Shown here: positions 1 through 64,000 of the stretch, piece by piece
How the letters are laid out: the number at the start of each line of letters is the position of its first letter
Position numbering within the stretch: position 1 is the stretch's first letter
Assembly: GCA_026003335.1 (NCBI GenBank)
Contig: BPHB01000001.1
Span: 766,591-830,590, forward strand
DNA: 64,000 nucleotides
Origin: Chitinophagales bacterium
GTDB taxonomy: Bacteria; Bacteroidota; Bacteroidia; Chitinophagales; CAIOSU01
Reading direction: 5' to 3'
The notes under the pieces: generated by a model
What the model was told of the DNA's origin: nothing
Database searches by the model: none
The model's input: the letters and a program-made list of their open reading frames with translations, nothing else
Translations under genes and position numbers: made by a program

Positions 1-1
1 G

Positions 2-3000
2 AAAAAAGGGGCATTTTTCATACTGGGATTCCTGTTTATTGTCTTTTCTCAAGCACAAGTGCCTGAAGGAATTAAGTATCAGGCTGTTGCCCGAAATGAA
101 GCAGGACAGATCTATGCCAATCATCCTATCAGCCTGCGTTTGGTCGTTGTAGACAGTATGCAGGGGGGAGCCATTGTATTTCAGGAATTCCACAAGGTGC
201 GTACGAACGACTACGGACTTTTTAGCGTCACCCTGAATGACGGCATCGGCAAAATAGGTTCTTTTGAGGGAATCAACTGGGCACAAAGTAAACCTTATCT
301 GGCCGTTTACCTAGATCCTAATAATGGCACCAATTATCAACTGATAGGCATATCGAGGTTAGTAGCTGTACCCTACGCGCTTTATGCCAAAAATGCCGGT
401 GGTCCGGGACTCAAAGACACCAGCAGCACCAATGAGCTGATTACCAGTTTTACTTTCATCCCCGCTACCAATGAACTGGTTATCGTGGAATCCGGAAATA
501 CCTATACGGTCACCATTAACAAAGAAGCCGATGATCTGAGTGACAACCTGATCAATGACCTTGCCGATGTGGATGCACATCCCGACAGCGGTCAAATTCT
601 GAAATGGAACGGAAACCAATGGACAGCATCCGATGAACTTAAAATCTTCATGGCAAATAACAAGCTAATCACAAGCACCGGTGATACGATTGACCTGGTA
701 ATGTTTTTGGATAATACCGATACGCAGAAAATTTCCTTTGATGCGAATACCAACATCCTGACATTGACCAACGGTGGCTGGGTTGATCTTTCTGATCTTT
801 CTACAGATGCCTACAACCAGTCCATGACTTTTGATTCGGTCAGTAAATTGCTCACAATTACTGATGGAAATGGACAAGTATTTGTAGACCTCAGTCCCCT
901 GATTAATGATGCCGATGCCGATCCGCGAAATGAAATAAATCAGTTTCTCCATTATGACCCGATCACCAAAAGACTCAGTATTACGGATGCCGGAGGTACC
1001 CTATCGGTTGATTTATCTAACCTGATCAATGATGCGGATGCCGACCCGCTGAATGAAGTGAACCGGGCCATAAGACTGGTAGGAACAACTCTGGAAATTG
1101 AAGATGCCGGAGGTACTATATCCGTGGACCTCAGCCCCATTAGCAATGATGCTGATGCGGATCCTACCAATGAATTACAAACTATCTCAAACTCACGGGT
1201 GGGCAACAATATTACCCTCCAGATATCCAATGGGAATACCACTACCTTCAGCGTGAATGACTCCGATCCGGACCCTTTTAATGAATTGATTCAAACTGTT
1301 GAACTTTCCGGCACCCAGCTTACTATAACCGAGGGAAATAATGTCTCCACCGTGGACCTCAGCAGCCTGATCAACGATGCCGATGCCAATCCGACTAATG
1401 AAATCCAATACCTGAACTTTAATAGTAATACAAATACTCTCAGCATCAGCGGAGGCAACTCGGTGAATCTGAGCTCTCTTGTGGGAACCGATAATCAGGA
1501 ACTCAGCGTAGTTGTTGTAGATAATAGTTTGGCCTATATCACCATCACTGACGGCAACACCATTGCTTTCCCGATTGAAGACAAAGACGCAAATCCCACA
1601 AACGAATTGATTAAACTGTTTCAGTTTGATTCCGTAGCTAATAGCATTACTATTGGAGACTTAGGCGACACCCTGACCCTCAGCCTTCAGGACCTGGTCA
1701 ATGATGCATTCAACAAAGACTTTACTTTTGATTCCCTTACCAACACCATCACCATCACCGATGACGGTGGCTCTTTTACCCTCAGCCTTCAAGACCTGGT
1801 CAATGACGCCTTTAACAAAAACTTTACTTTTGATTCCCTTACCAACACCATCACCATCACCGATGACGGAGGCTCTTTTACCCTCAGCCTCCAGGACCTG
1901 GTCAATGATGCATTCAACAAAGACTTTACTTTTGATTCCATCTCCAACACCATCACCATCACCGATGACGGTGGCTCTTTTACCCTCAGCCTTCAGGACC
2001 TGGTCAATGACGCCTTTAACAAAAACTTTACTTTCAATCCTGTAACCAACGAAATCACTATCACCGATGACGGTGGCTCTTTTACCCTCAGCCTTCAGGA
2101 CCTGGTCAATGACGCCTTTAACAAAAACTTTACTTTCAATCCTGTAACCAACGAAATCACCATCACCGATGACGGTGGCTCTTTCACCCTCAGCCTCCAG
2201 GACCTGGTCAATGATGCATTCAACAAAGACTTTACTTTTGATTCCATCTCCAACACCATCACCATCACCGATGACGGAGGCTCTTTTACCCTCAGCCTCC
2301 AGGACCTGGTCAATGATGCATTCAACAAAGACTTTACTTTTGATTCCATCTCCAACACCATCACCATCACCGATGACGGTGGCTCTTTTACCCTCAGCCT
2401 TCAAGACCTGGTCAATGACGCCTTTAACAAAAACTTTACTTTTGATTCCCTTACCAACACCATCACCATCACCGATGACGGAGGCTCTTTTACCCTCAGC
2501 CTCCAGGACCTGGTCAATGATGCATTCAACAAAGACTTTACTTTTGATTCCATCTCCAACACCATCACCATCACCGATGACGGTGGCTCTTTTACCCTCA
2601 GCCTTCAGGACCTGGTCAATGACGCATTCAACAAAGACTTTACTTTTGATTCCATCTCCAACACCATCACCATCACCGATGACGGTGGCTCTTTTACCCT
2701 CAGCCTTCAGGACCTGGTCAATGACGCCTTTAACAAAAACTTTACTTTCAATCCTGTAACCAACGAAATCACTATCACCGATGACGGAGGCTCTTTTACC
2801 CTCAGCCTTCAAGACCTGGTCAATGACGCCTTTAACAAAAACTTTACTTTTGATTCCATCTCCAACACCATCACCATCACCGATGACGGAGGCTCTTTTA
2901 CCCTCAGCCTCCAGGACCTGGTCAATGATGCCTTTAACAAAAACTTTACTTTTGATTCCCTTACCAACACCATCACCATCACCGATGACGGAGGCTCTTT

Positions 3001-6000
3001 TACCCTCAGCCTTCAAGACCTGGTCAATGACGCCTTTAACAAAAACTTTACTTTTGATTCCCTTACCAACACCATCACCATCACCGATGACGGAGGCTCT
3101 TTTACCCTCAGCCTTCAAGACCTGGTCAATGACGCCTTTAACAAAAACTTTACTTTTGATTCCCTTACCTATCAGTTGACAATTACAGACAGTGGAGGAA
3201 GTAAAACTGTTGATTTATCTGCATTAAAGAACGACCCGGACAGTGACCCCACCAACGAGCTGCAAACCCTGAGTAACGTCAACGATACCCTGCACATCAG
3301 CGGGGTGAATTCTCCGATCAGCTTAAAGCCCTATCTGGACAACACAGATAGTCAAACGCTCTCTTTTTCCGGTGGGGTGCTTTCAATAACCGGGGGAAAT
3401 AGCGTAGTTATTCCGGACGAAGTAGATGATGCGGATGCCAGTCCGACCAACGAACTGAATATAAGTGCAGCCCTTGTTGGCTCTACCCTGCACATTACGG
3501 ATGCGGGCGGAACACTCACTGTGGATTTGAGCAGTCTTGCAGATAATGACCCTGACCCAACCAACGAAATACAAACACTCTCCCTGGTTGGAAATACCCT
3601 TTCCATAAGTGGAGGGAACTCGGTAACTCTGCTGGATAATGATCCAGGCAATGAATATAACACGGGAGCAGCTTTAGTCGGAACTACACTGCAGATAACC
3701 GATGGAGGCGGAAGTCTTCTTGTTGATCTCTCCAGTCTGAAAAATGATGCCGATGCAGATCCAACTAATGAATTTAATACCAGCGTACTGTTAGTCGGCA
3801 CATCACTCATCATTACCGATGGAGGAGGTTCTAAGGTTGCCGACCTGAGCAGTCTTGTGGGAACGGATAACCAAACTCTTAACCTGAGCGGTACTACACT
3901 CTCCATTTCCGGAGGCAACTCCGTGGATCTCAGTGCTTTTCTGGATAACACCGACAATCAGGCTCTTTCTCTCTCCGGCAGCAACCTGAGTATCTCCGGG
4001 GGCAATACCATTGACATCAGTGCCATCAACACCGACAATCAGGACCTCAGCCTTGCTGGCAATATCCTCAGCCTCTCCGGTGACGCCACTCCTGTGGACC
4101 TCAGCCCTTTCTTGGATAATACCGACAACCAAACCCTCAGCGTCTCCAATGACTCTATCTTCATCTCGGGTGGAAACGCTGTGGACGTCAGTGCCTACCG
4201 CCAGACACTCTCCCTCAGCGCTAACACCCTGGCTATCTCCGGAGCGAACTCCGTAAATCTGAGTGCTTTTCTGGATAATACCGACAATCAAACCCTCTCT
4301 CTCTCCGGCAACAACCTGAGCATATCCGGGGGCAACACCATTGACATCAGTGCCATCAACACCGACAATCAGGACCTCAGCCTTGCTGGCAATACCCTCA
4401 GCCTCTCCGGTGACGCCACTCCTGTGGACCTCAGCTCCTTCCTGGATAATACCGACAACCAAACCCTTAGCGTCTCCAATGACTCTATCTTCATCTCGGG
4501 CGGAAACGCTGTGGACGTCAGCGCTTACCGCCAGACGCTCTCCCTCAGCGCTAACACCCTGGCTATCTCCGGTGCGAACTCTGTAAACCTGAGTGCTTTT
4601 CTGGATAACACGGACAATCAGAATCTGAGCTCAAACAAATCCGGTAACAACGTAACCATTCAGATCAGCGGAGGCAGCGGAACCACTTTCAGCGTAGCTG
4701 ATGCGGACAGCAGCGCTTCCAATGAACTGCAAACACTGTTGCTGTTGCCCGGAAATAACCTGGCTATCACCAACGGGAACAGTGTCAACCTCAGTGCATT
4801 CATGGACAACACCGATAATCAAGTCCTTTCCATCAGCAATGATTCCCTGTATATTTCCGGAGGCAATGCTGTTGACTTAAGCCCTTACCTTGACAACACT
4901 GACAATCAGATGCTCAGCATTAATAGTGACACCATTTTTATTCAAAACGGTAACTACATTATCCTACCTCCCAATGGATTCAATCCCGATGATCAGTTTC
5001 TTACATTAACCGGCTCTATCCTTTCCATAGACAACGGAAATGCTGTGGACCTCAGCCCCTTCCTGGACAATACCGACAACCAGGCCCTCAGCGTCTCCAA
5101 TGACTCTATCTTCATCTCGGGCGGAAACGCTGTAGATGTCAGCGCTTACCGCCAGACGCTCTCCCTCAGCGCTAACACCCTGGCTATCTCCGGAGCTAAC
5201 TCCGTAAACCTGAGTGCTTTTCTGGATAATACCGACAATCAGACCCTCTCTCTCTCCGGCAACAATCTGAGCATCTCCGGGGGCAACACCATTGACATCA
5301 GTGCCATCAACACCGACAATCAGGACCTCAGCCTTGCTGGCAATATCCTCAGCCTCTCCGGTGACCCTACTCCCGTGGACCTCAGCCCCTTCCTGGACAA
5401 TACTGACAACCAAACCCTCAGCCTCTCCAATGACTCTATCTTCATCTCGGGTGGAAACGCTGTGGACGTCAGTGCCTACCGCCAGACACTCTCCCTCAGC
5501 GCTAACACCCTGGCTATCTCCGGAGCTAACTCCGTAAACCTGAGTGCTTTTCTGGATAACACCGACAACCAAACCCTCTCTCTCTCCGGCAACAACCTGA
5601 GTATCTCCGGGGGCAACACCATTGACATCAGTGCCATCAACACCGACAATCAGGACCTCAGCCTTGCTGGCAATATCCTCAGCCTATCCGGTGACCCTAC
5701 TCCCGTGGACCTCAGCCCCTTCCTGGACAATACTGACAACCAAACCCTCAGCCTCTCCAATGACTCTATCTTCATCTCGGGCGGAAACGCTGTGGACGTC
5801 AGCGCTTACCGCCAGACGCTCTCCCTCAGCGCTAACACCCTGGCTATCTCCGGTGCGAACTCTGTAAACCTGAGTGCTTTTCTGGATAATACCGACAATC
5901 AAACCCTCTCTCTCTCCGGCAACAATCTGAGCATCTCCGGAGGCAACACCATTGACATCAGTGCCATCAACACCGACAATCAAACGCTCTTCTTAAGTAC

Positions 6001-6544
6001 AGACTCCTTGGAAATATCCGGAGGCAACAAGGTGCCGATGAGATGGCATGAATCTTCAGGAAATATCTATCGTCCAGCAGGTAAAGTGGGAATAGGGACT
6101 TCAAGCCCTGCATATCCGCTGGACGTAAATGGTGACGCTCGTGTGGGCTGGCACGGCAGCTCCGATACCATTCAGATATTGCCGGGTGATTTTATCGTCA
6201 GTGATTCGGCAGGTACTCCTATTGCATCCCTGAACTTCACTGCGGGAGAGTTTGGTGTAAAATCAAAATACAGCGGAGCTCCCTTATTTGTTTCGCTTCC
6301 CGTACCAGTAGGCTATAAAGCCACTAAGGCTACTATTTTCGGAAATGCCGCCCGACCTGTGGTGGCTTATGCAGTCAATCTTATCAATGGCAATGAAACC
6401 ACACTCGGTAGTGGTACGGTAAATACGGAATTAGACTTTACGGATTTAAATTATTCCAGCACCGGCTATTTGCTGCTGCGTATCATGGGGCCTAACTCAT
6501 CTGATGTTTTTTACGGAGGCTACGTGATTATAGAACGGCTCTGA
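2..6544 (+). CDS. Giant secreted repeat (fibre-like) protein, 5'-truncated by window edge
   Basis: The frame is open from the first bases of the window. It begins inside a hydrophobic signal peptide (KKGAFFILGFLFIVFSQAQ), so the GTG at 59 lies just after the likely signal-peptidase site and is not the start; the true ATG should lie only a few codons outside. After a ~110-residue N-terminal domain typical of secreted Bacteroidota proteins (PEGIKYQAVARN..., ending VPYALYAKNA), the protein is almost entirely short beta-strand repeats. These are acidic units ending in DADADPTNE, a 34-residue tandem array (DNA 1691-3166), and 110-residue super-repeats with DNTDNQTLSLSG and LSISGGN motifs (3944-5985). 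Near the end is a GIGTSSPAYPLDVNG motif, as in trimeric fibre and tail-spike-like proteins, then a ~125-residue C-terminal domain ending GGYVIIERL. No type A or CHU_C T9SS sorting domain is visible. The repeat character suggests an elongated surface fibre; the ligand is unknown. The frame is certain and the function is inferred. Confidence 0.85.
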   Translation, partial: KKGAFFILGFLFIVFSQAQVPEGIKYQAVARNEAGQIYANHPISLRLVVVDSMQGGAIVFQEFHKVRTNDYGLFSVTLNDGIGKIGSFEGINWAQSKPYLAVYLDPNNGTNYQLIGISRLVAVPYALYAKNAGGPGLKDTSSTNELITSFTFIPATNELVIVESGNTYTVTINKEADDLSDNLINDLADVDAHPDSGQILKWNGNQWTASDELKIFMANNKLITSTGDTIDLVMFLDNTDTQKISFDANTNILTLTNGGWVDLSDLSTDAYNQSMTFDSVSKLLTITDGNGQVFVDLSPLINDADADPRNEINQFLHYDPITKRLSITDAGGTLSVDLSNLINDADADPLNEVNRAIRLVGTTLEIEDAGGTISVDLSPISNDADADPTNELQTISNSRVGNNITLQISNGNTTTFSVNDSDPDPFNELIQTVELSGTQLTITEGNNVSTVDLSSLINDADANPTNEIQYLNFNSNTNTLSISGGNSVNLSSLVGTDNQELSVVVVDNSLAYITITDGNTIAFPIEDKDANPTNELIKLFQFDSVANSITIGDLGDTLTLSLQDLVNDAFNKDFTFDSLTNTITITDDGGSFTLSLQDLVNDAFNKNFTFDSLTNTITITDDGGSFTLSLQDLVNDAFNKDFTFDSISNTITITDDGGSFTLSLQDLVNDAFNKNFTFNPVTNEITITDDGGSFTLSLQDLVNDAFNKNFTFNPVTNEITITDDGGSFTLSLQDLVNDAFNKDFTFDSISNTITITDDGGSFTLSLQDLVNDAFNKDFTFDSISNTITITDDGGSFTLSLQDLVNDAFNKNFTFDSLTNTITITDDGGSFTLSLQDLVNDAFNKDFTFDSISNTITITDDGGSFTLSLQDLVNDAFNKDFTFDSISNTITITDDGGSFTLSLQDLVNDAFNKNFTFNPVTNEITITDDGGSFTLSLQDLVNDAFNKNFTFDSISNTITITDDGGSFTLSLQDLVNDAFNKNFTFDSLTNTITITDDGGSFTLSLQDLVNDAFNKNFTFDSLTNTITITDDGGSFTLSLQDLVNDAFNKNFTFDSLTYQLTITDSGGSKTVDLSALKNDPDSDPTNELQTLSNVNDTLHISGVNSPISLKPYLDNTDSQTLSFSGGVLSITGGNSVVIPDEVDDADASPTNELNISAALVGSTLHITDAGGTLTVDLSSLADNDPDPTNEIQTLSLVGNTLSISGGNSVTLLDNDPGNEYNTGAALVGTTLQITDGGGSLLVDLSSLKNDADADPTNEFNTSVLLVGTSLIITDGGGSKVADLSSLVGTDNQTLNLSGTTLSISGGNSVDLSAFLDNTDNQALSLSGSNLSISGGNTIDISAINTDNQDLSLAGNILSLSGDATPVDLSPFLDNTDNQTLSVSNDSIFISGGNAVDVSAYRQTLSLSANTLAISGANSVNLSAFLDNTDNQTLSLSGNNLSISGGNTIDISAINTDNQDLSLAGNTLSLSGDATPVDLSSFLDNTDNQTLSVSNDSIFISGGNAVDVSAYRQTLSLSANTLAISGANSVNLSAFLDNTDNQNLSSNKSGNNVTIQISGGSGTTFSVADADSSASNELQTLLLLPGNNLAITNGNSVNLSAFMDNTDNQVLSISNDSLYISGGNAVDLSPYLDNTDNQMLSINSDTIFIQNGNYIILPPNGFNPDDQFLTLTGSILSIDNGNAVDLSPFLDNTDNQALSVSNDSIFISGGNAVDVSAYRQTLSLSANTLAISGANSVNLSAFLDNTDNQTLSLSGNNLSISGGNTIDISAINTDNQDLSLAGNILSLSGDPTPVDLSPFLDNTDNQTLSLSNDSIFISGGNAVDVSAYRQTLSLSANTLAISGANSVNLSAFLDNTDNQTLSLSGNNLSISGGNTIDISAINTDNQDLSLAGNILSLSGDPTPVDLSPFLDNTDNQTLSLSNDSIFISGGNAVDVSAYRQTLSLSANTLAISGANSVNLSAFLDNTDNQTLSLSGNNLSISGGNTIDISAINTDNQTLFLSTDSLEISGGNKVPMRWHESSGNIYRPAGKVGIGTSSPAYPLDVNGDARVGWHGSSDTIQILPGDFIVSDSAGTPIASLNFTAGEFGVKSKYSGAPLFVSLPVPVGYKATKATIFGNAARPVVAYAVNLINGNETTLGSGTVNTELDFTDLNYSSTGYLLLRIMGPNSSDVFYGGYVIIERL
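1691..3166 (+). repeat. 102-bp coding tandem repeat, 15 unit starts
   Basis: Units begin at 1691 and recur exactly every 102 bp to 3119, each starting GACCTGGTCAATGA. There are fourteen complete units plus a fifteenth that diverges after about 48 bp. Each encodes 34 residues starting DLVNDAFNK and ending TDDGGSFTLSLQ. The units differ mainly in one cassette, DSLTNTITI, DSISNTITI or NPVTNEITI, and in KD versus KN. The order of cassettes (L, L, S, N, N, S, S, L, S, S, N, S, L, L, L) is a shuffled mosaic, suggesting unequal crossing-over or gene conversion. The unit length is a multiple of three, so copy-number change keeps the frame. Confidence 0.95.
3944..4603 (+). repeat. 330-bp super-repeat, first block (two units)
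   Basis: Two consecutive 330-bp (110-residue) units start at 3944 and 4274. Each contains, in order, DNTDNQ..LSLSG, LSISGGNTIDISAINTDNQ, LSLSGDATPVDLS, LSVSNDSIFISGGNAVDVS and AYRQTLSLSANTLAISGAN. The two copies differ at scattered codons only. A related block lies at 5225-5884. Confidence 0.9.
5225..5884 (+). repeat. 330-bp super-repeat, second block (two full units plus partial flanks)
   Basis: This is the same 110-residue unit as in 3944-4603, with full copies starting at 5225 and 5555, a partial copy before (from about 5066) and one after (to about 5985). The two full copies of this block share GDPTPVDLS where the first block has GDATPVDLS. About 620 bp of less repetitive but related sequence separates the blocks, so the array probably arose by block duplication and then drift. 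Confidence 0.88.
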
Positions 6545-6568
6545 ACTTGCATTGCCCCTTTTTCATGC

Positions 6569-6605
6569 AACTGCGGCCGGCCCCTGCCGGCTGCAGTTTT
6601 TTTTT
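6569..6605 (+). terminator. Rho-independent terminator of the fibre gene
   Basis: A 12-bp stem (AACTGCGGCCGG pairing with CCGGCTGCAGTT, one G-U pair) with the 6-nt loop CCCCTG is followed by a run of T. It begins 25 nt after the stop codon at 6544 and sits between this gene and the convergent gene ending at 6611. Confidence 0.85.
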
Positions 6606-6610
6606 GTATG

Positions 6611-7249
6611 TCAGATTCTTTTATGACTTAAAAAATAGTGGGGCACATTATTAATGTATTCTACACCCAATACACCATGTTTATAGAGATCATGCAATGA
6701 CCTGCGTGCTATAGTATAGGGGATATCCATCATCTGCATGTATTCTTTCACGGTGATAAATGTATTTTTTTCCAGAAAAGCCACCAATCCCTGATTTTCT
6801 TCCAGCAGTATGGGTATGGGTTTGAGATTGTATTTATCTGCAGCGGCCTGCCCAAAAGCATCAGGCACCAGAACGGTTTGATCTGCCACCCGCACATAAC
6901 AGAGCCAATCTCCGTTTTCATTCAAAGCCCGGTATTCTCCTTTGCCGGGTTTTATTTCAGCAATCAATACGGTTTTTCCTTGCTGCTCCATGGTTGTAAA
7001 ATGTATGTATATGGCAGGTTCACAGTACTTTTTTGCGGCTTGAATAAGCATGAATTTTTCCTGTTCCGCATCCACGCCTATAACTTCGCCTGAATTATCC
7101 ACGCCCACCACAAGGCGACCCCCTGCCGAGTTGGCAAAAGCCACAAGGGTTCGGGCAATTTTAGGTAAACTGGTTATACTAAGCTTAAAATCCAACTCCT
7201 GACCCTCCCCCTGTTTTATTAGGTCATATAAAGAGAAAGAAATAGCCAT
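6611..7249 (-). CDS. AlbA_2/Schlafen-type putative DNA-binding regulator
   Basis: The protein has 212 residues from the ATG at 7249. Residues ~10-125 look like an AlbA_2 (divergent AAA_4) domain, with the ExxxxDFK element (GQELDFK, 16-22), AFANSAGGRLVVGV (37-50) and a KPGKGEYRALNENGDWLCYVR-like strand pair. The last ~65 residues resemble a winged helix (TVKEYMQMMDIPYTIARRS). Proteins of this layout act as cytoplasmic nucleic-acid-binding regulators; the target cannot be told from sequence. The frame could start at 7321, but the added N-terminus (rich in Cys and Leu) is unlike the family. A candidate -7 box at 7300-7307 also lies inside that extension, so 7249 is preferred. The gene is convergent with the fibre gene. 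Confidence 0.7.
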   Translation of the reverse strand: MAISFSLYDLIKQGEGQELDFKLSITSLPKIARTLVAFANSAGGRLVVGVDNSGEVIGVDAEQEKFMLIQAAKKYCEPAIYIHFTTMEQQGKTVLIAEIKPGKGEYRALNENGDWLCYVRVADQTVLVPDAFGQAAADKYNLKPIPILLEENQGLVAFLEKNTFITVKEYMQMMDIPYTIARRSLHDLYKHGVLGVEYINNVPHYFLSHKRI

Positions 7250-7746
7250 ATCGCACGACAAGTTGAAAAGTGAACACAGGCATAAGCAAACCGATATTTC
7301 AAATTTACCTGATGCTGTCAAATGGTCAACCTAATTCTTGGGTGAAGCAATTGTATCGTGGCTCCCAGCCAGCTTCGGCTACTCCATCAATTCAGCGACA
7401 ATTTTACTCACAGGGGACCGGAAGAGTTTTTTCCGTGCAGATTTGCCGTGTATGGGAAAAAACATTCCGGTAAGGGACACTATCCGCAGGTATGCATAGC
7501 GTTTTCCTATCAGCAATCCCGGGATAGCACAGTCCACGACCATACCATGTCCGATAACCGCACAGGTTTTCATGATAGTCAGGGATGCCTGGTATAATAC
7601 TCTGAGATGCCTGTTTCCCAGAGTTAGCAGATCGCTATACCGTTTAATTCCAGCAAAAAGCCATATTGACTAAAGTCATTTTTTGATTTTGCCATACATA
7701 GTATTTTGAATTACATTATGCAAATATTAAATCCAATAAGTCAAAC
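7250..7746. other. 497-bp gap with a possible decayed ORF
   Basis: No confident gene lies here. On the minus strand a frame is open from 7669 to a stop at 7379 (about 96 residues); its only ATG is at 7573 (64 residues). The residues (HLRVLYQAS..., GHGMVVDCAIPGLLIGK, LRIVSL, SPVSKIVAELME) vaguely recall the C-terminal end of a LysR-type effector domain, but no DNA-binding half is present. It may be a gene remnant or chance. The rest (7670-7746) is AT-rich leader for the DoxX gene. No tRNA or terminator was seen. Confidence 0.3.
7300..7307 (-). promoter_or_regulatory. Candidate Bacteroidota -7 box for the AlbA_2 gene
   Basis: On the minus strand this reads TAAATTTG, an exact match to the Bacteroidota TAnnTTTG consensus. 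A partial -33 element (GTTG, plus-strand 7327-7330) lies 19 bp upstream. It would give a leader of about 45 nt before the start at 7249. Confidence 0.4.
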
Positions 7747-8151
7747 ATGAATACTCTGAAAAATCAACTGGACACAGTCAGCAAGTGGCAACCCTATGCT
7801 TACTCATTCATCCGCATATACCTGGGTGTGGCTTTGTTTGCCCGTGGAGCTTATCTGATAATGCATCCTGAGGCCATCTACCGGCTGGACACGATTGCCG
7901 AAATGCATATGTATTATTCGTATATCACTATTATGCATGTGCTGGGCGGCTTTATGTTGGCGCTTGGCTTTTTTGCCCGCCTCAGTGCATTTTTACAGTT
8001 GCCTATACTCCTCAGTGCCGTATTTCTTATTCATATACATGAGGGGCTTATGATGGGCGGGCAATCCCTGGAGTTGGCCGCATTGGTGCTTTTTTTGCTG
8101 ATTATATTCTTGATTTTCGGACCTGGCCCACTGGCAGTAAACAAGTATTAA
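7747..8151 (+). CDS. DoxX family membrane protein
   Basis: The protein has 134 residues and four predicted membrane helices. The pattern FIRIYLGVALFARGAYLIMHP near residues 22-42, followed by HVLGGFMLALGFFARLSAFLQ, is typical of DoxX/DoxD-like proteins. These are small inner-membrane proteins loosely linked to thiol or quinone redox, with no certain reaction. The start is the ATG at 7747. It precedes the phasin-like gene in the same direction with an 80-bp gap, so co-transcription is possible but unproven. Confidence 0.75.
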   Translation: MNTLKNQLDTVSKWQPYAYSFIRIYLGVALFARGAYLIMHPEAIYRLDTIAEMHMYYSYITIMHVLGGFMLALGFFARLSAFLQLPILLSAVFLIHIHEGLMMGGQSLELAALVLFLLIIFLIFGPGPLAVNKY

Positions 8152-8231
8152 TCAAAAGAAATACAGCATTTCAATTAAAAAGTAAAAACCTTTACCTATC
8201 TTTTAAATCTGTTAAAAAAATCCTAACCACT

Positions 8232-8717
8232 ATGGCTACAAAAAAAAGTACATCGCATTCCGAAAAAAAATCACAGGCTGCTGAAGCGCTGAAAAAGCTT
8301 TTCTATGCCGGACTAGGTCTGGCTGAAGAAGTCAGCGAGAAAGTGCAGCAACGCTATGATGCCCTTGCGAAGAAGGGAAAGGTGCATGAAAAAGAGATTC
8401 AAAAAACGCTGAACGACATTCGCAAGTCAGCACAATCAAAAAGAGCGGAGCTGGAAAAAAAGTTTAGCAGGCTGATAAAAGAAAATGAATTCATAAAATC
8501 AAAGGAGTTTCAGTCCTTACTTAAACGACTGGAAAAAGCAAAAGAACAGCCCCAGGCGAAGCAAAAGACTAAACCTGCTTCAGGAACCAGCTCAAAGGCA
8601 AAGGCGAAGCCGAAAACCACCGCCAGTGCCGGGAGAAAAAAATCGCCAGCGAAGAAGGTAACCCAACCGGGGCCTACACCTGCTGTATCCCCTGCTGACA
8701 ATCCAATCACCGGATAA
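8232..8717 (+). CDS. Phasin-like protein with Lys/Ala/Pro-rich tail
   Basis: The protein has 161 residues. Residues ~15-100 form a charged amphipathic helical region (LFYAGLGLAEEVSEKVQQRY, then KKGKVHEKEIQK) like the phasin/PhaI-PhaF family. Residues ~105-161 are a disordered basic tail rich in Lys, Ala and Pro (KAKAKPK, GRKKSPAKK) resembling the histone H1-like tail of PhaF. Phasins coat polyhydroxyalkanoate granules, and tailed forms also bind the nucleoid. No PHA synthase is visible in this window, so a granule role is uncertain. A histone-like or general coiled-coil protein is the alternative. Upstream, TATCTTTT is a near match to the -7 consensus. Confidence 0.55.
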   Translation: MATKKSTSHSEKKSQAAEALKKLFYAGLGLAEEVSEKVQQRYDALAKKGKVHEKEIQKTLNDIRKSAQSKRAELEKKFSRLIKENEFIKSKEFQSLLKRLEKAKEQPQAKQKTKPASGTSSKAKAKPKTTASAGRKKSPAKKVTQPGPTPAVSPADNPITG

Positions 8718-8749
8718 AATGCTACCGGGGGAAGATGCTATGTAATGCT

Positions 8750-9538
8750 CTAGAACAGCTTGGATATAAACAGATCAATAATTTCCACCAGGATAAGCAG
8801 AATAATAATCATCTCAAGCAGGCTGCTTTCGCGGTGGTGATACAATTCCCGGAAAACCTTGAGGTTATCCTCAATAATGCGGATAGTGTATTCCAGCTCG
8901 CTGAAGCGCATACGCAGATCAAAATGTTTGACGAGTCCTTGGTGCAGCCGATCAAGCAGATAATCATCCCACACTACGTCCGGCACATCAAAGATGTAAA
9001 TGTTTTCAGCCAGTTCATTCTGCGTATTTAAAGCTTTTCCGATAAAGCGCAGCATGTTTTTTCTGCTGATGCTCAGGCGTCCCGAAGTTTCCAGCTCAGC
9101 AGCAAAGCCCTTTATCTCCGCAAGGAGATTTTCGGTTACGGCAAAAAAATGATCCATAGCCACTGATTGAGCAAGATTCAGCATAGCGACATGAATCATT
9201 TTCATATCCATGCTGCCCACTACTATCTTGTCAAATTCAAATTGCAGCTCACTCCCGGGACGCACACAAAGTGTGAGCTCATCCCGCAACTGCCGGGAGG
9301 AAGGGGCTTTCAGAAATGGCTGAATCATTGCAATAGCTTGCTCCATTTCCTGTTGTGTGTAACCACAGAAGGCAACCACACCGTAGTTGGTAAAATACTG
9401 ATACTTACTGTTTCCCAGAGTATAGAAAAGCTCGGAGGAATAGTCGGCTGCAGGCTTTACTTTGAAAAAGGATTTTATGCCCTTCAGATCCAGCTGATGG
9501 GCGATATGGACAGCGATTATACCAAAACACGTTTCCAT
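8750..9538 (-). CDS. RMD1/DUF155 family membrane-anchored protein
   Basis: The protein has 262 residues if started at the ATG at 9538; the frame extends to 9598. It matches the DUF155 (RMD1/RMND1) layout: an N-terminal alpha/beta part with YGVVAFCGYTQQEMEQ, a long helical part (NIYIFDVPDVVWDDYLLDRL, then LRMRFSELEYTIRIIEDNL), and one C-terminal membrane helix (LLEMIIILLILVEIIDLFI). Eukaryotic relatives act in mitochondrial translation or nuclear division; the bacterial role is unknown. METCFGIIAVHIAHQ is the preferred N-terminus, because upstream residues are aromatic-rich and the DNA is the AT-rich stretch usual before Bacteroidota starts. Confidence 0.65.
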   Translation of the reverse strand: METCFGIIAVHIAHQLDLKGIKSFFKVKPAADYSSELFYTLGNSKYQYFTNYGVVAFCGYTQQEMEQAIAMIQPFLKAPSSRQLRDELTLCVRPGSELQFEFDKIVVGSMDMKMIHVAMLNLAQSVAMDHFFAVTENLLAEIKGFAAELETSGRLSISRKNMLRFIGKALNTQNELAENIYIFDVPDVVWDDYLLDRLHQGLVKHFDLRMRFSELEYTIRIIEDNLKVFRELYHHRESSLLEMIIILLILVEIIDLFISKLF

Positions 9539-9646
9539 AGTTTGTTTAAAAAATATAAAATATGTTCTGAAAAAGTAAAAGTATTCATTTGGTGCCAATT
9601 GCCTTTAATAATAAAGATCACCTGAATGAGAGAACGATACAGGTAT

Positions 9647-10207
9647 TTATTTCCCTGGACGGGGAGCTACATAGTCCAGAGGGCCTTCCACCTGCAGCAG
9701 CCAGAAGTCAGGCAGAGGCAAAAATCCGGTTCCTGTTTTAAGGACCTCCCACCCCAGCAATAAATCCATAGATCCCCGATTTACGGCCACCAGCGGGCAA
9801 TAGCCCAGGCGGGCCGGATCAAACCATTTGTTTCCTGCAACGGTATAATCCAGATAATGACTCCCCCGCCATCCGCGTGGAAATTTTTTTCCGGCAGCTT
9901 CCCGCAATTCATAATGACCAAAGGTTACGGGTACTTCACGTTTATTAAGCAGTGGACGGGAGGGCGGTTCAATGCCGGTTTGGTGGATCCTGACATTCCA
10001 TCCCCGCACCCGGCCGCTTTCGGGATCTCGGAAAAAAGTTTTACGGAAAGTACGCCAAAGGATTTTATGCAAAAGTGGTGGAAGACTCAGATCTATTCCC
10101 AGATACATCTTTCCGGCCATTTGCTCCGGAGCCAGAGCATATCCTTGCAGCATAACTTCAAACAGCTGCCGGTTATTCATCTTCAAAAGATCTTCTTTAG
10201 TTAGCAT
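9647..10207 (-). CDS. Unrecognised 186-aa protein next to GMC oxidoreductase
   Basis: I do not recognise the family. The protein has 186 residues, no signal peptide and no membrane helix. It is rich in Trp, Pro, Arg and Gly (WRTFRKTFFRDPESGRVRGW, then PRGWRGSHYLDYTVAGNKWF), and has a compact predicted beta-rich body with several conserved-looking aromatic motifs. It lies 24 bp downstream of the GMC oxidoreductase gene on the same strand, so the two are very likely co-transcribed and may act on the same substrate. A lipocalin-like or ligand-binding fold is possible but cannot be supported from sequence alone. Confidence 0.6.
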   Translation of the reverse strand: MLTKEDLLKMNNRQLFEVMLQGYALAPEQMAGKMYLGIDLSLPPLLHKILWRTFRKTFFRDPESGRVRGWNVRIHQTGIEPPSRPLLNKREVPVTFGHYELREAAGKKFPRGWRGSHYLDYTVAGNKWFDPARLGYCPLVAVNRGSMDLLLGWEVLKTGTGFLPLPDFWLLQVEGPLDYVAPRPGK

Positions 10208-10231
10208 CGTTCCGTTAATTAGAAAATGATT

Positions 10232-11695
10232 TTATTCTTCACTCCACGATTGGGCAACCACTGCTGCAACGGCCATGATGGAAGTCATAGGGTTTACCCC
10301 GATGTTTGACGGGAAGAGCGAAGAATCGGCAATGACCAGTCCATCCACTCCCTCTACCTGAAATTTTTCTCTTACGTGAACTCCGCAAAAAAAATGCGTG
10401 GCTACCATGGGAATCATTCCGCCTAGCGGTTTCATTTGCCGTATAGCACGAGCCTGTTGCCGGGAGGTGATACTTTCGGGAGCACCATACACCGAAGGCC
10501 ATACTTCCTGCGCCCCTGCTTCCAGCATGGCTTCAGCAAGTATGGACAAACCATAGAGCAGCTTTTGCCTGTCACGGGGAGTAAGCGTATAGTAGACTAA
10601 CGGACCTGCAGGACCCCGCAGTACCTTACCCCTTGCTTCTGCCCTGCAGGCTACACCCCAAAGTGCTACCTGATCGAGCTTCTGCAGCCGTGCAGCGAGA
10701 ACCTTACCCGCACCCGGCACTCTGGCTGCCCGAAAGGCACGCGGCATCCCCAGACTTTCCAACTTGATATTCTCCTCACTCCAGTGGAGACTATGCACCG
10801 ATTGGGTCGCCTCCGGCATGCCGAAGATGGCATGAGGGAAAAGGCCAGCCATGGCAGCTCCCGGATGGCATTGAAAACCATTGCCATAGAAACGTATTCC
10901 ACTGCTGAGCAGAAGCCAGGGAGTTTGAATGGCACTGGCAGCCATAATCACTGCCTTACGCGCATGGGCTTGCAACTTTTTGCCGCTCTCAAACCGGGCT
11001 TTCACACCTGTAGCCCTTCTTTGTGATACCACAATTTTTTTTACCTCACAGCGTGCATATACGCGCGCTCCACGGGCAATAGCCTGCGGTATGAGAGCTA
11101 CATCCACGCTCTGTTTTGCTTGCACCGGACACCCCTGCAGGCATCTGCCCCGTCCCTGGCAATCTTTCACGTTTCGGCTGATAGGCTCGGCCCGGCTGCC
11201 TAAAACCCTAAGCATAGTGCCCCCGTTGTTGCCGAGCAGATGGGTCGGGGTTTTCTCCACATGCAGTATATCGGTTACCCACTGCTGGGCATCCAGCAAC
11301 ACTTCCCAGGGTAGTAGTCTTTTCCATTTACTGTCTTGCTCCACCCATTCCTGCCATATCTTCTCAGGAAAGGGTATTTGAATAGCTCCGTTAATATATG
11401 TGCTACCGCCAATACATCGCCCCTGCAGCAAAGGCATCACGTCTTCACCAATGGCTGCCAGTGCTCCCCCATCGCGGTACAGTGTACTCAATGCCTCCAA
11501 GGCATCTCCCGGAGCCGGGCGTGGCGGAGGGCCCTCCTCAATGAGAATGACGCTTTTACCGGCAGCAGTAAGCCACCAGGCACACACTGCCCCCGCTGCA
11601 CCGCAGCCCACAATCACAAAATCGGCTTCATCTGTAAGATCTATAGCTGAATTGTCAATCATGACTGTAGCATCAGTGCAGTTAACTTCCACCAT
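10232..11695 (-). CDS. GMC family FAD-dependent oxidoreductase
   Basis: The protein has 487 residues. The N-terminal FAD-binding motif is VIVGCGAAGAV (27-37), with an acidic strand end at ILIEEG. A GGSTYINGAIQ motif follows, where GMC enzymes contact FAD. The Cys-rich GRCLQGCPVQAKQS is common in long-chain alcohol and sterol oxidases of this family. The C-terminal signature is GLVIADSSLFPSNIGVNPM. GMC enzymes oxidise alcohols to aldehydes or ketones; the substrate here is unknown. The start at 11695 overlaps the end of the small ORF (11659-11985) by 37 bp in a different frame, suggesting translational coupling or gene fission. An in-frame stop about 35 nt upstream excludes a longer N-terminus. 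Confidence 0.82.
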   Translation of the reverse strand: MVEVNCTDATVMIDNSAIDLTDEADFVIVGCGAAGAVCAWWLTAAGKSVILIEEGPPPRPAPGDALEALSTLYRDGGALAAIGEDVMPLLQGRCIGGSTYINGAIQIPFPEKIWQEWVEQDSKWKRLLPWEVLLDAQQWVTDILHVEKTPTHLLGNNGGTMLRVLGSRAEPISRNVKDCQGRGRCLQGCPVQAKQSVDVALIPQAIARGARVYARCEVKKIVVSQRRATGVKARFESGKKLQAHARKAVIMAASAIQTPWLLLSSGIRFYGNGFQCHPGAAMAGLFPHAIFGMPEATQSVHSLHWSEENIKLESLGMPRAFRAARVPGAGKVLAARLQKLDQVALWGVACRAEARGKVLRGPAGPLVYYTLTPRDRQKLLYGLSILAEAMLEAGAQEVWPSVYGAPESITSRQQARAIRQMKPLGGMIPMVATHFFCGVHVREKFQVEGVDGLVIADSSLFPSNIGVNPMTSIMAVAAVVAQSWSEE

Positions 11696-11985
11696 TGCAC
11701 CAAATGCCTGATGCGCGCTGAGGGATGGTTATACAGTTTTTGGATGAGTTTCTCTTTTTGATTATCCGATAACCAGGCAAACACCTTTCCATAGTTCAAC
11801 AAGGAGTATACTTGTAAGATCAACAGGGAGCCATAGAGCAGCCAGCGAATCTGGCGTGGGAAAACATGTAAAGATGCTGTCCCTTTCCATCCGGGAACGA
11901 TTGTTTTAAACAGGGCACGCATACACAGCAAAATTTTGATACGCAACAGCCTGTTCAGCGTCTGCTGAAGCAGGTCGGGATACAA
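11659..11985 (-). CDS. Small helical membrane-associated protein overlapping the GMC gene
   Basis: The protein has 108 residues. Residues ~10-30 (LNRLLRIKILLCMRALFKT) and the following IVPGWKG element recall the start of helical partner proteins (gluconate dehydrogenase subunit 3-like) or N-terminal helical domains that precede some GMC oxidoreductases. The hydrophobic stretch RWLLYGSLLILQVYSLLNY could be one membrane helix. The tail (FAWLSDNQKEKLIQKL) has the LSxxxRxxxL-like pattern of that helical domain. An internal start at 11922 (MRALFKT) is possible. The gene may be a dedicated subunit, or the domain may have been split from the enzyme by a frameshift. It is divergent from the amidase, with only 39 bp between start codons. 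Confidence 0.5.
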   Translation of the reverse strand: MYPDLLQQTLNRLLRIKILLCMRALFKTIVPGWKGTASLHVFPRQIRWLLYGSLLILQVYSLLNYGKVFAWLSDNQKEKLIQKLYNHPSARIRHLVQWWKLTALMLQS

Positions 11986-12024
11986 AAAAAATGATAACTT
12001 GACCCGCCTTTATTAACCGAAAAT

Positions 12025-13437
12025 ATGACACTTCCCAGGAAAATTTCAGTCCACAATATAGGTATATTAAAAGGCCTTGACGCCACAGCCATTGCCGAAA
12101 AAATAAAGAAAAAAGAGATGACGCCTGCAGAAGCTGTGGCGTGTGTGCATGAACGGGCCGAAAAGGCGCGGGAGCTGAATGCAATTGTTGCGGAAGACTA
12201 CCAAAAGTATGTATCCGGCTACCAAAGCCGGGGATTCTTTGCCGGAGTACCCACTTTTATTAAAGACCTCGTTAAACTTCGTGGTTTCCCTACCCGCTAT
12301 GGATGTGAAGGCATGCCTCCGGTGGTCGCCAAAAAAAATGACAAAGTGGTAGATCAATTCTTATCAGCAGGGTTCATTGCACTGGGGAAAAGCGCAACCT
12401 CAGAATTCGGATTACTGCCCAGTTCGGAATCAAGGCTTACCGGGCCCACAAGGAATCCCGTCCATACGGAATATTCCACCGGAGGCTCATCCGGAGGTGC
12501 AGGTGCACTTGTGGCAAGTGGAGTTGTACCTCTGGCACACGCCATGGATGGAGGAGGATCTATCCGAATACCGGCATCCTGCTGTGGTTTGGTGGGGCTC
12601 AAGCCATCCAGAGGAAGACTGTTGGGCTCAATGACAAAAGGGTTGCCAGTAGATATCGTCACCGATGGCGTCCTGACGGAAACTGTTCGGGATACGGCCA
12701 ACTTTTTTGCTGCCATGGAAAGTTATTATAAACCCGCCCACCTCCCGGAAATAGGCCATGTGCAAGGGCCTGCATCTAAACGTCTCCGCATAGCTCTGTT
12801 TACCCAGAGTCCGGCAGGTATTGAAGCACATCCCGATGTGCAACGTGCTGTGCTGGATGCAGGTGAAATCTGCAGCAAGCTCGGTCATCATGTTGAACAT
12901 ATTGACAACCCTTATGATGACCGCATATTATTTGATTTTCTAGTGTATTACTGCTTCAATGGATGGCTGCTGCTGACTTTTGGTAAATTGGCTCTTCATT
13001 GGAAATTCAACCCTGAAAAAACTGAACCCTTCACCCGGGGGTTGCATGATTATTTCTGCAAATTGCTGCTTATGGTGCCAGGAAGCTTTTGCAGACTAAG
13101 GAATAAGTTTGTACATGACTATAATCAGCTGTTGAATAAATATGATGTATTGATGAACCCCGTGTTGCTCACTCCAACACCGCGATTAGAGTATCACGGT
13201 CCTGAAACAGGATTTATTTCTCTGGTAATGCGGCTGAACAACTTCGTCAACTTTACCATTGTACAGAATACAACCGGAGCACCGGCCATCTCTCTTCCTC
13301 TGGGGGCTTGTTCCAACGGACTGCCCATAGGGGTTCAGTTTGCTGCTCGCACCGGAGAAGAACGTAAATTGCTTGAACTGGCATTTGAGCTGGAAGCAGC
13401 AGGTGCATTCCGATTAGGGCGCGATCTGGGTCACTAA
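12025..13437 (+). CDS. Amidase signature family enzyme
   Basis: The protein has 470 residues, the usual length for this family. The Ser-cisSer-Lys catalytic set is visible: Lys80 in FIKDLVKL, Ser155 in the STGGSSGGAGALVASG loop and nucleophile Ser179 in DGGGSIRIPAS, spaced as in GatA (79/154/178). The loop has DGGGS in place of the usual DTGGS. Enzymes of this family hydrolyse amides to carboxylic acid and ammonia; GatA itself needs GatB/GatC, which are absent here. The divergent GMC oxidoreductase suggests a small catabolic or modification module. No signal peptide is seen, so it should be cytoplasmic. Confidence 0.85.
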   Translation: MTLPRKISVHNIGILKGLDATAIAEKIKKKEMTPAEAVACVHERAEKARELNAIVAEDYQKYVSGYQSRGFFAGVPTFIKDLVKLRGFPTRYGCEGMPPVVAKKNDKVVDQFLSAGFIALGKSATSEFGLLPSSESRLTGPTRNPVHTEYSTGGSSGGAGALVASGVVPLAHAMDGGGSIRIPASCCGLVGLKPSRGRLLGSMTKGLPVDIVTDGVLTETVRDTANFFAAMESYYKPAHLPEIGHVQGPASKRLRIALFTQSPAGIEAHPDVQRAVLDAGEICSKLGHHVEHIDNPYDDRILFDFLVYYCFNGWLLLTFGKLALHWKFNPEKTEPFTRGLHDYFCKLLLMVPGSFCRLRNKFVHDYNQLLNKYDVLMNPVLLTPTPRLEYHGPETGFISLVMRLNNFVNFTIVQNTTGAPAISLPLGACSNGLPIGVQFAARTGEERKLLELAFELEAAGAFRLGRDLGH

Positions 13438-13444
13438 ATTGGTT

Positions 13445-13762
13445 CTACGGTGTGATAATTGTTGACTGTTCGTCCTCGATGCTTTCATGCTTTTGCTTCC
13501 AGGCGCGATAATGATCCAGGTCTTTTTTCATCAGCTTATAAGCGAGGGTTACCACCAATGCATCATCCACATATCCAATGAAGGGAATAAAATCAGGCAC
13601 CACGTCCAGCGGATTCCAGAAATAGAGTATCACCAAAAAAGCGGATCCGATGATAAACCAGGGAATTTTTGTATATCGGCCATCCCTATAGTCGCGCAAG
13701 AGGGCAAGCATAATGGAGACTGACTCCGCGTATTGTTTTAGTTTTCTGTAAAGTCGCTTCAT
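13445..13762 (-). CDS. DUF1232 (YkvA family) membrane protein
   Basis: The protein has 105 residues. The core FWNPLDVVPDFIPFIGYVDD is the DUF1232 signature: a short hydrophobic segment followed by a Pro- and Asp-rich loop. One membrane helix lies at ~37-52 (WFIIGSAFLVILYFW). Family members are widespread small membrane proteins of unknown activity. It converges on the amidase with 7 bp between stop codons. Confidence 0.8.
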   Translation of the reverse strand: MKRLYRKLKQYAESVSIMLALLRDYRDGRYTKIPWFIIGSAFLVILYFWNPLDVVPDFIPFIGYVDDALVVTLAYKLMKKDLDHYRAWKQKHESIEDEQSTIITP

Positions 13763-14016
13763 ACCAGTGCTTTTTCACGTGTCACTTTGCATTTGCTGAG
13801 CGTATTTTTTGAAATTAAGCAAAACTCGTTCATATATCCGCTGCACCTGGTGGCTATCAAAAAGAAAACCGAATGGATTATACACAACCCTGCAGGATTA
13901 CAATCTGAAAGGAAACCCCGGTAACAAAACGATTACAGTTAATTACCTTAGTAAAATATCTGCGCGGAAAAACAAAATTTATGCTCCGCTACAACTGCCT
14001 GCCCGCATGGTTAGCC

Positions 14017-14024
14017 TAACTTTG
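14017..14024 (+). promoter_or_regulatory. Candidate -7 box for hrpB
   Basis: TAACTTTG is an exact match to TAnnTTTG, 27 bp before the ATG at 14052. No clear TTTG -33 element is visible at the expected spacing. Confidence 0.35.
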
Positions 14025-14051
14025 TGTTCTTGATAAACTCTAATCTATCTG

Positions 14052-16541
14052 ATGTTTGATTATCGTGCGTTTAACCTGCCCGTTGATGAGGTAATACCGG
14101 AAATAAAAAACAAACTGGCTACTACAAACACACTCCTTCTGCAAGCTCCCCCCGGAGCCGGTAAGAGTACACTCATTCCGCTTGCCTTACTGGATGCTCC
14201 CTGGCTAAAGAAAAAAAAAATTGTAATGCTGGAGCCCAGACGTCTTGCCGCAAAAACCATTGCTGCACGTATGGCGGCCATGCTTGGCGAGGAAACGGGA
14301 GCTACCGTGGGGTATCGCATAAGATTTGAAAACAAAATATCGTCTGCTACCCGTATCGAGGTCGTTACCGAAGGCGTTCTTACCCGCATGATTCAGCACG
14401 ACAACAGCCTGGAAGATGTGGCTTTGCTGATTTTTGATGAGTTTCATGAACGGAATCTGCATGCTGACCTTGCCCTGGCTCTGAGTCGTGAAACACAACA
14501 GATACTGCGCCCTGACCTGAGAATCATGCTTATGTCTGCCACACTGGAAATTCCCATGCTAAGTTCAGCCATACACGCTGCTGTTGTGGAAAGCACGGGC
14601 AAACAATTTCCTGTACAAATTATGTATGGCACTGATGCTGATGTACAGGCTCTCCCCGAGTGCACAGCCCTTGCAGTGAAACAAATTGCCCAACAGCAGG
14701 AAGGCGACATGCTGGTTTTTCTGCCAGGTCAATCGGAAATACACAAATGTGCTGAAGTACTCGGCAAATCCTTGAAAGGCGTTAGTGTAGTACCGCTGTA
14801 TGGCCAGTTATCACCCAAAGAACAACAGTTTGCCATTTTACCAGACAGATCAGGCAGACGGAAAGTCGTACTGGCCACGAACATAGCAGAAACCAGCCTT
14901 ACTATTGAAGGCATTCGTATTGTAGTAGACAGTGGTTTTGAGCGAAGAGCAGTATTTGACCCAGCTACAGGATTGTCGCGGTTGATTACTACGCGTATAT
15001 CCAGGCAATCAGCTGATCAGCGCGCCGGAAGAGCCGGACGTCTTACCCCTGGATTCTGTTACCGCATGTGGAGCCCTGCCACACACACACGGCTGGAACA
15101 ATATCGCCCTCCGGAGATGGAATATGCTGATTTAACACGCCTGGTTCTGGAACTTGCTCACTGGGGCAATAGCGATGTGGAAACGCTCACGTGGATAACT
15201 CATCCTCCCGCTACATCTATACAGCGTGCTACGGAGCTTCTGCATCATCTGGAAGCCCTGGAAAATAACCGTATCACTGAACATGGCCGGCATCTCCATC
15301 GGTTGCCCACACACCCCCGCATTGCACATATGCTCATCCGCGCACAGCAAAACAATCAGCTTCCCCTTGCCACCGATATTGCTCCGCTGTTGGAAGAGCG
15401 TGATCCCCTCTCAGGAGAAACCGGCATTGATATCACCTTGCGGATAGAAGCACTGCGCAGATTCAGAAAAGAAAAAAACGGCAGTGCCCGCCTGATACAA
15501 ATAGAAAAACTTGCAGCACAATATCGTGATCTCTTCGGTATAGAAGCTGACAATGGGGAAATTTATCCGTATGAAATCGGGGAACTCATTGCCTATGCAT
15601 ACCCTGAACGTATTGGATGCGCTCGCCCGGGCAAACAGGCTCAGTTTCAGATGGCCAACGGAAAAATGGCCATGGTACACCACCAGGATACCCTTGCGCA
15701 TGAGCCCTGGCTGGCTATTGCCCACGTCAGTGAAAGAGATAACAAGGGTAAAATATTCCTGGCAGCTCCGCTTAACCCGCAGGATCTTGCACATATGGTC
15801 AAAACAAAAGATCTCATTATCTGGGATACCCGAAAGGGTGGAATTGTAGCTCAGAGAGAACTGCGTATCGGAACCCTCGTATTATCCAGCACTCCCTTGC
15901 ATGAACCGGATACTGACTGCCTGATTGCAGCCATCTGCGAGGCCATTAAAAAAGAAGGAAATCTTCTGCTAAAATGGAACGAAGAAACTGCACAGCTGCA
16001 AAACCGTATTCTTTCCTTAAAAACATGGCGAGCCCACGAATCCTGGCCGGACATGCGCAAAGAAACACTCCTGCTCGCCTGCGAAAAGTGGCTGGCTCCT
16101 TTTCTGCAACATGTAAAAACGACCGATGACCTGAAAAAGCTGAATCTAAAAAGTATTCTGCTGGCTACGCTCACCTCTACCCAGCAACAGCAACTATCCA
16201 GGCTCGCCCCGGAGTTTGTGCAAGTGCCTTCCGGCTCCCGCATTCCATTGAGATATCAGGCAGATGGCTCACCTCCGGTGCTCTCGGTGCGTCTGCAGGA
16301 ATGTTTCGGCATGAAAACTTCTCCTACGGTAAATGAAGGCCAGATACCGGTGCTGGTGGAACTGTTGTCCCCAGGCTTCAAGCCGGTGCAAACCACACGG
16401 GATATGAGCAACTTCTGGCGTCAGACTTACTTTGAAGTGCGCAAGGAACTAAAGCAGCGCTATCCCAAACATTACTGGCCGGATAATCCTGAAGAAGCAG
16501 AGGCTGTGCGCGGAGTAAAAAGGAAAAGTTTCCGCCCTTGA
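14052..16541 (+). CDS. hrpB: ATP-dependent RNA helicase HrpB
   Basis: The protein has 829 residues, the normal HrpB length. DExH-box motifs are all visible: motif I GAGKST (Lys38), motif II DEFH (129-132), motif III SAT (162-164), and motif VI QRAGRAGR with preceding TNIAETSLTI (motif V). The long C-terminal part, with the PERIGCARPG motif and LLSPGFKPVQTTRDMSNFW near the end, is the HrpB-specific C-terminal domain. HrpB is a non-essential superfamily 2 RNA helicase whose substrate is poorly known. It is cytoplasmic. The preceding 289 bp hold no convincing gene; a candidate -7 box lies at 14017. Confidence 0.92.
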   Translation: MFDYRAFNLPVDEVIPEIKNKLATTNTLLLQAPPGAGKSTLIPLALLDAPWLKKKKIVMLEPRRLAAKTIAARMAAMLGEETGATVGYRIRFENKISSATRIEVVTEGVLTRMIQHDNSLEDVALLIFDEFHERNLHADLALALSRETQQILRPDLRIMLMSATLEIPMLSSAIHAAVVESTGKQFPVQIMYGTDADVQALPECTALAVKQIAQQQEGDMLVFLPGQSEIHKCAEVLGKSLKGVSVVPLYGQLSPKEQQFAILPDRSGRRKVVLATNIAETSLTIEGIRIVVDSGFERRAVFDPATGLSRLITTRISRQSADQRAGRAGRLTPGFCYRMWSPATHTRLEQYRPPEMEYADLTRLVLELAHWGNSDVETLTWITHPPATSIQRATELLHHLEALENNRITEHGRHLHRLPTHPRIAHMLIRAQQNNQLPLATDIAPLLEERDPLSGETGIDITLRIEALRRFRKEKNGSARLIQIEKLAAQYRDLFGIEADNGEIYPYEIGELIAYAYPERIGCARPGKQAQFQMANGKMAMVHHQDTLAHEPWLAIAHVSERDNKGKIFLAAPLNPQDLAHMVKTKDLIIWDTRKGGIVAQRELRIGTLVLSSTPLHEPDTDCLIAAICEAIKKEGNLLLKWNEETAQLQNRILSLKTWRAHESWPDMRKETLLLACEKWLAPFLQHVKTTDDLKKLNLKSILLATLTSTQQQQLSRLAPEFVQVPSGSRIPLRYQADGSPPVLSVRLQECFGMKTSPTVNEGQIPVLVELLSPGFKPVQTTRDMSNFWRQTYFEVRKELKQRYPKHYWPDNPEEAEAVRGVKRKSFRP

Positions 16542-16641
16542 GATATCCTCTGAAAATAAGAATCAGTAAATGTGTTATGATGTGGGACCTGAAGAAAAAT
16601 TAAACTCTAAATTCGCTGCGCATTTAAACCCGAAAACTGCT

Positions 16642-17019
16642 ATGAGACCTCTGATACAACACGTGGAAGTAAGAAGATCAAAAATCCATGGACTCGGAGT
16701 TTTCGCTAAAAAAGACATCCGCAAAGGTCAGATCATTGAGCAATGTCCTTATCTGATAACCTTTCTGGAAAACCATAAATTGATAAATGATTATTTGTTT
16801 TATCGTTCACCTAAAACGGGCATGATTATTCTTGGATATGGCTGCATTTACAATCACTCTCCTGATTACAATGCCGAGTATTTTGAAGACACTGAAAAAA
16901 AGCTGATTGAATTTGTCGCAAGAAGAAACATAAAAAAAGGGGAAGAAATATTTATTCATTACGGAGATGCATACTTTAAGGATCGTAATATGCGGGTTGC
17001 TACTCCGTCATTCCGGTAA
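16642..17019 (+). CDS. SET domain-containing protein (putative lysine methyltransferase)
   Basis: The protein has 125 residues from the ATG at 16642; an upstream in-frame ATG at 16570 would add 24 residues that do not resemble the family. It is a minimal SET domain. It has the N-terminal RSKIHGLGVFAKKDIRKG (GxG and AKKDIxKG motifs), the central YGCIYNHS (the NHS that contacts S-adenosylmethionine) and the C-terminal KKGEEIFIHYGDAYF (GEExxxxYG pseudoknot). Such proteins transfer methyl groups from S-adenosylmethionine to lysine in proteins; the bacterial target is unknown. It follows hrpB by about 100 bp on the same strand. Confidence 0.82.
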   Translation: MRPLIQHVEVRRSKIHGLGVFAKKDIRKGQIIEQCPYLITFLENHKLINDYLFYRSPKTGMIILGYGCIYNHSPDYNAEYFEDTEKKLIEFVARRNIKKGEEIFIHYGDAYFKDRNMRVATPSFR

Positions 17020-17044
17020 ACATTATCCTGCAATAGGATGATGG

Positions 17045-17209
17045 CTATTCTTCATTTTTCTCTTCATCGGAATGCTCCGTTTCATCTGAAAAGTCTTCGG
17101 ATTTCTTATCTACATACACTTCAATGTGCAAAATGCCCGCAGCCATCAGCAATGCTATGATAGCCGAGATAATCAGAAATAAGATCAGGAGAAAATACAA
17201 AAACTGCAT
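17045..17209 (-). CDS. 54-aa single-pass membrane peptide with acidic tail
   Basis: This small ORF runs from the ATG at 17209 to a TAG at 17045. Residues 1-27 form one strongly hydrophobic helix (MQFLYFLLILFLIISAIIAL...). Residues 35-54 are highly acidic and hydrophilic (KKSEDFSDETEHSDEEKNEE). The clean two-part design and its fit in an otherwise empty 268-bp gap argue for a real gene. It would sit in the inner membrane; function is unknown. On the minus strand, TAGTTTTG lies at 17214-17221, almost touching the start codon, so a leaderless transcript is conceivable. Confidence 0.55.
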   Translation of the reverse strand: MQFLYFLLILFLIISAIIALLMAAGILHIEVYVDKKSEDFSDETEHSDEEKNEE

Positions 17210-17287
17210 GGTACAAAACTACAAAATCAAAAGCCATTGACAGCTCAGCTGCCTTAGGACTAATTTCACAGGAACAATTATGCTGAC

Positions 17288-17698
17288 ATGACGGAAACTT
17301 ACCACATCCGCTTACCCGAGTTCAAAAGAGGCTTCCATCTTATCACGCAGCATGTGCTATCTGCTATTGACAAGCTGCCGGAGAGAGGCGTAATGCATGT
17401 CTTCATCAAACATACTTCAGCGGGACTAACAATAAATGAAAATGCCGATCCATCGGTGCGCGAAGATTTTGAACGCGTGTTTAATCATCTGGTAAAAGAA
17501 AACCAGCCTTATTACACACACGTACTGGAAGGCAGTGATGACCTGCCTGCTCATATCAAGGCTTCTCTGGTGGGTTCTTCGGTCAGCATTCCTATTGTTG
17601 ACGGCAAACCTGATCTGGGGACCTGGCAGGGTATTTACCTGTGTGAATTCCGCAACAGGGGCGGACGCAGAGAGCTCACCGTAACCATTTACTATTAA
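17288..17698 (+). CDS. YjbQ/UPF0047 family protein
   Basis: The protein has 136 residues, full length for the family. Characteristic motifs are HTSAGLTINENADPSVREDF (residues ~38-57), the later EGSDDLPAHIKASLVG and LGTWQGIYLCEFR. E. coli YjbQ has weak thiamine phosphate synthase activity and the family forms homotrimers; the physiological role is open. It is cytoplasmic. It is transcribed away from the 54-aa membrane peptide gene. Confidence 0.9.
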   Translation: MTETYHIRLPEFKRGFHLITQHVLSAIDKLPERGVMHVFIKHTSAGLTINENADPSVREDFERVFNHLVKENQPYYTHVLEGSDDLPAHIKASLVGSSVSIPIVDGKPDLGTWQGIYLCEFRNRGGRRELTVTIYY

Positions 17699-17756
17699 TT
17701 GCATGCTCTTAAATTATAAAGACGCCCAACCAGCTCGTGCGCAGATGAGCAGGACG

Positions 17757-19553
17757 TCAGAGTATTTCCTCCTCCGGAATTCTTACCGTTAGGTGATTCT
17801 CACTTTTCAGACGGGCATGTAAAGCCTCGGTTTTAGGCATTTCATACTCATAAAAGTATTGCAGCGCATACATTTTGGAATGCAAAAATTCCCGGGTATA
17901 AGATGCCGAACCTTGTTTCAGCAATTCCTCCGCAGTGTATCCCTGTTTCAGCCACTGCCACCCCACGGCAATTATTCCAAACAGCTCCAGATAAAGTGTG
18001 GCATCCGCAAGAAATACCTCCGCTCCCTCGGTCTGAGCAGTTTCCATCAGATGCTGAGTAATCTGCTGCAGCTTTATTACTTCTTCTTCCAGTCTGATAG
18101 CATACGACTCAAGACGCTCTGAATAGCGCGATCGGTCAATATCCCGCATTACCTCCTGAATAAGCAACATGGTGGCTCGTCCACCCTGAAGGGGCACTTT
18201 ACGCCCCAGCAAGTCAATACCGTGAATTGCTGTAACACCCTCGTGGAGGGTATGAATGCGTGTTTCCCTGTAAAACAACTCTGCCATATAGTCCTTCGTG
18301 TAGCCATATCCGCCAAAACACTGCAGAGCCGCACTCGTAGCCAGAATGCTCATTTCAGCCGGATAGGACTTTACCACCGGTGTCAGTAACTCCAGCTTCA
18401 GGAAATTTTCTTCGGCCTCCTCTCCTTTACCGGTCTTCCATAGATCATAATACAGGGCCGCCTGCAGGCATAAAGCCAGTGAACCCTCCACTATAGCCTT
18501 TTGAAATAAAAGCATCCGCTTCACATCTGCATGACGAATTATCGGTATCTGAGGTTTTGCGGGATCTTTATCAGCGACATTGCGTCCCTGTAACCGCACC
18601 CGGGTATATTCCAGGGCATTGTAATAAGCTGCCGTAGCAATTGCTGAAGCTTGTATGCCCACGCCCACCCGTGCTTCATTCATCATCTGAAACATATAAC
18701 CCAATCCTTTATGCGGCTCGCCAACCAGCCATCCGCGGCAGTTATTATACTCACCCATAATCAGATGTGCTATTGGCGCTCCATGGTATCCCATTTTATG
18801 AAACACACCTGCGGTATGTACATCATTGAACACCAGCTCATTCCCCTCTGGACGCAACCTCGGAACCACAAACAGAGAAATGCCTTTCGTACCTACAGGA
18901 GCTCCCATTATACGCGCCAGCATCAGATGTACAATATTTTCGCAGGCATCATGATCACCGCAGGAAATAAAAACCTTCTGCCCTTTCATGAGATAATAGC
19001 CCTTATCCGTAGGTTGAGCCAGAGTCATCACATCGCTCAGTGAGCTTCCTGCCTGCGGCTCGGTAAGTGCCATGGTGCCCTGCCATGCTCCACTGAACAT
19101 TTTGGGGATAAAAGTCTGCTGGAGCTCCGCACTGCCAAATGACTCTATCAAATGGGCTGCCCCGGTGGTCAGAAACGGGTAAGCCATTGTAGAGTAATTG
19201 GCTGCTGCCATGATGAAAGCACAAGCCTGCAAAATGATAAATGGTGCTTGCTGGCCGCCCAATGCATAGGGAGCAGACATACTAATCCAGCCGTCTTCCC
19301 CAAACCGTTGCATAAGACCTTTCATGGCAGGATGCACTTTTATCCGCCCGTTTTCCAGATAGGGCGGTTGATTATCCATCTCCCTTAAAAGAGGACGCAG
19401 GTAATTAACTGCAAGGGCTTCTGCTGCGTCTATCATCATATCCATACTTTCAGTAGTATGGTCTTTAAAGTATTCGCGTTGATTGAGCAATCCGGCTTTA
19501 AAGACTTCATGCAATAAAAAACGCAGGTTTTCACGGGAGTAAAAACGAGACAT
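17757..19553 (-). CDS. Acyl-CoA dehydrogenase, long (~600 aa) type
   Basis: The protein has 598 residues. It has the acyl-CoA dehydrogenase core: the MALTEPQAGSSLSDV flavin/substrate motif, VFISCGDHD, and QCFGGYGYTKDYMAELFYRE near the end of the helical domain. The probable catalytic base is Glu438 in HTLHEGVTAIHGIDLLGRK. The ~130-residue C-terminal extension and the N-terminal helical block match the DmdC/AcdB-type subfamily rather than the 380-residue short enzymes. It oxidises acyl-CoA to enoyl-CoA with FAD, passing electrons to ETF. The exact acyl chain cannot be read from sequence. It stands alone, convergent with yjbQ. Confidence 0.88.
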   Translation of the reverse strand: MSRFYSRENLRFLLHEVFKAGLLNQREYFKDHTTESMDMMIDAAEALAVNYLRPLLREMDNQPPYLENGRIKVHPAMKGLMQRFGEDGWISMSAPYALGGQQAPFIILQACAFIMAAANYSTMAYPFLTTGAAHLIESFGSAELQQTFIPKMFSGAWQGTMALTEPQAGSSLSDVMTLAQPTDKGYYLMKGQKVFISCGDHDACENIVHLMLARIMGAPVGTKGISLFVVPRLRPEGNELVFNDVHTAGVFHKMGYHGAPIAHLIMGEYNNCRGWLVGEPHKGLGYMFQMMNEARVGVGIQASAIATAAYYNALEYTRVRLQGRNVADKDPAKPQIPIIRHADVKRMLLFQKAIVEGSLALCLQAALYYDLWKTGKGEEAEENFLKLELLTPVVKSYPAEMSILATSAALQCFGGYGYTKDYMAELFYRETRIHTLHEGVTAIHGIDLLGRKVPLQGGRATMLLIQEVMRDIDRSRYSERLESYAIRLEEEVIKLQQITQHLMETAQTEGAEVFLADATLYLELFGIIAVGWQWLKQGYTAEELLKQGSASYTREFLHSKMYALQYFYEYEMPKTEALHARLKSENHLTVRIPEEEIL

Positions 19554-19671
19554 TTTTGTGCCTTTTAAAAAATAACGGAAATAAAAACCTCACGCAAAGT
19601 AATACAATAAATCACACGCTTGTTTCCAACATCCGCAGTAAGAAGATCCTCTGAGGCTACTCAGATTACAC

Positions 19672-20613
19672 TTAGTTTTTGGTTACTTTATTATCTATGG
19701 GTGGCACGGTTTTAAGATATGCATACATAGCCGCAGCTTCTGCATCGGTAAGATGCGTATAAGGGATCATGGGATAACGCAAAGCCCTCCCATCCACAGT
19801 GCCCGTTTTCAGCGCTCTGATAAACTTTTCTTCAGACCATTTGCCAATACCGCTGGACGGATGGGGAGTTATATTGGCTGAAACAATTACATTCAGGGCA
19901 TCATCTTTAATCGGGTTTCCTCCCCCCAGATAGCCTTTTGTTTTTTCCGGTTCCATAATATTCAGTTCCTGAAAAGAAGCGGAGTGGCAGGTCCAGCAAT
20001 CCAGATTAATGACAAGATATTTCCCATAAGCTATTTTATCAGAGGAGTCAGGAATAGTAACAGCTTTCTCAGGCAATGGCAAAGGTTTAAATGCCACTCT
20101 GGAAAGAAATTTAGTGAGCAAAGAGGGCCTGCAGGGCTTATCCGGAATGGCTACCGATGCCACCATAGGGTCATCTGAGCGCAGAAAAGCAATGATAGAT
20201 TCAATATCCGTATCAGCCATATGGGGCAGTTTAGGCATATACGGTGGGACATACCGGCCGTGCCGGTTTATTCCGCTACGCAGCAAGTACATCAGCTCGG
20301 CATCTGTCCAGCTACCAATGCCATATTGGGGGTCCTGGGTAATATTTTGTGCATATATAAAACCAAATTCAGGTGCATCCTTCATCTCTCTTCCCGTAAG
20401 TTTTCCTGTTTCGAAGTTGACATGGCAATTATAACACAACATAGACGCCAGCTTTTTACCCCGGGCAACCTTCTCCGGAGTGCTATGCACCGTATAGGTC
20501 ACATTTTTCACTTCATAATGCGGCAAATCGCTGAAACAAAGCCACGCTAATCCTCCTCCGGCTGTTAGTATCAGAATCAAAAAAATTATACCGCCAATTT
20601 TTAAAAATTTCAT
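19672..20613 (-). CDS. Dihaem c-type cytochrome, membrane-anchored
   Basis: The protein has 313 residues. An N-terminal hydrophobic anchor (IIFLILILTAGGGLAWL, 9-25) is followed by two cytochrome c domains, each with a CxxCH haem site: CYNCH at 60-64 and CWTCH at 206-210. Likely axial Met ligands lie in YMPKLPHM and in RYPMIPYTHL. The protein should face the periplasm and carry electrons, perhaps between a dehydrogenase and an oxidase; no partner is adjacent. It is 127 bp downstream of the PorP/SprF gene on the same strand. Confidence 0.85.
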   Translation of the reverse strand: MKFLKIGGIIFLILILTAGGGLAWLCFSDLPHYEVKNVTYTVHSTPEKVARGKKLASMLCYNCHVNFETGKLTGREMKDAPEFGFIYAQNITQDPQYGIGSWTDAELMYLLRSGINRHGRYVPPYMPKLPHMADTDIESIIAFLRSDDPMVASVAIPDKPCRPSLLTKFLSRVAFKPLPLPEKAVTIPDSSDKIAYGKYLVINLDCWTCHSASFQELNIMEPEKTKGYLGGGNPIKDDALNVIVSANITPHPSSGIGKWSEEKFIRALKTGTVDGRALRYPMIPYTHLTDAEAAAMYAYLKTVPPIDNKVTKN

Positions 20614-20740
20614 AAACTAAAGTTTATAAGGTTTGCAAATAATAAATGAAAGTATAAAAATGCTTGCTTATCAAAAAAAAAATTACAGTTTATTTTAAGT
20701 GCTAAACTGATTTTTGCAGCACAGCCTTTTGCGGTTAGGG

Positions 20741-21823
20741 CTATAATTGCGGACAGGGAATCATAAGGTTGCGTTGTCCACGTGTGATAAGCTTACCGGA
20801 ATAAATCAATGCCAGTTCATAAGCCCCACGTCCCTCACTGGCCGATTTGAGTGTGGAAATATTCACATCATAGGAAAACCCTATTGCAAATCCCCAATAT
20901 TCCAAACGCGCTCCGATAATAACAGCATCCGGAACAGGGGAAGCCACGCGCGACCATATCCCGAGGGCAAATGCCGTGGGCATTTCCCAGTCGTCTTCAT
21001 TTAAACGAAACTGCACATAGGTCCCGGCATTTGCCTGCCATGCGCCCGACTGATAGAGCCCCAAAACACTGGGCAACAGATTCACCCTGCGGTGAAGTTG
21101 AATGCGTGCACCGGCATGGCCCACGTATCTCGGTGGTATTTGATATGATGAGCCCGACAAAAAACTTAATTGAGGTTGCAAAATGTGATAATACGCTCCG
21201 CCGGCATAAAAATTGAATTTTTGCCCCGGTGCAGCATGATAGAGTAAACCTGCAGCCAAATCAAAAGCAGGATTGGTGCGGCTGTTCACCGTCTGGGAGG
21301 AAACCGGATTCACCGTAGTTACCTGATACTGATCAGGCAGAATCAATTTAGTTCCGTTTAACTTCTGCTGCAGATAGGAAAGTTGAATTCCGATAATCAA
21401 GGCATGATTTTTCTTCCATCCAAGGGCTTTACGATAGGCTGCAGAAAGCGCCAGATAATTTGTGCCCAGTTCAACAGTGCCTGCCTTATCATTAAAAAAC
21501 TGAATACCTGCAGCAAGATAATCATGTCGCATGCGTCCTTTCAGAAAGGAACCCTCTGCAGATACAGCTATTGTGCGAAAAGATCGGGTTATGCTCCCCC
21601 ACTGACTGCGGTAATTTGCCGTAATGCGGTAATCACCTGAATAAAAGCCCGTAAGCGCAGGATTAAGCGTGAGCGGGGAAGCATTGTATTGCGAAAAATG
21701 GATATCTTGTGCTACGGCTCCCTTTACAAATGCCGACAACCCAAACCACGCGACAAGCAGGCTCAGACGCACAAAAACAACAATATCTAATGCTCTATAT
21801 TTACCTGAGCACGGCCACATCAC
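20741..21823 (-). CDS. PorP/SprF family outer-membrane protein
   Basis: The protein has 360 residues with an N-terminal signal peptide (cleavage likely after AVAQ, ~39). QDIHFSQYNASPLTLNPALTGF is the family signature at the mature N-terminus. The remainder is a beta-barrel-like succession of short amphipathic strands (YAAGIQFFND-like, LALSAAYRKALGW, GAYYHILQPQ). PorP/SprF proteins attach type B CTD proteins such as SprB to the surface after T9SS export. The gene overlaps the upstream CHU_C-domain gene by 23 bp, the usual arrangement of a dedicated cargo and anchor pair. Confidence 0.9.
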   Translation of the reverse strand: MMWPCSGKYRALDIVVFVRLSLLVAWFGLSAFVKGAVAQDIHFSQYNASPLTLNPALTGFYSGDYRITANYRSQWGSITRSFRTIAVSAEGSFLKGRMRHDYLAAGIQFFNDKAGTVELGTNYLALSAAYRKALGWKKNHALIIGIQLSYLQQKLNGTKLILPDQYQVTTVNPVSSQTVNSRTNPAFDLAAGLLYHAAPGQKFNFYAGGAYYHILQPQLSFLSGSSYQIPPRYVGHAGARIQLHRRVNLLPSVLGLYQSGAWQANAGTYVQFRLNEDDWEMPTAFALGIWSRVASPVPDAVIIGARLEYWGFAIGFSYDVNISTLKSASEGRGAYELALIYSGKLITRGQRNLMIPCPQL

Positions 21824-23282
21824 CTTTGAATATTTTGGTCTTACCGCTAATGAACTTTATCACAGCATAGTAAACATAAATACCCGTATCAACCATTTGA
21901 CCTCCCGGCCGGGTGCCATCCCACGGTTGATTCATATCTGTAGTGCTGAACAACTCATTCCCCCAACGATCATACACATGCAGTTCCAATGCCGATATTT
22001 TCGGGCTGCGCAGCATAAATGCCGCATTGGGGCCGGGTATGCCCGGTGTAAAGGCAGTTGGGATAAAAACCGAGTTCTCATCAGATACTATATTAACAAC
22101 AACAGATGCCGTTGCCTCACACCCATTTGAATCAGTAACTATGACGGTGTAGCGGGTAAGCTCCACGGGGTTGGCGTAAGGAGCTGCACAAGCCGAACAG
22201 CTCAAAGTGTTTTCAGGAGACCATAGATAGGAAAATAATGCTACATCGGAATGAACTGTCAGCCTGATACTATCACCGGGGAAAATAGTGGTGTCCTGCG
22301 GAATAATCTCCGCTGCCAGGGGTTCTCCAACGTTGGCAATGGGAAAAAAACCTATTACTTCACATCCGGAGGCATCGGTCACACTTACCGAATAGCTGCC
22401 CTCAGAAAGGCCGCCAATGCTATCGGTATTTTCATTATTGCTCCAGTCAATGCGATAGGGTGCTGCACCACCGCTTATGGTGATCTTAATCCAGCCATTG
22501 TTCAGACGACAGGTTTCATTTGCAAAAGTATCCACCGTAACAGCCAAATCAGAAGCTGTAGCACACGTGCCGTTACATGCACCGGGAGTCGGAGCAACAT
22601 CGGTTTGCCAGCCCGCAGCTCCATCCGAGGGACGTGCCATAGCAAGGCCTGACACTGCAGTTTTACCTGCATAAGCTATCTCGGTTCCCGGTGTCATAGT
22701 GCTGGCAGCCTTCAGCCCGCTTACCGCACAGGTTGCGGGCACACAAGGTTGACTGCCATACACTGCATCAGACGTCAGCAGGGGGGCCTGCCCTGCCGCA
22801 GGTGTCCAGAAAACAGCGTCTGCCACATTGCCGGCCGGATCGTATAGCGCTACCCATCCCTTATCATTCTCCAGCGTCCATCTGCCGGGACTACAGAGAT
22901 TTGCCGTGCCACAAAATGCACTCAGTGTAAAATCTACACCAGGTACATTCGCTCCGCCAACAACAATAAAGCTCAGCGGTGGAATAACTGTTCCTGATGG
23001 AAATGCAAAGGTTGCGCCATTACTTGCCGAGAATTGCGCCCCCAGCATATAACACCCCAAATCCACGGTATCGCACCTGCTGGTATTATATAGCTCAATC
23101 CACTCTTCCCCAAAAGTAGGATTGGCGCAGTCCACCATGGATTGATAAAACGGGTCAACCGGGTCAGCGGCAGGATGCACGAACACTTCATTAATCACCA
23201 CCTGAGCAGTTGCCGGATAACAGATGGTTACCAGCAACAACAGACCCACTGCACAAATAAAACGGATTCCAACAGGTGTCAC
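21801..23282 (-). CDS. Lamin-tail-domain surface protein with gliding-motility CTD
   Basis: The protein has 493 residues. The order is signal peptide (1-~27, ending YPATAQ), lamin-tail (LTD) domain (~28-160, with VVINEVFVHP and EEWIELYN motifs), linker, one degenerate SprB-like repeat (~250-320: ISGGAAPYRIDWSNNENTD, then GLSEGSYSVSVTDASGC), an Ig-like segment, and the C-terminal CHU_C type B domain (VFIPTAFTPGIPGPNAAF ... VYDRWGNELFST ... GDVAVLR). Type B CTD proteins are exported by T9SS and displayed with a PorP/SprF partner, here the next gene. A likely role is adhesion or gliding, inferred from architecture. A -7-like box is at 23311. Confidence 0.88.
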   Translation of the reverse strand: MTPVGIRFICAVGLLLLVTICYPATAQVVINEVFVHPAADPVDPFYQSMVDCANPTFGEEWIELYNTSRCDTVDLGCYMLGAQFSASNGATFAFPSGTVIPPLSFIVVGGANVPGVDFTLSAFCGTANLCSPGRWTLENDKGWVALYDPAGNVADAVFWTPAAGQAPLLTSDAVYGSQPCVPATCAVSGLKAASTMTPGTEIAYAGKTAVSGLAMARPSDGAAGWQTDVAPTPGACNGTCATASDLAVTVDTFANETCRLNNGWIKITISGGAAPYRIDWSNNENTDSIGGLSEGSYSVSVTDASGCEVIGFFPIANVGEPLAAEIIPQDTTIFPGDSIRLTVHSDVALFSYLWSPENTLSCSACAAPYANPVELTRYTVIVTDSNGCEATASVVVNIVSDENSVFIPTAFTPGIPGPNAAFMLRSPKISALELHVYDRWGNELFSTTDMNQPWDGTRPGGQMVDTGIYVYYAVIKFISGKTKIFKGDVAVLR

Positions 23283-23310
23283 AGGAAAAACTTCAAAGTT
23301 TTAAAGCATC

Positions 23311-23318
23311 CAAAACTA
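23311..23318 (-). promoter_or_regulatory. Candidate -7 box for the LTD/PorP operon
   Basis: The minus strand reads TAGTTTTG, matching TAnnTTTG, 28 bp before the start codon at 23282. No good -33 element is seen. Confidence 0.35.
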
Positions 23319-23372
23319 TTATTTTTATTCATCCTCTTCTGATTGTATTACAAACACGTTCATCTGCCACAC

Positions 23373-24155
23373 ATGGAATACGGAATATGTCGCCTCAGCA
23401 TGATCCCTCTCAGAAAAGAACCCGGTCATAAAAGCGAGATGGTTACCCAGTTATTGTTCGGAGAAACCTATGAAGTTATTTCCAGAAAAAACGATTGGCT
23501 AAGCATTAAAAGTACGTATGATGATTATACCGGATGGATAGCCAGAAACCAGCATGCCCCCTGTAGCAAGGCTTATTATCTTGAGCTCTGTCAAAACCGT
23601 CAACCTGTAGCACTGGACATAGTGTCTATGGCGCTGAGTTCAGAACGCCAGCTTCCGGTGCTCATTGGCAGCACGTTGCCGGCTTTTGACGGAATGAATT
23701 TTCGTTTGGGCAGTGAAAAGTTTGTTTACAACGGCCAAGCCATTATACACGAAAACAACAATGGCTTTAACAGAGAAAAAATTCTGGAAAAGTGTGCTTT
23801 GAAATTTTTACACGCCCCATACCTTTGGGGAGGCCGCACTCCCTTTGGCATTGATTGTTCAGGATTTACTCAGGTAGTATTCAAGTTGCTGGATGTGCGC
23901 TTAAAACGTGACGCCTACCAGCAGGCCATTTCAGGCTTTGATGTACCATTTGCCGAAACTGCTAATGAGGGTGACCTGGCTTTTTTTGAAGACAAAGAAG
24001 GCAAAATTACACACGTAGGTATCGTACTCAAGAATAAGCGTATTATTCATGCTTCCGGCAAAGTGCGCATTGATCCGTTTGACGCCTATGGCATTTACAA
24101 CCCCGAAACGAGAAAATATTCCCACAAGCTTAAAATGATTAAGAGAATTTTTTAG
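23373..24155 (+). CDS. NlpC/P60 (C40) cell-wall hydrolase with SH3 domain
   Basis: The protein has 260 residues from the ATG at 23373 (MEYGICRLSM); the frame could open at 23343. Residues ~1-70 form an SH3-like domain (SMIPLRKEPGHKSEMVTQLL, then WLSIKSTYDDYTGWI). A linker domain follows, then the catalytic NlpC/P60 domain with Cys162 (FGIDCSGFTQ), His214 (THVGIVL) and a third polar residue, probably His226 (IIHASGKVR). Family members are gamma-D-glutamyl dipeptidyl peptidases cutting peptidoglycan stem peptides. No signal peptide is visible, so export or a cytoplasmic murein-peptide recycling role is unresolved. It is the first gene of a four-gene operon; nnr follows after 2 bp. Confidence 0.85.
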   Translation: MEYGICRLSMIPLRKEPGHKSEMVTQLLFGETYEVISRKNDWLSIKSTYDDYTGWIARNQHAPCSKAYYLELCQNRQPVALDIVSMALSSERQLPVLIGSTLPAFDGMNFRLGSEKFVYNGQAIIHENNNGFNREKILEKCALKFLHAPYLWGGRTPFGIDCSGFTQVVFKLLDVRLKRDAYQQAISGFDVPFAETANEGDLAFFEDKEGKITHVGIVLKNKRIIHASGKVRIDPFDAYGIYNPETRKYSHKLKMIKRIF

Positions 24156-24157
24156 CC

Positions 24158-25657
24158 ATGAAAATTCTTTCCGCTGCCCAGATCCGCGAAGCCGACCAAT
24201 ACACAATAGCACATGAACCGATTGCTTCCATAGACCTTATGGAGCGAGCTGCCAGCGTGTTTGTAAAATGGTTTACCGAAAAATTTCCACGTGGAAGGAA
24301 AGTGAAAATATTCTGTGGTATGGGCAACAACGGTGGCGATGGTCTTGCCATTGCCAGAATGCTGCTGGGTAAAGGCTATGATGTGGAAGTGTATATTGTG
24401 CGCTATGCCAATTCTGCTTCGGCTGATTTTCTTGTCAATGCAGAGCGATTAAAAAATCAACTACCCCTGCAGGATATAACAGCAGAAACTCCATTTCCGG
24501 AAATCACGAAAGATGACATTGTTGTGGATGCACTCTGGGGATCCGGATTGAACCGACCCATTACAGGCTTTGCAGCAAATCTTATTGAGCACCTCAACAG
24601 CTCTTCCGCTACGCGAATAGCCATAGATATTCCTTCTGGCCTGTATGCCGACCGCTTCAGCGATTCGGTGAAATTTAAGGCTGACTTTACACTTTCCTTT
24701 GAATTACCTAAGCTGGCTTTTCTTCTCCCAAGTGGAGCTGAATATGCAGGAGAATGGACGGTGAAGAGCATAGGATTACACCAGGGATTTATTCAGAATA
24801 CAGATACAGATAATTTTCTTGTCACAGCTGAACTGGTAAAACCTTTTATCCGTACGCGCAAAAAGTTTGATCATAAAGGCACCTTCGGTCATGCACTCCT
24901 CTTCTGCGGAAGTTACGGGAAAATAGGGGCAGCACGACTATGTACTGAGGCTTGTCTCCGGGCAGGTGCAGGAATGGCTACAGCCTGCATACCCAGGTGC
25001 GGATATACCGCTTTGCAGACTGCCGTGAGCGAAGCGATGGTCGTTGCGGACAAAGAAGAAAACTTTTTAAGCGCCTTTCCCGAACTGCATCCTTTCAGTG
25101 CAATCGGTGCAGGACCGGGAATAGGCACAAACCCTGTCACCGCACAGGCCCTAAAAAAACTGCTGGAAAACACACAGTCCCCTTTGGTGCTGGATGCAGA
25201 CGCACTGAATATCCTCGCGCAAAACAAAGAATGGTTGAAAATATTACCGCCCAATTGCATTCTTACCCCGCATCCCAAGGAATTTGAGCGTCTGTTCGGA
25301 AAAACAGCCAATGATTTTGAACGTCTGGCATTACAAAAATCCATGGCCAGGCAATATCAGGTCTATATCATACTTAAACTTGCACATACCAGCATTTGTA
25401 CGCCCCAAGGCATAACTTACTTTAATACAACAGGCAATCCGGGCATGGCCACTGCCGGTTCGGGTGATGTGCTCACAGGAATAATTACCGGATTACTTTG
25501 CCAGGGCTATCCGCCAGACAAAAGCGCTATACTTGGGGTTTACTGGCATGGTCTGGCCGGTGATTTTGCAGCAGAACAACTCGGTCAGCCCTCTATGATT
25601 GCGGGTGATATCATACATCATCTCGGAAACGCCTTTAAAAAAATCAGCGGCAGTTGA
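24158..25657 (+). CDS. nnr: Bifunctional NAD(P)H-hydrate repair enzyme Nnr
   Basis: The protein has 499 residues and two fused domains. Residues 1-~215 form the YjeF_N epimerase, with GMGNNGGDGLAIARML and VVDALWGSGLNRPITGF. Residues ~225-499 form the ribokinase-like ADP-dependent dehydratase, with DHKGTFGHALLFCGSYGKIG, AIGAGPGIGT and TAGSGDVLTGII, where Asp437 is the catalytic base. The enzyme epimerises and dehydrates damaged NAD(P)HX back to NAD(P)H in the cytoplasm. Both halves are full length. Its TGA overlaps the presumed TTG start of the beta-helix gene. Confidence 0.93.
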   Translation: MKILSAAQIREADQYTIAHEPIASIDLMERAASVFVKWFTEKFPRGRKVKIFCGMGNNGGDGLAIARMLLGKGYDVEVYIVRYANSASADFLVNAERLKNQLPLQDITAETPFPEITKDDIVVDALWGSGLNRPITGFAANLIEHLNSSSATRIAIDIPSGLYADRFSDSVKFKADFTLSFELPKLAFLLPSGAEYAGEWTVKSIGLHQGFIQNTDTDNFLVTAELVKPFIRTRKKFDHKGTFGHALLFCGSYGKIGAARLCTEACLRAGAGMATACIPRCGYTALQTAVSEAMVVADKEENFLSAFPELHPFSAIGAGPGIGTNPVTAQALKKLLENTQSPLVLDADALNILAQNKEWLKILPPNCILTPHPKEFERLFGKTANDFERLALQKSMARQYQVYIILKLAHTSICTPQGITYFNTTGNPGMATAGSGDVLTGIITGLLCQGYPPDKSAILGVYWHGLAGDFAAEQLGQPSMIAGDIIHHLGNAFKKISGS

Positions 25658-27600
25658 ACGATAGGAAACAATATCCGCAACAAGAACTGACGCGCACTCA
25701 GCATGTGCTTCGCTTGAATAGGGCAAAACAGCTACGTATCCGGCTTAACGCAGCCGGTCAGGCACCGGGCAAGCTTCCCTTCACTCTGGCAGCATTGCTG
25801 ATTTGCTTCCTGAGCGTTGCACAAACCATTCCATCTGACCGCATGTATGACTGGAGCCAGGCAGGATTCAAAGGAACGCCTCCAGGCCTCACCATCAATC
25901 TGACGCAGCTTGGTGCCCCTGGTGACGGCAGCCAGCCTATTGACACCTGGCTGCAGCAGGCGTTGGAGTCTCTCTCCGGTAGAGCCGGTGTTATATACTT
26001 TCCTGCCGGTACCTATTTGCTACATTCATCCATACATCTGCCTGACAGCACTTTTCTCAGAGGTGCCGGTGCTGACTCTACCCATTTGGTTTTTGATCTG
26101 GGAGGCGCCCCTGTCCATTGTATCAGCATTTCCCGTGACCACACCAGTCTTGCTGGTAATTTCACCCGCATCCTTTCAGGATTGTTGCGCAACTCATCGT
26201 TGCTGATGGTTGCCGATGCACAAACATTTGAAGCTGGATGTTATGCGGAAATCCGCCAGCAAAACGGCTCATGGGATACTCGTCCGGCCAGCTATGCGCA
26301 ACACTGTGTAGGGCAAATCGTGGAGGTAAAAAACGTTTCCGGTAATATTCTTGAAATTGAGCCGCCCCTTCGCTTAGATCTTGATTCCGCTTTGCATGCC
26401 GAGATACGCAAACTACATCCGGTTGTACATGCCGGTGTAGAATGCATGAAGATAAGCCGGGCCGACAGCTCTTCATCTGCTTCAGCATATCAAATCTATT
26501 TCGGTTTTGCCGTGAACGGGCTGCTCTCCGGTATTGAGAGCTTCCGCAGCATGGGAGCTCATGTAATGATTGAATACAGCAAAAACATTACAGTGACCGG
26601 CTCCTACTTTCATCATGCATGGGGATACGATGGCAGCGGAACACGCGGCTACGGTGTTTGCCTGCGTCAGCATGCAAGCGACTGTCTGATTGAAAACAAT
26701 ATTTTTGAATATCTCCGTCATGCCATGATGGTCAAAGAAGGAGCAAATGGCAACGTGTTTATTTACAATTATTCAAGAGAGCCCACACGCAGTGAGCCAA
26801 TTTCGGACTTTACCGGAGATATATCTCTCCACGGTCATTATGCATTTGCCAACTTATTTGAAGGTAACGTGGTACAAAACATCATTATTGATCACATCTG
26901 GGGACCATCCGGCCCCTACAATACTTTTTTCCGCAACCGGGTTGTACTGTATGGAATTCTCATGACTGGCAGCGCCCCCTTTACTTCAGATCAGAATTTC
27001 GTTGCAAATGTAATTACCAATCCTGCCGCTCTTTACGGGAGTTATCTCTTATCTGGCACCGGACATTTTGAATACGGCAATTCTATTAAGGGTAATATTG
27101 TGCCGGCAGGAACAGATAGTGTCGCTGAGCGCTCTCTGTATTTCTCCAATGCACCCTCTTACTGGGATTCCATTTCGTGGCCTTCCATTGGTCCATCTTT
27201 GCAGTCCGCATCAGGATTTATACCGGCATTGTTGCGCTACTCAAATGGTCATGCTTTAACCCAATGCATAAGCTCTATAGACTCCACTTCCGATTCCACA
27301 CTTACTTCAGTGGTATGGACATCGGAGCAGTCACCTTCCCGGCTTCAGATAACACCTAATCCTGCCGGCACATTTGCAGAGATCTTGGTTCCTGCCGCTT
27401 CGGCACCTTATGCCACCCTGATTGTAACGGACCTTACAGGAAAATGCCTGAGTAAAATGGTATATAAAAGAAACCTCTTTGGCACACTTCTGCATTTTGA
27501 ATTTCCTGAATCGTTTCCTGCTGGGTGGTATATTTTTTATTTTGCCAGCGGAAATACTGTATACGCAACTAAAATTTTTAAAACTGCGCAATCCAAATGA
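25654..27600 (+). CDS. Secreted parallel beta-helix protein with T9SS type A CTD
   Basis: About 648 residues. There is no ATG before residue ~63; candidate starts are the TTG at 25654 overlapping the nnr stop, or the GTG at 25705, which leaves a sensible signal peptide (LPFTLAALLICFLSVAQT). The mature protein has pectate-lyase-like elements: LGAPGDGSQPIDTWLQQALE and GVIYFPAGTYLLHSSIHLPD (the usual pectate_lyase_3 start), then helical coils with ENNIFEYLRHAMMVKEGAN. The last ~75 residues (LQITPNPAGTFAEI ... GWYIFYFASG ... YATKIFKTAQ) form a type A T9SS sorting domain, so it is a secreted, probably polysaccharide-binding or -cleaving protein. Catalytic residues cannot be assigned. The start codon is the odd feature. 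Confidence 0.78.
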   Translation: MNDRKQYPQQELTRTQHVLRLNRAKQLRIRLNAAGQAPGKLPFTLAALLICFLSVAQTIPSDRMYDWSQAGFKGTPPGLTINLTQLGAPGDGSQPIDTWLQQALESLSGRAGVIYFPAGTYLLHSSIHLPDSTFLRGAGADSTHLVFDLGGAPVHCISISRDHTSLAGNFTRILSGLLRNSSLLMVADAQTFEAGCYAEIRQQNGSWDTRPASYAQHCVGQIVEVKNVSGNILEIEPPLRLDLDSALHAEIRKLHPVVHAGVECMKISRADSSSSASAYQIYFGFAVNGLLSGIESFRSMGAHVMIEYSKNITVTGSYFHHAWGYDGSGTRGYGVCLRQHASDCLIENNIFEYLRHAMMVKEGANGNVFIYNYSREPTRSEPISDFTGDISLHGHYAFANLFEGNVVQNIIIDHIWGPSGPYNTFFRNRVVLYGILMTGSAPFTSDQNFVANVITNPAALYGSYLLSGTGHFEYGNSIKGNIVPAGTDSVAERSLYFSNAPSYWDSISWPSIGPSLQSASGFIPALLRYSNGHALTQCISSIDSTSDSTLTSVVWTSEQSPSRLQITPNPAGTFAEILVPAASAPYATLIVTDLTGKCLSKMVYKRNLFGTLLHFEFPESFPAGWYIFYFASGNTVYATKIFKTAQSK

Positions 27601-28400
27601 TTGAAAGCAACATAGCTATAATCGGGGGAGGCAACCTGGGTATTGCTCTTGCCGAGGGCTTCCTGAAGTCAGCCAATATTCCTGCCTCCCGTCTCACAGT
27701 CACCAGAAGGAAAATACAGCTTCTGCAGGCTCTGAAAGATAAGGGCGTCACCGTGCATTCGGATAATGTGCAGGCTGTTAAGCATGCCGACTGGATTATA
27801 CTTGCCATCAAGCCCAAGCAGATTCTGGATGTATTAAAGGAAATTGCCCCGTACCTGCGGGATGACAAGCACCTGTTAATTTCGGTAGCAACGGGAGTGT
27901 CCATTTCAGAATTGGAGGCTATTGCCGGAAGCCAGATACCGCTGTTTCGGGCTATGCCCAATACTGCAGCCGCCATCGGGGAGTCCATGACCTGCATTTC
28001 CACAAAAAACGGAACCCCGCAGCAACAACAGCAGGTGATACATCTGTTTGAACAGATAGGCAGAGCCATTGTTATTGAAGAAGAACTGATGTCGGCAGCA
28101 ACGGTACTTGCAGCCTGCGGTATTGCTTATTCCCTTCGGTATATCCGGGCAGCCTCTCAGGGTGGCATTGAAATTGGTTTTGATGCCGCAACCGCACAAC
28201 TAATTGCCGCACAAACGGTTAAAGGAGCCGCTTCATTACTGATTGAAAGGGGCGAACATCCGGAGCGCGAAATTGACCGCGTTACCACCCCACAGGGATG
28301 CACTATTGCCGGCATCAATGAAATGGAGCATCAGGGTTTCAGCTCCTCGCTTATCAAGGGAATCATGACTTCCTACAAGACTATTGAAAAGCTGCATTAA
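27597..28400 (+). CDS. proC: Pyrroline-5-carboxylate reductase
   Basis: The protein has 267 residues, the usual ProC length. The N-terminal NAD(P)-binding motif is IAIIGGGNLGIALAEGFL; ILAIKPKQ and RAMPNTAAAIGESMT follow. The C-terminal dimerisation helices carry QTVKGAASLLIE and the substrate-binding TTPQGCTIAGINEME. It catalyses the last step of proline synthesis. The ATG overlaps the TGA of the beta-helix gene by 4 bp, so translation is coupled. It is the last gene of the operon. Confidence 0.93.
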   Translation: MIESNIAIIGGGNLGIALAEGFLKSANIPASRLTVTRRKIQLLQALKDKGVTVHSDNVQAVKHADWIILAIKPKQILDVLKEIAPYLRDDKHLLISVATGVSISELEAIAGSQIPLFRAMPNTAAAIGESMTCISTKNGTPQQQQQVIHLFEQIGRAIVIEEELMSAATVLAACGIAYSLRYIRAASQGGIEIGFDAATAQLIAAQTVKGAASLLIERGEHPEREIDRVTTPQGCTIAGINEMEHQGFSSSLIKGIMTSYKTIEKLH

Positions 28401-28438
28401 CGCAAGACGTTATGTCTGTATGGAAATGCACAAAATCT

Positions 28439-30088
28439 TTATCCAGCCGCTCCGTAAGGCTGAAGGGTAAGCAACTCTTTTATGGACACCCTGCCCTGCT
28501 TAATCAGCCCATCATGAGCGTCTACGATGCGCCACTCCATATAGCCGTGCCAGAGCGGCTCGGATTCCACCTGAATACAGCGCAGCTCACCGGCAGCAAA
28601 ATGACAGCGCTTCTGAATGGCTCGCAACAGCTGTGAGTGATGCAGATGCCCATCACCAAAATTCCATCCCAACACTATGCCGGCAATGATTTCTCCATCA
28701 CGCCAGGCATAATGCTCAATGTTGTCCACCGCATGCGGAACAAGCAACTGAAGCAACCTGCCATGTAAATGCATACACCGAAATGCTATGACCTTAGACA
28801 CCAGCATTTGGGAAGTTGCTTCATCATAAAACCGGGATAATTGCTTCATCACCGTAGGTGTGGACTTTTTAATATACTTATCCAACTTTTCTTCGCTGTT
28901 ACCGCGGAACAGCCATATACTATAAGCCCAGTTGCCGGCATAGTATCTCATGGATAACAGAAAAGACACCCCTTTCGGGTAAAAATTTCCTACCAGCGGA
29001 ACGATAAACAGAGAAACCACCAGCAGCGCTATCAGCAGGGGTGAATGGAGGGTAAACACTGATGCCTCCGCATGGTACCCAAACAAAACAAAGGCACCAT
29101 AAACCATGATCACATTCCATTCAAGGGGCACACCCATGGGCACGCAAGCGGTGATATGCAAATGAAAAATACTCATCAAAACCAAACCGGCCAGAGTCAG
29201 TGGTCCTCCTGATCCAAGAAGCAGCAGTATCGGAAAAGTGTATTCCAGAAATGTTCCCAGATGTGCAAGGAAGTGGGCCAGCTTACCGGGTCTCAGATCA
29301 TCCGGATATTTGATGTACAGCTGTTTTTTAAACCACTCCCATCGCAACAAGGGGTGATTACTCAACATCACACACACCACAGCCGGGAAGTGGCGTGTCA
29401 GTTTAGAGGAAGCCGCCCCCCACCAGATGGCTATCCATACCCATTTCAAAGCAGCTATTTCCTCACCTGGAAAAAGAAAGCAGAAAAGCGCAATCAGGTA
29501 ATGTTCGGAGCGTGCCGCCAGGTAAATAGTTTTGTCCAGCACTCCCAGCAGTGGTATCAATACAATTACCGGCAACACCATTTGGGAAGACAAGACGGGC
29601 GATACAAGGGCTCTCAGAAGAAAGAACAGCAGGGCCAGATAAAGGGTTACATCCAGCCACCCCCGTTCATCACGCCCCAGCCAGGGAATACCGGGAAACA
29701 AGGGTAATTTAATCGTACCCGGACGGGCGAAATACAGCAACCCGCCAAAGGGCGGAAAGTACTTTCCTGTAAGCGGACCACTCCCCGAACCTAAACCAGT
29801 AACCTCAAACAAAATGCTCCATAAAATAAACCTTTCCAACGCTTCTGGATGAAACCACCATGAAGCTATTGTTTCAATGCCGCCCAGATGATTTGAAAAT
29901 GAACAGAACACTATCCACCCCGCAACATAAAGTATAATCTTCAGCAGATAAAAAATGTACACCGTAGCTGGCGCTCCGTAACCCTGCAGCGTCCATGCCG
30001 TGCATAACATGCGTATGCGCTGATGAAATGGCTGATTAGCCCATTGTTGATAAGTAAAAGGAAGCGGCCGGGGTTGGAACATTTTCAT
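28439..30088 (-). CDS. DUF3556-like polytopic membrane protein
   Basis: The protein has 549 residues. The N-terminus (QPRPLPFTYQQWANQPFHQR) and the following GYGAPATVYIFYLLKIILYV, then FEVTGLGSGSGPLTGKYFPP and ARPGTIKLPLFPG, resemble the DUF3556 family known mainly from mycobacteria. About nine membrane helices cover residues ~40-370. The last ~180 residues are soluble, predicted cytoplasmic, with GWNFGDGHLHHSQLLRAIQ. Function is not established. The family is commoner in Actinobacteria, so transfer is possible. It converges with proC and is divergent from the cytochrome gene. Confidence 0.6.
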   Translation of the reverse strand: MKMFQPRPLPFTYQQWANQPFHQRIRMLCTAWTLQGYGAPATVYIFYLLKIILYVAGWIVFCSFSNHLGGIETIASWWFHPEALERFILWSILFEVTGLGSGSGPLTGKYFPPFGGLLYFARPGTIKLPLFPGIPWLGRDERGWLDVTLYLALLFFLLRALVSPVLSSQMVLPVIVLIPLLGVLDKTIYLAARSEHYLIALFCFLFPGEEIAALKWVWIAIWWGAASSKLTRHFPAVVCVMLSNHPLLRWEWFKKQLYIKYPDDLRPGKLAHFLAHLGTFLEYTFPILLLLGSGGPLTLAGLVLMSIFHLHITACVPMGVPLEWNVIMVYGAFVLFGYHAEASVFTLHSPLLIALLVVSLFIVPLVGNFYPKGVSFLLSMRYYAGNWAYSIWLFRGNSEEKLDKYIKKSTPTVMKQLSRFYDEATSQMLVSKVIAFRCMHLHGRLLQLLVPHAVDNIEHYAWRDGEIIAGIVLGWNFGDGHLHHSQLLRAIQKRCHFAAGELRCIQVESEPLWHGYMEWRIVDAHDGLIKQGRVSIKELLTLQPYGAAG

Positions 30089-30169
30089 ACTTGCTGACAG
30101 GAGCTGAATGTATGCATATTACCTGAAATCCTTAAATTAGCATACCTTGCTTTCCATAAAAAAAACACC

Positions 30170-31618
30170 ATGCGCAACCCACTTGCTTTTCTGCTTTTAG
30201 CATGCTTTTTTGCTTTGCTGATTAACTGCAATAAGGAGCCGGACTTCACGGATATCAATAACAACAACACAAATAACAATAATAACAATAATAATAACCC
30301 GGATCTCACCCCACCAGCCGGAACCAAATATATCCCGCCCTCTACCCAACGATCAGGAAATGCCGCTGCCGGCTACGAGTATCTGGTCAGCGGGGATTAT
30401 ATCAGTTCGGGCATACCCTATAACATTTTTTCCAATATACCCGGCATGCGGGATAATTCCAACAGGCTTGGTCGTACAGGAGACAATGCCACGATACCAC
30501 ATGATTTTACAGCAGTTACCGCTCCTAACGGGGTGCGTGTGGTAGCCCCCAACTGCCTGCAATGCCATGCCGGATTCGTGAACGGTAACTTCATCGTAGG
30601 TCTGGGTAACTCTGCAGCCGACTTTTCCAGTGACCAGAGCGCACTGGCCAGCCTGGCAAGCCTGTTGATACTGCCGGGCACTCCGGAATATGATGCTTTC
30701 TTACCCTTTAAAAAGGCTTTTCAGGCTGTTGCACCTCATATTGTTTCCGAAGTGCGTGGAGCTAATGTAGCAGATAAACTGGGGGCAGTGCTGGCTGCTC
30801 ATCGCGACAAAGAAACGCTGGTATGGAACGACAACCCCTCTATAAGCATTCCTTCAGAAGTTGTCATCACGGATGTGCCCCCCTGGTGGGTACTAAAAAA
30901 GAAGAATGCGATGTTTTATGCCGGCAACGGACGTGGTGATTTTTCACGTTATCTGATGGCTTCCAGCCTGCTCACCATGCAGGACTCATCCAAAGCCAAC
31001 GAAGTAAACCAGCGTTTTCCTGACGTATTGGCTTACATACTTAGCCTGGAGCCGCCACCCTATCCGGGGATTATTAATGACTCTCTTGCAGAAAAGGGCC
31101 GGCTCATTTTCAATCAGACCTGTGCCAAATGCCATGGCACTTACGGCCCCGGAGGGCAATATCCCAACCTCCTTGTACCATTGGAAGAAGTAAAAACAGA
31201 CCCGCTCCTGTCCAATGCTTATCAAAGTTCTACGTATGAAGCTTTTAAACAGTGGTTCAACACCGGTTGGTTTGGACGCAATCCAAACGGGGCTCAGCTT
31301 GTGGCTGAGGGAGGCTACGTTGCTCAACCGCTTGACGGCATTTGGGCTTCAGCTCCCTATCTGCATAATGGGTCTATACCTACTCTTGAAGACCTACTGA
31401 ACAGCCAGCAGCGGCCCACATACTGGAAACGCACGTTTAATGACACCGATTACGATTTTGTAAAGGTAGGCTGGAAATATACAACCCCGGCATCCAAAAT
31501 AGACAAAGAAACCTATGACACCACACTGCCAGGCTATGGCAACCAGGGACACTATTACGGTGATCCTTTGACTCCCGAGCAAAGAGCCGCGGTGATAGAA
31601 TATCTTAAAACTCTTTGA
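30170..31618 (+). CDS. Dihaem cytochrome c lipoprotein
   Basis: The protein has 482 residues. The signal peptide ends in LINC with Cys20 as probable lipid site (Asn at -1 is unusual). A poly-Asn linker (residues 30-43) is encoded by AAT/AAC repeats. Two haem sites are CLQCH (129-133) and CAKCH (318-322). APYLHNGSIPTLEDLL near the C-terminus is shared with dihaem peroxidases and RoxA-type cytochromes. The protein should sit on the outer or inner membrane facing the periplasm. It is shorter than RoxA (~650), so an electron-transfer or peroxidase-like role is likelier than rubber oxygenase. It converges on the 31640 gene. Confidence 0.8.
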   Translation: MRNPLAFLLLACFFALLINCNKEPDFTDINNNNTNNNNNNNNNPDLTPPAGTKYIPPSTQRSGNAAAGYEYLVSGDYISSGIPYNIFSNIPGMRDNSNRLGRTGDNATIPHDFTAVTAPNGVRVVAPNCLQCHAGFVNGNFIVGLGNSAADFSSDQSALASLASLLILPGTPEYDAFLPFKKAFQAVAPHIVSEVRGANVADKLGAVLAAHRDKETLVWNDNPSISIPSEVVITDVPPWWVLKKKNAMFYAGNGRGDFSRYLMASSLLTMQDSSKANEVNQRFPDVLAYILSLEPPPYPGIINDSLAEKGRLIFNQTCAKCHGTYGPGGQYPNLLVPLEEVKTDPLLSNAYQSSTYEAFKQWFNTGWFGRNPNGAQLVAEGGYVAQPLDGIWASAPYLHNGSIPTLEDLLNSQQRPTYWKRTFNDTDYDFVKVGWKYTTPASKIDKETYDTTLPGYGNQGHYYGDPLTPEQRAAVIEYLKTL

Positions 31619-31639
31619 GTCATCGCTTGACGGAGCAGC

Positions 31640-32530
31640 TTAGTTGTCTTCAAACTCCATGACTTCAGAATCCACCTTTTCTTCCGAAGGGCGAGTGGGT
31701 TGGTTTGCTTTATAATTTTTGGGAAGGTTGCCTGTAAGATATTCAGAAATAACAGGAAAATTATTCTTCATGATTTCGGTAATGTCGTTTGTACTGGACG
31801 GAAAATGCACAATGGCTACATCACCGGCCAGTTGTTTCCCGGTATAGTCAAAAATGGAAAAATGCACCTTAATATCCCTTTCAAAGGTATTGGTAGCCCT
31901 GTCAAGGCAATGCTCATAATTAGTGACCAGGTCAAACTGGTTGATAAAAACAAATAAATCGGTGCCATATTTTTTACGCAGGTACTGCAGCATGGCATTG
32001 TTATGAATTTTTACATTGATGTATTCCTTTTGCTTTTCATCGGGCAGTTTCAGGCGTGAGCTGGTGTGGGCTTCGGTTGACTCCTCCGGAGCAGAAAAGA
32101 TCCTGAAGCCCTTTTTTCTGCTCTGAGCTTCCATCTCTTTCTTCATTTCCGGAGAAGGCATGCTGTTGTCTTTAAAATAAGAGATGTTTTTATAAATGTT
32201 GTAGAGGTCTTCGGATGCGCCCTTCGCAGTGTCCGTAAGCAACGGGCGCGTTTCATAGAGCGCCAGGATTTTAGCATTAACATTGATATTCAGCCCATAG
32301 CGAAAAAGTGTTCGCACCTCCTTTATGCTTTTATTGTTGTATTTAGCCAACTGCTCATCGGCATCAGAAAAATATAAATAAGGGTCAAAAGGAATAATCA
32401 TCACCTTAGGTGAGGAAGCACCATATTGCTGAGCTGAAACCAGAAACCCGGAAAAGGTCAAAATCGCCAGGATAACTATCCGGGCAACAGAATGCATAAG
32501 TGTGTGCATAGCTAAAAACTGTATTTTCAT
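31640..32530 (-). CDS. Secreted protein of unknown function coupled to rseP
   Basis: I do not recognise a named family. The protein has 296 residues. A signal peptide (1-~34, LAILTFSGFLVSAQ) is followed by a mixed alpha/beta soluble body: KVMIIPFDPYLYFSDAD, a long charged helical centre, then YGTDLFVFINQFDLVTNYE and a VHFSIFDYTGKQLAGDVAIV strand region. The C-terminal tail is acidic and disordered (KVDSEVMEFEDN). The start codon overlaps the rseP stop by 4 bp, so the two are co-translated. That suggests a periplasmic partner or substrate linked to envelope proteolysis, but this is inference from position only. Confidence 0.7.
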   Translation of the reverse strand: MKIQFLAMHTLMHSVARIVILAILTFSGFLVSAQQYGASSPKVMIIPFDPYLYFSDADEQLAKYNNKSIKEVRTLFRYGLNINVNAKILALYETRPLLTDTAKGASEDLYNIYKNISYFKDNSMPSPEMKKEMEAQSRKKGFRIFSAPEESTEAHTSSRLKLPDEKQKEYINVKIHNNAMLQYLRKKYGTDLFVFINQFDLVTNYEHCLDRATNTFERDIKVHFSIFDYTGKQLAGDVAIVHFPSSTNDITEIMKNNFPVISEYLTGNLPKNYKANQPTRPSEEKVDSEVMEFEDN

Positions 32531-33843
32531 TTGAAAAATATTTTATAAATGTCATTACCAAAAGCAAACGCCATAAGCACCAGTAGAATAATCATACCCA
32601 ATACTTGGGCTTGTTCAAGAAACTTGTCGCTGACGGGCTTTCCACGAATAGCTTCAATAAGGATGAAAAGCACGTGACCACCATCCAAAGCCGGTATGGG
32701 GAGCAGATTCATAAATGCCAGTATAAATGAAATAAGCCCGGTCAGATACCAAAACCTTTCCCACAGCCATACACCGCCATAAATCTGGGCAATACCAATG
32801 GGGCTCTGAATAGATTCCGATGCTTTCACTTTGCCGGTGAGAATTTTTACCAGTCCTACGGCATTGAACCAGATAGCTTCCCAACCATCTTTTGCCCCGA
32901 AAAACACGGCAGAAGCGAGGGTATATTTTTTTCGCGGATAAGGATCCGGAAACGGTGCATGGGTAAAGCCAATGGTTCCGGCCTCGCTGACCGGGGGCGC
33001 TATGGTAAGAGTATCTTCATTCCGCTTTATCAGCAGGGTAACCGTTTGTGAAGCATGCTGAATGGTAAGCTCGCGCATTTCGCCATACGATCTTATTGGA
33101 TAACCATTAAAGGCCAGAATTTTATCTCCTTTCATCAGGCCTGCTTCCCGGGCTGTTTCGCTGATTACGCTATCTACCACAAAAGGAAAATTTTCCATGG
33201 TGATAAAGCGATCCTTGGAAGTTTTGAAATTCTGAAATAAATCTTCAGGCAGGCTTACCTGTACAATTTGCCCTCCGCGATCTATCGTTACCTCTGCCCC
33301 AAAAAATATTTTCAATGACATCAGCTCAACAGACCGTCTGACGGGCTTCCCGTTTATTTCCAGAATCTTATCTCCTGTATGAATACCATGCTGACGTGCC
33401 AGAGCGTAAGCGTATATCCCATCCTGCACATTCTCTGGAGGCAGGTAACCTTGCTTGTAATAAAGCAGCCAGAAGGCAAAAATAAAAATACCCAGCAGCA
33501 CATTCATCACAATGCCGGCAATCATCACAATAAACCGCTGCCAGAGCGGTTTACTCCTGAATTCATAAGGCTGAGGCAACGTTCGCTGATACGATTTGTC
33601 AAGCGATTCGTCAATCATGCCGGATATCTTGACATAGCCGCCAAGCGGAAACCATCCAATACCATATTCGGTATCGCCTACTCTACGGCTGAATAATTTC
33701 CAACCTCCGAAATCAAAGAAAATAAAAAACTTTTCCACCCTGATACCGAAAGCCCGCGCGGCCAGAAAATGGCCAAACTCATGAATAAAAACCAACAGGC
33801 CTAATCCCAACAGCAACTGGCCTGTCATGACAAGAGTTTCCAT
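32527..33843 (-). CDS. rseP: Site-2 zinc protease RseP
   Basis: The protein has 438 residues from the ATG at 33843 (METLVMTG). The zinc-binding HEFGH motif is at residues 21-25 inside the first membrane helix. Two PDZ-like segments follow, then the second active-site motif NLLPIPALDGGH in the C-terminal membrane helices. RseP cuts transmembrane anti-sigma factors and remnant signal peptides inside the inner membrane. The frame extends to 33900, but a TATCTTTG -7 box (33871-33878) lies inside that extension, supporting 33843. It overlaps the next gene by 4 bp. Confidence 0.92.
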   Translation of the reverse strand: METLVMTGQLLLGLGLLVFIHEFGHFLAARAFGIRVEKFFIFFDFGGWKLFSRRVGDTEYGIGWFPLGGYVKISGMIDESLDKSYQRTLPQPYEFRSKPLWQRFIVMIAGIVMNVLLGIFIFAFWLLYYKQGYLPPENVQDGIYAYALARQHGIHTGDKILEINGKPVRRSVELMSLKIFFGAEVTIDRGGQIVQVSLPEDLFQNFKTSKDRFITMENFPFVVDSVISETAREAGLMKGDKILAFNGYPIRSYGEMRELTIQHASQTVTLLIKRNEDTLTIAPPVSEAGTIGFTHAPFPDPYPRKKYTLASAVFFGAKDGWEAIWFNAVGLVKILTGKVKASESIQSPIGIAQIYGGVWLWERFWYLTGLISFILAFMNLLPIPALDGGHVLFILIEAIRGKPVSDKFLEQAQVLGMIILLVLMAFAFGNDIYKIFFK

Positions 33844-33870
33844 ATCCGAATAGCTGAAATGTAAAGTTTT

Positions 33871-33878
33871 CAAAGATA
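33871..33878 (-). promoter_or_regulatory. Candidate -7 box for rseP
   Basis: The minus strand reads TATCTTTG, an exact TAnnTTTG match, about 27 bp before the start codon at 33843. The -33 region has only a weak match. Confidence 0.4.
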
Positions 33879-34044
33879 ATCGTTCATCCGTTGAGCACAC
33901 TCACAACAGAGGACATTTTACCCCACATAACTTTTTTTCGTAGTCATAAATGGACGGCCGGCCGAAAACTTGAGCAAAATCAAAGCAGAATGTTAAAAAA
34001 ATATGATTTTTGCACCTGTTTAACACTGTAAAACCCGCCTTTGT

Positions 34045-35289
34045 ATGACAAATGATGTTTTTGCTAAATGTGAAACCCATGATGGTTACTTCGGTATGTT
34101 TCGCTCAATGGGCGACCGCTATTTTACCATGCCTGTTTTAGACCCTATTCCCGGCACAACTACGCTGTTTAATAGTCAGCGCTGCATTCAGTGGTCTATT
34201 AATAACTATCTCGGATTAGCCCAAAGCGAAGAGATAAAACAGGTAGCTGTTGAAGCGGCAAAAAAATACAGTACCAGTGCTCCTATGGGCTCCCGTATGA
34301 TGACCGGCAACACCCGATATCATGTAGAACTGGAAGAAGCCTTTGCCGAATATCTCCAAAAGGAAAGTGCCGTGGTGTTTAACTATGGTTATCTGGGAGT
34401 GCTGGGAACCATTCAGGCGCTTATAGACAAAAATGATACAATCCTGATAGATAAGCTCTCCCACGCCTCCATGCTGGATGCGATGTTTCTGTCACAGGGA
34501 AAATTCCGCGTTTTCCGGCACAATGATATGAACAGTCTGGAAGAGCACCTGAAACATATAAATCGCGATAGGAAGGGTGGTATACTGATTATGACCGAAG
34601 GCGTATTTGGCATGCAGGGTGATTTAGCTAAACTGGATGAAATTGCTGAACTGAAGGAAAAATATGATGCCCGTCTCTTTGTAGATGATGCGCATGGCTT
34701 TGGCATTATGGGTGATCAGGGGCGTGGTACAGCTTCTTATTTCGGAGTTCACGACAAGGTGGATATCTATTTCGGAACCTTTGCCAAGGCTTATGCCAGC
34801 ATCGGAGGCGTTACGGCAACCAAACATAACGTAGCCGAGTGGATTCGCTATAATGCACGCACGCAGGTGTTTGCCAAAAGCCTTCCGATGATTTATGTGG
34901 AAACATTGCGCAAAACCCTTGAGATTATCCGTACAGACGAAACACGCAGGGCCCGCATGTGGGAAGTATCCAAAAAGCTGCGCAGCGGGCTGCAGGAGCT
35001 GGGATACCATGTAGGCGATGTACCTTCGCCTATTGTACCTGTGTATGTTCCGGCCGGTGATGCTCAGATAGGTATGCAAATCGTTATCCGTCTGCGCGAG
35101 TTGGGTGTTTTTGTTACCGGAGTGGTTTATCCCGTTGTCCCGAAGGGAATTATTCTCTTCCGCATGATACCCACGGCAGCCCATAGCGATGAGGAGATAG
35201 ACATTACGCTGAAGGCCTACCGTCAGGTCAGGGATGAATTAAAGCTGAAACTAAACAACCCGGCTCCCGTGTCGGCCAGTCAGGATTGA
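34045..35289 (+). CDS. Alpha-oxoamine synthase, candidate serine palmitoyltransferase
   Basis: The protein has 414 residues, PLP-dependent fold type I. Visible are His140 (DKLSHAS, stacks on PLP), TEGVFGMQGDLA, DDAHGFG (Asp215, His217), and the PLP lysine Lys248 in GTFAKAYASIGG, where Ala replaces the Ser usual before Lys. NYLGLAQ and SAPMGSRMMTGNTRYHVELE are typical of the AONS/KBL/SPT family, which joins an amino acid to an acyl-CoA with decarboxylation. Bacteroidota use such an enzyme for sphingolipid synthesis. The SDR gene 13 bp downstream fits a 3-ketosphinganine reductase. KBL or a related ligase is the alternative. Confidence 0.75.
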   Translation: MTNDVFAKCETHDGYFGMFRSMGDRYFTMPVLDPIPGTTTLFNSQRCIQWSINNYLGLAQSEEIKQVAVEAAKKYSTSAPMGSRMMTGNTRYHVELEEAFAEYLQKESAVVFNYGYLGVLGTIQALIDKNDTILIDKLSHASMLDAMFLSQGKFRVFRHNDMNSLEEHLKHINRDRKGGILIMTEGVFGMQGDLAKLDEIAELKEKYDARLFVDDAHGFGIMGDQGRGTASYFGVHDKVDIYFGTFAKAYASIGGVTATKHNVAEWIRYNARTQVFAKSLPMIYVETLRKTLEIIRTDETRRARMWEVSKKLRSGLQELGYHVGDVPSPIVPVYVPAGDAQIGMQIVIRLRELGVFVTGVVYPVVPKGIILFRMIPTAAHSDEEIDITLKAYRQVRDELKLKLNNPAPVSASQD

Positions 35290-35302
35290 CTTTTTCTTGC
35301 GG

Positions 35303-36118
35303 ATGCAAAAACCTAAAGTGCTCATTACCGGAGCTTCCCGCGGTATCGGGGCGGCTGTGGCCTTACAGTTGCAGCGTGAAGGATACCAGGTAACAGGCAC
35401 CTCCAGAAATCCTGACGATACCTTAAAGGATATTCGTTTTCTAAAACTGGATCTGACTGCGCCTGAAAGCATTAAGAGTTGCATACGTGAAGCCGGTGAA
35501 ATAGATATCTTAATCAACAATGCCGGCATCAGCCAGATGGGAGCAGTTGAAGAAATTCCTCCCGAAAAAATAAGAGAGCTTTTTGAAATCAACTTTTTTG
35601 GAGCGGTGGAGATGATGCAAGCTGTGCTCCCCCGTATGCGGGCAAACCGGCAAGGGATGATAATTAATATTGGCTCTTTGGCCGGAAGATTTGCCCTTCC
35701 GTTCAGGGCCAGCTACTCTGCCTCCAAGTTTGCTCTGGCCGGCTTTACATGGGCTTTAAGAAATGAGGTAATGCCCTTTGGTATTAAAGTAACCACCATA
35801 GAGCCAGGAGATATTCGCACCGGAATAAACCCGGAGTTGTTTTTGCACCCAGAGTCGGAATACAGACCTTATCTGGAAAAAACCAGCAAGAGCCGTTCCG
35901 CATCCATGGAGCAAGCGCCTGAGCCGGAAAAGGTTGCCAGGGTTGTTACCTTCATAGTGCAGCGTTATTATTCCAAACCGGGCTACCCTGCCCCCTTTTA
36001 CTATGCCGGTAAACATGCGTCTTTTCTGGTGCACGCAAGCCGGCTCATACCTGATATATGGCTGGAAAAATTGATTCGGAAAAGCTGCGGATTGCAGGAT
36101 CACCTGCCGACTCATTAA
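35303..36118 (+). CDS. Short-chain dehydrogenase/reductase
   Basis: The protein has 271 residues from the ATG at 35303; a TTG two codons earlier is less likely. It is a classical SDR: TGASRGIG (9-16) for cofactor, NNAG (72-75), catalytic Ser125, Tyr138 and Lys142 (YSASK). Arg residues after the second strand (TSRNP) favour NADPH. The substrate is unknown, but the tight spacing behind the alpha-oxoamine synthase suggests it reduces that enzyme's ketone product, as 3-ketosphinganine reductase does. No signal peptide is seen. A hairpin follows the stop. Confidence 0.85.
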   Translation: MQKPKVLITGASRGIGAAVALQLQREGYQVTGTSRNPDDTLKDIRFLKLDLTAPESIKSCIREAGEIDILINNAGISQMGAVEEIPPEKIRELFEINFFGAVEMMQAVLPRMRANRQGMIINIGSLAGRFALPFRASYSASKFALAGFTWALRNEVMPFGIKVTTIEPGDIRTGINPELFLHPESEYRPYLEKTSKSRSASMEQAPEPEKVARVVTFIVQRYYSKPGYPAPFYYAGKHASFLVHASRLIPDIWLEKLIRKSCGLQDHLPTH

Positions 36119-36120
36119 AA

Positions 36121-36159
36121 CAAGAAGGGGAGCTGGTTTACATTCAGCCCCCCTTCTTG
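36121..36159. terminator. Bidirectional terminator hairpin between convergent genes
   Basis: A 15-bp stem (CAAGAAGGGGAGCTG with CAGCCCCCCTTCTTG, one mismatch) and a 9-nt loop begin 3 bp after the SDR stop. On the minus strand the stem is followed by TTTT, suiting the gene ending at 36182. Confidence 0.6.
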
Positions 36160-36181
36160 AACCCAACCCTCATAGAAACCT

Positions 36182-37882
36182 TCAATTCACCACCATAATT
36201 TTTTTATGTGCACTGCCTTCAGAAGTTCTTAAGGATAACTGATACACCCCATTGGATAAATTATTGACTGGCAATTCCAGAGTACCGCTGACTCCATTCT
36301 CCCATTTTTTATAAATAACCGTTTTTCCGTTCAGATCGCTGAGTATTGCTTCCACAGGCTGATCGGTCACACTGCCCAGGCTAATGTGCCCCTTTCCGCT
36401 CATCGGATTAGGAAACACTTCAAAACCGAAGTCTGAGCTGGCTGTGATCCTTGTGTTGTATTCAGGACTCTTATTACCATGTACAACATTTTCATATATA
36501 TGGTTGAAAACAGGCTCAAACATAGCATTCGGGTAAAGAATGGCATCCATTTTTACTTCATATTCAGCTCCGGGTTCCAGATCAGAGAGAACAGCCTGCG
36601 CAGCAGAGACCGTAACATAATTCCACACTTCATTTCCCGCTTTCCGATATCCTATCCGATAAGCTGAAGCTCCCGTCCGGGTATCCCAGTAGAGAATAAT
36701 CTCTCGGGGATTGGGTTTGCGGCTTGCAAACTGAACATCATAGCTGGAAACGTTCTCCACCGGATATGACACACACTCTCCCAGCACATCGTTGGCAAAA
36801 TTGGGCAAGCCGTATTTACTGATTTTGCCACCCAGGTAAACTCCCTGTTCCACAAAGTTGCAGTTGGTGCCTTTTATGTTAGGTCTGGTAATGGTACCCA
36901 GATACTGGCTGTTTCGGAGAGCAACATAAATCTTATCATCAGGACCCAGCTGAAGCGAACCGATATAGGCTGATGCCGTAGCAACCAAAACACGCGTAAG
37001 GTTAATATCCCGGGGAATCATACTAAACTGATAAATTCTTCGGGAAAGAAATTCCGCTACGTACAGGTATTCACAATTAGGAGAAAAACTCGCAGTGAAG
37101 CCACTTACATTCAGGAAACGATAGTTGCTGATAATTCCGGTTTCGGCATCAAAGTCATACAGGCCGGTGGGCGACTGGTTGCCGCAATAAACAAGGCGTT
37201 GCCCATTTCTGGAAGCCTTCATCTCTCCGGCCGTTTCATTTATCACAGGCCCTACCTTGCTCTTTACCACTCCGGTAATGCCATTAGCGGTTAACTGAAA
37301 CACATAAAAACTGTCTGTATTCACTTTATGTGTAATTATCCAGTAGTCGCGCCCATTGGCATGAGCTACTGCTGTAAGAGACTCATTGGTCTTACCGGTT
37401 AGTTTCACCCCAGATACCACCACATCGCCCAAACCTCCATCCAGGTTCATATCAATAATGCTATAGCTTAATCCCCCCTCAAAGGCATTTTCATAACAAT
37501 CGGTGGTGAACAGGTAGTAAACATTGGTACTTCCGGGTTTTTTCAAAATCAGCGATGACTGAATAGAGCTGGCGCAACCCGGTTGGTTAACCAGCGCCCC
37601 ATTAGGCATGATCTGGTGATTGCGGTTCCAGATTGCCCCCACGTTAGGCATATCGCCCCCGTTTGTATAAAACAGCAGATTACCGGCCCTGTCAGAAATC
37701 ACGGCTACCCCCTCATTGGCCTCCATAGCTCCATTCGTTAGAGCTACCGGATTGCCGGGATTAAAGTCTAAGCCGGCTTGCATGCCGAAATACCAGATAT
37801 TGGCTTGTTTGGAGTTTTGTGCATTCCCTGGATAGATGGTTGAGATCAGCCCCACAAGGGTCAACAGCTTCAATATTCTCAT
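36182..37882 (-). CDS. Secreted beta-propeller/Fn3 protein with T9SS type A CTD
   Basis: The protein has 566 residues. Signal peptide (1-~21, ending YPGNAQ), then NIWYFGMQAGLDFNPGNP, a start seen in many Bacteroidota gliding-region proteins. Residues ~25-370 have repeated WD-like beta-propeller strands (YWIITHKVNTDSFYVFQL, then LYVAEFLSRRIYQF, KIYVALRNSQ). A fibronectin type III-like domain lies at ~375-470, with WDTRTGASAYRIGYRK. The last ~85 residues (FEVFPNPMSGKGHISL ... NGVYQLSLRTSEG ... KIMVVN) form a type A T9SS sorting domain. It is a secreted or surface-attached protein of unknown ligand. Confidence 0.82.
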   Translation of the reverse strand: MRILKLLTLVGLISTIYPGNAQNSKQANIWYFGMQAGLDFNPGNPVALTNGAMEANEGVAVISDRAGNLLFYTNGGDMPNVGAIWNRNHQIMPNGALVNQPGCASSIQSSLILKKPGSTNVYYLFTTDCYENAFEGGLSYSIIDMNLDGGLGDVVVSGVKLTGKTNESLTAVAHANGRDYWIITHKVNTDSFYVFQLTANGITGVVKSKVGPVINETAGEMKASRNGQRLVYCGNQSPTGLYDFDAETGIISNYRFLNVSGFTASFSPNCEYLYVAEFLSRRIYQFSMIPRDINLTRVLVATASAYIGSLQLGPDDKIYVALRNSQYLGTITRPNIKGTNCNFVEQGVYLGGKISKYGLPNFANDVLGECVSYPVENVSSYDVQFASRKPNPREIILYWDTRTGASAYRIGYRKAGNEVWNYVTVSAAQAVLSDLEPGAEYEVKMDAILYPNAMFEPVFNHIYENVVHGNKSPEYNTRITASSDFGFEVFPNPMSGKGHISLGSVTDQPVEAILSDLNGKTVIYKKWENGVSGTLELPVNNLSNGVYQLSLRTSEGSAHKKIMVVN

Positions 37883-38032
37883 ACTTGCGCCTCGGTTTTT
37901 TTTCTTAGTTCATAACTGGGTTTTTATAATTAGCACATGGGAAGGTGATACCTAATACGGCAGGCTATAAAACTTTGTTGCAGGGACATGCTTCAAAATC
38001 CAGACATTGTGTAAAAAAAAATGAACCACCTG

Positions 38033-38063
38033 TTGCTTTTAAGGGATGAAATGCCTACCTTAG
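38033..38063 (+). promoter_or_regulatory. Possible promoter for the 38112 gene
   Basis: TTG (38033-38035) and TACCTTAG (38056-38063, a one-base mismatch to TAnnTTTG) are separated by 20 bp, close to Bacteroidota spacing. This is weak evidence. Confidence 0.25.
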
Positions 38064-38111
38064 TAAAGCTTAAATGATGGAACCCGATTTAAAAACTAAA
38101 ATCCAACCCAT

Positions 38112-39848
38112 ATGGCAAAATTTTACCCAATCCTTTTTGCTATTCTCATCCCTGTTTGCCTGTGGTCACAGGACCTGACCATCAAAGGCTCCGTTACCGT
38201 TCAGCCAGATGCGCTTTTATACGTTCGTGATGGGAACGTGAATATTTACTCAACTGGCTCGTTGGACATCCAGTCAACAGGCAGCCAACGGGGAAAGGTT
38301 TATGTGGAGGCTGAAGGCCTTGGCGCTGCCACCTGGACGTGCAACGGAAACACTACCGGCACAGGTGAAGTCAAATTTATAGGCAACGGGATAGCTGTGG
38401 ATTACACCATCAATGGGTCCAATGTATCCTTTCCGCACCTGATAATTGATAACTGGGAATTGGTCGGGGGTTTCAATATTGCCACAGTGACATTGGAAAA
38501 TAATGTAAAGGTCACCGAATCGCTCGCCCTGAATAACGGACGCATAGTGACCAGCAACAATGAAATTCATATCGCAAACAGCAATCCGGCCAGCATAAGT
38601 GGCAATTTCGGATCCAATTATTCCAATTTTATTGAAGGCACGCTACGCAGAGACGTAGATACCGGTGCAACCAACTACTACCGTTTCCCTATTGGAGCGA
38701 CTCCCAAAGATACCACCCTGCCGGTGGACTTCCGTGGATATAATCCGATCTCTATAGACTTGCGCAGCAGCATTGGCGCCATAAAGCCCGATACGGTGAA
38801 CAGCATTGCAGCCAAGTTTGTCCCTATGGATGACATTGGAACAATCAGTATCAATACCGTAACCAACAATTGCTATTACACCAGCGCAGTGCAATTCCTT
38901 GAATTTTTCTGGATGGTAAAAAAATTCGGCTATTGGTCAGTTAAACCTGATGTAAACAATGCCAGTCTCGTATGGAATTATGATTTTTATGCTTTCCCGG
39001 ATAAAGATTGGCTGCTTTATCAGAATCCGGGCCTTACGCATCTGAAAATCTTCAAAGCCCCCGACAGCTTCACCCCAGGACCTACAGCCGACTGGTCTCC
39101 CTACTTATGGGGCTCAGGCAACTTATGTGACGGAGTGACTGTCTATAACAATGATTTCCGCTGGATTAGAGGCCCCAATGATCCTGCTTCGGGTTTCCCC
39201 TTCTACCAAACCGACAGCATACGTGCATCAGGCCTCACCTCCTTTTCCAATGAAGGACTGGGAGGCGGTACGGGTGCTGGCCTGCCTATAGAACTGCTCT
39301 TTTTGCAGGCTGAACCAGTTAATAATACATTCATTCGTGTAAAATGGGCTACTGCAACTGAAATCAACAATGCAGGATTTGAAGTACAACGCAGCACAGA
39401 CGGAGTAACCTTTGAAAAAATTGCCTGGGTTGACGGAGCAGGCAACTCCAGCAGCACTCTTAACTACAACTACCCGGACTATGACGTACAGCCCAACGTG
39501 CTCTACTATTACAGATTAAAACAGGTTGATCTGGACGGCACTGAAGAGCTTACTTACGTGGTGAGCGCCATGATTACCTCTTCAGGAATATTTACCATAA
39601 GCGACTTCATACCTAACCCGGCTTTTGACAACAGCCGTATTGAGGTGGTTACTTCAACGGAGAAAGACCTGCATGTCACGATATACAACACCCTGGGCCA
39701 GATTATTCAGAAATCAAAACATCATGTAATGCCTGGCACCAACCAGATTACCTTTCAATTGGGCTGGCTGGCGGATGGCACGTATTACGCTATCATCCAT
39801 GCAGACAACGAGTTTTACAGCCGCAAACTCGTGCTGAACAGGCCTTAA
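38112..39848 (+). CDS. Secreted protein with T9SS type A CTD
   Basis: The protein has 578 residues. Signal peptide (1-~19, LIPVCLWSQ), then a beta-strand-rich N-terminal half beginning LTIKGSVTVQPDALLYVRDG, like passenger proteins that describe successive strands. An Fn3-like module at ~395-480 has the common Bacteroidota motif WATATEINNAGFEVQRSTDG. The C-terminal type A sorting domain runs ~500-578 (FIPNPAFDNSRIEV, then LHVTIYNTLGQIIQ and GTYYAIIHADNEFYSRKLVL). It is exported by T9SS; the ligand is unknown. The stop is followed within 27 bp by a strong terminator. Confidence 0.82.
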   Translation: MAKFYPILFAILIPVCLWSQDLTIKGSVTVQPDALLYVRDGNVNIYSTGSLDIQSTGSQRGKVYVEAEGLGAATWTCNGNTTGTGEVKFIGNGIAVDYTINGSNVSFPHLIIDNWELVGGFNIATVTLENNVKVTESLALNNGRIVTSNNEIHIANSNPASISGNFGSNYSNFIEGTLRRDVDTGATNYYRFPIGATPKDTTLPVDFRGYNPISIDLRSSIGAIKPDTVNSIAAKFVPMDDIGTISINTVTNNCYYTSAVQFLEFFWMVKKFGYWSVKPDVNNASLVWNYDFYAFPDKDWLLYQNPGLTHLKIFKAPDSFTPGPTADWSPYLWGSGNLCDGVTVYNNDFRWIRGPNDPASGFPFYQTDSIRASGLTSFSNEGLGGGTGAGLPIELLFLQAEPVNNTFIRVKWATATEINNAGFEVQRSTDGVTFEKIAWVDGAGNSSSTLNYNYPDYDVQPNVLYYYRLKQVDLDGTEELTYVVSAMITSSGIFTISDFIPNPAFDNSRIEVVTSTEKDLHVTIYNTLGQIIQKSKHHVMPGTNQITFQLGWLADGTYYAIIHADNEFYSRKLVLNRP

Positions 39849-39874
39849 AAGGCGCTGAAGCAACTAATTCCAAC

Positions 39875-39908
39875 AAAAAGGTCAGGAAGTTTCAGTCCTG
39901 ACCTTTTT
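39875..39908 (+). terminator. Rho-independent terminator after the 38112 gene
   Basis: A perfect 13-bp stem (AAAAAGGTCAGGA with TCCTGACCTTTTT) with an 8-nt loop runs into a T-rich tract. Confidence 0.85.
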
Positions 39909-39942
39909 TATTTTGTTATTTTGCCGGTTCAAATCCAATGAC

Positions 39943-40704
39943 ATGAAACAAAACATATTATTCCTGTTGTTGTATGCAATAATTTCTTTACCTGCAATAG
40001 CTCAGAAAAACAAAACTGTTTCCTCACCAACATCAGCTTTTCCCAGAGATAGTCTCTTTGCCCTGCAGGAAAAAATTTATAATGCCGCCATCAGGTATAA
40101 CGACCTCAAAGCCGCCCAGCACGCGCTGTACGCCATGATAGCCCTGCAGCCCGGTAGAACAGGACTTAAAGACACTCTGGCCTACCTGTACTACAATGAA
40201 GGAAACTACGTGCAGGTAGTGTTGCTGGGGAAAGATATTCTGTCTGCAAAGCCCGACAATCCGGAAATATTGGAGCTGGTGGCCGTATCCCAACAAAACC
40301 TGGGGCTCCTCAAAGACGCACTGGAGAATTTTGAAAAGCTTTATAACATCACCCAAAATGCTGTTCATCGCTACAACATCGCCTCTCTGCAATACATGCT
40401 CAAACGCTATGGTGAATGCAGTGAAAGTCTGAATGCTATTCTGGGCTTACCGGATAATCCGGGCAACGTAACCATATCAACCAGCACCGGAGAATCACAG
40501 CAGGTACCCTTGAAAGCCGCTGCATTCAACATGCGAGGCGTGATAGCCCTGGAAATCGGGCAGCCTGAAGTGGCAATTCAAAACTTTCAGAAAGCCCTGG
40601 AACTTTTTCCTGATTTTGTACTGGCCAAAGGCAATCTGGAAAAAGCCCGTGCAGAAAAAATCCCGTCTGAACAAAAGAAACAGACACCTTCCAAAGGACA
40701 ATGA
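39943..40704 (+). CDS. Secreted/periplasmic TPR-like repeat protein
   Basis: The protein has 253 residues from the ATG at 39943; a TTG at 39913 opens the frame earlier but precedes the signal peptide. Signal peptide (MKQNILFLLLYAIISLPAIA, cut near AQ). Residues ~50-235 are helical repeats with TPR-like spacing (LYYNEGNYVQVVLLGKDIL, LGLLKDALENFEKLYNIT, VALEIGQ-type PEVAIQNFQKALELFPDF). The C-terminus is basic and polar. TPR proteins are scaffolds for protein complexes, so a periplasmic or envelope-assembly role is plausible. No partner is identified; corA follows 76 bp downstream. Confidence 0.78.
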   Translation: MKQNILFLLLYAIISLPAIAQKNKTVSSPTSAFPRDSLFALQEKIYNAAIRYNDLKAAQHALYAMIALQPGRTGLKDTLAYLYYNEGNYVQVVLLGKDILSAKPDNPEILELVAVSQQNLGLLKDALENFEKLYNITQNAVHRYNIASLQYMLKRYGECSESLNAILGLPDNPGNVTISTSTGESQQVPLKAAAFNMRGVIALEIGQPEVAIQNFQKALELFPDFVLAKGNLEKARAEKIPSEQKKQTPSKGQ

Positions 40705-40780
40705 CCTGCTCTTCACCAAATACGCTATATTTACCTAACAGATAAAACTTTAGGTCAATTTAACCTGCCGGTGGTGCTGC

Positions 40781-41734
40781 ATGATTGAAATCTTCAAGAA
40801 GATCAATGGGGAGGTAGTCAAAATTGCTGCTCCCGAAAGTGACTGCTGGATAAATATTTACCCCCCTTTCAGTCATGAAGACCTGGAAAATATCAGTGAG
40901 GAACTTTCTATCCCCCTGGACTTTTTAACCGATTCGCTGGACCTGGAGGAACGTTCACGCTATGAAGTGGAAGACGGAGTAAAGCTTATTGTGCTCAACA
41001 CCCCTGTGCTGAACGAATCTGAACTTTTTTCCGAAAACAAGGCTATCTACATCACTATACCCATTGGCATTATTCTGCTGGATGATAAAATACTGACCAT
41101 AAGCCCCTGTGAAAATCCCGTAATAGATAATTTCATCAATAAGCGGGTAAAGCAGTTTGATCCGGCCAATCGCTCCCGTTTTATCATTCAGATGCTGGAC
41201 CGCAACGTATATTATTTCCTTCATTATCTAAAACAGATTAATAACAAAAGAAGCCTGATTGAGGAGGAACTGTTTCAATCATCCAGAAATAAGGAGCTGG
41301 CCCAGCTGATGAATATTCAGAAAAGCCTGGTTTATTTTGTCACTACCTTAAGGGCCAATGAACTCATGATGCTGAAAATGCAGCGCACCGATTTCCTGAA
41401 GATTGAAGAAGATGAAGAATTACGCGACCTGTTGCAGGATATAATCATTGATAACAGCCAGGCTCTTGATATGGCTAATGTTTATACAAACATTTTAAAC
41501 GGCACGATGGACGCCTTTGCTTCAGTAATATCCAACAATCTAAATACCGTCATGAAGCGTCTTACCTCGGTAACTATAATGCTCATGGTGCCCACGCTTG
41601 TATCCAGCTTTTACGGCATGAATGTACACCTGCCCGGCCAGGATGCCAAACTGGCGTTTTTAATTATCATACTCGTTTCGCTGGGCCTCACCGCTCTGCT
41701 TACCTGGTTTTTCCTAAAAAAAGAATGGTTCTGA
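40781..41734 (+). CDS. corA: CorA-family magnesium/divalent cation transporter
   Basis: The protein has 317 residues. A long cytoplasmic alpha/beta domain precedes two C-terminal membrane helices (~265-280 and ~288-309). The signature GMN is at 279-281, in FYGMNVHLPG, at the pore mouth. The C-terminal KKEWF is typical of the subfamily. It forms a pentamer moving Mg2+ (or Co2+/Ni2+) across the inner membrane. All features are full length. Confidence 0.92.
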   Translation: MIEIFKKINGEVVKIAAPESDCWINIYPPFSHEDLENISEELSIPLDFLTDSLDLEERSRYEVEDGVKLIVLNTPVLNESELFSENKAIYITIPIGIILLDDKILTISPCENPVIDNFINKRVKQFDPANRSRFIIQMLDRNVYYFLHYLKQINNKRSLIEEELFQSSRNKELAQLMNIQKSLVYFVTTLRANELMMLKMQRTDFLKIEEDEELRDLLQDIIIDNSQALDMANVYTNILNGTMDAFASVISNNLNTVMKRLTSVTIMLMVPTLVSSFYGMNVHLPGQDAKLAFLIIILVSLGLTALLTWFFLKKEWF

Positions 41735-41824
41735 GCCTGCCCGCAGACCAATATTTTTCGTATTATCCCTTTTAGAGGAAATATTTCTTTCTTTCAGGAA
41801 TTGCCTAAACTTGGCGCTGTGGAC

Positions 41825-43006
41825 ATGCCCTCCATTCACCAGTCTTTTTCTGTTCAGTTTAACTATTCGGTGCATTTTACCGAGCGGGTATTTAATCCCC
41901 GCAACGAAGTGCTTGTTCGCACCCTGCAAGCCTCAGGATGCACCGAACATAGTAAGGTGATCTTTTTTATTGATGATGGCGTGGTACGTCATCACCGGGA
42001 TATTCCCGAGCAGATAGCTGCTTATATGCGGAAATATCATGAAGCTTTTCAAGCCACATGTAGTCCGATAATACTTCCGGGTGGAGAAACATGTAAAAAC
42101 GATCCGTTGCTCCTGGAAATGATTCTCTCGGCCATCAACCATCATGGCATAGACCGTCATTCTTACGTGATAGCTGTAGGAGGCGGAGCGTTACTGGATC
42201 TGGTAGGCTACGCAGCAGCAATAGCACATCGCGGCATCAGGCATATCCGGATACCCACTACAGTCTTATCCCAAAATGACTCCGGAATTGGAGTAAAAAA
42301 TGGCATAAATGCCTTTGGCAAGAAAAACTTTCTGGGCACTTTTGCTCCTCCCGCAGGAGTAATTAATGACTGTCAATTTCTGACTACTTTAGATAACCGT
42401 GACTGGCGGGCTGGTATTGCCGAAGCTATCAAAGTTGCCCTGATAAAGGACGCGGCTTTTTTTCGGTTTATTCAAACCAGTACTCTAGCCCTTGTGGCCA
42501 GAGACCTTCAGGTCATGCAACAGCTTATCTATCGCTGCGCAGCACTGCATCTTCAGCATATTGCAAATGGAGACCCGTTTGAAACAGGATCTTCCCGCCC
42601 CCTTGACTTCGGTCATTGGGCTTCGCATAAACTGGAATGGCTTACGAATTATTCCATCCGCCATGGAGAGGCCGTAGCCATTGGTATCTGCCTGGATGCA
42701 ACGTATTCCTACCTTGCTGGTTTGCTGTCCCGTTCTGACCTGGATGATATTATTCATCTTATCGCACAATTAGGCTTTCAATTGTATTTACCTGAGCTTA
42801 CTTCATATCTGAATAACCCCGATCATCCCAGATCCATTCTCTCCGGACTGAAGGAATTCCGCGAACATCTCGGAGGGAGGCTTACCGTCATGTTGCTTAA
42901 TGCCATAGGGCAGGGTGTTGAAGTACATGAAATGGACCCACCGCGAATTAAAGAGGCCATTTCCCTGCTGCGTACATTCCAGGCGGAAATGTATAAATAT
43001 CGCTAA
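41825..43006 (+). CDS. EboD-like dehydroquinate-synthase-family cyclase
   Basis: The protein has 393 residues from the ATG at 41825; a TTG at 41801 opens the frame. Sugar phosphate cyclase features are: NAD-binding AVGGGALLDLVGYAA (~117-131), RIPTTVLSQNDSGIGVKNG (142-160, where DHQS has QVPTTLLAQ.DSSVGGK), and zinc ligands Glu200 (AGIAEAIK), a His of FGHWASH (264/268) and His280 (HGEAVAIG). AHRGIRHIRIPTTVL and NAFGKKNFLGTFAPP resemble EboD of the ebo scytonemin/eustigmatophyte-type clusters rather than housekeeping AroB. The reaction is a phosphate-eliminating cyclisation of a sugar phosphate. No other ebo gene lies in the window. Confidence 0.72.
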   Translation: MPSIHQSFSVQFNYSVHFTERVFNPRNEVLVRTLQASGCTEHSKVIFFIDDGVVRHHRDIPEQIAAYMRKYHEAFQATCSPIILPGGETCKNDPLLLEMILSAINHHGIDRHSYVIAVGGGALLDLVGYAAAIAHRGIRHIRIPTTVLSQNDSGIGVKNGINAFGKKNFLGTFAPPAGVINDCQFLTTLDNRDWRAGIAEAIKVALIKDAAFFRFIQTSTLALVARDLQVMQQLIYRCAALHLQHIANGDPFETGSSRPLDFGHWASHKLEWLTNYSIRHGEAVAIGICLDATYSYLAGLLSRSDLDDIIHLIAQLGFQLYLPELTSYLNNPDHPRSILSGLKEFREHLGGRLTVMLLNAIGQGVEVHEMDPPRIKEAISLLRTFQAEMYKYR

Positions 43007-43007
43007 C

Positions 43008-43035
43008 AAAAAAGGGAGCACTTTTCAGCACCCCC
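43008..43035 (-). terminator. Terminator of the HtrA/DegP gene
   Basis: On the minus strand, GGGGGTGCT and AGTGCTCCC form a 9-bp stem with three G-U pairs and a GAAA tetraloop, followed directly by TTTTTT. The wobble pairs suit RNA from this strand and not the other. Confidence 0.55.
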
Positions 43036-43065
43036 TTAAATGCATGCATCAAACCAACCAAAATT

Positions 43066-44550
43066 CTATATCCCGAAGGCGTAATAATGTGTGCCCGGAT
43101 AATCCGGATAGATGCCTTCAATCATTACACCCCCTTTTTTATTCTCCAGCAGGCGAACCACATCATCAACAGAATATACCGGCTGCTTGTCAATACGGGT
43201 AATAATGAAATTCTCTCTCATATCAGTGTATCTGCGAATTTTACCATCCATGATACGCGTAACTTTCACTCCGTTGCTTATACCGAGCTCCTTGAGTTCT
43301 TTTGCAGAAACCTCAGAAAATTCCACCCCGAGAACTTCCAGTACTTTAGCTTTGCTCTTCGTCATTAACTCAGTGCCCTTGTTCTGATTTTTCAGCGTTA
43401 CCTCCACTACGTGTTCTTTCCCACCTCTTTCAAAAAGCACCTTTACCTTGTCTCCGGGTCTGAACTGGGCAACCACTTCCTGAAGCTTAGGCGTAGAGTT
43501 CACTTCTATTCCGTTGATAGCCTTAATTACATCTTTTGGTTGTATTCCGGCTTCATCGGCCCCGCTACCGCGCAGGACATCCTCCACATACACCCCCTTC
43601 ATATCGCGCAGGCCATCTTTCTCAGCCAGATCGGAATCTATGTTACGAATGGTTACTCCCAAAAATCCCCTCTGGACAATGCCGAATTCCTTAATATCAT
43701 ACACCACCTTTTTAACCAGGTTTGAGGGCACGGCAAATGAATAGCCTGCGTAAGCGCCTGTGGGGCTGGCAATAGCCGTGTTAATACCAATAAGCTTACC
43801 GTCAATGCTCACCAACGCCCCACCACTGTTACCCGGATTTACAGCCGCATCCGTTTGTATAAATGACTCAATAGCGGCCTGCCCCTCCAGAATGTTTATG
43901 TTTCTCCCTTTGGCGCTGACTATGCCGGCTGTAACCGTTGAGGAAAGGTTAAACGGGTTTCCCACAGCCAGTACCCACGAACCCACCTTTATCGAATCGG
44001 AATTGCCAAATGGAATATAGGGCAGCCCGGTTTCATCTATTTTAAGCAGCGCCAGATCTGTTGAGGGGTCAGTGCCAATGAGGGTTGCCGAATATTTCTT
44101 GTTATTATGCAACACCACTTCAATGGCATCTGCATCACGAATAACATGATTATTGGTAACAATGTAACCATCAGGAGAAATAATCACACCCGACCCTGAT
44201 GATATATTGGGCTGAGGTTCATAATTTTTAGGTGGTACGCCCCATCCCCAGAATCGGTCTCCGAAAAAATCATAAAACGGATTGTAATACCCATTGTTGG
44301 TACGCTTGGGCATTACCTTGGATGTCACATGCACAACCCCATCGGTGGTTGCCTCGGCTGCATAAGTGAAATCCACCGGCTGTCCGGATTCATTCACCGG
44401 AAGTACGTAATTGGCTAACCTCATTGGCTGCTGCACTTCCCGGACGATGGTAGGTTCCGGTTTATAAAAATATTGCATCGCAATATGTGTCGTAATCATA
44501 CTTACGGCTGAAGAAAGCAGCACCAGCAGGATTACAGTACTCTTTTTCAT
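43066..44550 (-). CDS. HtrA/DegP-like serine protease
   Basis: The protein has 494 residues. An N-terminal signal or anchor helix (VILLVLLSSAVSMITTHI) leads to a trypsin-like domain with the triad His135 (VTNNHVI), Asp165 (STDLALLK) and Ser242 (NPGNSGGAL). Two PDZ domains follow (~275-370 with GFLGVTIRNIDSDLAE, and ~395-490). The end is DYPGTHYYAFGI. It degrades or refolds damaged envelope proteins in the periplasm. It is full length and divergent from dapF across a 167-bp region. Confidence 0.9.
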   Translation of the reverse strand: MKKSTVILLVLLSSAVSMITTHIAMQYFYKPEPTIVREVQQPMRLANYVLPVNESGQPVDFTYAAEATTDGVVHVTSKVMPKRTNNGYYNPFYDFFGDRFWGWGVPPKNYEPQPNISSGSGVIISPDGYIVTNNHVIRDADAIEVVLHNNKKYSATLIGTDPSTDLALLKIDETGLPYIPFGNSDSIKVGSWVLAVGNPFNLSSTVTAGIVSAKGRNINILEGQAAIESFIQTDAAVNPGNSGGALVSIDGKLIGINTAIASPTGAYAGYSFAVPSNLVKKVVYDIKEFGIVQRGFLGVTIRNIDSDLAEKDGLRDMKGVYVEDVLRGSGADEAGIQPKDVIKAINGIEVNSTPKLQEVVAQFRPGDKVKVLFERGGKEHVVEVTLKNQNKGTELMTKSKAKVLEVLGVEFSEVSAKELKELGISNGVKVTRIMDGKIRRYTDMRENFIITRIDKQPVYSVDDVVRLLENKKGGVMIEGIYPDYPGTHYYAFGI

Positions 44551-44664
44551 CTCTCTTAGGTTTTTTAATTTGAATAAATCACTTTTTGTTTAATCAATTT
44601 TAATGCCTTTTTGCTAGAGTGAAATATTAACACTAAAAATGCATGATTGGTATATGCAGTACAG

Positions 44665-44672
44665 TAATTTTG
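44665..44672 (+). promoter_or_regulatory. Candidate -7 box for dapF
   Basis: TAATTTTG matches TAnnTTTG and lies 45 bp before the start codon at 44718. A TTG at 44647-44649 is closer than the usual -33 spacing. Confidence 0.35.
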
Positions 44673-44717
44673 GCATTCTTTTACTTGCTTTAACACAATT
44701 TAACCGCTGAAGGTTTA

Positions 44718-45545
44718 ATGAAAACTATTGTCTTTTATAAATATCAAGGTAATGGGAACGACTTTATCGTGATAGACAACCGCCAGCAGCAGGTAAACGG
44801 GCTCTCTTCTGATATCATCCGTTCCCTTTGTCATCGTCAATTTGGCATTGGTGCTGACGGCCTGATTCTTATGCACGCTTCCGGGGAGTATGATTTCATC
44901 ATGCAGTATTTTAATTCCGATGGCCGGGAAAGCACTATGTGTGGTAACGGAGGTCGGTGCATAGTCCGCTTTGCCCAACATCTGGCTCTCATTACAGATA
45001 GGGCACGCTTTCTTGCTGTTGATGGACCTCATGAAGCAATCATCCGCAAAGATGGCCTCATCATGCTGAAAATGAAAGATGTGGCCGTGGTGACTCTCAA
45101 AGGAGAAGATTTCGTTCTGGATACCGGTTCCCCTCACTATGTCAGGTTTGCTGAGCATGTACACATGTTGCACGTTCCGGATGAGAGCAGGAAAATCCGG
45201 AATGCTGAGGAGTTTGTAAAAGAAGGCATCAACGTGAATTTCGTTGAAATGCAGGAAGGAAAGCTTTTTGTACGAACCTATGAACGCGGGGTGGAAGACG
45301 AAACGCTATCCTGCGGAACAGGAGTTGTTGCGGCAGCCCTTGTAAGCTCAATAAAATCGGGCTCTGAGGCGGGCCGCCAAAATGTTGCAGTGGAGACCCC
45401 CGGAGGATATTTTGAGGTTTCTTTTTTAAAAAAACAAGACGGGGGTTTTTCCGATATATGGCTTATCGGGGATGCCCGTCTAGTATTTAAAGGCGAAGTG
45501 GAAATACCCTCCTCAAACCCCTACCCCCTAAAGATCACCACATAG
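44718..45545 (+). CDS. dapF: Diaminopimelate epimerase
   Basis: The protein has 275 residues, the usual DapF length. The active-site cysteines are Cys75 in STMCGNGGRC and Cys199 in LSCGTGVVAAAL, which act as the acid/base pair. QGNGNDFIVID at the N-terminus and YERGVEDETLSCGTG confirm the family. It converts LL-diaminopimelate to meso-diaminopimelate for peptidoglycan and lysine. The stop codon lies inside the 3' end of the convergent giant adhesin gene; the two coding ends overlap by 25 bp (45521-45545). Confidence 0.95.
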   Translation: MKTIVFYKYQGNGNDFIVIDNRQQQVNGLSSDIIRSLCHRQFGIGADGLILMHASGEYDFIMQYFNSDGRESTMCGNGGRCIVRFAQHLALITDRARFLAVDGPHEAIIRKDGLIMLKMKDVAVVTLKGEDFVLDTGSPHYVRFAEHVHMLHVPDESRKIRNAEEFVKEGINVNFVEMQEGKLFVRTYERGVEDETLSCGTGVVAAALVSSIKSGSEAGRQNVAVETPGGYFEVSFLKKQDGGFSDIWLIGDARLVFKGEVEIPSSNPYPLKITT

Positions 45546-48500
45546 CCGGTAAAGATGGATTTCCACGCATCGTTTAACTTCAGAATAAAGTAATAGGTGC
45601 CATCCGGCAGCGGTTCGCCATCCTGATTAACCCCATTCCACTGGTTTCTGTAGCCTTTCTTGCGATACACCTCGTTACCCCAGCGGTTGAAAATGATAAC
45701 CTCATTATCAGGATACTTTTCTAGCCCCTGAATCTCCCAGAATTCATTTGACTCATCCTGGTTAGGAGATATGGCATTAGGTATGAAAAGACGCGGATCA
45801 GCTGCATCAATGGTGATATACACATTAGCCGTATCGCATAACATGGGCTCTCCATCATCACAAATCACGTAGGTAAACATATCTGTTCCTACAAATCCAT
45901 CGTCCGGCACATAAGTTACCGTACCATCAGAATTGACAATCACGTTTCCGTGCTCGGGTTGATTGACGATGCCGGTAATACGAATGTTATCTCCATCCGG
46001 ATCGTAATCATTGAGTAATACAAATATATCTCTGCCTTCCCCGCTGTTGCCAGGCACCGTATCATTGATGGCTACCGGTGGGCGATTGCATGAAGAAGCC
46101 TGCAGATAAAACACAGCCGATACCGAACATCCCCTATTATCTGTCACCGTAATGGCATATTGCCCGACAGCTAACCCCTCCGCCACAGCAGATTGCCTGC
46201 CGTTAGCCCATTGATAGGTGTAAGGAGGTGTCCCCCCCTGAGCTATTACTTCAATGCGCCCATCGGCCAAATCACTGCAGCTAGGATGTGTAATTATAGA
46301 GGCAGACAAACTCATAGCATCCGGTTGGTTAATACGGAAGGTGCCAACTGCGTTACATGATATCGCATCCGTAACGGTTACAGTATAATTGCCGGCTTCC
46401 ACATCTTGTAAATCTTCGGCAACAGAGCCATTACTCCACAGATAAGTATAGGGAGGTGTGCCTCCATGCACACTGATAAACACACTTCCGTTTTGCTGGT
46501 TGCTACAGGTAGTATGAATGATAGTATCCTGCACAATTTGTATGGCAGTCGGCTGCCCCACGGAAACAGAATCCTCGTCCATGCAGTTATGCGCATCCTT
46601 AACAGTAACCGAATACGCTCCCGCTGCAAGGGAAGTAATAATGGCATCGCTCATTCCATTGGACCATTTATAGGAATAAGGAGGAACACCTCCGCTGACC
46701 TGGATGGCAACAGAGCCATTGTTACCACCATAACAGGATACTTCAGTCACCGCGGTAAATTCCACATCCAGTTGTGTAGGTTGTCCAATATGAAAAGTTT
46801 CCGAACCCCTGCATCCGTTACCATCCGTCACCGTAACCGAATAGGTACCGGCAGCAACTGCAATCAGATTCCTGGTGGACGTTCCGTTTGACCAGGTGTA
46901 TGAATAGACCCCAGTTCCTCCGGTTATGGTTATGTTTATTGCACCACTGGAATCACCGAAACAGTTCACGTCTGTAATAATTCCTACCACGCGGATGGCT
47001 GCCGGTTCCCTAATGTTATAGGTAACACTTTCCAGGCAGCCTTTACTATCGGCAACCGTAACAGTATAGCTTCCGAAGAGCAGCCCGGTGGCATCCTCTG
47101 TGTTGTGTCCGTGCGACCAACTATACACATACGGTGGAGAACCTCCTTGTACCGTGATATCAATGCTACCATCCGCAGCACCCTGACATGACGCATCCTG
47201 TATAGCGGTAACCGCAATGCTAAGGTCAGCAGGTTGCATGATAGGGAATGTGCCCTGCCTGTTGCAGTTTTTTGCGTCCGTCACAGTAACTGTATATGTA
47301 CCGGCCGCAAGAGCGCTTAGGTCTTCGGACGTGGAGCCATCGTTCCATAAATACACATAAGGAGGTGTGCCTCCGGCTACGGATATATCCAGCAATCCAT
47401 TGCTGCCTCCATAACACGACACATGAGCAGAATCGGAAACAGTAATGCTGATCTCCGATGGCTGGTCAATGAGGAAAGTATGTGTTTTCACACAAGCATT
47501 GGCATCCGAAATAGTCACCGTATAACTGCCCGATGGCAGGTTACTGATATCCTTTGTATTTAAGCCATTACTCCACAGATAGGCATATGGAGCTGTACCC
47601 CCGGCTACGTTAAGCGTTATAGCTCCGTTGCTATGACCGTAGCAAGACACGTCTTGTATGTTTTGTGCCTGCACAACAAGCGCGGAAGGCTGACCGATAT
47701 TGAAATTGCCAATGCGTGTACAGCCCTTTGCATCCGTCACTGTTACCTGGTAGCTTCCCGCGGAAAGAGTTTCTCCATTTTGTGTGGTTGCCCCGTTGCT
47801 CCACAGGTAAGTATAAGGTGGAGTGCCTCCACTTACATTGATACGAATATATCCGCTGGCCTCTCCGTTACATTTAGCATCACTAATGCCGGTTACACCT
47901 ATGGATAAGGCCTGTGCCGGTTGACCGATATGATAGGTTGCTGTTCTGGTACAGAATTTTGCATCCGTAACCGTAACACTGTAACTGCCGGCCGTAACAT
48001 GCACCAAATCTTCGCTTGTAGCTCCATTACTCCAGAGATACACATAAGGTGGAGTGCCTCCTGTAACAGATATATGAATACTACCACTTGCCTGTCCGTA
48101 GCACAGAGCGTCTGAAACACCATCCACAGTAACATTCAGCTCATCAGGCTGACTAATGATTTTACTTAATGTTTTCGCACAGTTTTGTACATCCGTTACG
48201 GTCACTGTGTATGTTCCAGCAGAAAGACTGCTCAGGTCTTCGGAACTGGCACCGTTGCTCCACAGATATGTGTAAGGTGGAGTGCCTCCCTGCACCGTGA
48301 TATTAATGGCTCCGGTAGCTCCGCCATAGCATGAAGCATCTTTTGCTTCAGTAATTATCACTGCAAGATCGGTGGGTTCGCCAATGTTAAAGTTGCCCGC
48401 AACAGTACAATTCTGCATATCTGTCACCGTAACGCTGTAGCTGCCTTCACTCAGGCTGTCTAAGTGATTTGTAGTGGCTCCGTTTGACCATAGGTAGCTA

Positions 48501-51500
48501 TAACCAGGCGTACCGCCATTAGCAGTGATATGCACAAAACCTGTAGCGGACCCATGGCACAATGCATCGGAAATCGCTGTTAAGTTGACACTCAGAACGG
48601 GAGGTTGTCCGATATTGTAATGCGCAGTGAGCGCACAACCATTGGCATCTGTTATGGTAACACTGTAACTGCCGGCTGCCAGGTTACTAAGTGAAGCTGA
48701 TGTGTCCCCACGGCTCCACAAATAAGTATAAGGTGCTGTTCCTCCATTTCCCCGAACAGAAATTCTGCCATCCGGCTTGCCGTTACAGGTAGCGTCTGCA
48801 ATTCCTGTGACGCTTACGGTTAATTGCGTGGGTGCGCCAACTGTAAAGCTTTGTATTTGGACACATCCATGGGCATCTGTAACCGTAACACTGTAGTTAC
48901 CGGCACTTAAGGTGTTTAAGTCTTTTGTCGTTTCACCCGTATTCCAGGCATATATATAATCCGGTGTACCTCCACTCACACTCAGGTTAATGCTGCCGTT
49001 GGCACTGCCGCTGCATGACGCATGGACAACGCTGCCGTGCACTGCCAAAGGCGATGGCTCCTCTATTACTGCTGCAAGACTCGTGACGCATCCGTTTGCA
49101 TCCGTGATTATTACCGAATAACTTCCAGCAGCCAGGCCAGAAAGGTCTTCGCTTGTGTCACCGGTGCTCCACATAAACCCATAAGGGGCTACTCCTCCCG
49201 AAACCGCGAGATTCAGGTACCCCGATGCTCCGCCATTGCAACCAACATTCTGAGGTATTACGAAAGCAGTAAGAGCAGCAGGTTGGTTAATCGTTACTGT
49301 GAGCTGGCTGATACAGCTATTGGCATCTGAAACAGTTACGCTGTAGGAACCCGCAGGAATGCCTGCAATGTCTTCCGTTGTTGCTCCGTTGCTCCAGACA
49401 TACTGGTAAGGAGGCACACCTCCGTTTACGCTGATATCAATTGCTCCGTTGTTTGCGGAGTTACAAAGCACATTCGTCTTTGCAAATCCAATAGTCAAAG
49501 GTGCGGGCTGATTAACAACAACCGTACTTACTGAACTGCATCCCTGTGCATCCAATACGGTAACCGTATATGAACCGGCAGATAAGGAAGCTACATCCCT
49601 GGTCTGGGCACCATGACTCCATAGATAGCTGTAAGCAGGAGTGCCTCCCTGTACAGTCAGACTTATTGCACCATTATTCATGCCACTGCATGTAAGGTGT
49701 GTTACTGAAGGTGAAACCACAAGTGCATCAGGTTGAGGCATATTTACACTTGCAACCTCAATGCAGCCTTGAGCATCCGTTACGGTAACCCCATAGACTC
49801 CGGCACCCAATCCGTGTATATCTTCGGAAGTAGCTCCGTTTGACCACTGGTAGGTGTAGCCGGGTGTTCCTCCGCTCACCGAAATATCCAGCGCCCCGTT
49901 AGTGCCTCCGTTGCAGGAAACAGGCGTTATCCCGGCAAGAGTAATACTGATGGCTGAAGGTTGTGTAATCGCATAAGACGCCTGCCTGAAGCATCCTTTT
50001 GAATCTGTAACAGTAACAGATATGGTGCCTGCTGACAAACCGCTTACATCTTCAGAGGCAGCTCCGTTTGACCACTGGTAGGTGTAGCCGGGTGTTCCTC
50101 CGCTCACCGAAATGTCCAGCGCCCCGTTAGTACCTCCGTTGCAGGAAACAGGTGTATTGGAAACTAAAGCAATTTGGATAGGCTGAGGCTGTCCTACACT
50201 CACTCCTTTTGATTTACTGCAGCCCTTGGAATCGGTAACGGTGAGAGAAAAATAAAACGCGGCCAAGCCCGTGATATCTTCTGTTGTAGCTCCGGTGTTC
50301 CATTGATAACTATACGGTGGCGTTCCACCAGTCACAGTAGCGTCAATTGCTCCGTCCTTACCTCCACTGCAGCTTGTGTTAGTAACAGCAAGTGTGATGG
50401 ATAGTGAATCAGACTCATGCACGGGGACTACGGCTGTAGTTGAGCACGCATGCGCATCAGTAATCGTTACGGAGTAAGTGCCCGCAGAAATACCAGAAAG
50501 ATCTTCGGTGACCGAACTATCAGACCAGAGGAAAGCATACGGCATGGTTCCGCCACTTACCGTCAGAGAGATTGCACCGTCACTGCCGCCATAACACTGC
50601 ACATTAGTCACCGTCCATGTAGCTGACAACGCTGCCGGCTGGCCTACAGTTATGCTGCCGGATTGTACACAGTTATGCATATCTGTAACAGTAACTACAT
50701 ACGTGCCGGCACTCAGGCTGCTGATATCTTCAGTAGTATCACCTGTAGACCATACAAATGCATACGGCATGGTTCCACCATACACGGTCATATCCACGGA
50801 GCCCCCATTCCCGCCATGACAGCTTACATCTGTTTTTGCAAAGGTTAACATAAGCTGTGCAGGTTGTGCAATTGTTATCGTTGCCGCTGCTGAACAATTA
50901 TGAGCATCGGCAATGGTTACCGAGTAGCTACCTGCTGTGAGCCCATTGATATCTTCGGTAGTAGCTCCTGTACTCCAGATAGATGCATAAGGCCCGGTTC
51001 CTCCGGTAACCGTTAAATCTATTGCACCATCCGCATAACCATTGCAGCTAACATCGGTTTGAGCTACGGACAGGCTCAGCAAGTCAGGCTCATAGATGAC
51101 AGCTGTTGCGGTGGTGGTGCAATTATATGCATCGGTGACAGTTACAGTATAGGCACCTGCCGATATTTGTGATAAATCTTCGGTTGATGCTCCATTAGAC
51201 CAGTTAAAAGTATAATTTGATACACCTCCAGTGACCGTCAAATCTATTGCTCCATCAGCACCTCCATTGCAACGCACATCAGTTTTTGCCACCATTGCCG
51301 AAAGAACATCCGGCTGTGAGATTGTTGTACTGGTTGTTGCAGAGCAATGCTGTGCATCTGTGACAGTTACAGTATAGCTACCTGCGCTCAATCCACTCAA
51401 ATCCTGTGTAGTGTCTCCATTGCTCCAGTTGTAAGAGTAAGGCATGGTGCCTCCACTCACACTCAGATTAATAGCCCCATCGCTGTATCCATTGCATCGC

Positions 51501-54500
51501 ACGTTGGACTGCGTAAGCGAAGCTGTAAGATTATCGGGCTGTAAAATCGTAACATTTCTGGTCAGCGTACAGCCCTGCGCATCCGTAACGGTTACGGCAT
51601 ACACACCCGCAGCAAGACCGCTGACAGCGGTTGTGGTAGCGCCATTAGACCAGTTGAATGTATAGGGCGCAGTACCTCCGCTCACCGTGAGACTTATCGC
51701 ACCATTACTTTCTCCGAAGCAAATTACATCGGTTTTGCTGATAGCCACCGAAAGTCCAGAAGGCTGTGTTATGATAAAGCTCTGTGAAAGTGTGCAACCG
51801 TTGGAGTCTGACACCATAACATCATAACTACCGGCTGTCAGATTGCTGAGATCTTCCGTTGTGTCTCCCGTTGACCACAGATACACGTAAGGCACTGTTC
51901 CTCCTGTTACGGAGATGTCTATGCCGCCATTTGCAGAACCATTACAGCTGGCATGCTGTATTACATGACTTAATGATAGTGCATCGGGCTCTACAATCGC
52001 GGTGCTGTCCTGTAACTGACATCCGTTCGCATCAGAAACTGTCACGCTGTAATTTCCTGCTTCCAGTGAAGAAAGGTTTTGAATGGTATCACCGGTTGAC
52101 CAGAGGAAGGCATAAGGAGCTACTCCTCCATGGACGGCAAGATGCAGCTGCCCGTCATTTCTGCCATGACAGCTTACCTGCACCGCGCTCATAGATGTTA
52201 CCAGAGGCGATGGTTGTGTGATATTTGCGCCCGCAGTAGTCTGACAGCCCTGCGCATCGGTAATCGTTACCTGATAAGAGCCTATAGCCAGATCGCTTAC
52301 ATCCTGAGATGTTGCCCCGGTTGACCAGTTGTATGTATAGGGAGGAGTGGAGCCGGAAACAGTGAGATGAATAAATCCGTCACTGCCTCCATGACAACTC
52401 ACATCCGTTACCGCCACGTTAATTGAATAAGCAGAAGGTTGTCCCACACTCACAGTCTGACTGCCACTGCATCCAAGAGAATCCACCACCTGCACGGCAT
52501 AACTGCCTGCCGGTAAGCCGGCTACAAATGAATCGGTATCCGAAACCGGATTCCAGGTGTAGATGAAAGGGGGAGTACCAGAAGAGATGATTACGCTGGC
52601 GCTGCCATCACTGCCCCCATGACACGTAACATTTTTTATCGTTACTGTGAAATTCACCGAAGGATAAGAACCCAGATTTACGCTTGCGGTCTTCTGACAC
52701 ATTTGCGCATCGGTGACTGTAATCACATAAGTACCTCCATCAAGATTATGGATATTTTCAGTAGTTGCACCATTGGACCACATATAGGAATAAGGAGCAA
52801 TCCCTCCTGAAACGCTAACAGAAGCTTCTCCATTTGATTCTCCGCACGTAGCAGGTGTTGATGAAAGGATAAGCACCAACTCATCAGGTTGTGATACTGT
52901 TGCCGACTCTACTGTAATGCAGCTTTGTGCATCTGTTACCGTAACGCTATAATAACCTGCCGGAACGCCAATGAGGTCTTTGGCCGTATCACCATTACTC
53001 CATATATATGTATAAGGAGGTGTTCCGCCCTGCACAGTTAAGTAAACTGCACCATCACTGTTGCCAAAACAGTTTGCATCTGTTTTGATAGCAGAGGCTG
53101 TAAGCATTTCTGGTTCCGATAAGGTAACACCATGGACAATGAAGCAGCCCTGTGCATCTGTTACCGTAACAGTATAATCTGCTGCCGCAATGTCCCAAAG
53201 GTCTTCGGTAGTTTCGCCATTGCTCCACAAGTAGGCGTAAGGAGGTGTTCCGCCCTGTACAGTCAAATCTATAGCACCGTCACTTCCACCATTACAGCTC
53301 ACGTGTGTGATAATGTCAGATACGGTGAGCGATGCAGGATGGCTGATTGTTGCGGATACAATGGTCATACAGCCTTTAACATCAGTGATAGTTGCCGAAT
53401 AAGCACCTACGGACAATCCGGAAATGTCTTCTGTCGTATCCCCGTTAGACCATAGATACGTGTAAGGCGGGGTACCTCCTGTTGCAGTGATATCCACGGC
53501 TCCATCATTACCACCATTGCAGCTTACATTAGTCTTTGTGGCTGTAGCCGAGAGTACAGTCGGCTCGATGACCGTGGCAGTAGCCAAAGTATTACAACCA
53601 TGATTATCCGTCACGGTCACGTGGAATGTGCCTGCTGATAAACCAGAAATGTCTTCCAATGTATCTCCGTTTGACCAGTTAAACTGATATGGTGGCGTAC
53701 CTCCATTCACGGTCAGGTCAATGGTACCATCGCTGCCGCCATGGCAACTTACGTCCGTAACAACAACTGTGGTATTCAGATCATCAGGTTGATCTATAAA
53801 GGCAGAAAGAGTAACAATACATCCCTTGTTATCCGTTACTGTAACAGAGTAGACCCCTTGAGTAAGATTCATCACATCTTTGGTGTTGTGTCCGCTGGAC
53901 CAAACAAACGAAAAAGGCGGAGTTCCACCGGTCACCGTTAGGTTAACCTCGCCATCATTGCCACCATAACAGCTTACATCGGTATGTGTTTCGCTTACCT
54001 GCAACACGGGAGGCTGCGTGATGGTAACGGCCGCTGTGGCGTTGCAAAGTTGCGCATCGGTTACAGTCACTGTATAAGTTCCGCTGCTCAAGCCACCAAC
54101 GTCCTGGCTGGTGGAGCCTGTTGACCACAGATAAGTATAAGGAGGCGATCCGCCAGCCACGGATAAATCTATAGCGCCATCACTCCCGCTGAAGCAACTT
54201 ACGTTTGTCTGAGCTGTGGAAAGCACAAGCAATGCCGGTTCAATAATGGTTACTGTTTCGGTGAGCATACAACTTTGGGCATCCGTAACGGTTACAGTGT
54301 AGGTGCCGGCAGGCAAACTGCTGATATCTTCTTCTGTAGCGCCTGTGTTCCATATGAAAACATAAGGCGGACTTCCTCCGGTAATCGTTAAATCAATTGA
54401 TCCATTATTACCCCCATTACAGCTTACATTTACCTGTGCAAAGGAAGATTCCAGGGCTGTTGGCTGGGTGATGGATGCTGCTGTGCTTACCGTGCATCCG

Positions 54501-57500
54501 TTATTATCTGATACAGTAACGCTGTATGTACCTACAGCAAGCGCTGTAATGTCTTCGGTACTAGCCCCGGTTGACCAACTGTAGATGTAAGGTGGCGTAC
54601 CCCCGGTGACAGTTAAATCCATAGAGCCATCCATGCCGCCATAGCAACTTACATGGCTTTGTGTTGTTGTCGCGGTAAGCACATCCGGTTCGGTTATCGG
54701 TATGCTGCTGGTTATGGAGCAACTAAGACCATCTAGGATGGTTACGGTATAGACTCCTGCAGACACCCCTATAAGGTCTTCTGTAGTGGCTCCGTTTGAC
54801 CAACTGTATGCATAAGGCAAGGTGCCTCCGCTCACCGTCAAATCTATAGAACCGTTACTGCCGCCATAGCAGCTTACATTGATTTTTGTAGTAGATGCCG
54901 AAAGAGCGGATGGCTGGGTAAGGGTAGCTCCCGTTGTAAATGTGCAACCGTTTGCATCGCTAACGGTCACCGTGTAGCTTCCTGCTGAAAGCCCTGAGAG
55001 GTCTTCCGTGGTGGCTCCGTTTGACCAACTGAATACATAAGGCGTAGTGCCTCCGCTCACCGTCAAATCTATAGAACCGTTGCTGCCGCCATGGCAGCTT
55101 ACGTTCACCTGGCTGGTAGAAGCCGTCAGTGTGGTGGGCTCAGTAATGGTGGTTCCCGTTGTAAATGTGCAACCGTTCGCATCGTTAACGGTCACCGTGT
55201 AGTTTCCTGCTGAAAGCCCTGAGAGGTCTTCTGTGGTGGCCCCGTTTGACCAACTGTATGCATAAGGCGTAGTGCCTCCGCTCACCGTCAAATCTATAGA
55301 ACCATTGCTGCCGCCATGGCAGCTTACGTTCACCTGGCTGGTAGAAGCCGTCAGTGTGGTGGGCTCAGTAATGGTGGTTCCCGTTGTAAATGTGCAACCG
55401 TTCGCATCGTTAACGGTCACCGTGTAGTTTCCTGCTGAAAGCCCTGAGAGGTCTTCTGTGGTGGCCCCGTTTGACCAACTGTATGCATAAGGCGTAGTGC
55501 CTCCGCTCACCGTCAAATCTGTAGAACCGTTGCTGCCGCCGTGGCAGCTTACGTTCACCTGTACAGTAGAGGCAGTGAGCGTAGCGGGCTCTGTAATCGT
55601 TCTGCTCAGAGTAGTCGTGCAGCCTTTTGCATCAGCTATGGTAACGACATATGTGCCGGCTGTAAGACCACTTACGTCCTGTGTATTTGCACTATTAGAC
55701 CAATTATATGCATAGGGAATTGTACCACCGGTGACGTTTACATCAATTAAGCCATCATTACCACCATTGCAGCTTACATTCACCTGTGTAGCAGAAGCAT
55801 TGAGTATGGCAGGTTCCGTAATATTTACACTTGCAGAAACGGTGCAGCTTTGTGCATCTGTTACAGTTACTGAATAGCTGCCCACACCTAAGCCGGAGAT
55901 ATTCTGCGTAGTAGCGCCATTAGACCACAGATATGAATAGGCCATTGTACCCCCTGTCACTGTGAGTCCAATAGAGCCATCAGTGAAACCATTACAACTC
56001 ACATGCACAATAGGCCCAGGAATGGCCGAGAGGAGTGGGGGCTGCGTGATGGAGAAACTCTCAGTCAGTGAACACCCTTTGGCATCGTTTACCGAAACCG
56101 TATATGTTCCGGCAGATAAGCCGCTGATATCCTGTGTTGCAGCACCATTGGACCAGGCGTATGTGTAAGGAATCGTTCCTCCTGAAACCGTAAGATCAAT
56201 GGACCCGTTGTTTCCTCCGAAGCAACTGACGGCCACCTCTGTTGAAGAAACCGAAAGTGCCGCAGGCTGAGTAATTGTTGCGATGGCAACCGCTGTGCAA
56301 CCCTTATCATCGGTTACTGTTACGGTATACGTACCAACACTCAGACCGCTGATGTCTTCTGTTGTGGCGCTATTAGACCATGAGTAGGTATAAGGCATTG
56401 TTCCACCTGTCACACTCAAATCTACCGAGCCATCACTGCCACCATAACAGCTTACGTTGACCCATGCTCTGGAGGCAGAAAGCAAAGGGGGCTCAGTAAT
56501 TTCAACCGAATCAATCCGCACGCAGTTTTTCGCATCTGTAATCGTAACCCGGTAGGTGGATGCTGACAATCCATTTATGTTTTGTGTTGTAGCCCCGTTG
56601 GACCACAAATACGTGTATGGCGAAGTGCCACCTGAAACAGCGAGATGAATTACCGAACCATCGCTGCCACCATAACAGCTTACATTGGCAGCCGTAATTG
56701 TGGAAATCAATAAGGGAGGCTGTGCAACGGTTCTGGATGCCGTTGCCGTACATCCAAGCGCATCGGTAACAGTAACGCTATAAGTGCCTGTAACCAGTCC
56801 GGTGATATTTTGTGTTATTGCACCAGTGCTCCAGTTATAGGAATAAGGAGCAGTTCCTCCGGTAACGGTCAGCACAACAGCGCCATCGTTACCACCAAAA
56901 CAACTCACATCGGTTTTTACTGCATTTACCGATAATACTGCGGGTTGCGTGATAGTCGCTCCGGATAAGGCTGTACAGCCGTTTGCATCTGTAACGGTGA
57001 CAGTATAGTTTCCTACTGAAAGTCCGGTAAGGTCTTCACTAGTGGCTCCGTTTGACCAGCTGTATACATAAGGCATGGTGCCTCCGGCTACCGTTAAATC
57101 AATGGAGCCATTACTGCCGCCATTGCAGCTCACGTGCGCAGGTAAAGCAGACGCGCTCAATACGGCAGGCTCGGTAATGGTTCTGGAAAGGGTTGCTGAG
57201 CAGTTGTTGGCATCGGTGACCGTAACGGTATAGGTTCCTATGCTCAGGCTGCTCAGATCCTGGGAGGTTGCCCCTGTAGACCACAGGTAGCTAAAGGGAG
57301 GAGTTCCTCCCCCCACGCTTACGTCTATCTCCCCATCATTGCCGCCATTGCAGTTCACATGTACCAGCGAGGCGGAAACCGTCAATGCAGCGGGTTCGGT
57401 AATAGTCCTGGAAAGCGTTATTGAGCAGTTATTGGCATCGGTGACCGTAACAGTATAGGTTCCGGCAGAAAGACCAAAGATATCCTCCGAAGAGGAGCCC

Positions 57501-60500
57501 TCAGACCAATTGAAATTATATGGTAACGTACCACCAGCAACGATAAGATTAATTGAACCATTATTGCCTCCATTGCAACTTACATGCATCAGAGAAGCGG
57601 AAGCATTTAAAACCGCTGGCTGCGTGACCTCATAGGTAGCCACCCTGCTGCAAAGGAAAGCATCTGTCACCGTAACCGTATAAGTACCGACTGTCAGTCC
57701 GGAGATATCCTGAAAAATAGATCCGTTGGACCACATATACGTCAAAGGCAGGGTTCCTCCAGAGACGGAAATATCAATAGCCCCATCGCTACCACCAAAG
57801 CAGCTCACGTTAGTTTTTGATACAAGAGTTATTACCAGCGGAGTAGCTTCCCCTACGGCAATGGAGGCCTGGGCAATACAGTTGTGTGCATCTGTAACGG
57901 TAACAGTATAATTTCCCGCTGAAAGGCCGGTGAGGTCTTCCGTGTTGGCTCCGTTACTCCAGGCATAGGTATATACTGATGTTCCTCCCGATACACTCAA
58001 ATCAATGGAGCCATCGCTGCCACCATTGCAAGAGGCATCTGACGTAGTCCAGCTTAAAGATACCGGTGAGGCAGGTTGCGTTATTGTAATAGTGCCAGGA
58101 GAGGTTGTACAAGCATTGGCATCGGTCACCGTTACCGTATAATTTCCTGCCGTCAACCCGGAGAGGTCTTCTGTGTTAGCTCCGTTTGACCAGCTAAATG
58201 CATAGGGCGGAGTGCCTCCCGAAACTGTTAAGCTGATAGAACCGGAAGAGGCTCCAAAGCATAACACGTCTTGTTTTGCATAGATGATGTTTACCTGAGA
58301 CGGCTCAGAGATCGTTGCCCCGGATGTTATCGTGCATCCCATTGCATCGGTTACGGTAACCGTGTAGTTACCCGCAGTGAGAGAAGAAATATTTTGTGTT
58401 GTTGCCCCATTAGACCAGAGATATGTGTAAGGCGTAGTACCTCCACTTACGGTCAGGGAGACAGAGCCGTTGTTCCCTCCGTTACAACTCACATGCACAG
58501 GCAAATTAGAAGCCGTGAGCAATGCAGGCTGTGTAATCGTTGCTCCTGCTGTGACGGAACAACCGTTCGCATCGCTAACGGTCACCGTGTAGTTTCCTGC
58601 TGAAAGCCCTGAGAGGTCTTCCGTGGTGGCTCCGTTTGACCAACTGAAAACATAAGGCGTAGTGCCTCCGCTCACCGTCAAATCTATAGAACCGTTGTTG
58701 CCGCCATAGCAGCTTACATTGATTTTTGTAGTAGATGCCGAAAGAGCGGATGGCTGGGTAATGGTAGCTCCCGTTGTAAATGTGCAACCGTTCGTATCGC
58801 TAACGGTCACCGTGTAGCTTCCTGCTGAAAGCCCTGAGAGGTCTTCTGTGGTGGCTCCGTTTGACCAACTGAATGCATAAGGCGTAGTGCCTCCGCTCAC
58901 CGTCAAATCTATAGAACCGTTGCTGCCGCCATAACAGCTTACATTGATTTTTGTAGTAGATGCCGAAAGAGCGGATGGCTGGGTAAGGGTGGCTCCCGTT
59001 GTAAATGTGCAACCGTTTGCATCGCTAACGGTCACCGTGTAGCTTCCTGCTGAAAGCCCTGAGAGGTCTTCCGTGGTGGCTCCGTTTGACCAACTGAATG
59101 CATAAGGCGTGGTGCCTCCGCTCACCGTCAAATCTATAGAACCGTTGCTGCCGCCATAACAGCTTACATTGATTTTTGTAGTAGATGCCGAAAGAGCGGA
59201 TGGCTGGGTAAGGGTAGCTCCCGTTGTGAATGTGCAACCGTTTGCATCGCTAACGGTCACCGTGTAGCTTCCTGCTGAAAGCCCTGAGAGGTCTTCTGTG
59301 GTGGCCCCGTTTGACCAACTGTATGCATAAGGCGTAGTGCCTCCGCTCACCGTCAAATCTATAGAACCGTTGCTGCCGCCATAACAGCTTACGTTCACCT
59401 GGCTGGTAGAAGCCGTCAGTGTGGTGGGCTCAGTAATGGTGGTTCCCGTTGTAAATGTGCAACCGTTTGCATCGCTAACGGTCACCGTGTAGCTTCCTGC
59501 TGAAAGCCCTGAGAGGTCTTCCGTGGTGGCTCCGTTTGACCAACTGAATACATAAGGCGTAGTGCCTCCGCTCACCGTCAAATCTATAGAACCGTTGCTG
59601 CCGCCATAACAGCTTACATTGATTTTTGTAGTAGATGCCGAAAGAGCGGATGGCTGGGTAAGGGTAGCTCCCGTTGTGAATGTGCAACCGTTTGCATCGC
59701 TAACGGTCACCGTGTAGCTTCCTGCTGAAAGCCCTGAGAGGTCTTCGGTGGTGGCCCCGTTTGACCAACTGTATGCATAAGGCGTAGTGCCTCCGCTCAC
59801 CGTCAAATCTATAGAACCGTTATTTCCATTGTAACAGCTGACGTTCACCTGAGTAAGTGAAGCAGTAAATAATGCCGGCTGTGTAATAGTAGTAACTGAA
59901 GTTGTTGTGCAGCTGAGGGCATCAGTAACGGTAACTGTATATGTTCCAGCGGAGAGACCGGAAATATCTTGTGCTGCAGAACCGTTGGACCACAAATATG
60001 TATAGGGTGATGTGCCTCCACCTACAGTTAAATCTATGGAACCATTGTTGCCGCCATGGCAACTTACATTTACCTGCGTAAGCGAAGTGCTCAGAAGAGC
60101 TGGCTGTGTAATCGTCCTGCTTAAGGTAGCTGTACAGTTATTAGCATCCGTCACCGTCACTGCATAGCTACCTGCACTTAATCCGGTGATATCTTCTAAT
60201 GTAGAACCATGGGACCACAGGAATGAGTAAGGAGTTGTACCCCCGTTTACCGTTAAATTAATGGAGCCATTACTGCCGCCATAACAGCTCACATTTACGT
60301 GTGTTGCACTGAGGGTTAATGTAAATGGCTGAGTGATAGAAGCACCTGTGGAAGCAGTACAACCATTGGCATCCGTTATTGTTACATTATATGTGCCTGC
60401 AGTTAAGCCGCTGCGGTCCTCCGTAGTTATTCCGCCAGACCATAGATAGGAATAAGGAGCTACTCCCCCGCTTACGGTTAAATCAATGGAGCCATCGCTG

Positions 60501-63500
60501 CCGCCATAACAGCTCACATTAACCTGTGTAAGCGAAGTACTCAGCACAGGAGGTTGTGTAATTTCAACGGAACGGGAAACCGTGCAACTGTTGGCATCGG
60601 TAACGGTAACGGTATATAGTCCAGCAGGAAGGCTGCTGCGATCCTGGGTAGTGTGTCCTGTATTCCATAAATAAGCATAGGGCCCCACTCCCCCGCTTAC
60701 AGTTAAATCAATGGAGCCGTTGTTACCGCCATAGCAATACACATTTACATGCGTTTCACTGGTAGTTAATGTTGCAGGTTGTGTAATTGTTGCGCTCCGG
60801 GTAATAGTGCAACCACGGGCATCCGTCACCGTCACGGTGTAGCTACCTGCAATTAGTCCACTGATATCCTGGGTGGTAGCTCCATTAGTCCAGGCATAAG
60901 AGTAAGGTGGTGTGCCGCCTGTAGGTGTCAGATCAATAGAGCCGGTTGCAGCACCATTGCAAGCTACATTCACCTGGGTGGTGCTGCCTCCCAACGGAGG
61001 TGGCTGAGTTACCGTAGCGTTGGCAGAAGCTGTGCACCCTTTTGAATCGGTTACGGTGACGCTATATGTTCCGGCAGAAAGGACGGAGCGATCTTCCGGA
61101 TCATTCGTACCAGGAATATCAGCCCAGTTGTATGTATAAGGAGCAGTACCTCCGCTGGCGGTAAGATTAATAGATCCATCGCTGCTGCCGAAACAGGTGC
61201 TGACGTTAGTGACGTCAAGGGATGCTGTGAGCTGAGCCGGTTGGGTTATGGTGAACGGAGAGGATGCCGTGCATCCGTTCAGGTCAGTTACCGTGACAGT
61301 ATAGGTACCGGCTATTCTTCCACTGATATTTGCAGTTGTTGCTCCCGTTGACCAGGCATAAGTATAGGGAGCAATACCACCCGAGACAGACGTGGACACA
61401 GCACCGTTATTTCCGCCAAAACAAGAGACATGGGTAATAGAGCCGCCAATGCCAATACTGTTAGGCTGGGTAAGCACAAAAGTATCTACATCCACATACC
61501 CATCAGCATCGGTAATGGTTACGATATAGGTTCCGGCAGAAAGGCCGCTGATATCTTCAGTAGTAGCGCCTGTATTCCACTGCCAGGTATAGGGAGCCGT
61601 ACCACCTGTAGTGGTCAGATCAATAGAGCCATCACTGGCACCATAGCAGCTTACATTTACTCCGTTATAGTTAGACTTTACCCCATTGGATTGTATCACG
61701 CCAATGCGGACTTTCACAAAATTGTATCTGCCACAGGCATCTGTTACTTCCACGATGAGATAGCATTTACTATCGGTATACAATTCGGAGACAGTGAAGT
61801 CCGTAATAGCCGATGCGGGATTGGAAAAGGTTCCTCCGCAAGTGGCTGTCCACTGGTAAGAGTAAGGAGGCGTTCCTTTTGACGCGGTAGCGGCAACGGT
61901 TTGAGGTATTCCTTTGACAAATGTTTTAGGAACATTATGCGAAATAACAAGTCCCTTGTCAATACTGGCCAGAAATAAAAAATTAAAGAATGCCCTTTGG
62001 GCAGCTACCTGGTTTTCCATTGAGCCAGAGTCAAATTCATGGCCGCCCTCATACATTACCATACCATTATTTGTTTTGTCAAAGCCGCGACCGAAAACAA
62101 GTTTGGCTCCATTGCGCGGAGGGCCTCCATCAGCTGTGGACACAGCAGGCGATGCTCCGATATTCCACCTGCCGGTAGTAAGTGGGATATACCATTGCTC
62201 CGATCCGTTGGTAGTTGCCGGAACCATATCGCCTACAAACTGCATAACCGGATGGTCATTAAACTGTGGATTGTAAGTAAAGGGGAGAAGCGGATTTTTG
62301 GGGTGTGATTCGGGAATCAAAGGGCCGCACTTATTGGCACCAAAGCATTGCAGGCCGTTTGAAGAAAGAAAATTCATGCGTTTACTCACATCCAGCGGGT
62401 CACTGATACCTTCCAGCACGCTCACCGCATGGCACCCCGCCCAGATGTAGCCATTGTTGAGCATATTGAAATCAAGCAAATATTTATGCTCTGCCCAGGT
62501 AGGGTCGGCATGCGGAAGCACATAGGTATCTGAGCAATCATTTAAATCGGGGGGAAGACCTACGCTGTAAAAGGAAGACGGTATGCCGGCATTAGTAAAA
62601 TACGGAATGACAAGCCCATCATTCTGGTCATCAATTACCACATTGGTAAAACCGCTAAAAGTGTGAAATATAGGTGCTGCAAAATCAGAGGTAGTGTATG
62701 TGCCCACCACGCCCTGTGCCTGCCAGTATGCAATTCTGGAGGCTACTGCAGGAGTTATCCATTCTTCATCAATGATAAATGCGCTTCCTCTGTAGTTTAC
62801 ACCGTTGTAGGTAAAGTCAATACCGTCTTTTACCTTTCCGGGCCTGATAGACCACCTGACGGGGACCTTGTAGTTTTTTACCAGGTCATACACCATGCCA
62901 TAAGGTTTAAGTCCGTTGGCAAAAGTTTGAGGAGTTACACCCAGATTTACAATAAAGCTACCGCTCCGGATGGTATCATAGGGTGTATTATATCCAATCT
63001 GTACAAAGGCTGTTGCTTTGCACCCTATGGCATCAGTAACTGTCACGATATAAACTCCCGGCAGCACACCTGTGATATCCTCGGCAGTGCTGCCATTAGA
63101 CCATAGATATGCATTAGGTAAATTAGAGCCTGTAACGGTAAGGTCAGCGGCTCCGTCAGCAGATCCGTAGCGGGATGCGTCAGTTTTAGTGATGAACAGA
63201 GACATAGCTGGCGGCTCGGTAATGGTTTGGGGTATAGTAGCCGTAGCGCCTGAATAGTCAGTTACTGTTACCGTGTAGTTTCCAGCTGGTATGCCCGAGA
63301 GGTCTTCAGTAGTTGCACCGTTTGACCAGCTAAATGAGTAAGGAGCGCGTCCACCGGTCACAGTAAGGTCAACTGCACCGGAAGAATCTCCCGCACACGG
63401 GATATTGGTGCCGGAGGATGACAGGCTTAAAGCAGCAGGGGGAAAATCTGCCATCACACGTACATCATCCCAATAGTAATATTCATCATTCGCATTTGTC

Positions 63501-64000
63501 CGCATGCGTATGATGATTTGTACGGTATTGCCGGAAAGACCAGTTTGCGATGCTGTAAACGTATAGGGAGCCGGAAAATCGTCTGCAAAGTAGCCATTGT
63601 CAGCAAACAATACTTCCGCTCCGCCATTGATTTTGTAATAAACCCCGATATAATCGGTGCTTTCCAATGTATTGGTACTATTTTCCCGCAGTGTGACAAA
63701 AAGACTTATACTGGAATAGCCTGATATATTCACCACAGAGGATGCCCACACTACTTCAGAGGGAGAGTTACGATATTGAAACTCGTTATTCTGCACGCTA
63801 AACGTAGTTGCCGAACCGGTAATAGTCCAGAGAGAGGAAGCAACTGTGCCATTCGGATAGTTAAAAGGTTCATAATACAGATCACTAGACCCGGTAACCT
63901 GGATGTTATCTAAATAGTGACTCTCATTTACGTCATTATTGCTCACTCTGACAATAATCTGCATGGTATTTCCGCTGAGATTGCTTACGGATGCTATGCG
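45521..64000 (-). CDS. Giant SprB-like surface adhesin, 5'-truncated by window edge
   Basis: Over 6,150 residues are visible, and the frame is still open at 64000 (RIASVSNLSGNT precedes the Met at 63964). Numbered from that Met: two jelly-roll-like segments (~1-170, with DNIQVTGSSDLYYEPF and a YYYWDDVRV end); two SprB repeats (~175-325); a unique ~350-residue domain (~328-675); a PKD-like domain (~676-757); 69 SprB repeats (~762 to ~5,960); a cadherin-like domain (RPPVAINDTVPGNSGE, then LLNDYDPDGDNIRI); and a C-terminal CHU_C type B T9SS domain (LFIPNAISPNQDESNEFWE, then FNRWGNEVYRKKG). SprB itself is the mobile gliding adhesin. By architecture this is a T9SS-exported filament adhesin, but its motility role is inferred. 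No PorP/SprF gene is adjacent at its 3' end. Confidence 0.92.
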   Translation of the reverse strand, partial: RIASVSNLSGNTMQIIVRVSNNDVNESHYLDNIQVTGSSDLYYEPFNYPNGTVASSLWTITGSATTFSVQNNEFQYRNSPSEVVWASSVVNISGYSSISLFVTLRENSTNTLESTDYIGVYYKINGGAEVLFADNGYFADDFPAPYTFTASQTGLSGNTVQIIIRMRTNANDEYYYWDDVRVMADFPPAALSLSSSGTNIPCAGDSSGAVDLTVTGGRAPYSFSWSNGATTEDLSGIPAGNYTVTVTDYSGATATIPQTITEPPAMSLFITKTDASRYGSADGAADLTVTGSNLPNAYLWSNGSTAEDITGVLPGVYIVTVTDAIGCKATAFVQIGYNTPYDTIRSGSFIVNLGVTPQTFANGLKPYGMVYDLVKNYKVPVRWSIRPGKVKDGIDFTYNGVNYRGSAFIIDEEWITPAVASRIAYWQAQGVVGTYTTSDFAAPIFHTFSGFTNVVIDDQNDGLVIPYFTNAGIPSSFYSVGLPPDLNDCSDTYVLPHADPTWAEHKYLLDFNMLNNGYIWAGCHAVSVLEGISDPLDVSKRMNFLSSNGLQCFGANKCGPLIPESHPKNPLLPFTYNPQFNDHPVMQFVGDMVPATTNGSEQWYIPLTTGRWNIGASPAVSTADGGPPRNGAKLVFGRGFDKTNNGMVMYEGGHEFDSGSMENQVAAQRAFFNFLFLASIDKGLVISHNVPKTFVKGIPQTVAATASKGTPPYSYQWTATCGGTFSNPASAITDFTVSELYTDSKCYLIVEVTDACGRYNFVKVRIGVIQSNGVKSNYNGVNVSCYGASDGSIDLTTTGGTAPYTWQWNTGATTEDISGLSAGTYIVTITDADGYVDVDTFVLTQPNSIGIGGSITHVSCFGGNNGAVSTSVSGGIAPYTYAWSTGATTANISGRIAGTYTVTVTDLNGCTASSPFTITQPAQLTASLDVTNVSTCFGSSDGSINLTASGGTAPYTYNWADIPGTNDPEDRSVLSAGTYSVTVTDSKGCTASANATVTQPPPLGGSTTQVNVACNGAATGSIDLTPTGGTPPYSYAWTNGATTQDISGLIAGSYTVTVTDARGCTITRSATITQPATLTTSETHVNVYCYGGNNGSIDLTVSGGVGPYAYLWNTGHTTQDRSSLPAGLYTVTVTDANSCTVSRSVEITQPPVLSTSLTQVNVSCYGGSDGSIDLTVSGGVAPYSYLWSGGITTEDRSGLTAGTYNVTITDANGCTASTGASITQPFTLTLSATHVNVSCYGGSNGSINLTVNGGTTPYSFLWSHGSTLEDITGLSAGSYAVTVTDANNCTATLSRTITQPALLSTSLTQVNVSCHGGNNGSIDLTVGGGTSPYTYLWSNGSAAQDISGLSAGTYTVTVTDALSCTTTSVTTITQPALFTASLTQVNVSCYNGNNGSIDLTVSGGTTPYAYSWSNGATTEDLSGLSAGSYTVTVSDANGCTFTTGATLTQPSALSASTTKINVSCYGGSNGSIDLTVSGGTTPYVFSWSNGATTEDLSGLSAGSYTVTVSDANGCTFTTGTTITEPTTLTASTSQVNVSCYGGSNGSIDLTVSGGTTPYAYSWSNGATTEDLSGLSAGSYTVTVSDANGCTFTTGATLTQPSALSASTTKINVSCYGGSNGSIDLTVSGGTTPYAFSWSNGATTEDLSGLSAGSYTVTVSDANGCTFTTGATLTQPSALSASTTKINVSCYGGSNGSIDLTVSGGTTPYAFSWSNGATTEDLSGLSAGSYTVTVSDTNGCTFTTGATITQPSALSASTTKINVSCYGGNNGSIDLTVSGGTTPYVFSWSNGATTEDLSGLSAGNYTVTVSDANGCSVTAGATITQPALLTASNLPVHVSCNGGNNGSVSLTVSGGTTPYTYLWSNGATTQNISSLTAGNYTVTVTDAMGCTITSGATISEPSQVNIIYAKQDVLCFGASSGSISLTVSGGTPPYAFSWSNGANTEDLSGLTAGNYTVTVTDANACTTSPGTITITQPASPVSLSWTTSDASCNGGSDGSIDLSVSGGTSVYTYAWSNGANTEDLTGLSAGNYTVTVTDAHNCIAQASIAVGEATPLVITLVSKTNVSCFGGSDGAIDISVSGGTLPLTYMWSNGSIFQDISGLTVGTYTVTVTDAFLCSRVATYEVTQPAVLNASASLMHVSCNGGNNGSINLIVAGGTLPYNFNWSEGSSSEDIFGLSAGTYTVTVTDANNCSITLSRTITEPAALTVSASLVHVNCNGGNDGEIDVSVGGGTPPFSYLWSTGATSQDLSSLSIGTYTVTVTDANNCSATLSRTITEPAVLSASALPAHVSCNGGSNGSIDLTVAGGTMPYVYSWSNGATSEDLTGLSVGNYTVTVTDANGCTALSGATITQPAVLSVNAVKTDVSCFGGNDGAVVLTVTGGTAPYSYNWSTGAITQNITGLVTGTYSVTVTDALGCTATASRTVAQPPLLISTITAANVSCYGGSDGSVIHLAVSGGTSPYTYLWSNGATTQNINGLSASTYRVTITDAKNCVRIDSVEITEPPLLSASRAWVNVSCYGGSDGSVDLSVTGGTMPYTYSWSNSATTEDISGLSVGTYTVTVTDDKGCTAVAIATITQPAALSVSSTEVAVSCFGGNNGSIDLTVSGGTIPYTYAWSNGAATQDISGLSAGTYTVSVNDAKGCSLTESFSITQPPLLSAIPGPIVHVSCNGFTDGSIGLTVTGGTMAYSYLWSNGATTQNISGLGVGSYSVTVTDAQSCTVSASVNITEPAILNASATQVNVSCNGGNDGLIDVNVTGGTIPYAYNWSNSANTQDVSGLTAGTYVVTIADAKGCTTTLSRTITEPATLTASTVQVNVSCHGGSNGSTDLTVSGGTTPYAYSWSNGATTEDLSGLSAGNYTVTVNDANGCTFTTGTTITEPTTLTASTSQVNVSCHGGSNGSIDLTVSGGTTPYAYSWSNGATTEDLSGLSAGNYTVTVNDANGCTFTTGTTITEPTTLTASTSQVNVSCHGGSNGSIDLTVSGGTTPYVFSWSNGATTEDLSGLSAGSYTVTVSDANGCTFTTGATLTQPSALSASTTKINVSCYGGSNGSIDLTVSGGTLPYAYSWSNGATTEDLIGVSAGVYTVTILDGLSCSITSSIPITEPDVLTATTTQSHVSCYGGMDGSMDLTVTGGTPPYIYSWSTGASTEDITALAVGTYSVTVSDNNGCTVSTAASITQPTALESSFAQVNVSCNGGNNGSIDLTITGGSPPYVFIWNTGATEEDISSLPAGTYTVTVTDAQSCMLTETVTIIEPALLVLSTAQTNVSCFSGSDGAIDLSVAGGSPPYTYLWSTGSTSQDVGGLSSGTYTVTVTDAQLCNATAAVTITQPPVLQVSETHTDVSCYGGNDGEVNLTVTGGTPPFSFVWSSGHNTKDVMNLTQGVYSVTVTDNKGCIVTLSAFIDQPDDLNTTVVVTDVSCHGGSDGTIDLTVNGGTPPYQFNWSNGDTLEDISGLSAGTFHVTVTDNHGCNTLATATVIEPTVLSATATKTNVSCNGGNDGAVDITATGGTPPYTYLWSNGDTTEDISGLSVGAYSATITDVKGCMTIVSATISHPASLTVSDIITHVSCNGGSDGAIDLTVQGGTPPYAYLWSNGETTEDLWDIAAADYTVTVTDAQGCFIVHGVTLSEPEMLTASAIKTDANCFGNSDGAVYLTVQGGTPPYTYIWSNGDTAKDLIGVPAGYYSVTVTDAQSCITVESATVSQPDELVLILSSTPATCGESNGEASVSVSGGIAPYSYMWSNGATTENIHNLDGGTYVITVTDAQMCQKTASVNLGSYPSVNFTVTIKNVTCHGGSDGSASVIISSGTPPFIYTWNPVSDTDSFVAGLPAGSYAVQVVDSLGCSGSQTVSVGQPSAYSINVAVTDVSCHGGSDGFIHLTVSGSTPPYTYNWSTGATSQDVSDLAIGSYQVTITDAQGCQTTAGANITQPSPLVTSMSAVQVSCHGRNDGQLHLAVHGGVAPYAFLWSTGDTIQNLSSLEAGNYSVTVSDANGCQLQDSTAIVEPDALSLSHVIQHASCNGSANGGIDISVTGGTVPYVYLWSTGDTTEDLSNLTAGSYDVMVSDSNGCTLSQSFIITQPSGLSVAISKTDVICFGESNGAISLTVSGGTAPYTFNWSNGATTTAVSGLAAGVYAVTVTDAQGCTLTRNVTILQPDNLTASLTQSNVRCNGYSDGAINLSVSGGTMPYSYNWSNGDTTQDLSGLSAGSYTVTVTDAQHCSATTSTTISQPDVLSAMVAKTDVRCNGGADGAIDLTVTGGVSNYTFNWSNGASTEDLSQISAGAYTVTVTDAYNCTTTATAVIYEPDLLSLSVAQTDVSCNGYADGAIDLTVTGGTGPYASIWSTGATTEDINGLTAGSYSVTIADAHNCSAAATITIAQPAQLMLTFAKTDVSCHGGNGGSVDMTVYGGTMPYAFVWSTGDTTEDISSLSAGTYVVTVTDMHNCVQSGSITVGQPAALSATWTVTNVQCYGGSDGAISLTVSGGTMPYAFLWSDSSVTEDLSGISAGTYSVTITDAHACSTTAVVPVHESDSLSITLAVTNTSCSGGKDGAIDATVTGGTPPYSYQWNTGATTEDITGLAAFYFSLTVTDSKGCSKSKGVSVGQPQPIQIALVSNTPVSCNGGTNGALDISVSGGTPGYTYQWSNGAASEDVSGLSAGTISVTVTDSKGCFRQASYAITQPSAISITLAGITPVSCNGGTNGALDISVSGGTPGYTYQWSNGATSEDIHGLGAGVYGVTVTDAQGCIEVASVNMPQPDALVVSPSVTHLTCSGMNNGAISLTVQGGTPAYSYLWSHGAQTRDVASLSAGSYTVTVLDAQGCSSVSTVVVNQPAPLTIGFAKTNVLCNSANNGAIDISVNGGVPPYQYVWSNGATTEDIAGIPAGSYSVTVSDANSCISQLTVTINQPAALTAFVIPQNVGCNGGASGYLNLAVSGGVAPYGFMWSTGDTSEDLSGLAAGSYSVIITDANGCVTSLAAVIEEPSPLAVHGSVVHASCSGSANGSINLSVSGGTPDYIYAWNTGETTKDLNTLSAGNYSVTVTDAHGCVQIQSFTVGAPTQLTVSVTGIADATCNGKPDGRISVRGNGGTAPYTYLWSRGDTSASLSNLAAGSYSVTITDANGCALTAHYNIGQPPVLSVNLTAISDALCHGSATGFVHITANGGTPGYSYLWSNGATTNHLDSLSEGSYSVTVTDMQNCTVAGNFNIGEPTDLAVIITEAKDASCYGGATGAINITVQGGTPPYTYLWSNGASSEDLSSLSAGTYTVTVTDVQNCAKTLSKIISQPDELNVTVDGVSDALCYGQASGSIHISVTGGTPPYVYLWSNGATSEDLVHVTAGSYSVTVTDAKFCTRTATYHIGQPAQALSIGVTGISDAKCNGEASGYIRINVSGGTPPYTYLWSNGATTQNGETLSAGSYQVTVTDAKGCTRIGNFNIGQPSALVVQAQNIQDVSCYGHSNGAITLNVAGGTAPYAYLWSNGLNTKDISNLPSGSYTVTISDANACVKTHTFLIDQPSEISITVSDSAHVSCYGGSNGLLDISVAGGTPPYVYLWNDGSTSEDLSALAAGTYTVTVTDAKNCNRQGTFPIMQPADLSIAVTAIQDASCQGAADGSIDITVQGGSPPYVYSWSHGHNTEDATGLLFGSYTVTVADSKGCLESVTYNIREPAAIRVVGIITDVNCFGDSSGAINITITGGTGVYSYTWSNGTSTRNLIAVAAGTYSVTVTDGNGCRGSETFHIGQPTQLDVEFTAVTEVSCYGGNNGSVAIQVSGGVPPYSYKWSNGMSDAIITSLAAGAYSVTVKDAHNCMDEDSVSVGQPTAIQIVQDTIIHTTCSNQQNGSVFISVHGGTPPYTYLWSNGSVAEDLQDVEAGNYTVTVTDAISCNAVGTFRINQPDAMSLSASIITHPSCSDLADGRIEVIAQGGTPPYTYQWANGRQSAVAEGLAVGQYAITVTDNRGCSVSAVFYLQASSCNRPPVAINDTVPGNSGEGRDIFVLLNDYDPDGDNIRITGIVNQPEHGNVIVNSDGTVTYVPDDGFVGTDMFTYVICDDGEPMLCDTANVYITIDAADPRLFIPNAISPNQDESNEFWEIQGLEKYPDNEVIIFNRWGNEVYRKKGYRNQWNGVNQDGEPLPDGTYYFILKLNDAWKSIFTGYVVIFRG
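54830..55545 (-). repeat. Nearly identical 225-bp units inside the SprB array (block 2)
   Basis: About three units carry the same near-identical sequence as block 1 (TKINVSCYGGSNGSIDLTV and SQVNVSCHGGSNGSIDLTV types), although they lie some 3 kb away. This suggests gene conversion or a recent block duplication. Confidence 0.82.
58571..59820 (-). repeat. Nearly identical 225-bp units inside the SprB array (block 1)
   Basis: About six units here are almost identical at DNA level, with exact 225-bp spacing and long shared strings; they differ only at a few codons (for example PYVFSW, PYAFSW, PYAYSW). Neighbouring units are far more diverged, so this block reflects recent tandem amplification. 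Confidence 0.85.
61940..62983 (-). other. Unique ~350-residue domain within the giant adhesin
   Basis: Residues ~328-675, counted from the Met at 63964, break the SprB pattern. Visible elements are VPVRWSIRPGKVKDGIDFTY, IIDEEWITPAVASRIAYWQA, FTNVVIDDQNDGLVIPYF, the pocket GYIWAGCHAVSVLEG (Cys511, His512, Glu518) and MYEGGHEFDSGS (Gly-Gly-His at 640-642) followed by QVAAQRAFFNFLFLASIDKG. The Gly-Cys-His turn and the Gly-Gly-His motif recall glutamine amidotransferase-like or ThuA-like alpha/beta folds, but no family is certain. Confidence 0.6.

Follow-up and report, generated by a model that had tools for sequence, protein, structure and literature searches.

An in-frame 102-bp repeat array in the stalk of a probable Bacteroidota surface fibre distantly related to mosaic adhesive trimers

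In the genome of a Chitinophagales bacterium, a long open reading frame at the start of the 64,000-nt stretch of DNA analysed here (the window) contains a run of nearly identical 102-bp units, which raises the questions of what kind of protein these units build, how they multiplied and whether their number could still change. A first-pass annotation had proposed a mosaic tandem repeat with three interchangeable cassettes in shuffled order, subject to frequent in-frame slippage or conversion and conferring length and surface variation on a fibre. The repeat itself was recovered by TRF where that annotation had placed it, at 1676-3163 on the forward strand, with a period of 102 bp, 14.6 copies, 92% matches and 0% indels, and the self-identity of the array DNA is 0.917 at a lag of 102 bp compared with a mean of 0.261 at the other lags between 60 and 150 bp. 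Each unit is exactly 102 bp (34 aa) and lies in frame within a 2181-aa ORF, in which it reads LSLQDLVNDAFNK[D/N]FTF-cassette-ITITDDGGSFT. Units 1-14 are complete, and unit 15 (3107-3208) leaves the consensus after about 62 bases. A 485-aa open frame on the minus strand (1661-3118) is a reflection of these repeats, and we do not count it as a gene.

The gene that carries the array occupies positions 1-6544 of the forward strand as an uninterrupted open frame, with its ATG 2 bases to the left of the window (L007:9999). Behind a signal-like peptide, its product comprises a 114-aa N-domain (56-397), a proximal stalk of diverged beta repeats, often with NDADADPTNE linkers (398-1675), the array, and a distal stalk of diverged beta repeats (3164-6050, delineated by TRF and translation) that holds two blocks with a 330-bp period (3908-4620 and 5045-5982). 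These are followed by a capping-loop motif, VGIGTSSPAYPL, at frame residue 2029 (6084-6121) and by a C-terminal domain of about 120 aa (6176-6541), the presumed tip, for which sequence searches, including those of phage records and viral contigs, found no relatives. Pfam, NCBIfam and PHROG matches to the repeats (DUF5818, TcaA_5th, CADH_Y-type_LIR and others) were read as chance similarity summed over repeats, because mostly no single stretch passed alone or the scores were below cut-off, and because such functions make no sense for a fibre protein.

Within the array unit, 19 of the 102 columns vary, grouped in linked blocks, namely the Leu/Gln codons at unit offsets 8 and 11, NDAFNK[D/N] at offsets 26-39 and the cassette at offsets 50-68, in addition to single synonymous sites at offsets 74, 89 and 98. 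The three cassettes are thus real, but each is a state of just one among several variable blocks. With L for DSLTNT, I for DSISNT and N for NPVTNE, their sequence along the array is L L I N N I I L I I N I L L L. The DNA of the NPVTNE cassette is present only in the array, with no donor elsewhere in the genome. Like cassettes are not clustered (runs test, P = 0.26), in agreement with a shuffled order, but the shuffling is not complete: a shift by six units (612 bp) gives an identity of 0.954 and an exact match of 274 bp, the best among short lags, with P of about 0.04 against shuffled unit order. This modest sign suggests, from the sequence, a past duplication that involved several units at once.

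Point mutation and duplication of whole units alone are rarely expected to produce all four gametes, and 13 pairs of biallelic sites in the array units violate the four-gamete test. Furthermore, mean r2, computed both for site pairs inside single units and for pairs that span a unit border, declines from 0.57 at distances below 15 bp to 0.32 at 15-30 bp and 0.13 at 30-50 bp, and beyond 30-50 bp is near the small-sample background. Given these four-gamete failures and the decay of linkage within about 30-50 bp, the units have recombined internally, with exchange breakpoints inside them, and were not merely duplicated. It is therefore more apt to describe the cassettes as haplotype blocks than to treat them as discrete mobile modules. 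As an account of the history of the array, slippage or conversion is supported by the four-gamete violations, by linkage decay that extends across unit borders and by the signal of block duplication.

The range of linkage also bears on whether the copy number or order of the units was collapsed or scrambled in the draft genome, which consists of 24 contigs; exact repeats within the array reach 274 bp, longer than usual short reads. However, the array is far from the ends of its 2.08-Mb contig and free of N, and a 555-bp exact repeat was resolved on that contig. Moreover, linkage breaks at 30-50 bp, below the usual assembly k-mers, so that the mosaicism is not easily produced by misassembly. 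We judge the units and their mosaicism to be real, and the exact copy number is likely as assembled; a partial assembly artefact appears distinctly improbable. A 16S search of this genome gave no match, as was also the case for 5 of 14 control genomes, and is thus no guide to the type of assembly.

The clue to the nature of the protein lies at its N terminus. NF053851 (NCBIfam Bdello_MAT_N; curated cut-off, 60 bits) is the N-domain model of the Bdellovibrio mosaic adhesive trimers (MAT), and it was matched by all 47 N-domains in the alignment of relatives, with a best E value of 7e-14 and all bit scores shown below 60. Six N-domain copies from the same genome matched as well (E 2e-7 to 9e-5, up to 33.6 bits). 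The N-domain of the fibre protein itself belongs with the weaker matches, at 17.9 bits and E 0.002, and the link to MAT thus runs through relatives that are 33-53% identical to it. This score falls short of the more than 60 bits that mark membership of the subfamily, and NF053851 was not listed in the NCBIfam scan of the full-length protein. We call the fibre protein MAT-like and regard it as distantly related to these trimers, without assigning it to NCBI subfamily NF053851.

The architecture points in the same direction. In all 21 proteins of the MAT paper, the signal peptide is followed directly by a conserved domain, rich in beta structure and about 130 aa long, and the tips are of the S74 or other types (PMC10769870); here, a 114-aa domain predicted to be a beta-sandwich follows the signal peptide directly, and in 75 of 78 relatives a Met is found 12-45 aa ahead of the N-domain. 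AF2 modelled this domain with a pLDDT of about 88-98 over residues 1-100, and a PDB fold search with the N-domain returned generic Ig-like sandwiches only (Z up to 6.8), matches that may reflect a common arrangement alone. PDB sequence searches with the distal stalk, the N-domain profile and the head of a paralogue yielded nothing useful. The capping-loop motif aligns weakly with the capping loops of Bd3182 (8OJN, 8ONB and 8ONC; E 0.041 to PDB 8OJN), and it is present in 29 of the 78 N-domain proteins compared with 12 of 333 control ORFs; on this weak alignment together with the motif census, we count capping loops among the features shared with MAT.

The genome contains seven copies of the N-domain. 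Collagen modules are present in paralogue L023, together with DUF7151, and in L024, which adjoins the fibre gene directly upstream (L007:5839-9429) and combines collagen with FTLFFSDGSSFTT repeats in tandem. Paralogue L026 contains YadA_head and Peptidase_S74, L027 consists of beta repeats with a 255-bp array at 98%, and L028 is a shorter relative. Collagen, YadA_head and Peptidase_S74 modules are trimer-forming. The MAT-like N-domain and the capping loop, together with the paralogues that contain collagen, YadA-head and S74 modules, support the original proposal of a fibre. Paralogue L025 (L025:5126-6447, minus strand) is short, its ORF spanning 164 aa; an ORF resembling a fibre tip lies downstream in another frame, and L025 may be a broken copy. 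Two segments on different contigs, L027:3269-3700 and L028:3462-3892, share 432 bp at 98.6%, a similarity that suggests exchange between genes as well as within genes. Beyond this genome, at least one N-domain was identified in 74 of 395 sampled Bacteroidota genomes, and some genomes of the same order contain 10-15 copies.

No known anchor or sorting domain was detected in the fibre protein in Pfam and NCBIfam scans: the type IX (T9SS) sorting domains PF18962, PF13585 and TIGR04131 gave no match, and the Pfam scan of the whole protein revealed no YadA-like C-terminal membrane anchor, a trait of trimeric autotransporter adhesins (type Vc). Type IX sorting domains are present in nearby genes. 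A small ORF with Por_Secre_tail, one such domain, lies just ahead of the two fibre genes (L007:5088-5627). At the other end of the window, on the minus strand (45521-64000), an ORF of more than 6100 aa combines numerous SprB repeats with Big_9 and a type B T9SS sorting domain. This ORF has 225-bp tandem arrays of its own, at 92-93% (54774-55561 and 58560-59821), which makes it the second giant adhesin-like gene of the window to show such repeat expansion.

The fibre-like repeats and the capping loop, which is of the S74 tail-fibre type, would also be compatible with a prophage or phage tail fibre. However, the array, the N-domain and the tip had no match in 50,697 phage records, and neither the tip and array DNA nor the conserved unit pattern was found in viral contigs. 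Furthermore, the protein has a signal peptide, and the neighbours of its gene encode glutamine synthetase, BacA, YbbR and DoxX. We consider a phage origin of this kind extremely improbable.

In AF2 models, the diverged repeats form three-strand meanders joined by linkers of low confidence, and ten array units alone give an all-beta model with a pLDDT of 84 and a pTM of 0.85. Taken at face value, this second model would favour an array that forms a beta-solenoid rod as a monomer and takes no part in a trimer, the adhesin being otherwise alike and variable in length. However, AF2 gives confident but unrealistic beta-solenoids for near-perfect repeats (PMC11795689), and the PDB fold search with the array model returned no match that reached E 0.001; for these two reasons, we do not rely on it. 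The separate meanders modelled for diverged repeats of the same protein, and the collagen, YadA-head and S74 modules of the sister proteins, argue against such a rod as well, and we regard it as unlikely. The trimeric modules of the sister proteins instead suggest that the fibre itself would be a trimer.

Whether such stalks change in length was addressed through the family. In a census of 78 loci from other genomes (proteins of at least 400 aa, array periods of at least 30 bp), in-frame arrays were found in 14 of 61 N-domain proteins compared with 4 of 205 control ORFs (Fisher P 4e-7), and all 20 array periods were multiples of three. In one orthologous group from four species of the same family, the proteins are 65-80% identical and collinear in N-domain and tip, and their gaps of 9-33 aa, all multiples of three residues, are located within or at the start of the collagen-like stalk. 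Thus, stalks of this family evolve in length, as seen between species and in the collagen-like type of stalk, which speaks well, if indirectly, for changes in stalk length. In draft genomes of related species, some ORFs of the family run off the contig end (L205, L212), so that such drafts may give stalks that are too short.

Searches of 40 relatives and of a phylum sample with 394 other genomes yielded no homologue or orthologue of the 102-bp array itself. The array might be the product of an old duplication burst that is now fixed, its units kept alike by structural constraint and occasional conversion and its length without a role. Such a static stalk would fit the divergence among units, in which pN (0.043) is far below pS (0.22), indicating a constrained protein sequence, and in which synonymous divergence between unit classes is not small; moreover, no length variant of the array is known. 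However, although identity between units ranges from 83% to 100%, 6 of 91 pairs are identical in DNA, synonymous sites included, recombination has broken up linkage, and stalks of the family differ in length between species. A static stalk is therefore the less favoured view, with a small but appreciable chance of being correct. In the published Periscope Proteins, variation is largest where repeat identity is highest, and for the 102-bp array we predict length variation within the species. As the cassettes are conservative versions of a turn found in other repeats of the fibre protein, length is the likelier effect of array variation than antigenic surface, and the surface variation suggested in the first-pass annotation is weakly supported.

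On balance, the array is probably that part of a fibre stalk which was amplified recently, the fibre being secreted, presumably trimeric, surface-held, adhesive and distantly related to MAT. At the cell, the fibre would be held by its N-domain; the stalk would consist of the beta-meander repeats, and the C-terminal domain would act as the tip, with a putative role in binding. Misaligned recombination between direct repeats, that is, unequal crossing-over or slipped pairing with conversion-like exchange, probably multiplied one 34-aa unit, and the reading frame would be preserved because the DNA unit coincides with the structural repeat. Near-identical units would remain prone to gain and loss, and the main consequence would be a Periscope-like stalk of changeable length between an untouched N-domain and tip. 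More broadly, Bacteroidota could harbour a widespread and little-recognised branch of MAT-type fibres with recombining stalks of variable length, in which one conserved anchor presents many tips at changeable distances, a proposal to which we give slightly less than an even chance. The N-domain offers a marker by which many candidate adhesion fibres could be found among environmental Bacteroidota, and the 102-bp array is a handy test case for the rate of stalk length change.

Three known systems invite comparison. With the MAT fibres of the predator Bdellovibrio bacteriovorus, the fibre protein shares a beta-rich N-domain of similar size, a long beta stalk, capping loops and many copies per genome, and its sister proteins share varied tips, including S74. 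It differs in its host, a member of Bacteroidota and not Bdellovibrio, in an N-domain that scores below the curated cut-off of NF053851, in the collagen and YadA-head modules of the sister proteins and in the near-identical tandem array of its stalk; the main text of the MAT paper contains no word starting with "Bacteroid" (PMC10769870). With Periscope Proteins, it shares a long stretch of highly identical, in-frame tandem repeats in the stalk, expected to set how far a functional domain projects. The proteins named as Periscope Proteins are anchored to the cell wall and their strain variation has been observed, whereas the array described here is known from one genome, its unit is a 34-aa beta meander and its anchoring end would be N-terminal. 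In Bartonella adhesin A (BadA), a trimeric autotransporter, a repetitive neck and stalk is likewise reshuffled by recombination between more conserved ends, but that protein is anchored in the membrane by its C terminus and its stalk domains are larger, at 68-147 aa (PMC8859334), whereas no YadA-type anchor was found in the fibre protein. A limited literature search revealed no paper joining mosaic adhesive trimers with stalks of variable length in Bacteroidota. The mechanism of amplification is thus of a known kind, and what is new is the combination, in Bacteroidota, of these two previously described ideas, along with the wide occurrence of the N-domain family across the phylum.

Follow-up and report, generated by a model that had tools for sequence, protein, structure and literature searches.

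Which long-chain base is built by an alpha-oxoamine synthase (AOS) and a short-chain dehydrogenase/reductase (SDR) that sit side by side in the genome of a Chitinophagales bacterium? The two genes lie in a stretch of 64,000 nucleotides (the window), and an initial annotation read them as candidates for the first two steps of bacterial sphingolipid synthesis, serine palmitoyltransferase (SPT) and 3-ketosphinganine reductase. The evidence set out below points to another amino acid substrate, and we consider it very probable that the two genes specify one condensing and one reducing enzyme of capnine, or sulfonolipid, synthesis.

The AOS gene (34045..35289, plus strand) encodes 414 amino acids, matches Pfam PF00155 and has alpha-oxoamine synthases as its best PDB matches. 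The SDR gene (35303..36118, plus strand) matches PF00106 with 166.5 bits, and its product carries a Rossmann TGxxxGxG motif (TGASRGIG), an NNAG motif and the residues Ser125, Tyr138 and Lys142. With the last base of the AOS stop codon at 35289 and the first SDR ATG at 35303, the spacer between the two (35290..35302, plus strand) measures 13 bp; the SDR open reading frame also has an alternative TTG start at 35297. In these respects the initial description of the pair is borne out. The contig that carries the genes measures 2.08 Mb and belongs to a 3.9-Mb genome with an estimated completeness of 100% and contamination of 1.5%. The pair is flanked, as judged by eye, by a site-2 protease-like gene and a gene for a secreted type IX cargo-like protein, both on the minus strand.

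Affinities of the alpha-oxoamine synthase

A PDB search with the AOS returned SulA of Alistipes finegoldii (7u7h) at 379 bits, the cysteate-C-fatty acyltransferase 28eh at 364 bits and the SPT of Sphingobacterium multivorum (3a2b) at 241 bits. As described in the accessible part of PMC9304779, SulA condenses cysteate with acyl-ACP to form 3-ketocapnine, accepts neither serine nor phosphoserine, and has Asn53, Gly115, Tyr116, His140, Asp217, His220, Thr248, Lys251 and Arg376 as its PLP and catalytic residues. All of these are present in the AOS here, as N53, G115, Y116, H140, D214, H217, T245, K248 and R373, and they are invariant across 14 aligned sequences. The PLP lysine, Lys248 (codon 34786..34788, plus strand), aligns with SulA Lys251 and lies in the context TFAKAY; the initial annotation was right to read FAKAY at this position, but what it saw as a departure from the usual FSK is explained by the alignment, in which TFAK is the usual context for the cysteate acyltransferase clade.

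Lys281, which is Ala in SPT, is given as the single clear active-site difference between SulA and SPT (PMC9304779, accessible part). Lys278 of the AOS (codon 34876..34878, plus strand) falls in this column, and in an alignment of 84 rows the column is occupied by Lys in 27/27 AOSs of the type found here (query-type), in 21/21 conventional cysteate acyltransferases (CATs) and in one Legionella relative, as against 0/35 other AOSs, which have Ala (18), Asn (9), Thr (6) or Cys (2). Because the same part of that report ascribes a structural role to Lys281 and does not settle how cysteate is selected, we treat this lysine as a marker of the clade and not as proof of the substrate.

The phylogeny is consistent with the marker. 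In an AOS tree of 83 rows, out of 112 collected, query-type sequences and conventional CATs form one group (SH-aLRT 100) in which the conventional CATs fall on one side of a branch (99) and the query-type sequences likewise (94), with the SPT rows separate (100); the AOS here belongs to the sister clade of the conventional CATs and not inside the conventional clade. Compared with the known cysteate acyltransferases (SulA/CapB/CFAT; 7u7h, 28eh), it is alike in its PLP residues, marker lysine, PMG and FAKSLP blocks, length, fold and tree group, but differs in being only ~39-49% identical, in belonging to a separate multi-phylum clade some of whose members are fused to a ligase and an ACP, and in preceding an SDR.

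How does SPT fare as an alternative? The AOS shares both the fold and the PLP residues and chemistry of SPT, and in a whole-fold comparison of the AOS model (pLDDT 83.6) SPT 3a2b ranks first (Z 47.4) and SulA 7u7h eleventh (Z 45.0). SPT and KBL folds score level with or above SulA; all AOS folds score alike, and the comparison does not tell these families apart. It is also true that no other SPT candidate was found in the genome, and that among the NCBIfam matches of the SDR the 3-ketodihydrosphingosine reductase model KdsR (NF049977) comes third, at 195.3 bits against a cut-off of 400. Yet a tree in which query-type sequences and SPT are held as one clade is rejected (p-AU 1.03e-06), the marker position is Lys and not Ala, the AOS scores far below the cut-offs of the SPT models (309 against 640, 306 against 500 and 217 against 670 bits), and a cysteate synthase is encoded in the same genome. 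Scores, tree, AU test and marker residue together rule out the sphingolipid reading as the best one, and a serine substrate and a ceramide product now appear highly improbable; the proposal failed because a third option, cysteate acyltransferase, had not been considered.

Among the matches listed, no NCBIfam cut-off is reached by either the AOS or the SDR. Models of BioF (327 bits) and KBL (318 bits) do figure among the best matches of the AOS, as would be expected if it were a glycine C-acetyltransferase (KBL) or an 8-amino-7-oxononanoate synthase (AONS) of threonine or biotin metabolism, but every such score is under its cut-off (426 for BioF; 460 for this KBL model and 493 for a second, matched at 262 bits). 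A search of the genome finds three AOS genes, the other two being a KBL at 693 bits (cut-off 493) and a BioF-like gene at 346 bits, short of its cut-off of 426, and the tree puts the query elsewhere; on this evidence a KBL or AONS identity has next to no probability and is ruled out. The comparison with SPT, KBL and AONS that had been suggested for this enzyme thus places it with SulA, and the tree does not group it with glycine C-acetyltransferases. Neither of the two findings that the initial annotation named as refuting its proposal, a grouping with glycine C-acetyltransferases or a clear SPT elsewhere in the genome, was obtained.

The nearest rows to the AOS in the tree come from Aminicenantes, Acidobacteria and Lentisphaeria MAGs (68-71% identity, support 98) and not from Bacteroidota, and the next-nearest from Haloplasma, Bacillota and Spirochaetota. 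In Bacteroidota, 139/395 genomes have matches to the AOS at E<=1e-90, comprising its own genome, three with fused query-type proteins and 135 with conventional CATs. This rarity, together with the nearest rows outside the phylum, suggests that the AOS was gained by transfer from another phylum. G+C shows no contrast (AOS 0.476, SDR 0.484, window 0.473), so that it is the tree from which the case for transfer comes.

The adjoining reductase

Whether the SDR acts on the product of the AOS is a separate question. Its best curated matches are general oxidoreductases. Among 14 query-type homologue loci, of which one (L025) was left out because its sequence stops just past the AOS, the AOS and an SDR stand side by side in 4/13 assessable loci (L023, L024, L026 and L027). 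These are assigned to four other lineages, and their SDRs are 41-54% identical to the SDR here. The conservation of the pair is more than chance. The Bacillus, Fictibacillus and Spirochaetota loci of the same set do not have the SDR next to the AOS. One of the paired loci, from Acidobacteria (L024), opens at the contig edge with the tail of another AOS gene (2-694) whose product has an FSKS context and Cys at the marker position; directly after it comes the query-type AOS, followed by the SDR, a lipid kinase gene and a PlsC-like acyltransferase gene.

It is unlikely, if less so than SPT, that the AOS is a cysteate acyltransferase and the SDR an unrelated general carbonyl reductase, the true 3-ketocapnine reductase being encoded elsewhere. 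Such a separation has parallels, as the 3-ketocapnine reductases of Chryseobacterium and Alistipes are, according to the accessible part of PMC11211663, SDRs encoded at scattered sites and not next to the acyltransferase gene. Moreover, the SDR here is only 32% identical to that of a conventional operon in a same-family relative (G017, see below), and the SDR beside the Aminicenantes AOS (L023 4072-4866) has His at the position of the catalytic Tyr. The maintenance of the pair in four other lineages argues the other way, as does the fact that the predicted AOS product requires precisely such a reduction; indeed, since the known reductases lie apart from the acyltransferase gene (as far as that source goes), adjacency here is an extra hint. 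We therefore predict that the SDR is a 3-ketocapnine reductase, and the earlier suggestion that the two enzymes act in sequence, condensation and then keto-reduction on a sphingoid-like base, is probably correct.

Sources of cysteate

The cysteate synthase of this genome (G000:C1:430970-432199) is of the archaeal type and matches TIGR03844 at 494.4 bits, exceeding the equivalog cut-off of 324.9. Enzymes of this family produce L-cysteate, with O-phosphoserine and sulfite as the presumed substrates. The gene lies outside the window, ~370 kb from the pair and in no operon with it, and in a tree its product groups with Spirochaetota homologues and apart from those of the only other Bacteroidota family in which we found it (100/100). 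The one CapA homologue found in the genome scores 476.6 bits with the CapA model NF053679, below the cut-off of 600, and 478.0 with that for cystathionine beta-synthase. As a side observation, cysteate synthase homologues of 42-45% identity occur on large Streptomyces plasmids (H2, NZ_CP108366.1 651278-652438; H3, NZ_CP109493.1 806487-807629).

Within Bacteroidota this synthase is rare. In a set of 60 genomes of relatives TIGR03844 was matched in one, the genome itself, while conventional CATs were found in 35 of the 59 others; across 395 Bacteroidota it was matched in nine, its own genome and eight of one other family (f50, L086-L093), and none of these nine is one of the 135 that encode conventional CATs (E<=1e-90). 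On these counts it is wrong to suppose that conventional Bacteroidota CATs are usually partnered by the archaeal-type synthase. The eight f50 genomes have AOSs only with Ala or Asn at the marker, so the synthase can exist independently of a marker-lysine AOS. The pairing of the two activities nonetheless has precedent, as an archaeal-type cysteate synthase takes the place of CapA in Alistipes and Odoribacter according to the accessible part of a review (PMC10191378).

A relative of the same family (G017; L169) offers a direct comparison, having an SDR, a CapA-like synthase and a CAT in one stretch on one strand. The best NCBIfam match of the CapA-like synthase is CapA itself, at 440.7 bits and below the cut-off of 600. 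This conventional Bacteroidota operon has the same three predicted activities that we propose here but differs in its cysteate synthase, which is of another family (CapA/cystathionine-synthase-like), in the subfamily of its SDR, and in its AOS, which is 41% identical to ours. The AOS here seems to replace the conventional CapA/CapB/CapC-like operon that this relative carries.

The strongest functional link that we found is in Spirochaetota. Query-type AOSs occur in 10/296 genomes of this phylum (485-564 bits), and TIGR03844 at E<=1e-60 is matched in exactly the same ten, nine of them above the cut-off and the tenth (G524) a fragment at 301.5 bits. Treating the genomes as independent would put the chance of this overlap at 8e-19, but that assumption does not hold; in the AOS tree the carriers are divided among at least two separate groups. 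AOS and synthase genes lie next to each other in four genomes (G009, G010, G012 and G709), of which only G010 and G709 belong to the 296-genome sample.

The main weakness of the capnine reading becomes apparent when all 27 query-type genomes are considered (the genome itself, 14 reached through AOS homologue loci, three with fused genes and nine more Spirochaetota). TIGR03844 is matched in 13/27 (12 above the cut-off and one fragment), and the remaining 14 have no match near the cut-off; many of these are MAGs and may be incomplete. They include Bacillus, Fictibacillus, Haloplasma, Aminicenantes, Acidobacteria, Lentisphaeria and the three fused-gene genomes, and among them are those of the three nearest relatives (L023-L025). 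The AOS encoded by Fictibacillus phosphorivorans is 58% identical to the one here. Eight of the 14 genomes each provided one cysteine-synthase-like protein for a comparison with CapA (L178, L179, L180, L181, L185, L189, L190 and L193, two of them from fused-AOS genomes), and its cut-off is reached by 0/8; the candidate CapA-like synthases in relatives turned out to be ordinary cysteine or cystathionine synthases.

Relatives of the AOS also bear on the acyl donor. In three Bacteroidota genomes of three families (G323, G248 and G288) the AOS is the last domain of a fatty-acyl-AMP ligase-ACP-AOS protein in open frames of 1113-1171 aa (loci L156-L158 and L166-L168), with domains assigned by Pfam in G323 and G288 and by reading the sequence in G248. 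These fusions fit an ACP-bound acyl donor. Near each of them is a gene for a two-domain VOC (glyoxalase-fold) protein, and a conserved two-domain VOC protein of ~350-375 aa adjoins query-type AOSs in Spirochaetota, Bacillota and Bacteroidota (L027 1958-3067, L031 7413-8468, L032 6813-7940, L034 4806-5870, L126 241-1404, L166 5707-6768 and L168 4285-5343). It has no close solved relative by sequence, its model is closest to 2,6-dichloro-p-hydroquinone 1,2-dioxygenase (4huz; Z 24.6, rmsd 2.9, 277 aligned), and no gene for it was found within the window.

A different source of cysteate is suggested by a plasmid of Legionella lytica (NZ_CP071528.1, L200 6986-11857), which carries a related AOS (46.5% identity) with the marker lysine, although the place of this row in the tree is unsure. 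The AOS gene is followed by one for a protein of 970 aa in which a fatty-acyl-AMP ligase, an ACP domain and a phosphosulfolactate synthase (PF02679, 273 bits; TIGR03849, 276.8 bits against a cut-off of 280) are combined, and then by a 2-phosphosulfolactate phosphatase gene (PF04029, 124 bits). In archaea, phosphosulfolactate enzymes lead to sulfolactate and sulfopyruvate, with cysteate one transamination further. The plasmid genes thus tie the clade once more to a sulfonated three-carbon precursor, and they may form a sulfonolipid operon.

It might still be that the AOS uses some other amino acid (phosphoserine, aspartate or alanine, for example), that the SDR reduces the corresponding ketone, and that the cysteate synthase is employed elsewhere. 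The 14/27 query-type genomes lacking a near-cut-off TIGR03844 match, the f50 family with its synthase and no marker-lysine AOS, and the structural role ascribed to Lys281 (in the accessible part of PMC9304779) would all suit such an enzyme. We nevertheless regard this as quite unlikely given the ten-for-ten agreement among 296 Spirochaetota, the adjacency of AOS and synthase in four genomes and the phosphosulfolactate synthase gene that adjoins the Legionella AOS. A. finegoldii SulA rejects phosphoserine (same source), but it is a different enzyme from the AOS here.

Proposed pathway and the extent of the clade

On the capnine reading, the substrates, products and order of steps that we infer are as follows. 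L-Cysteate would be supplied by the genome's own cysteate synthase, presumably from O-phosphoserine and sulfite. The AOS, with PLP on Lys248, would bind cysteate and join it to a fatty acyl thioester (probably acyl-ACP), releasing CO2 and giving 3-ketocapnine, and the SDR would then use NAD(P)H to reduce the 3-keto group and yield capnine. A later N-acylation, for which the enzyme was not found, would give sulfobacin-type sulfonolipids.

Sulfonolipids have been described as lipids of Bacteroidota and are said to trigger choanoflagellate development, to support gliding and to affect inflammation (PMC9304779, accessible part). A spread beyond this phylum was hinted at earlier, as homologues of Cys, cfat and kcr were reported across 13 phyla using permissive searches of human-associated genomes (PMC11211663, accessible part). 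The kind of enzyme is known; the novelty lies in the clade itself, in its distribution across phyla, in the fusions among its members and in the mixture of cysteate sources that serve it. No description of the clade turned up in the sulfonolipid literature searched on Spirochaetes, Salinibacter biosynthesis, Bacillus/Fictibacillus/Acidobacteria and Legionella, which was available mostly without full text. It is tempting to speculate, and we give it about an even chance, that sulfonolipid synthases have a further branch, made up of these enzymes and sister to the SulA of Bacteroidota, in Spirochaetota, Bacillota, Acidobacteriota, Aminicenantes, some other Bacteroidota and a Legionella, that this branch draws cysteate from at least two unrelated sources (the archaeal-type synthase and the phosphosulfolactate route), and that in some members a dedicated fatty-acyl-AMP ligase and ACP, fused to the AOS, keep the acyl chain tethered while the lipid base is made.

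If this is true, sulfonolipid producers could be predicted in phyla for which the literature searched, mostly without full text, named none, and the ligase-ACP fusions would allow the idea of an ACP-bound acyl donor to be tested directly. There is also a warning here for annotation, in that a Bacteroidota AOS-SDR pair should not be equated with sphingolipid synthesis until the Lys281 position and the cysteate source have been checked.
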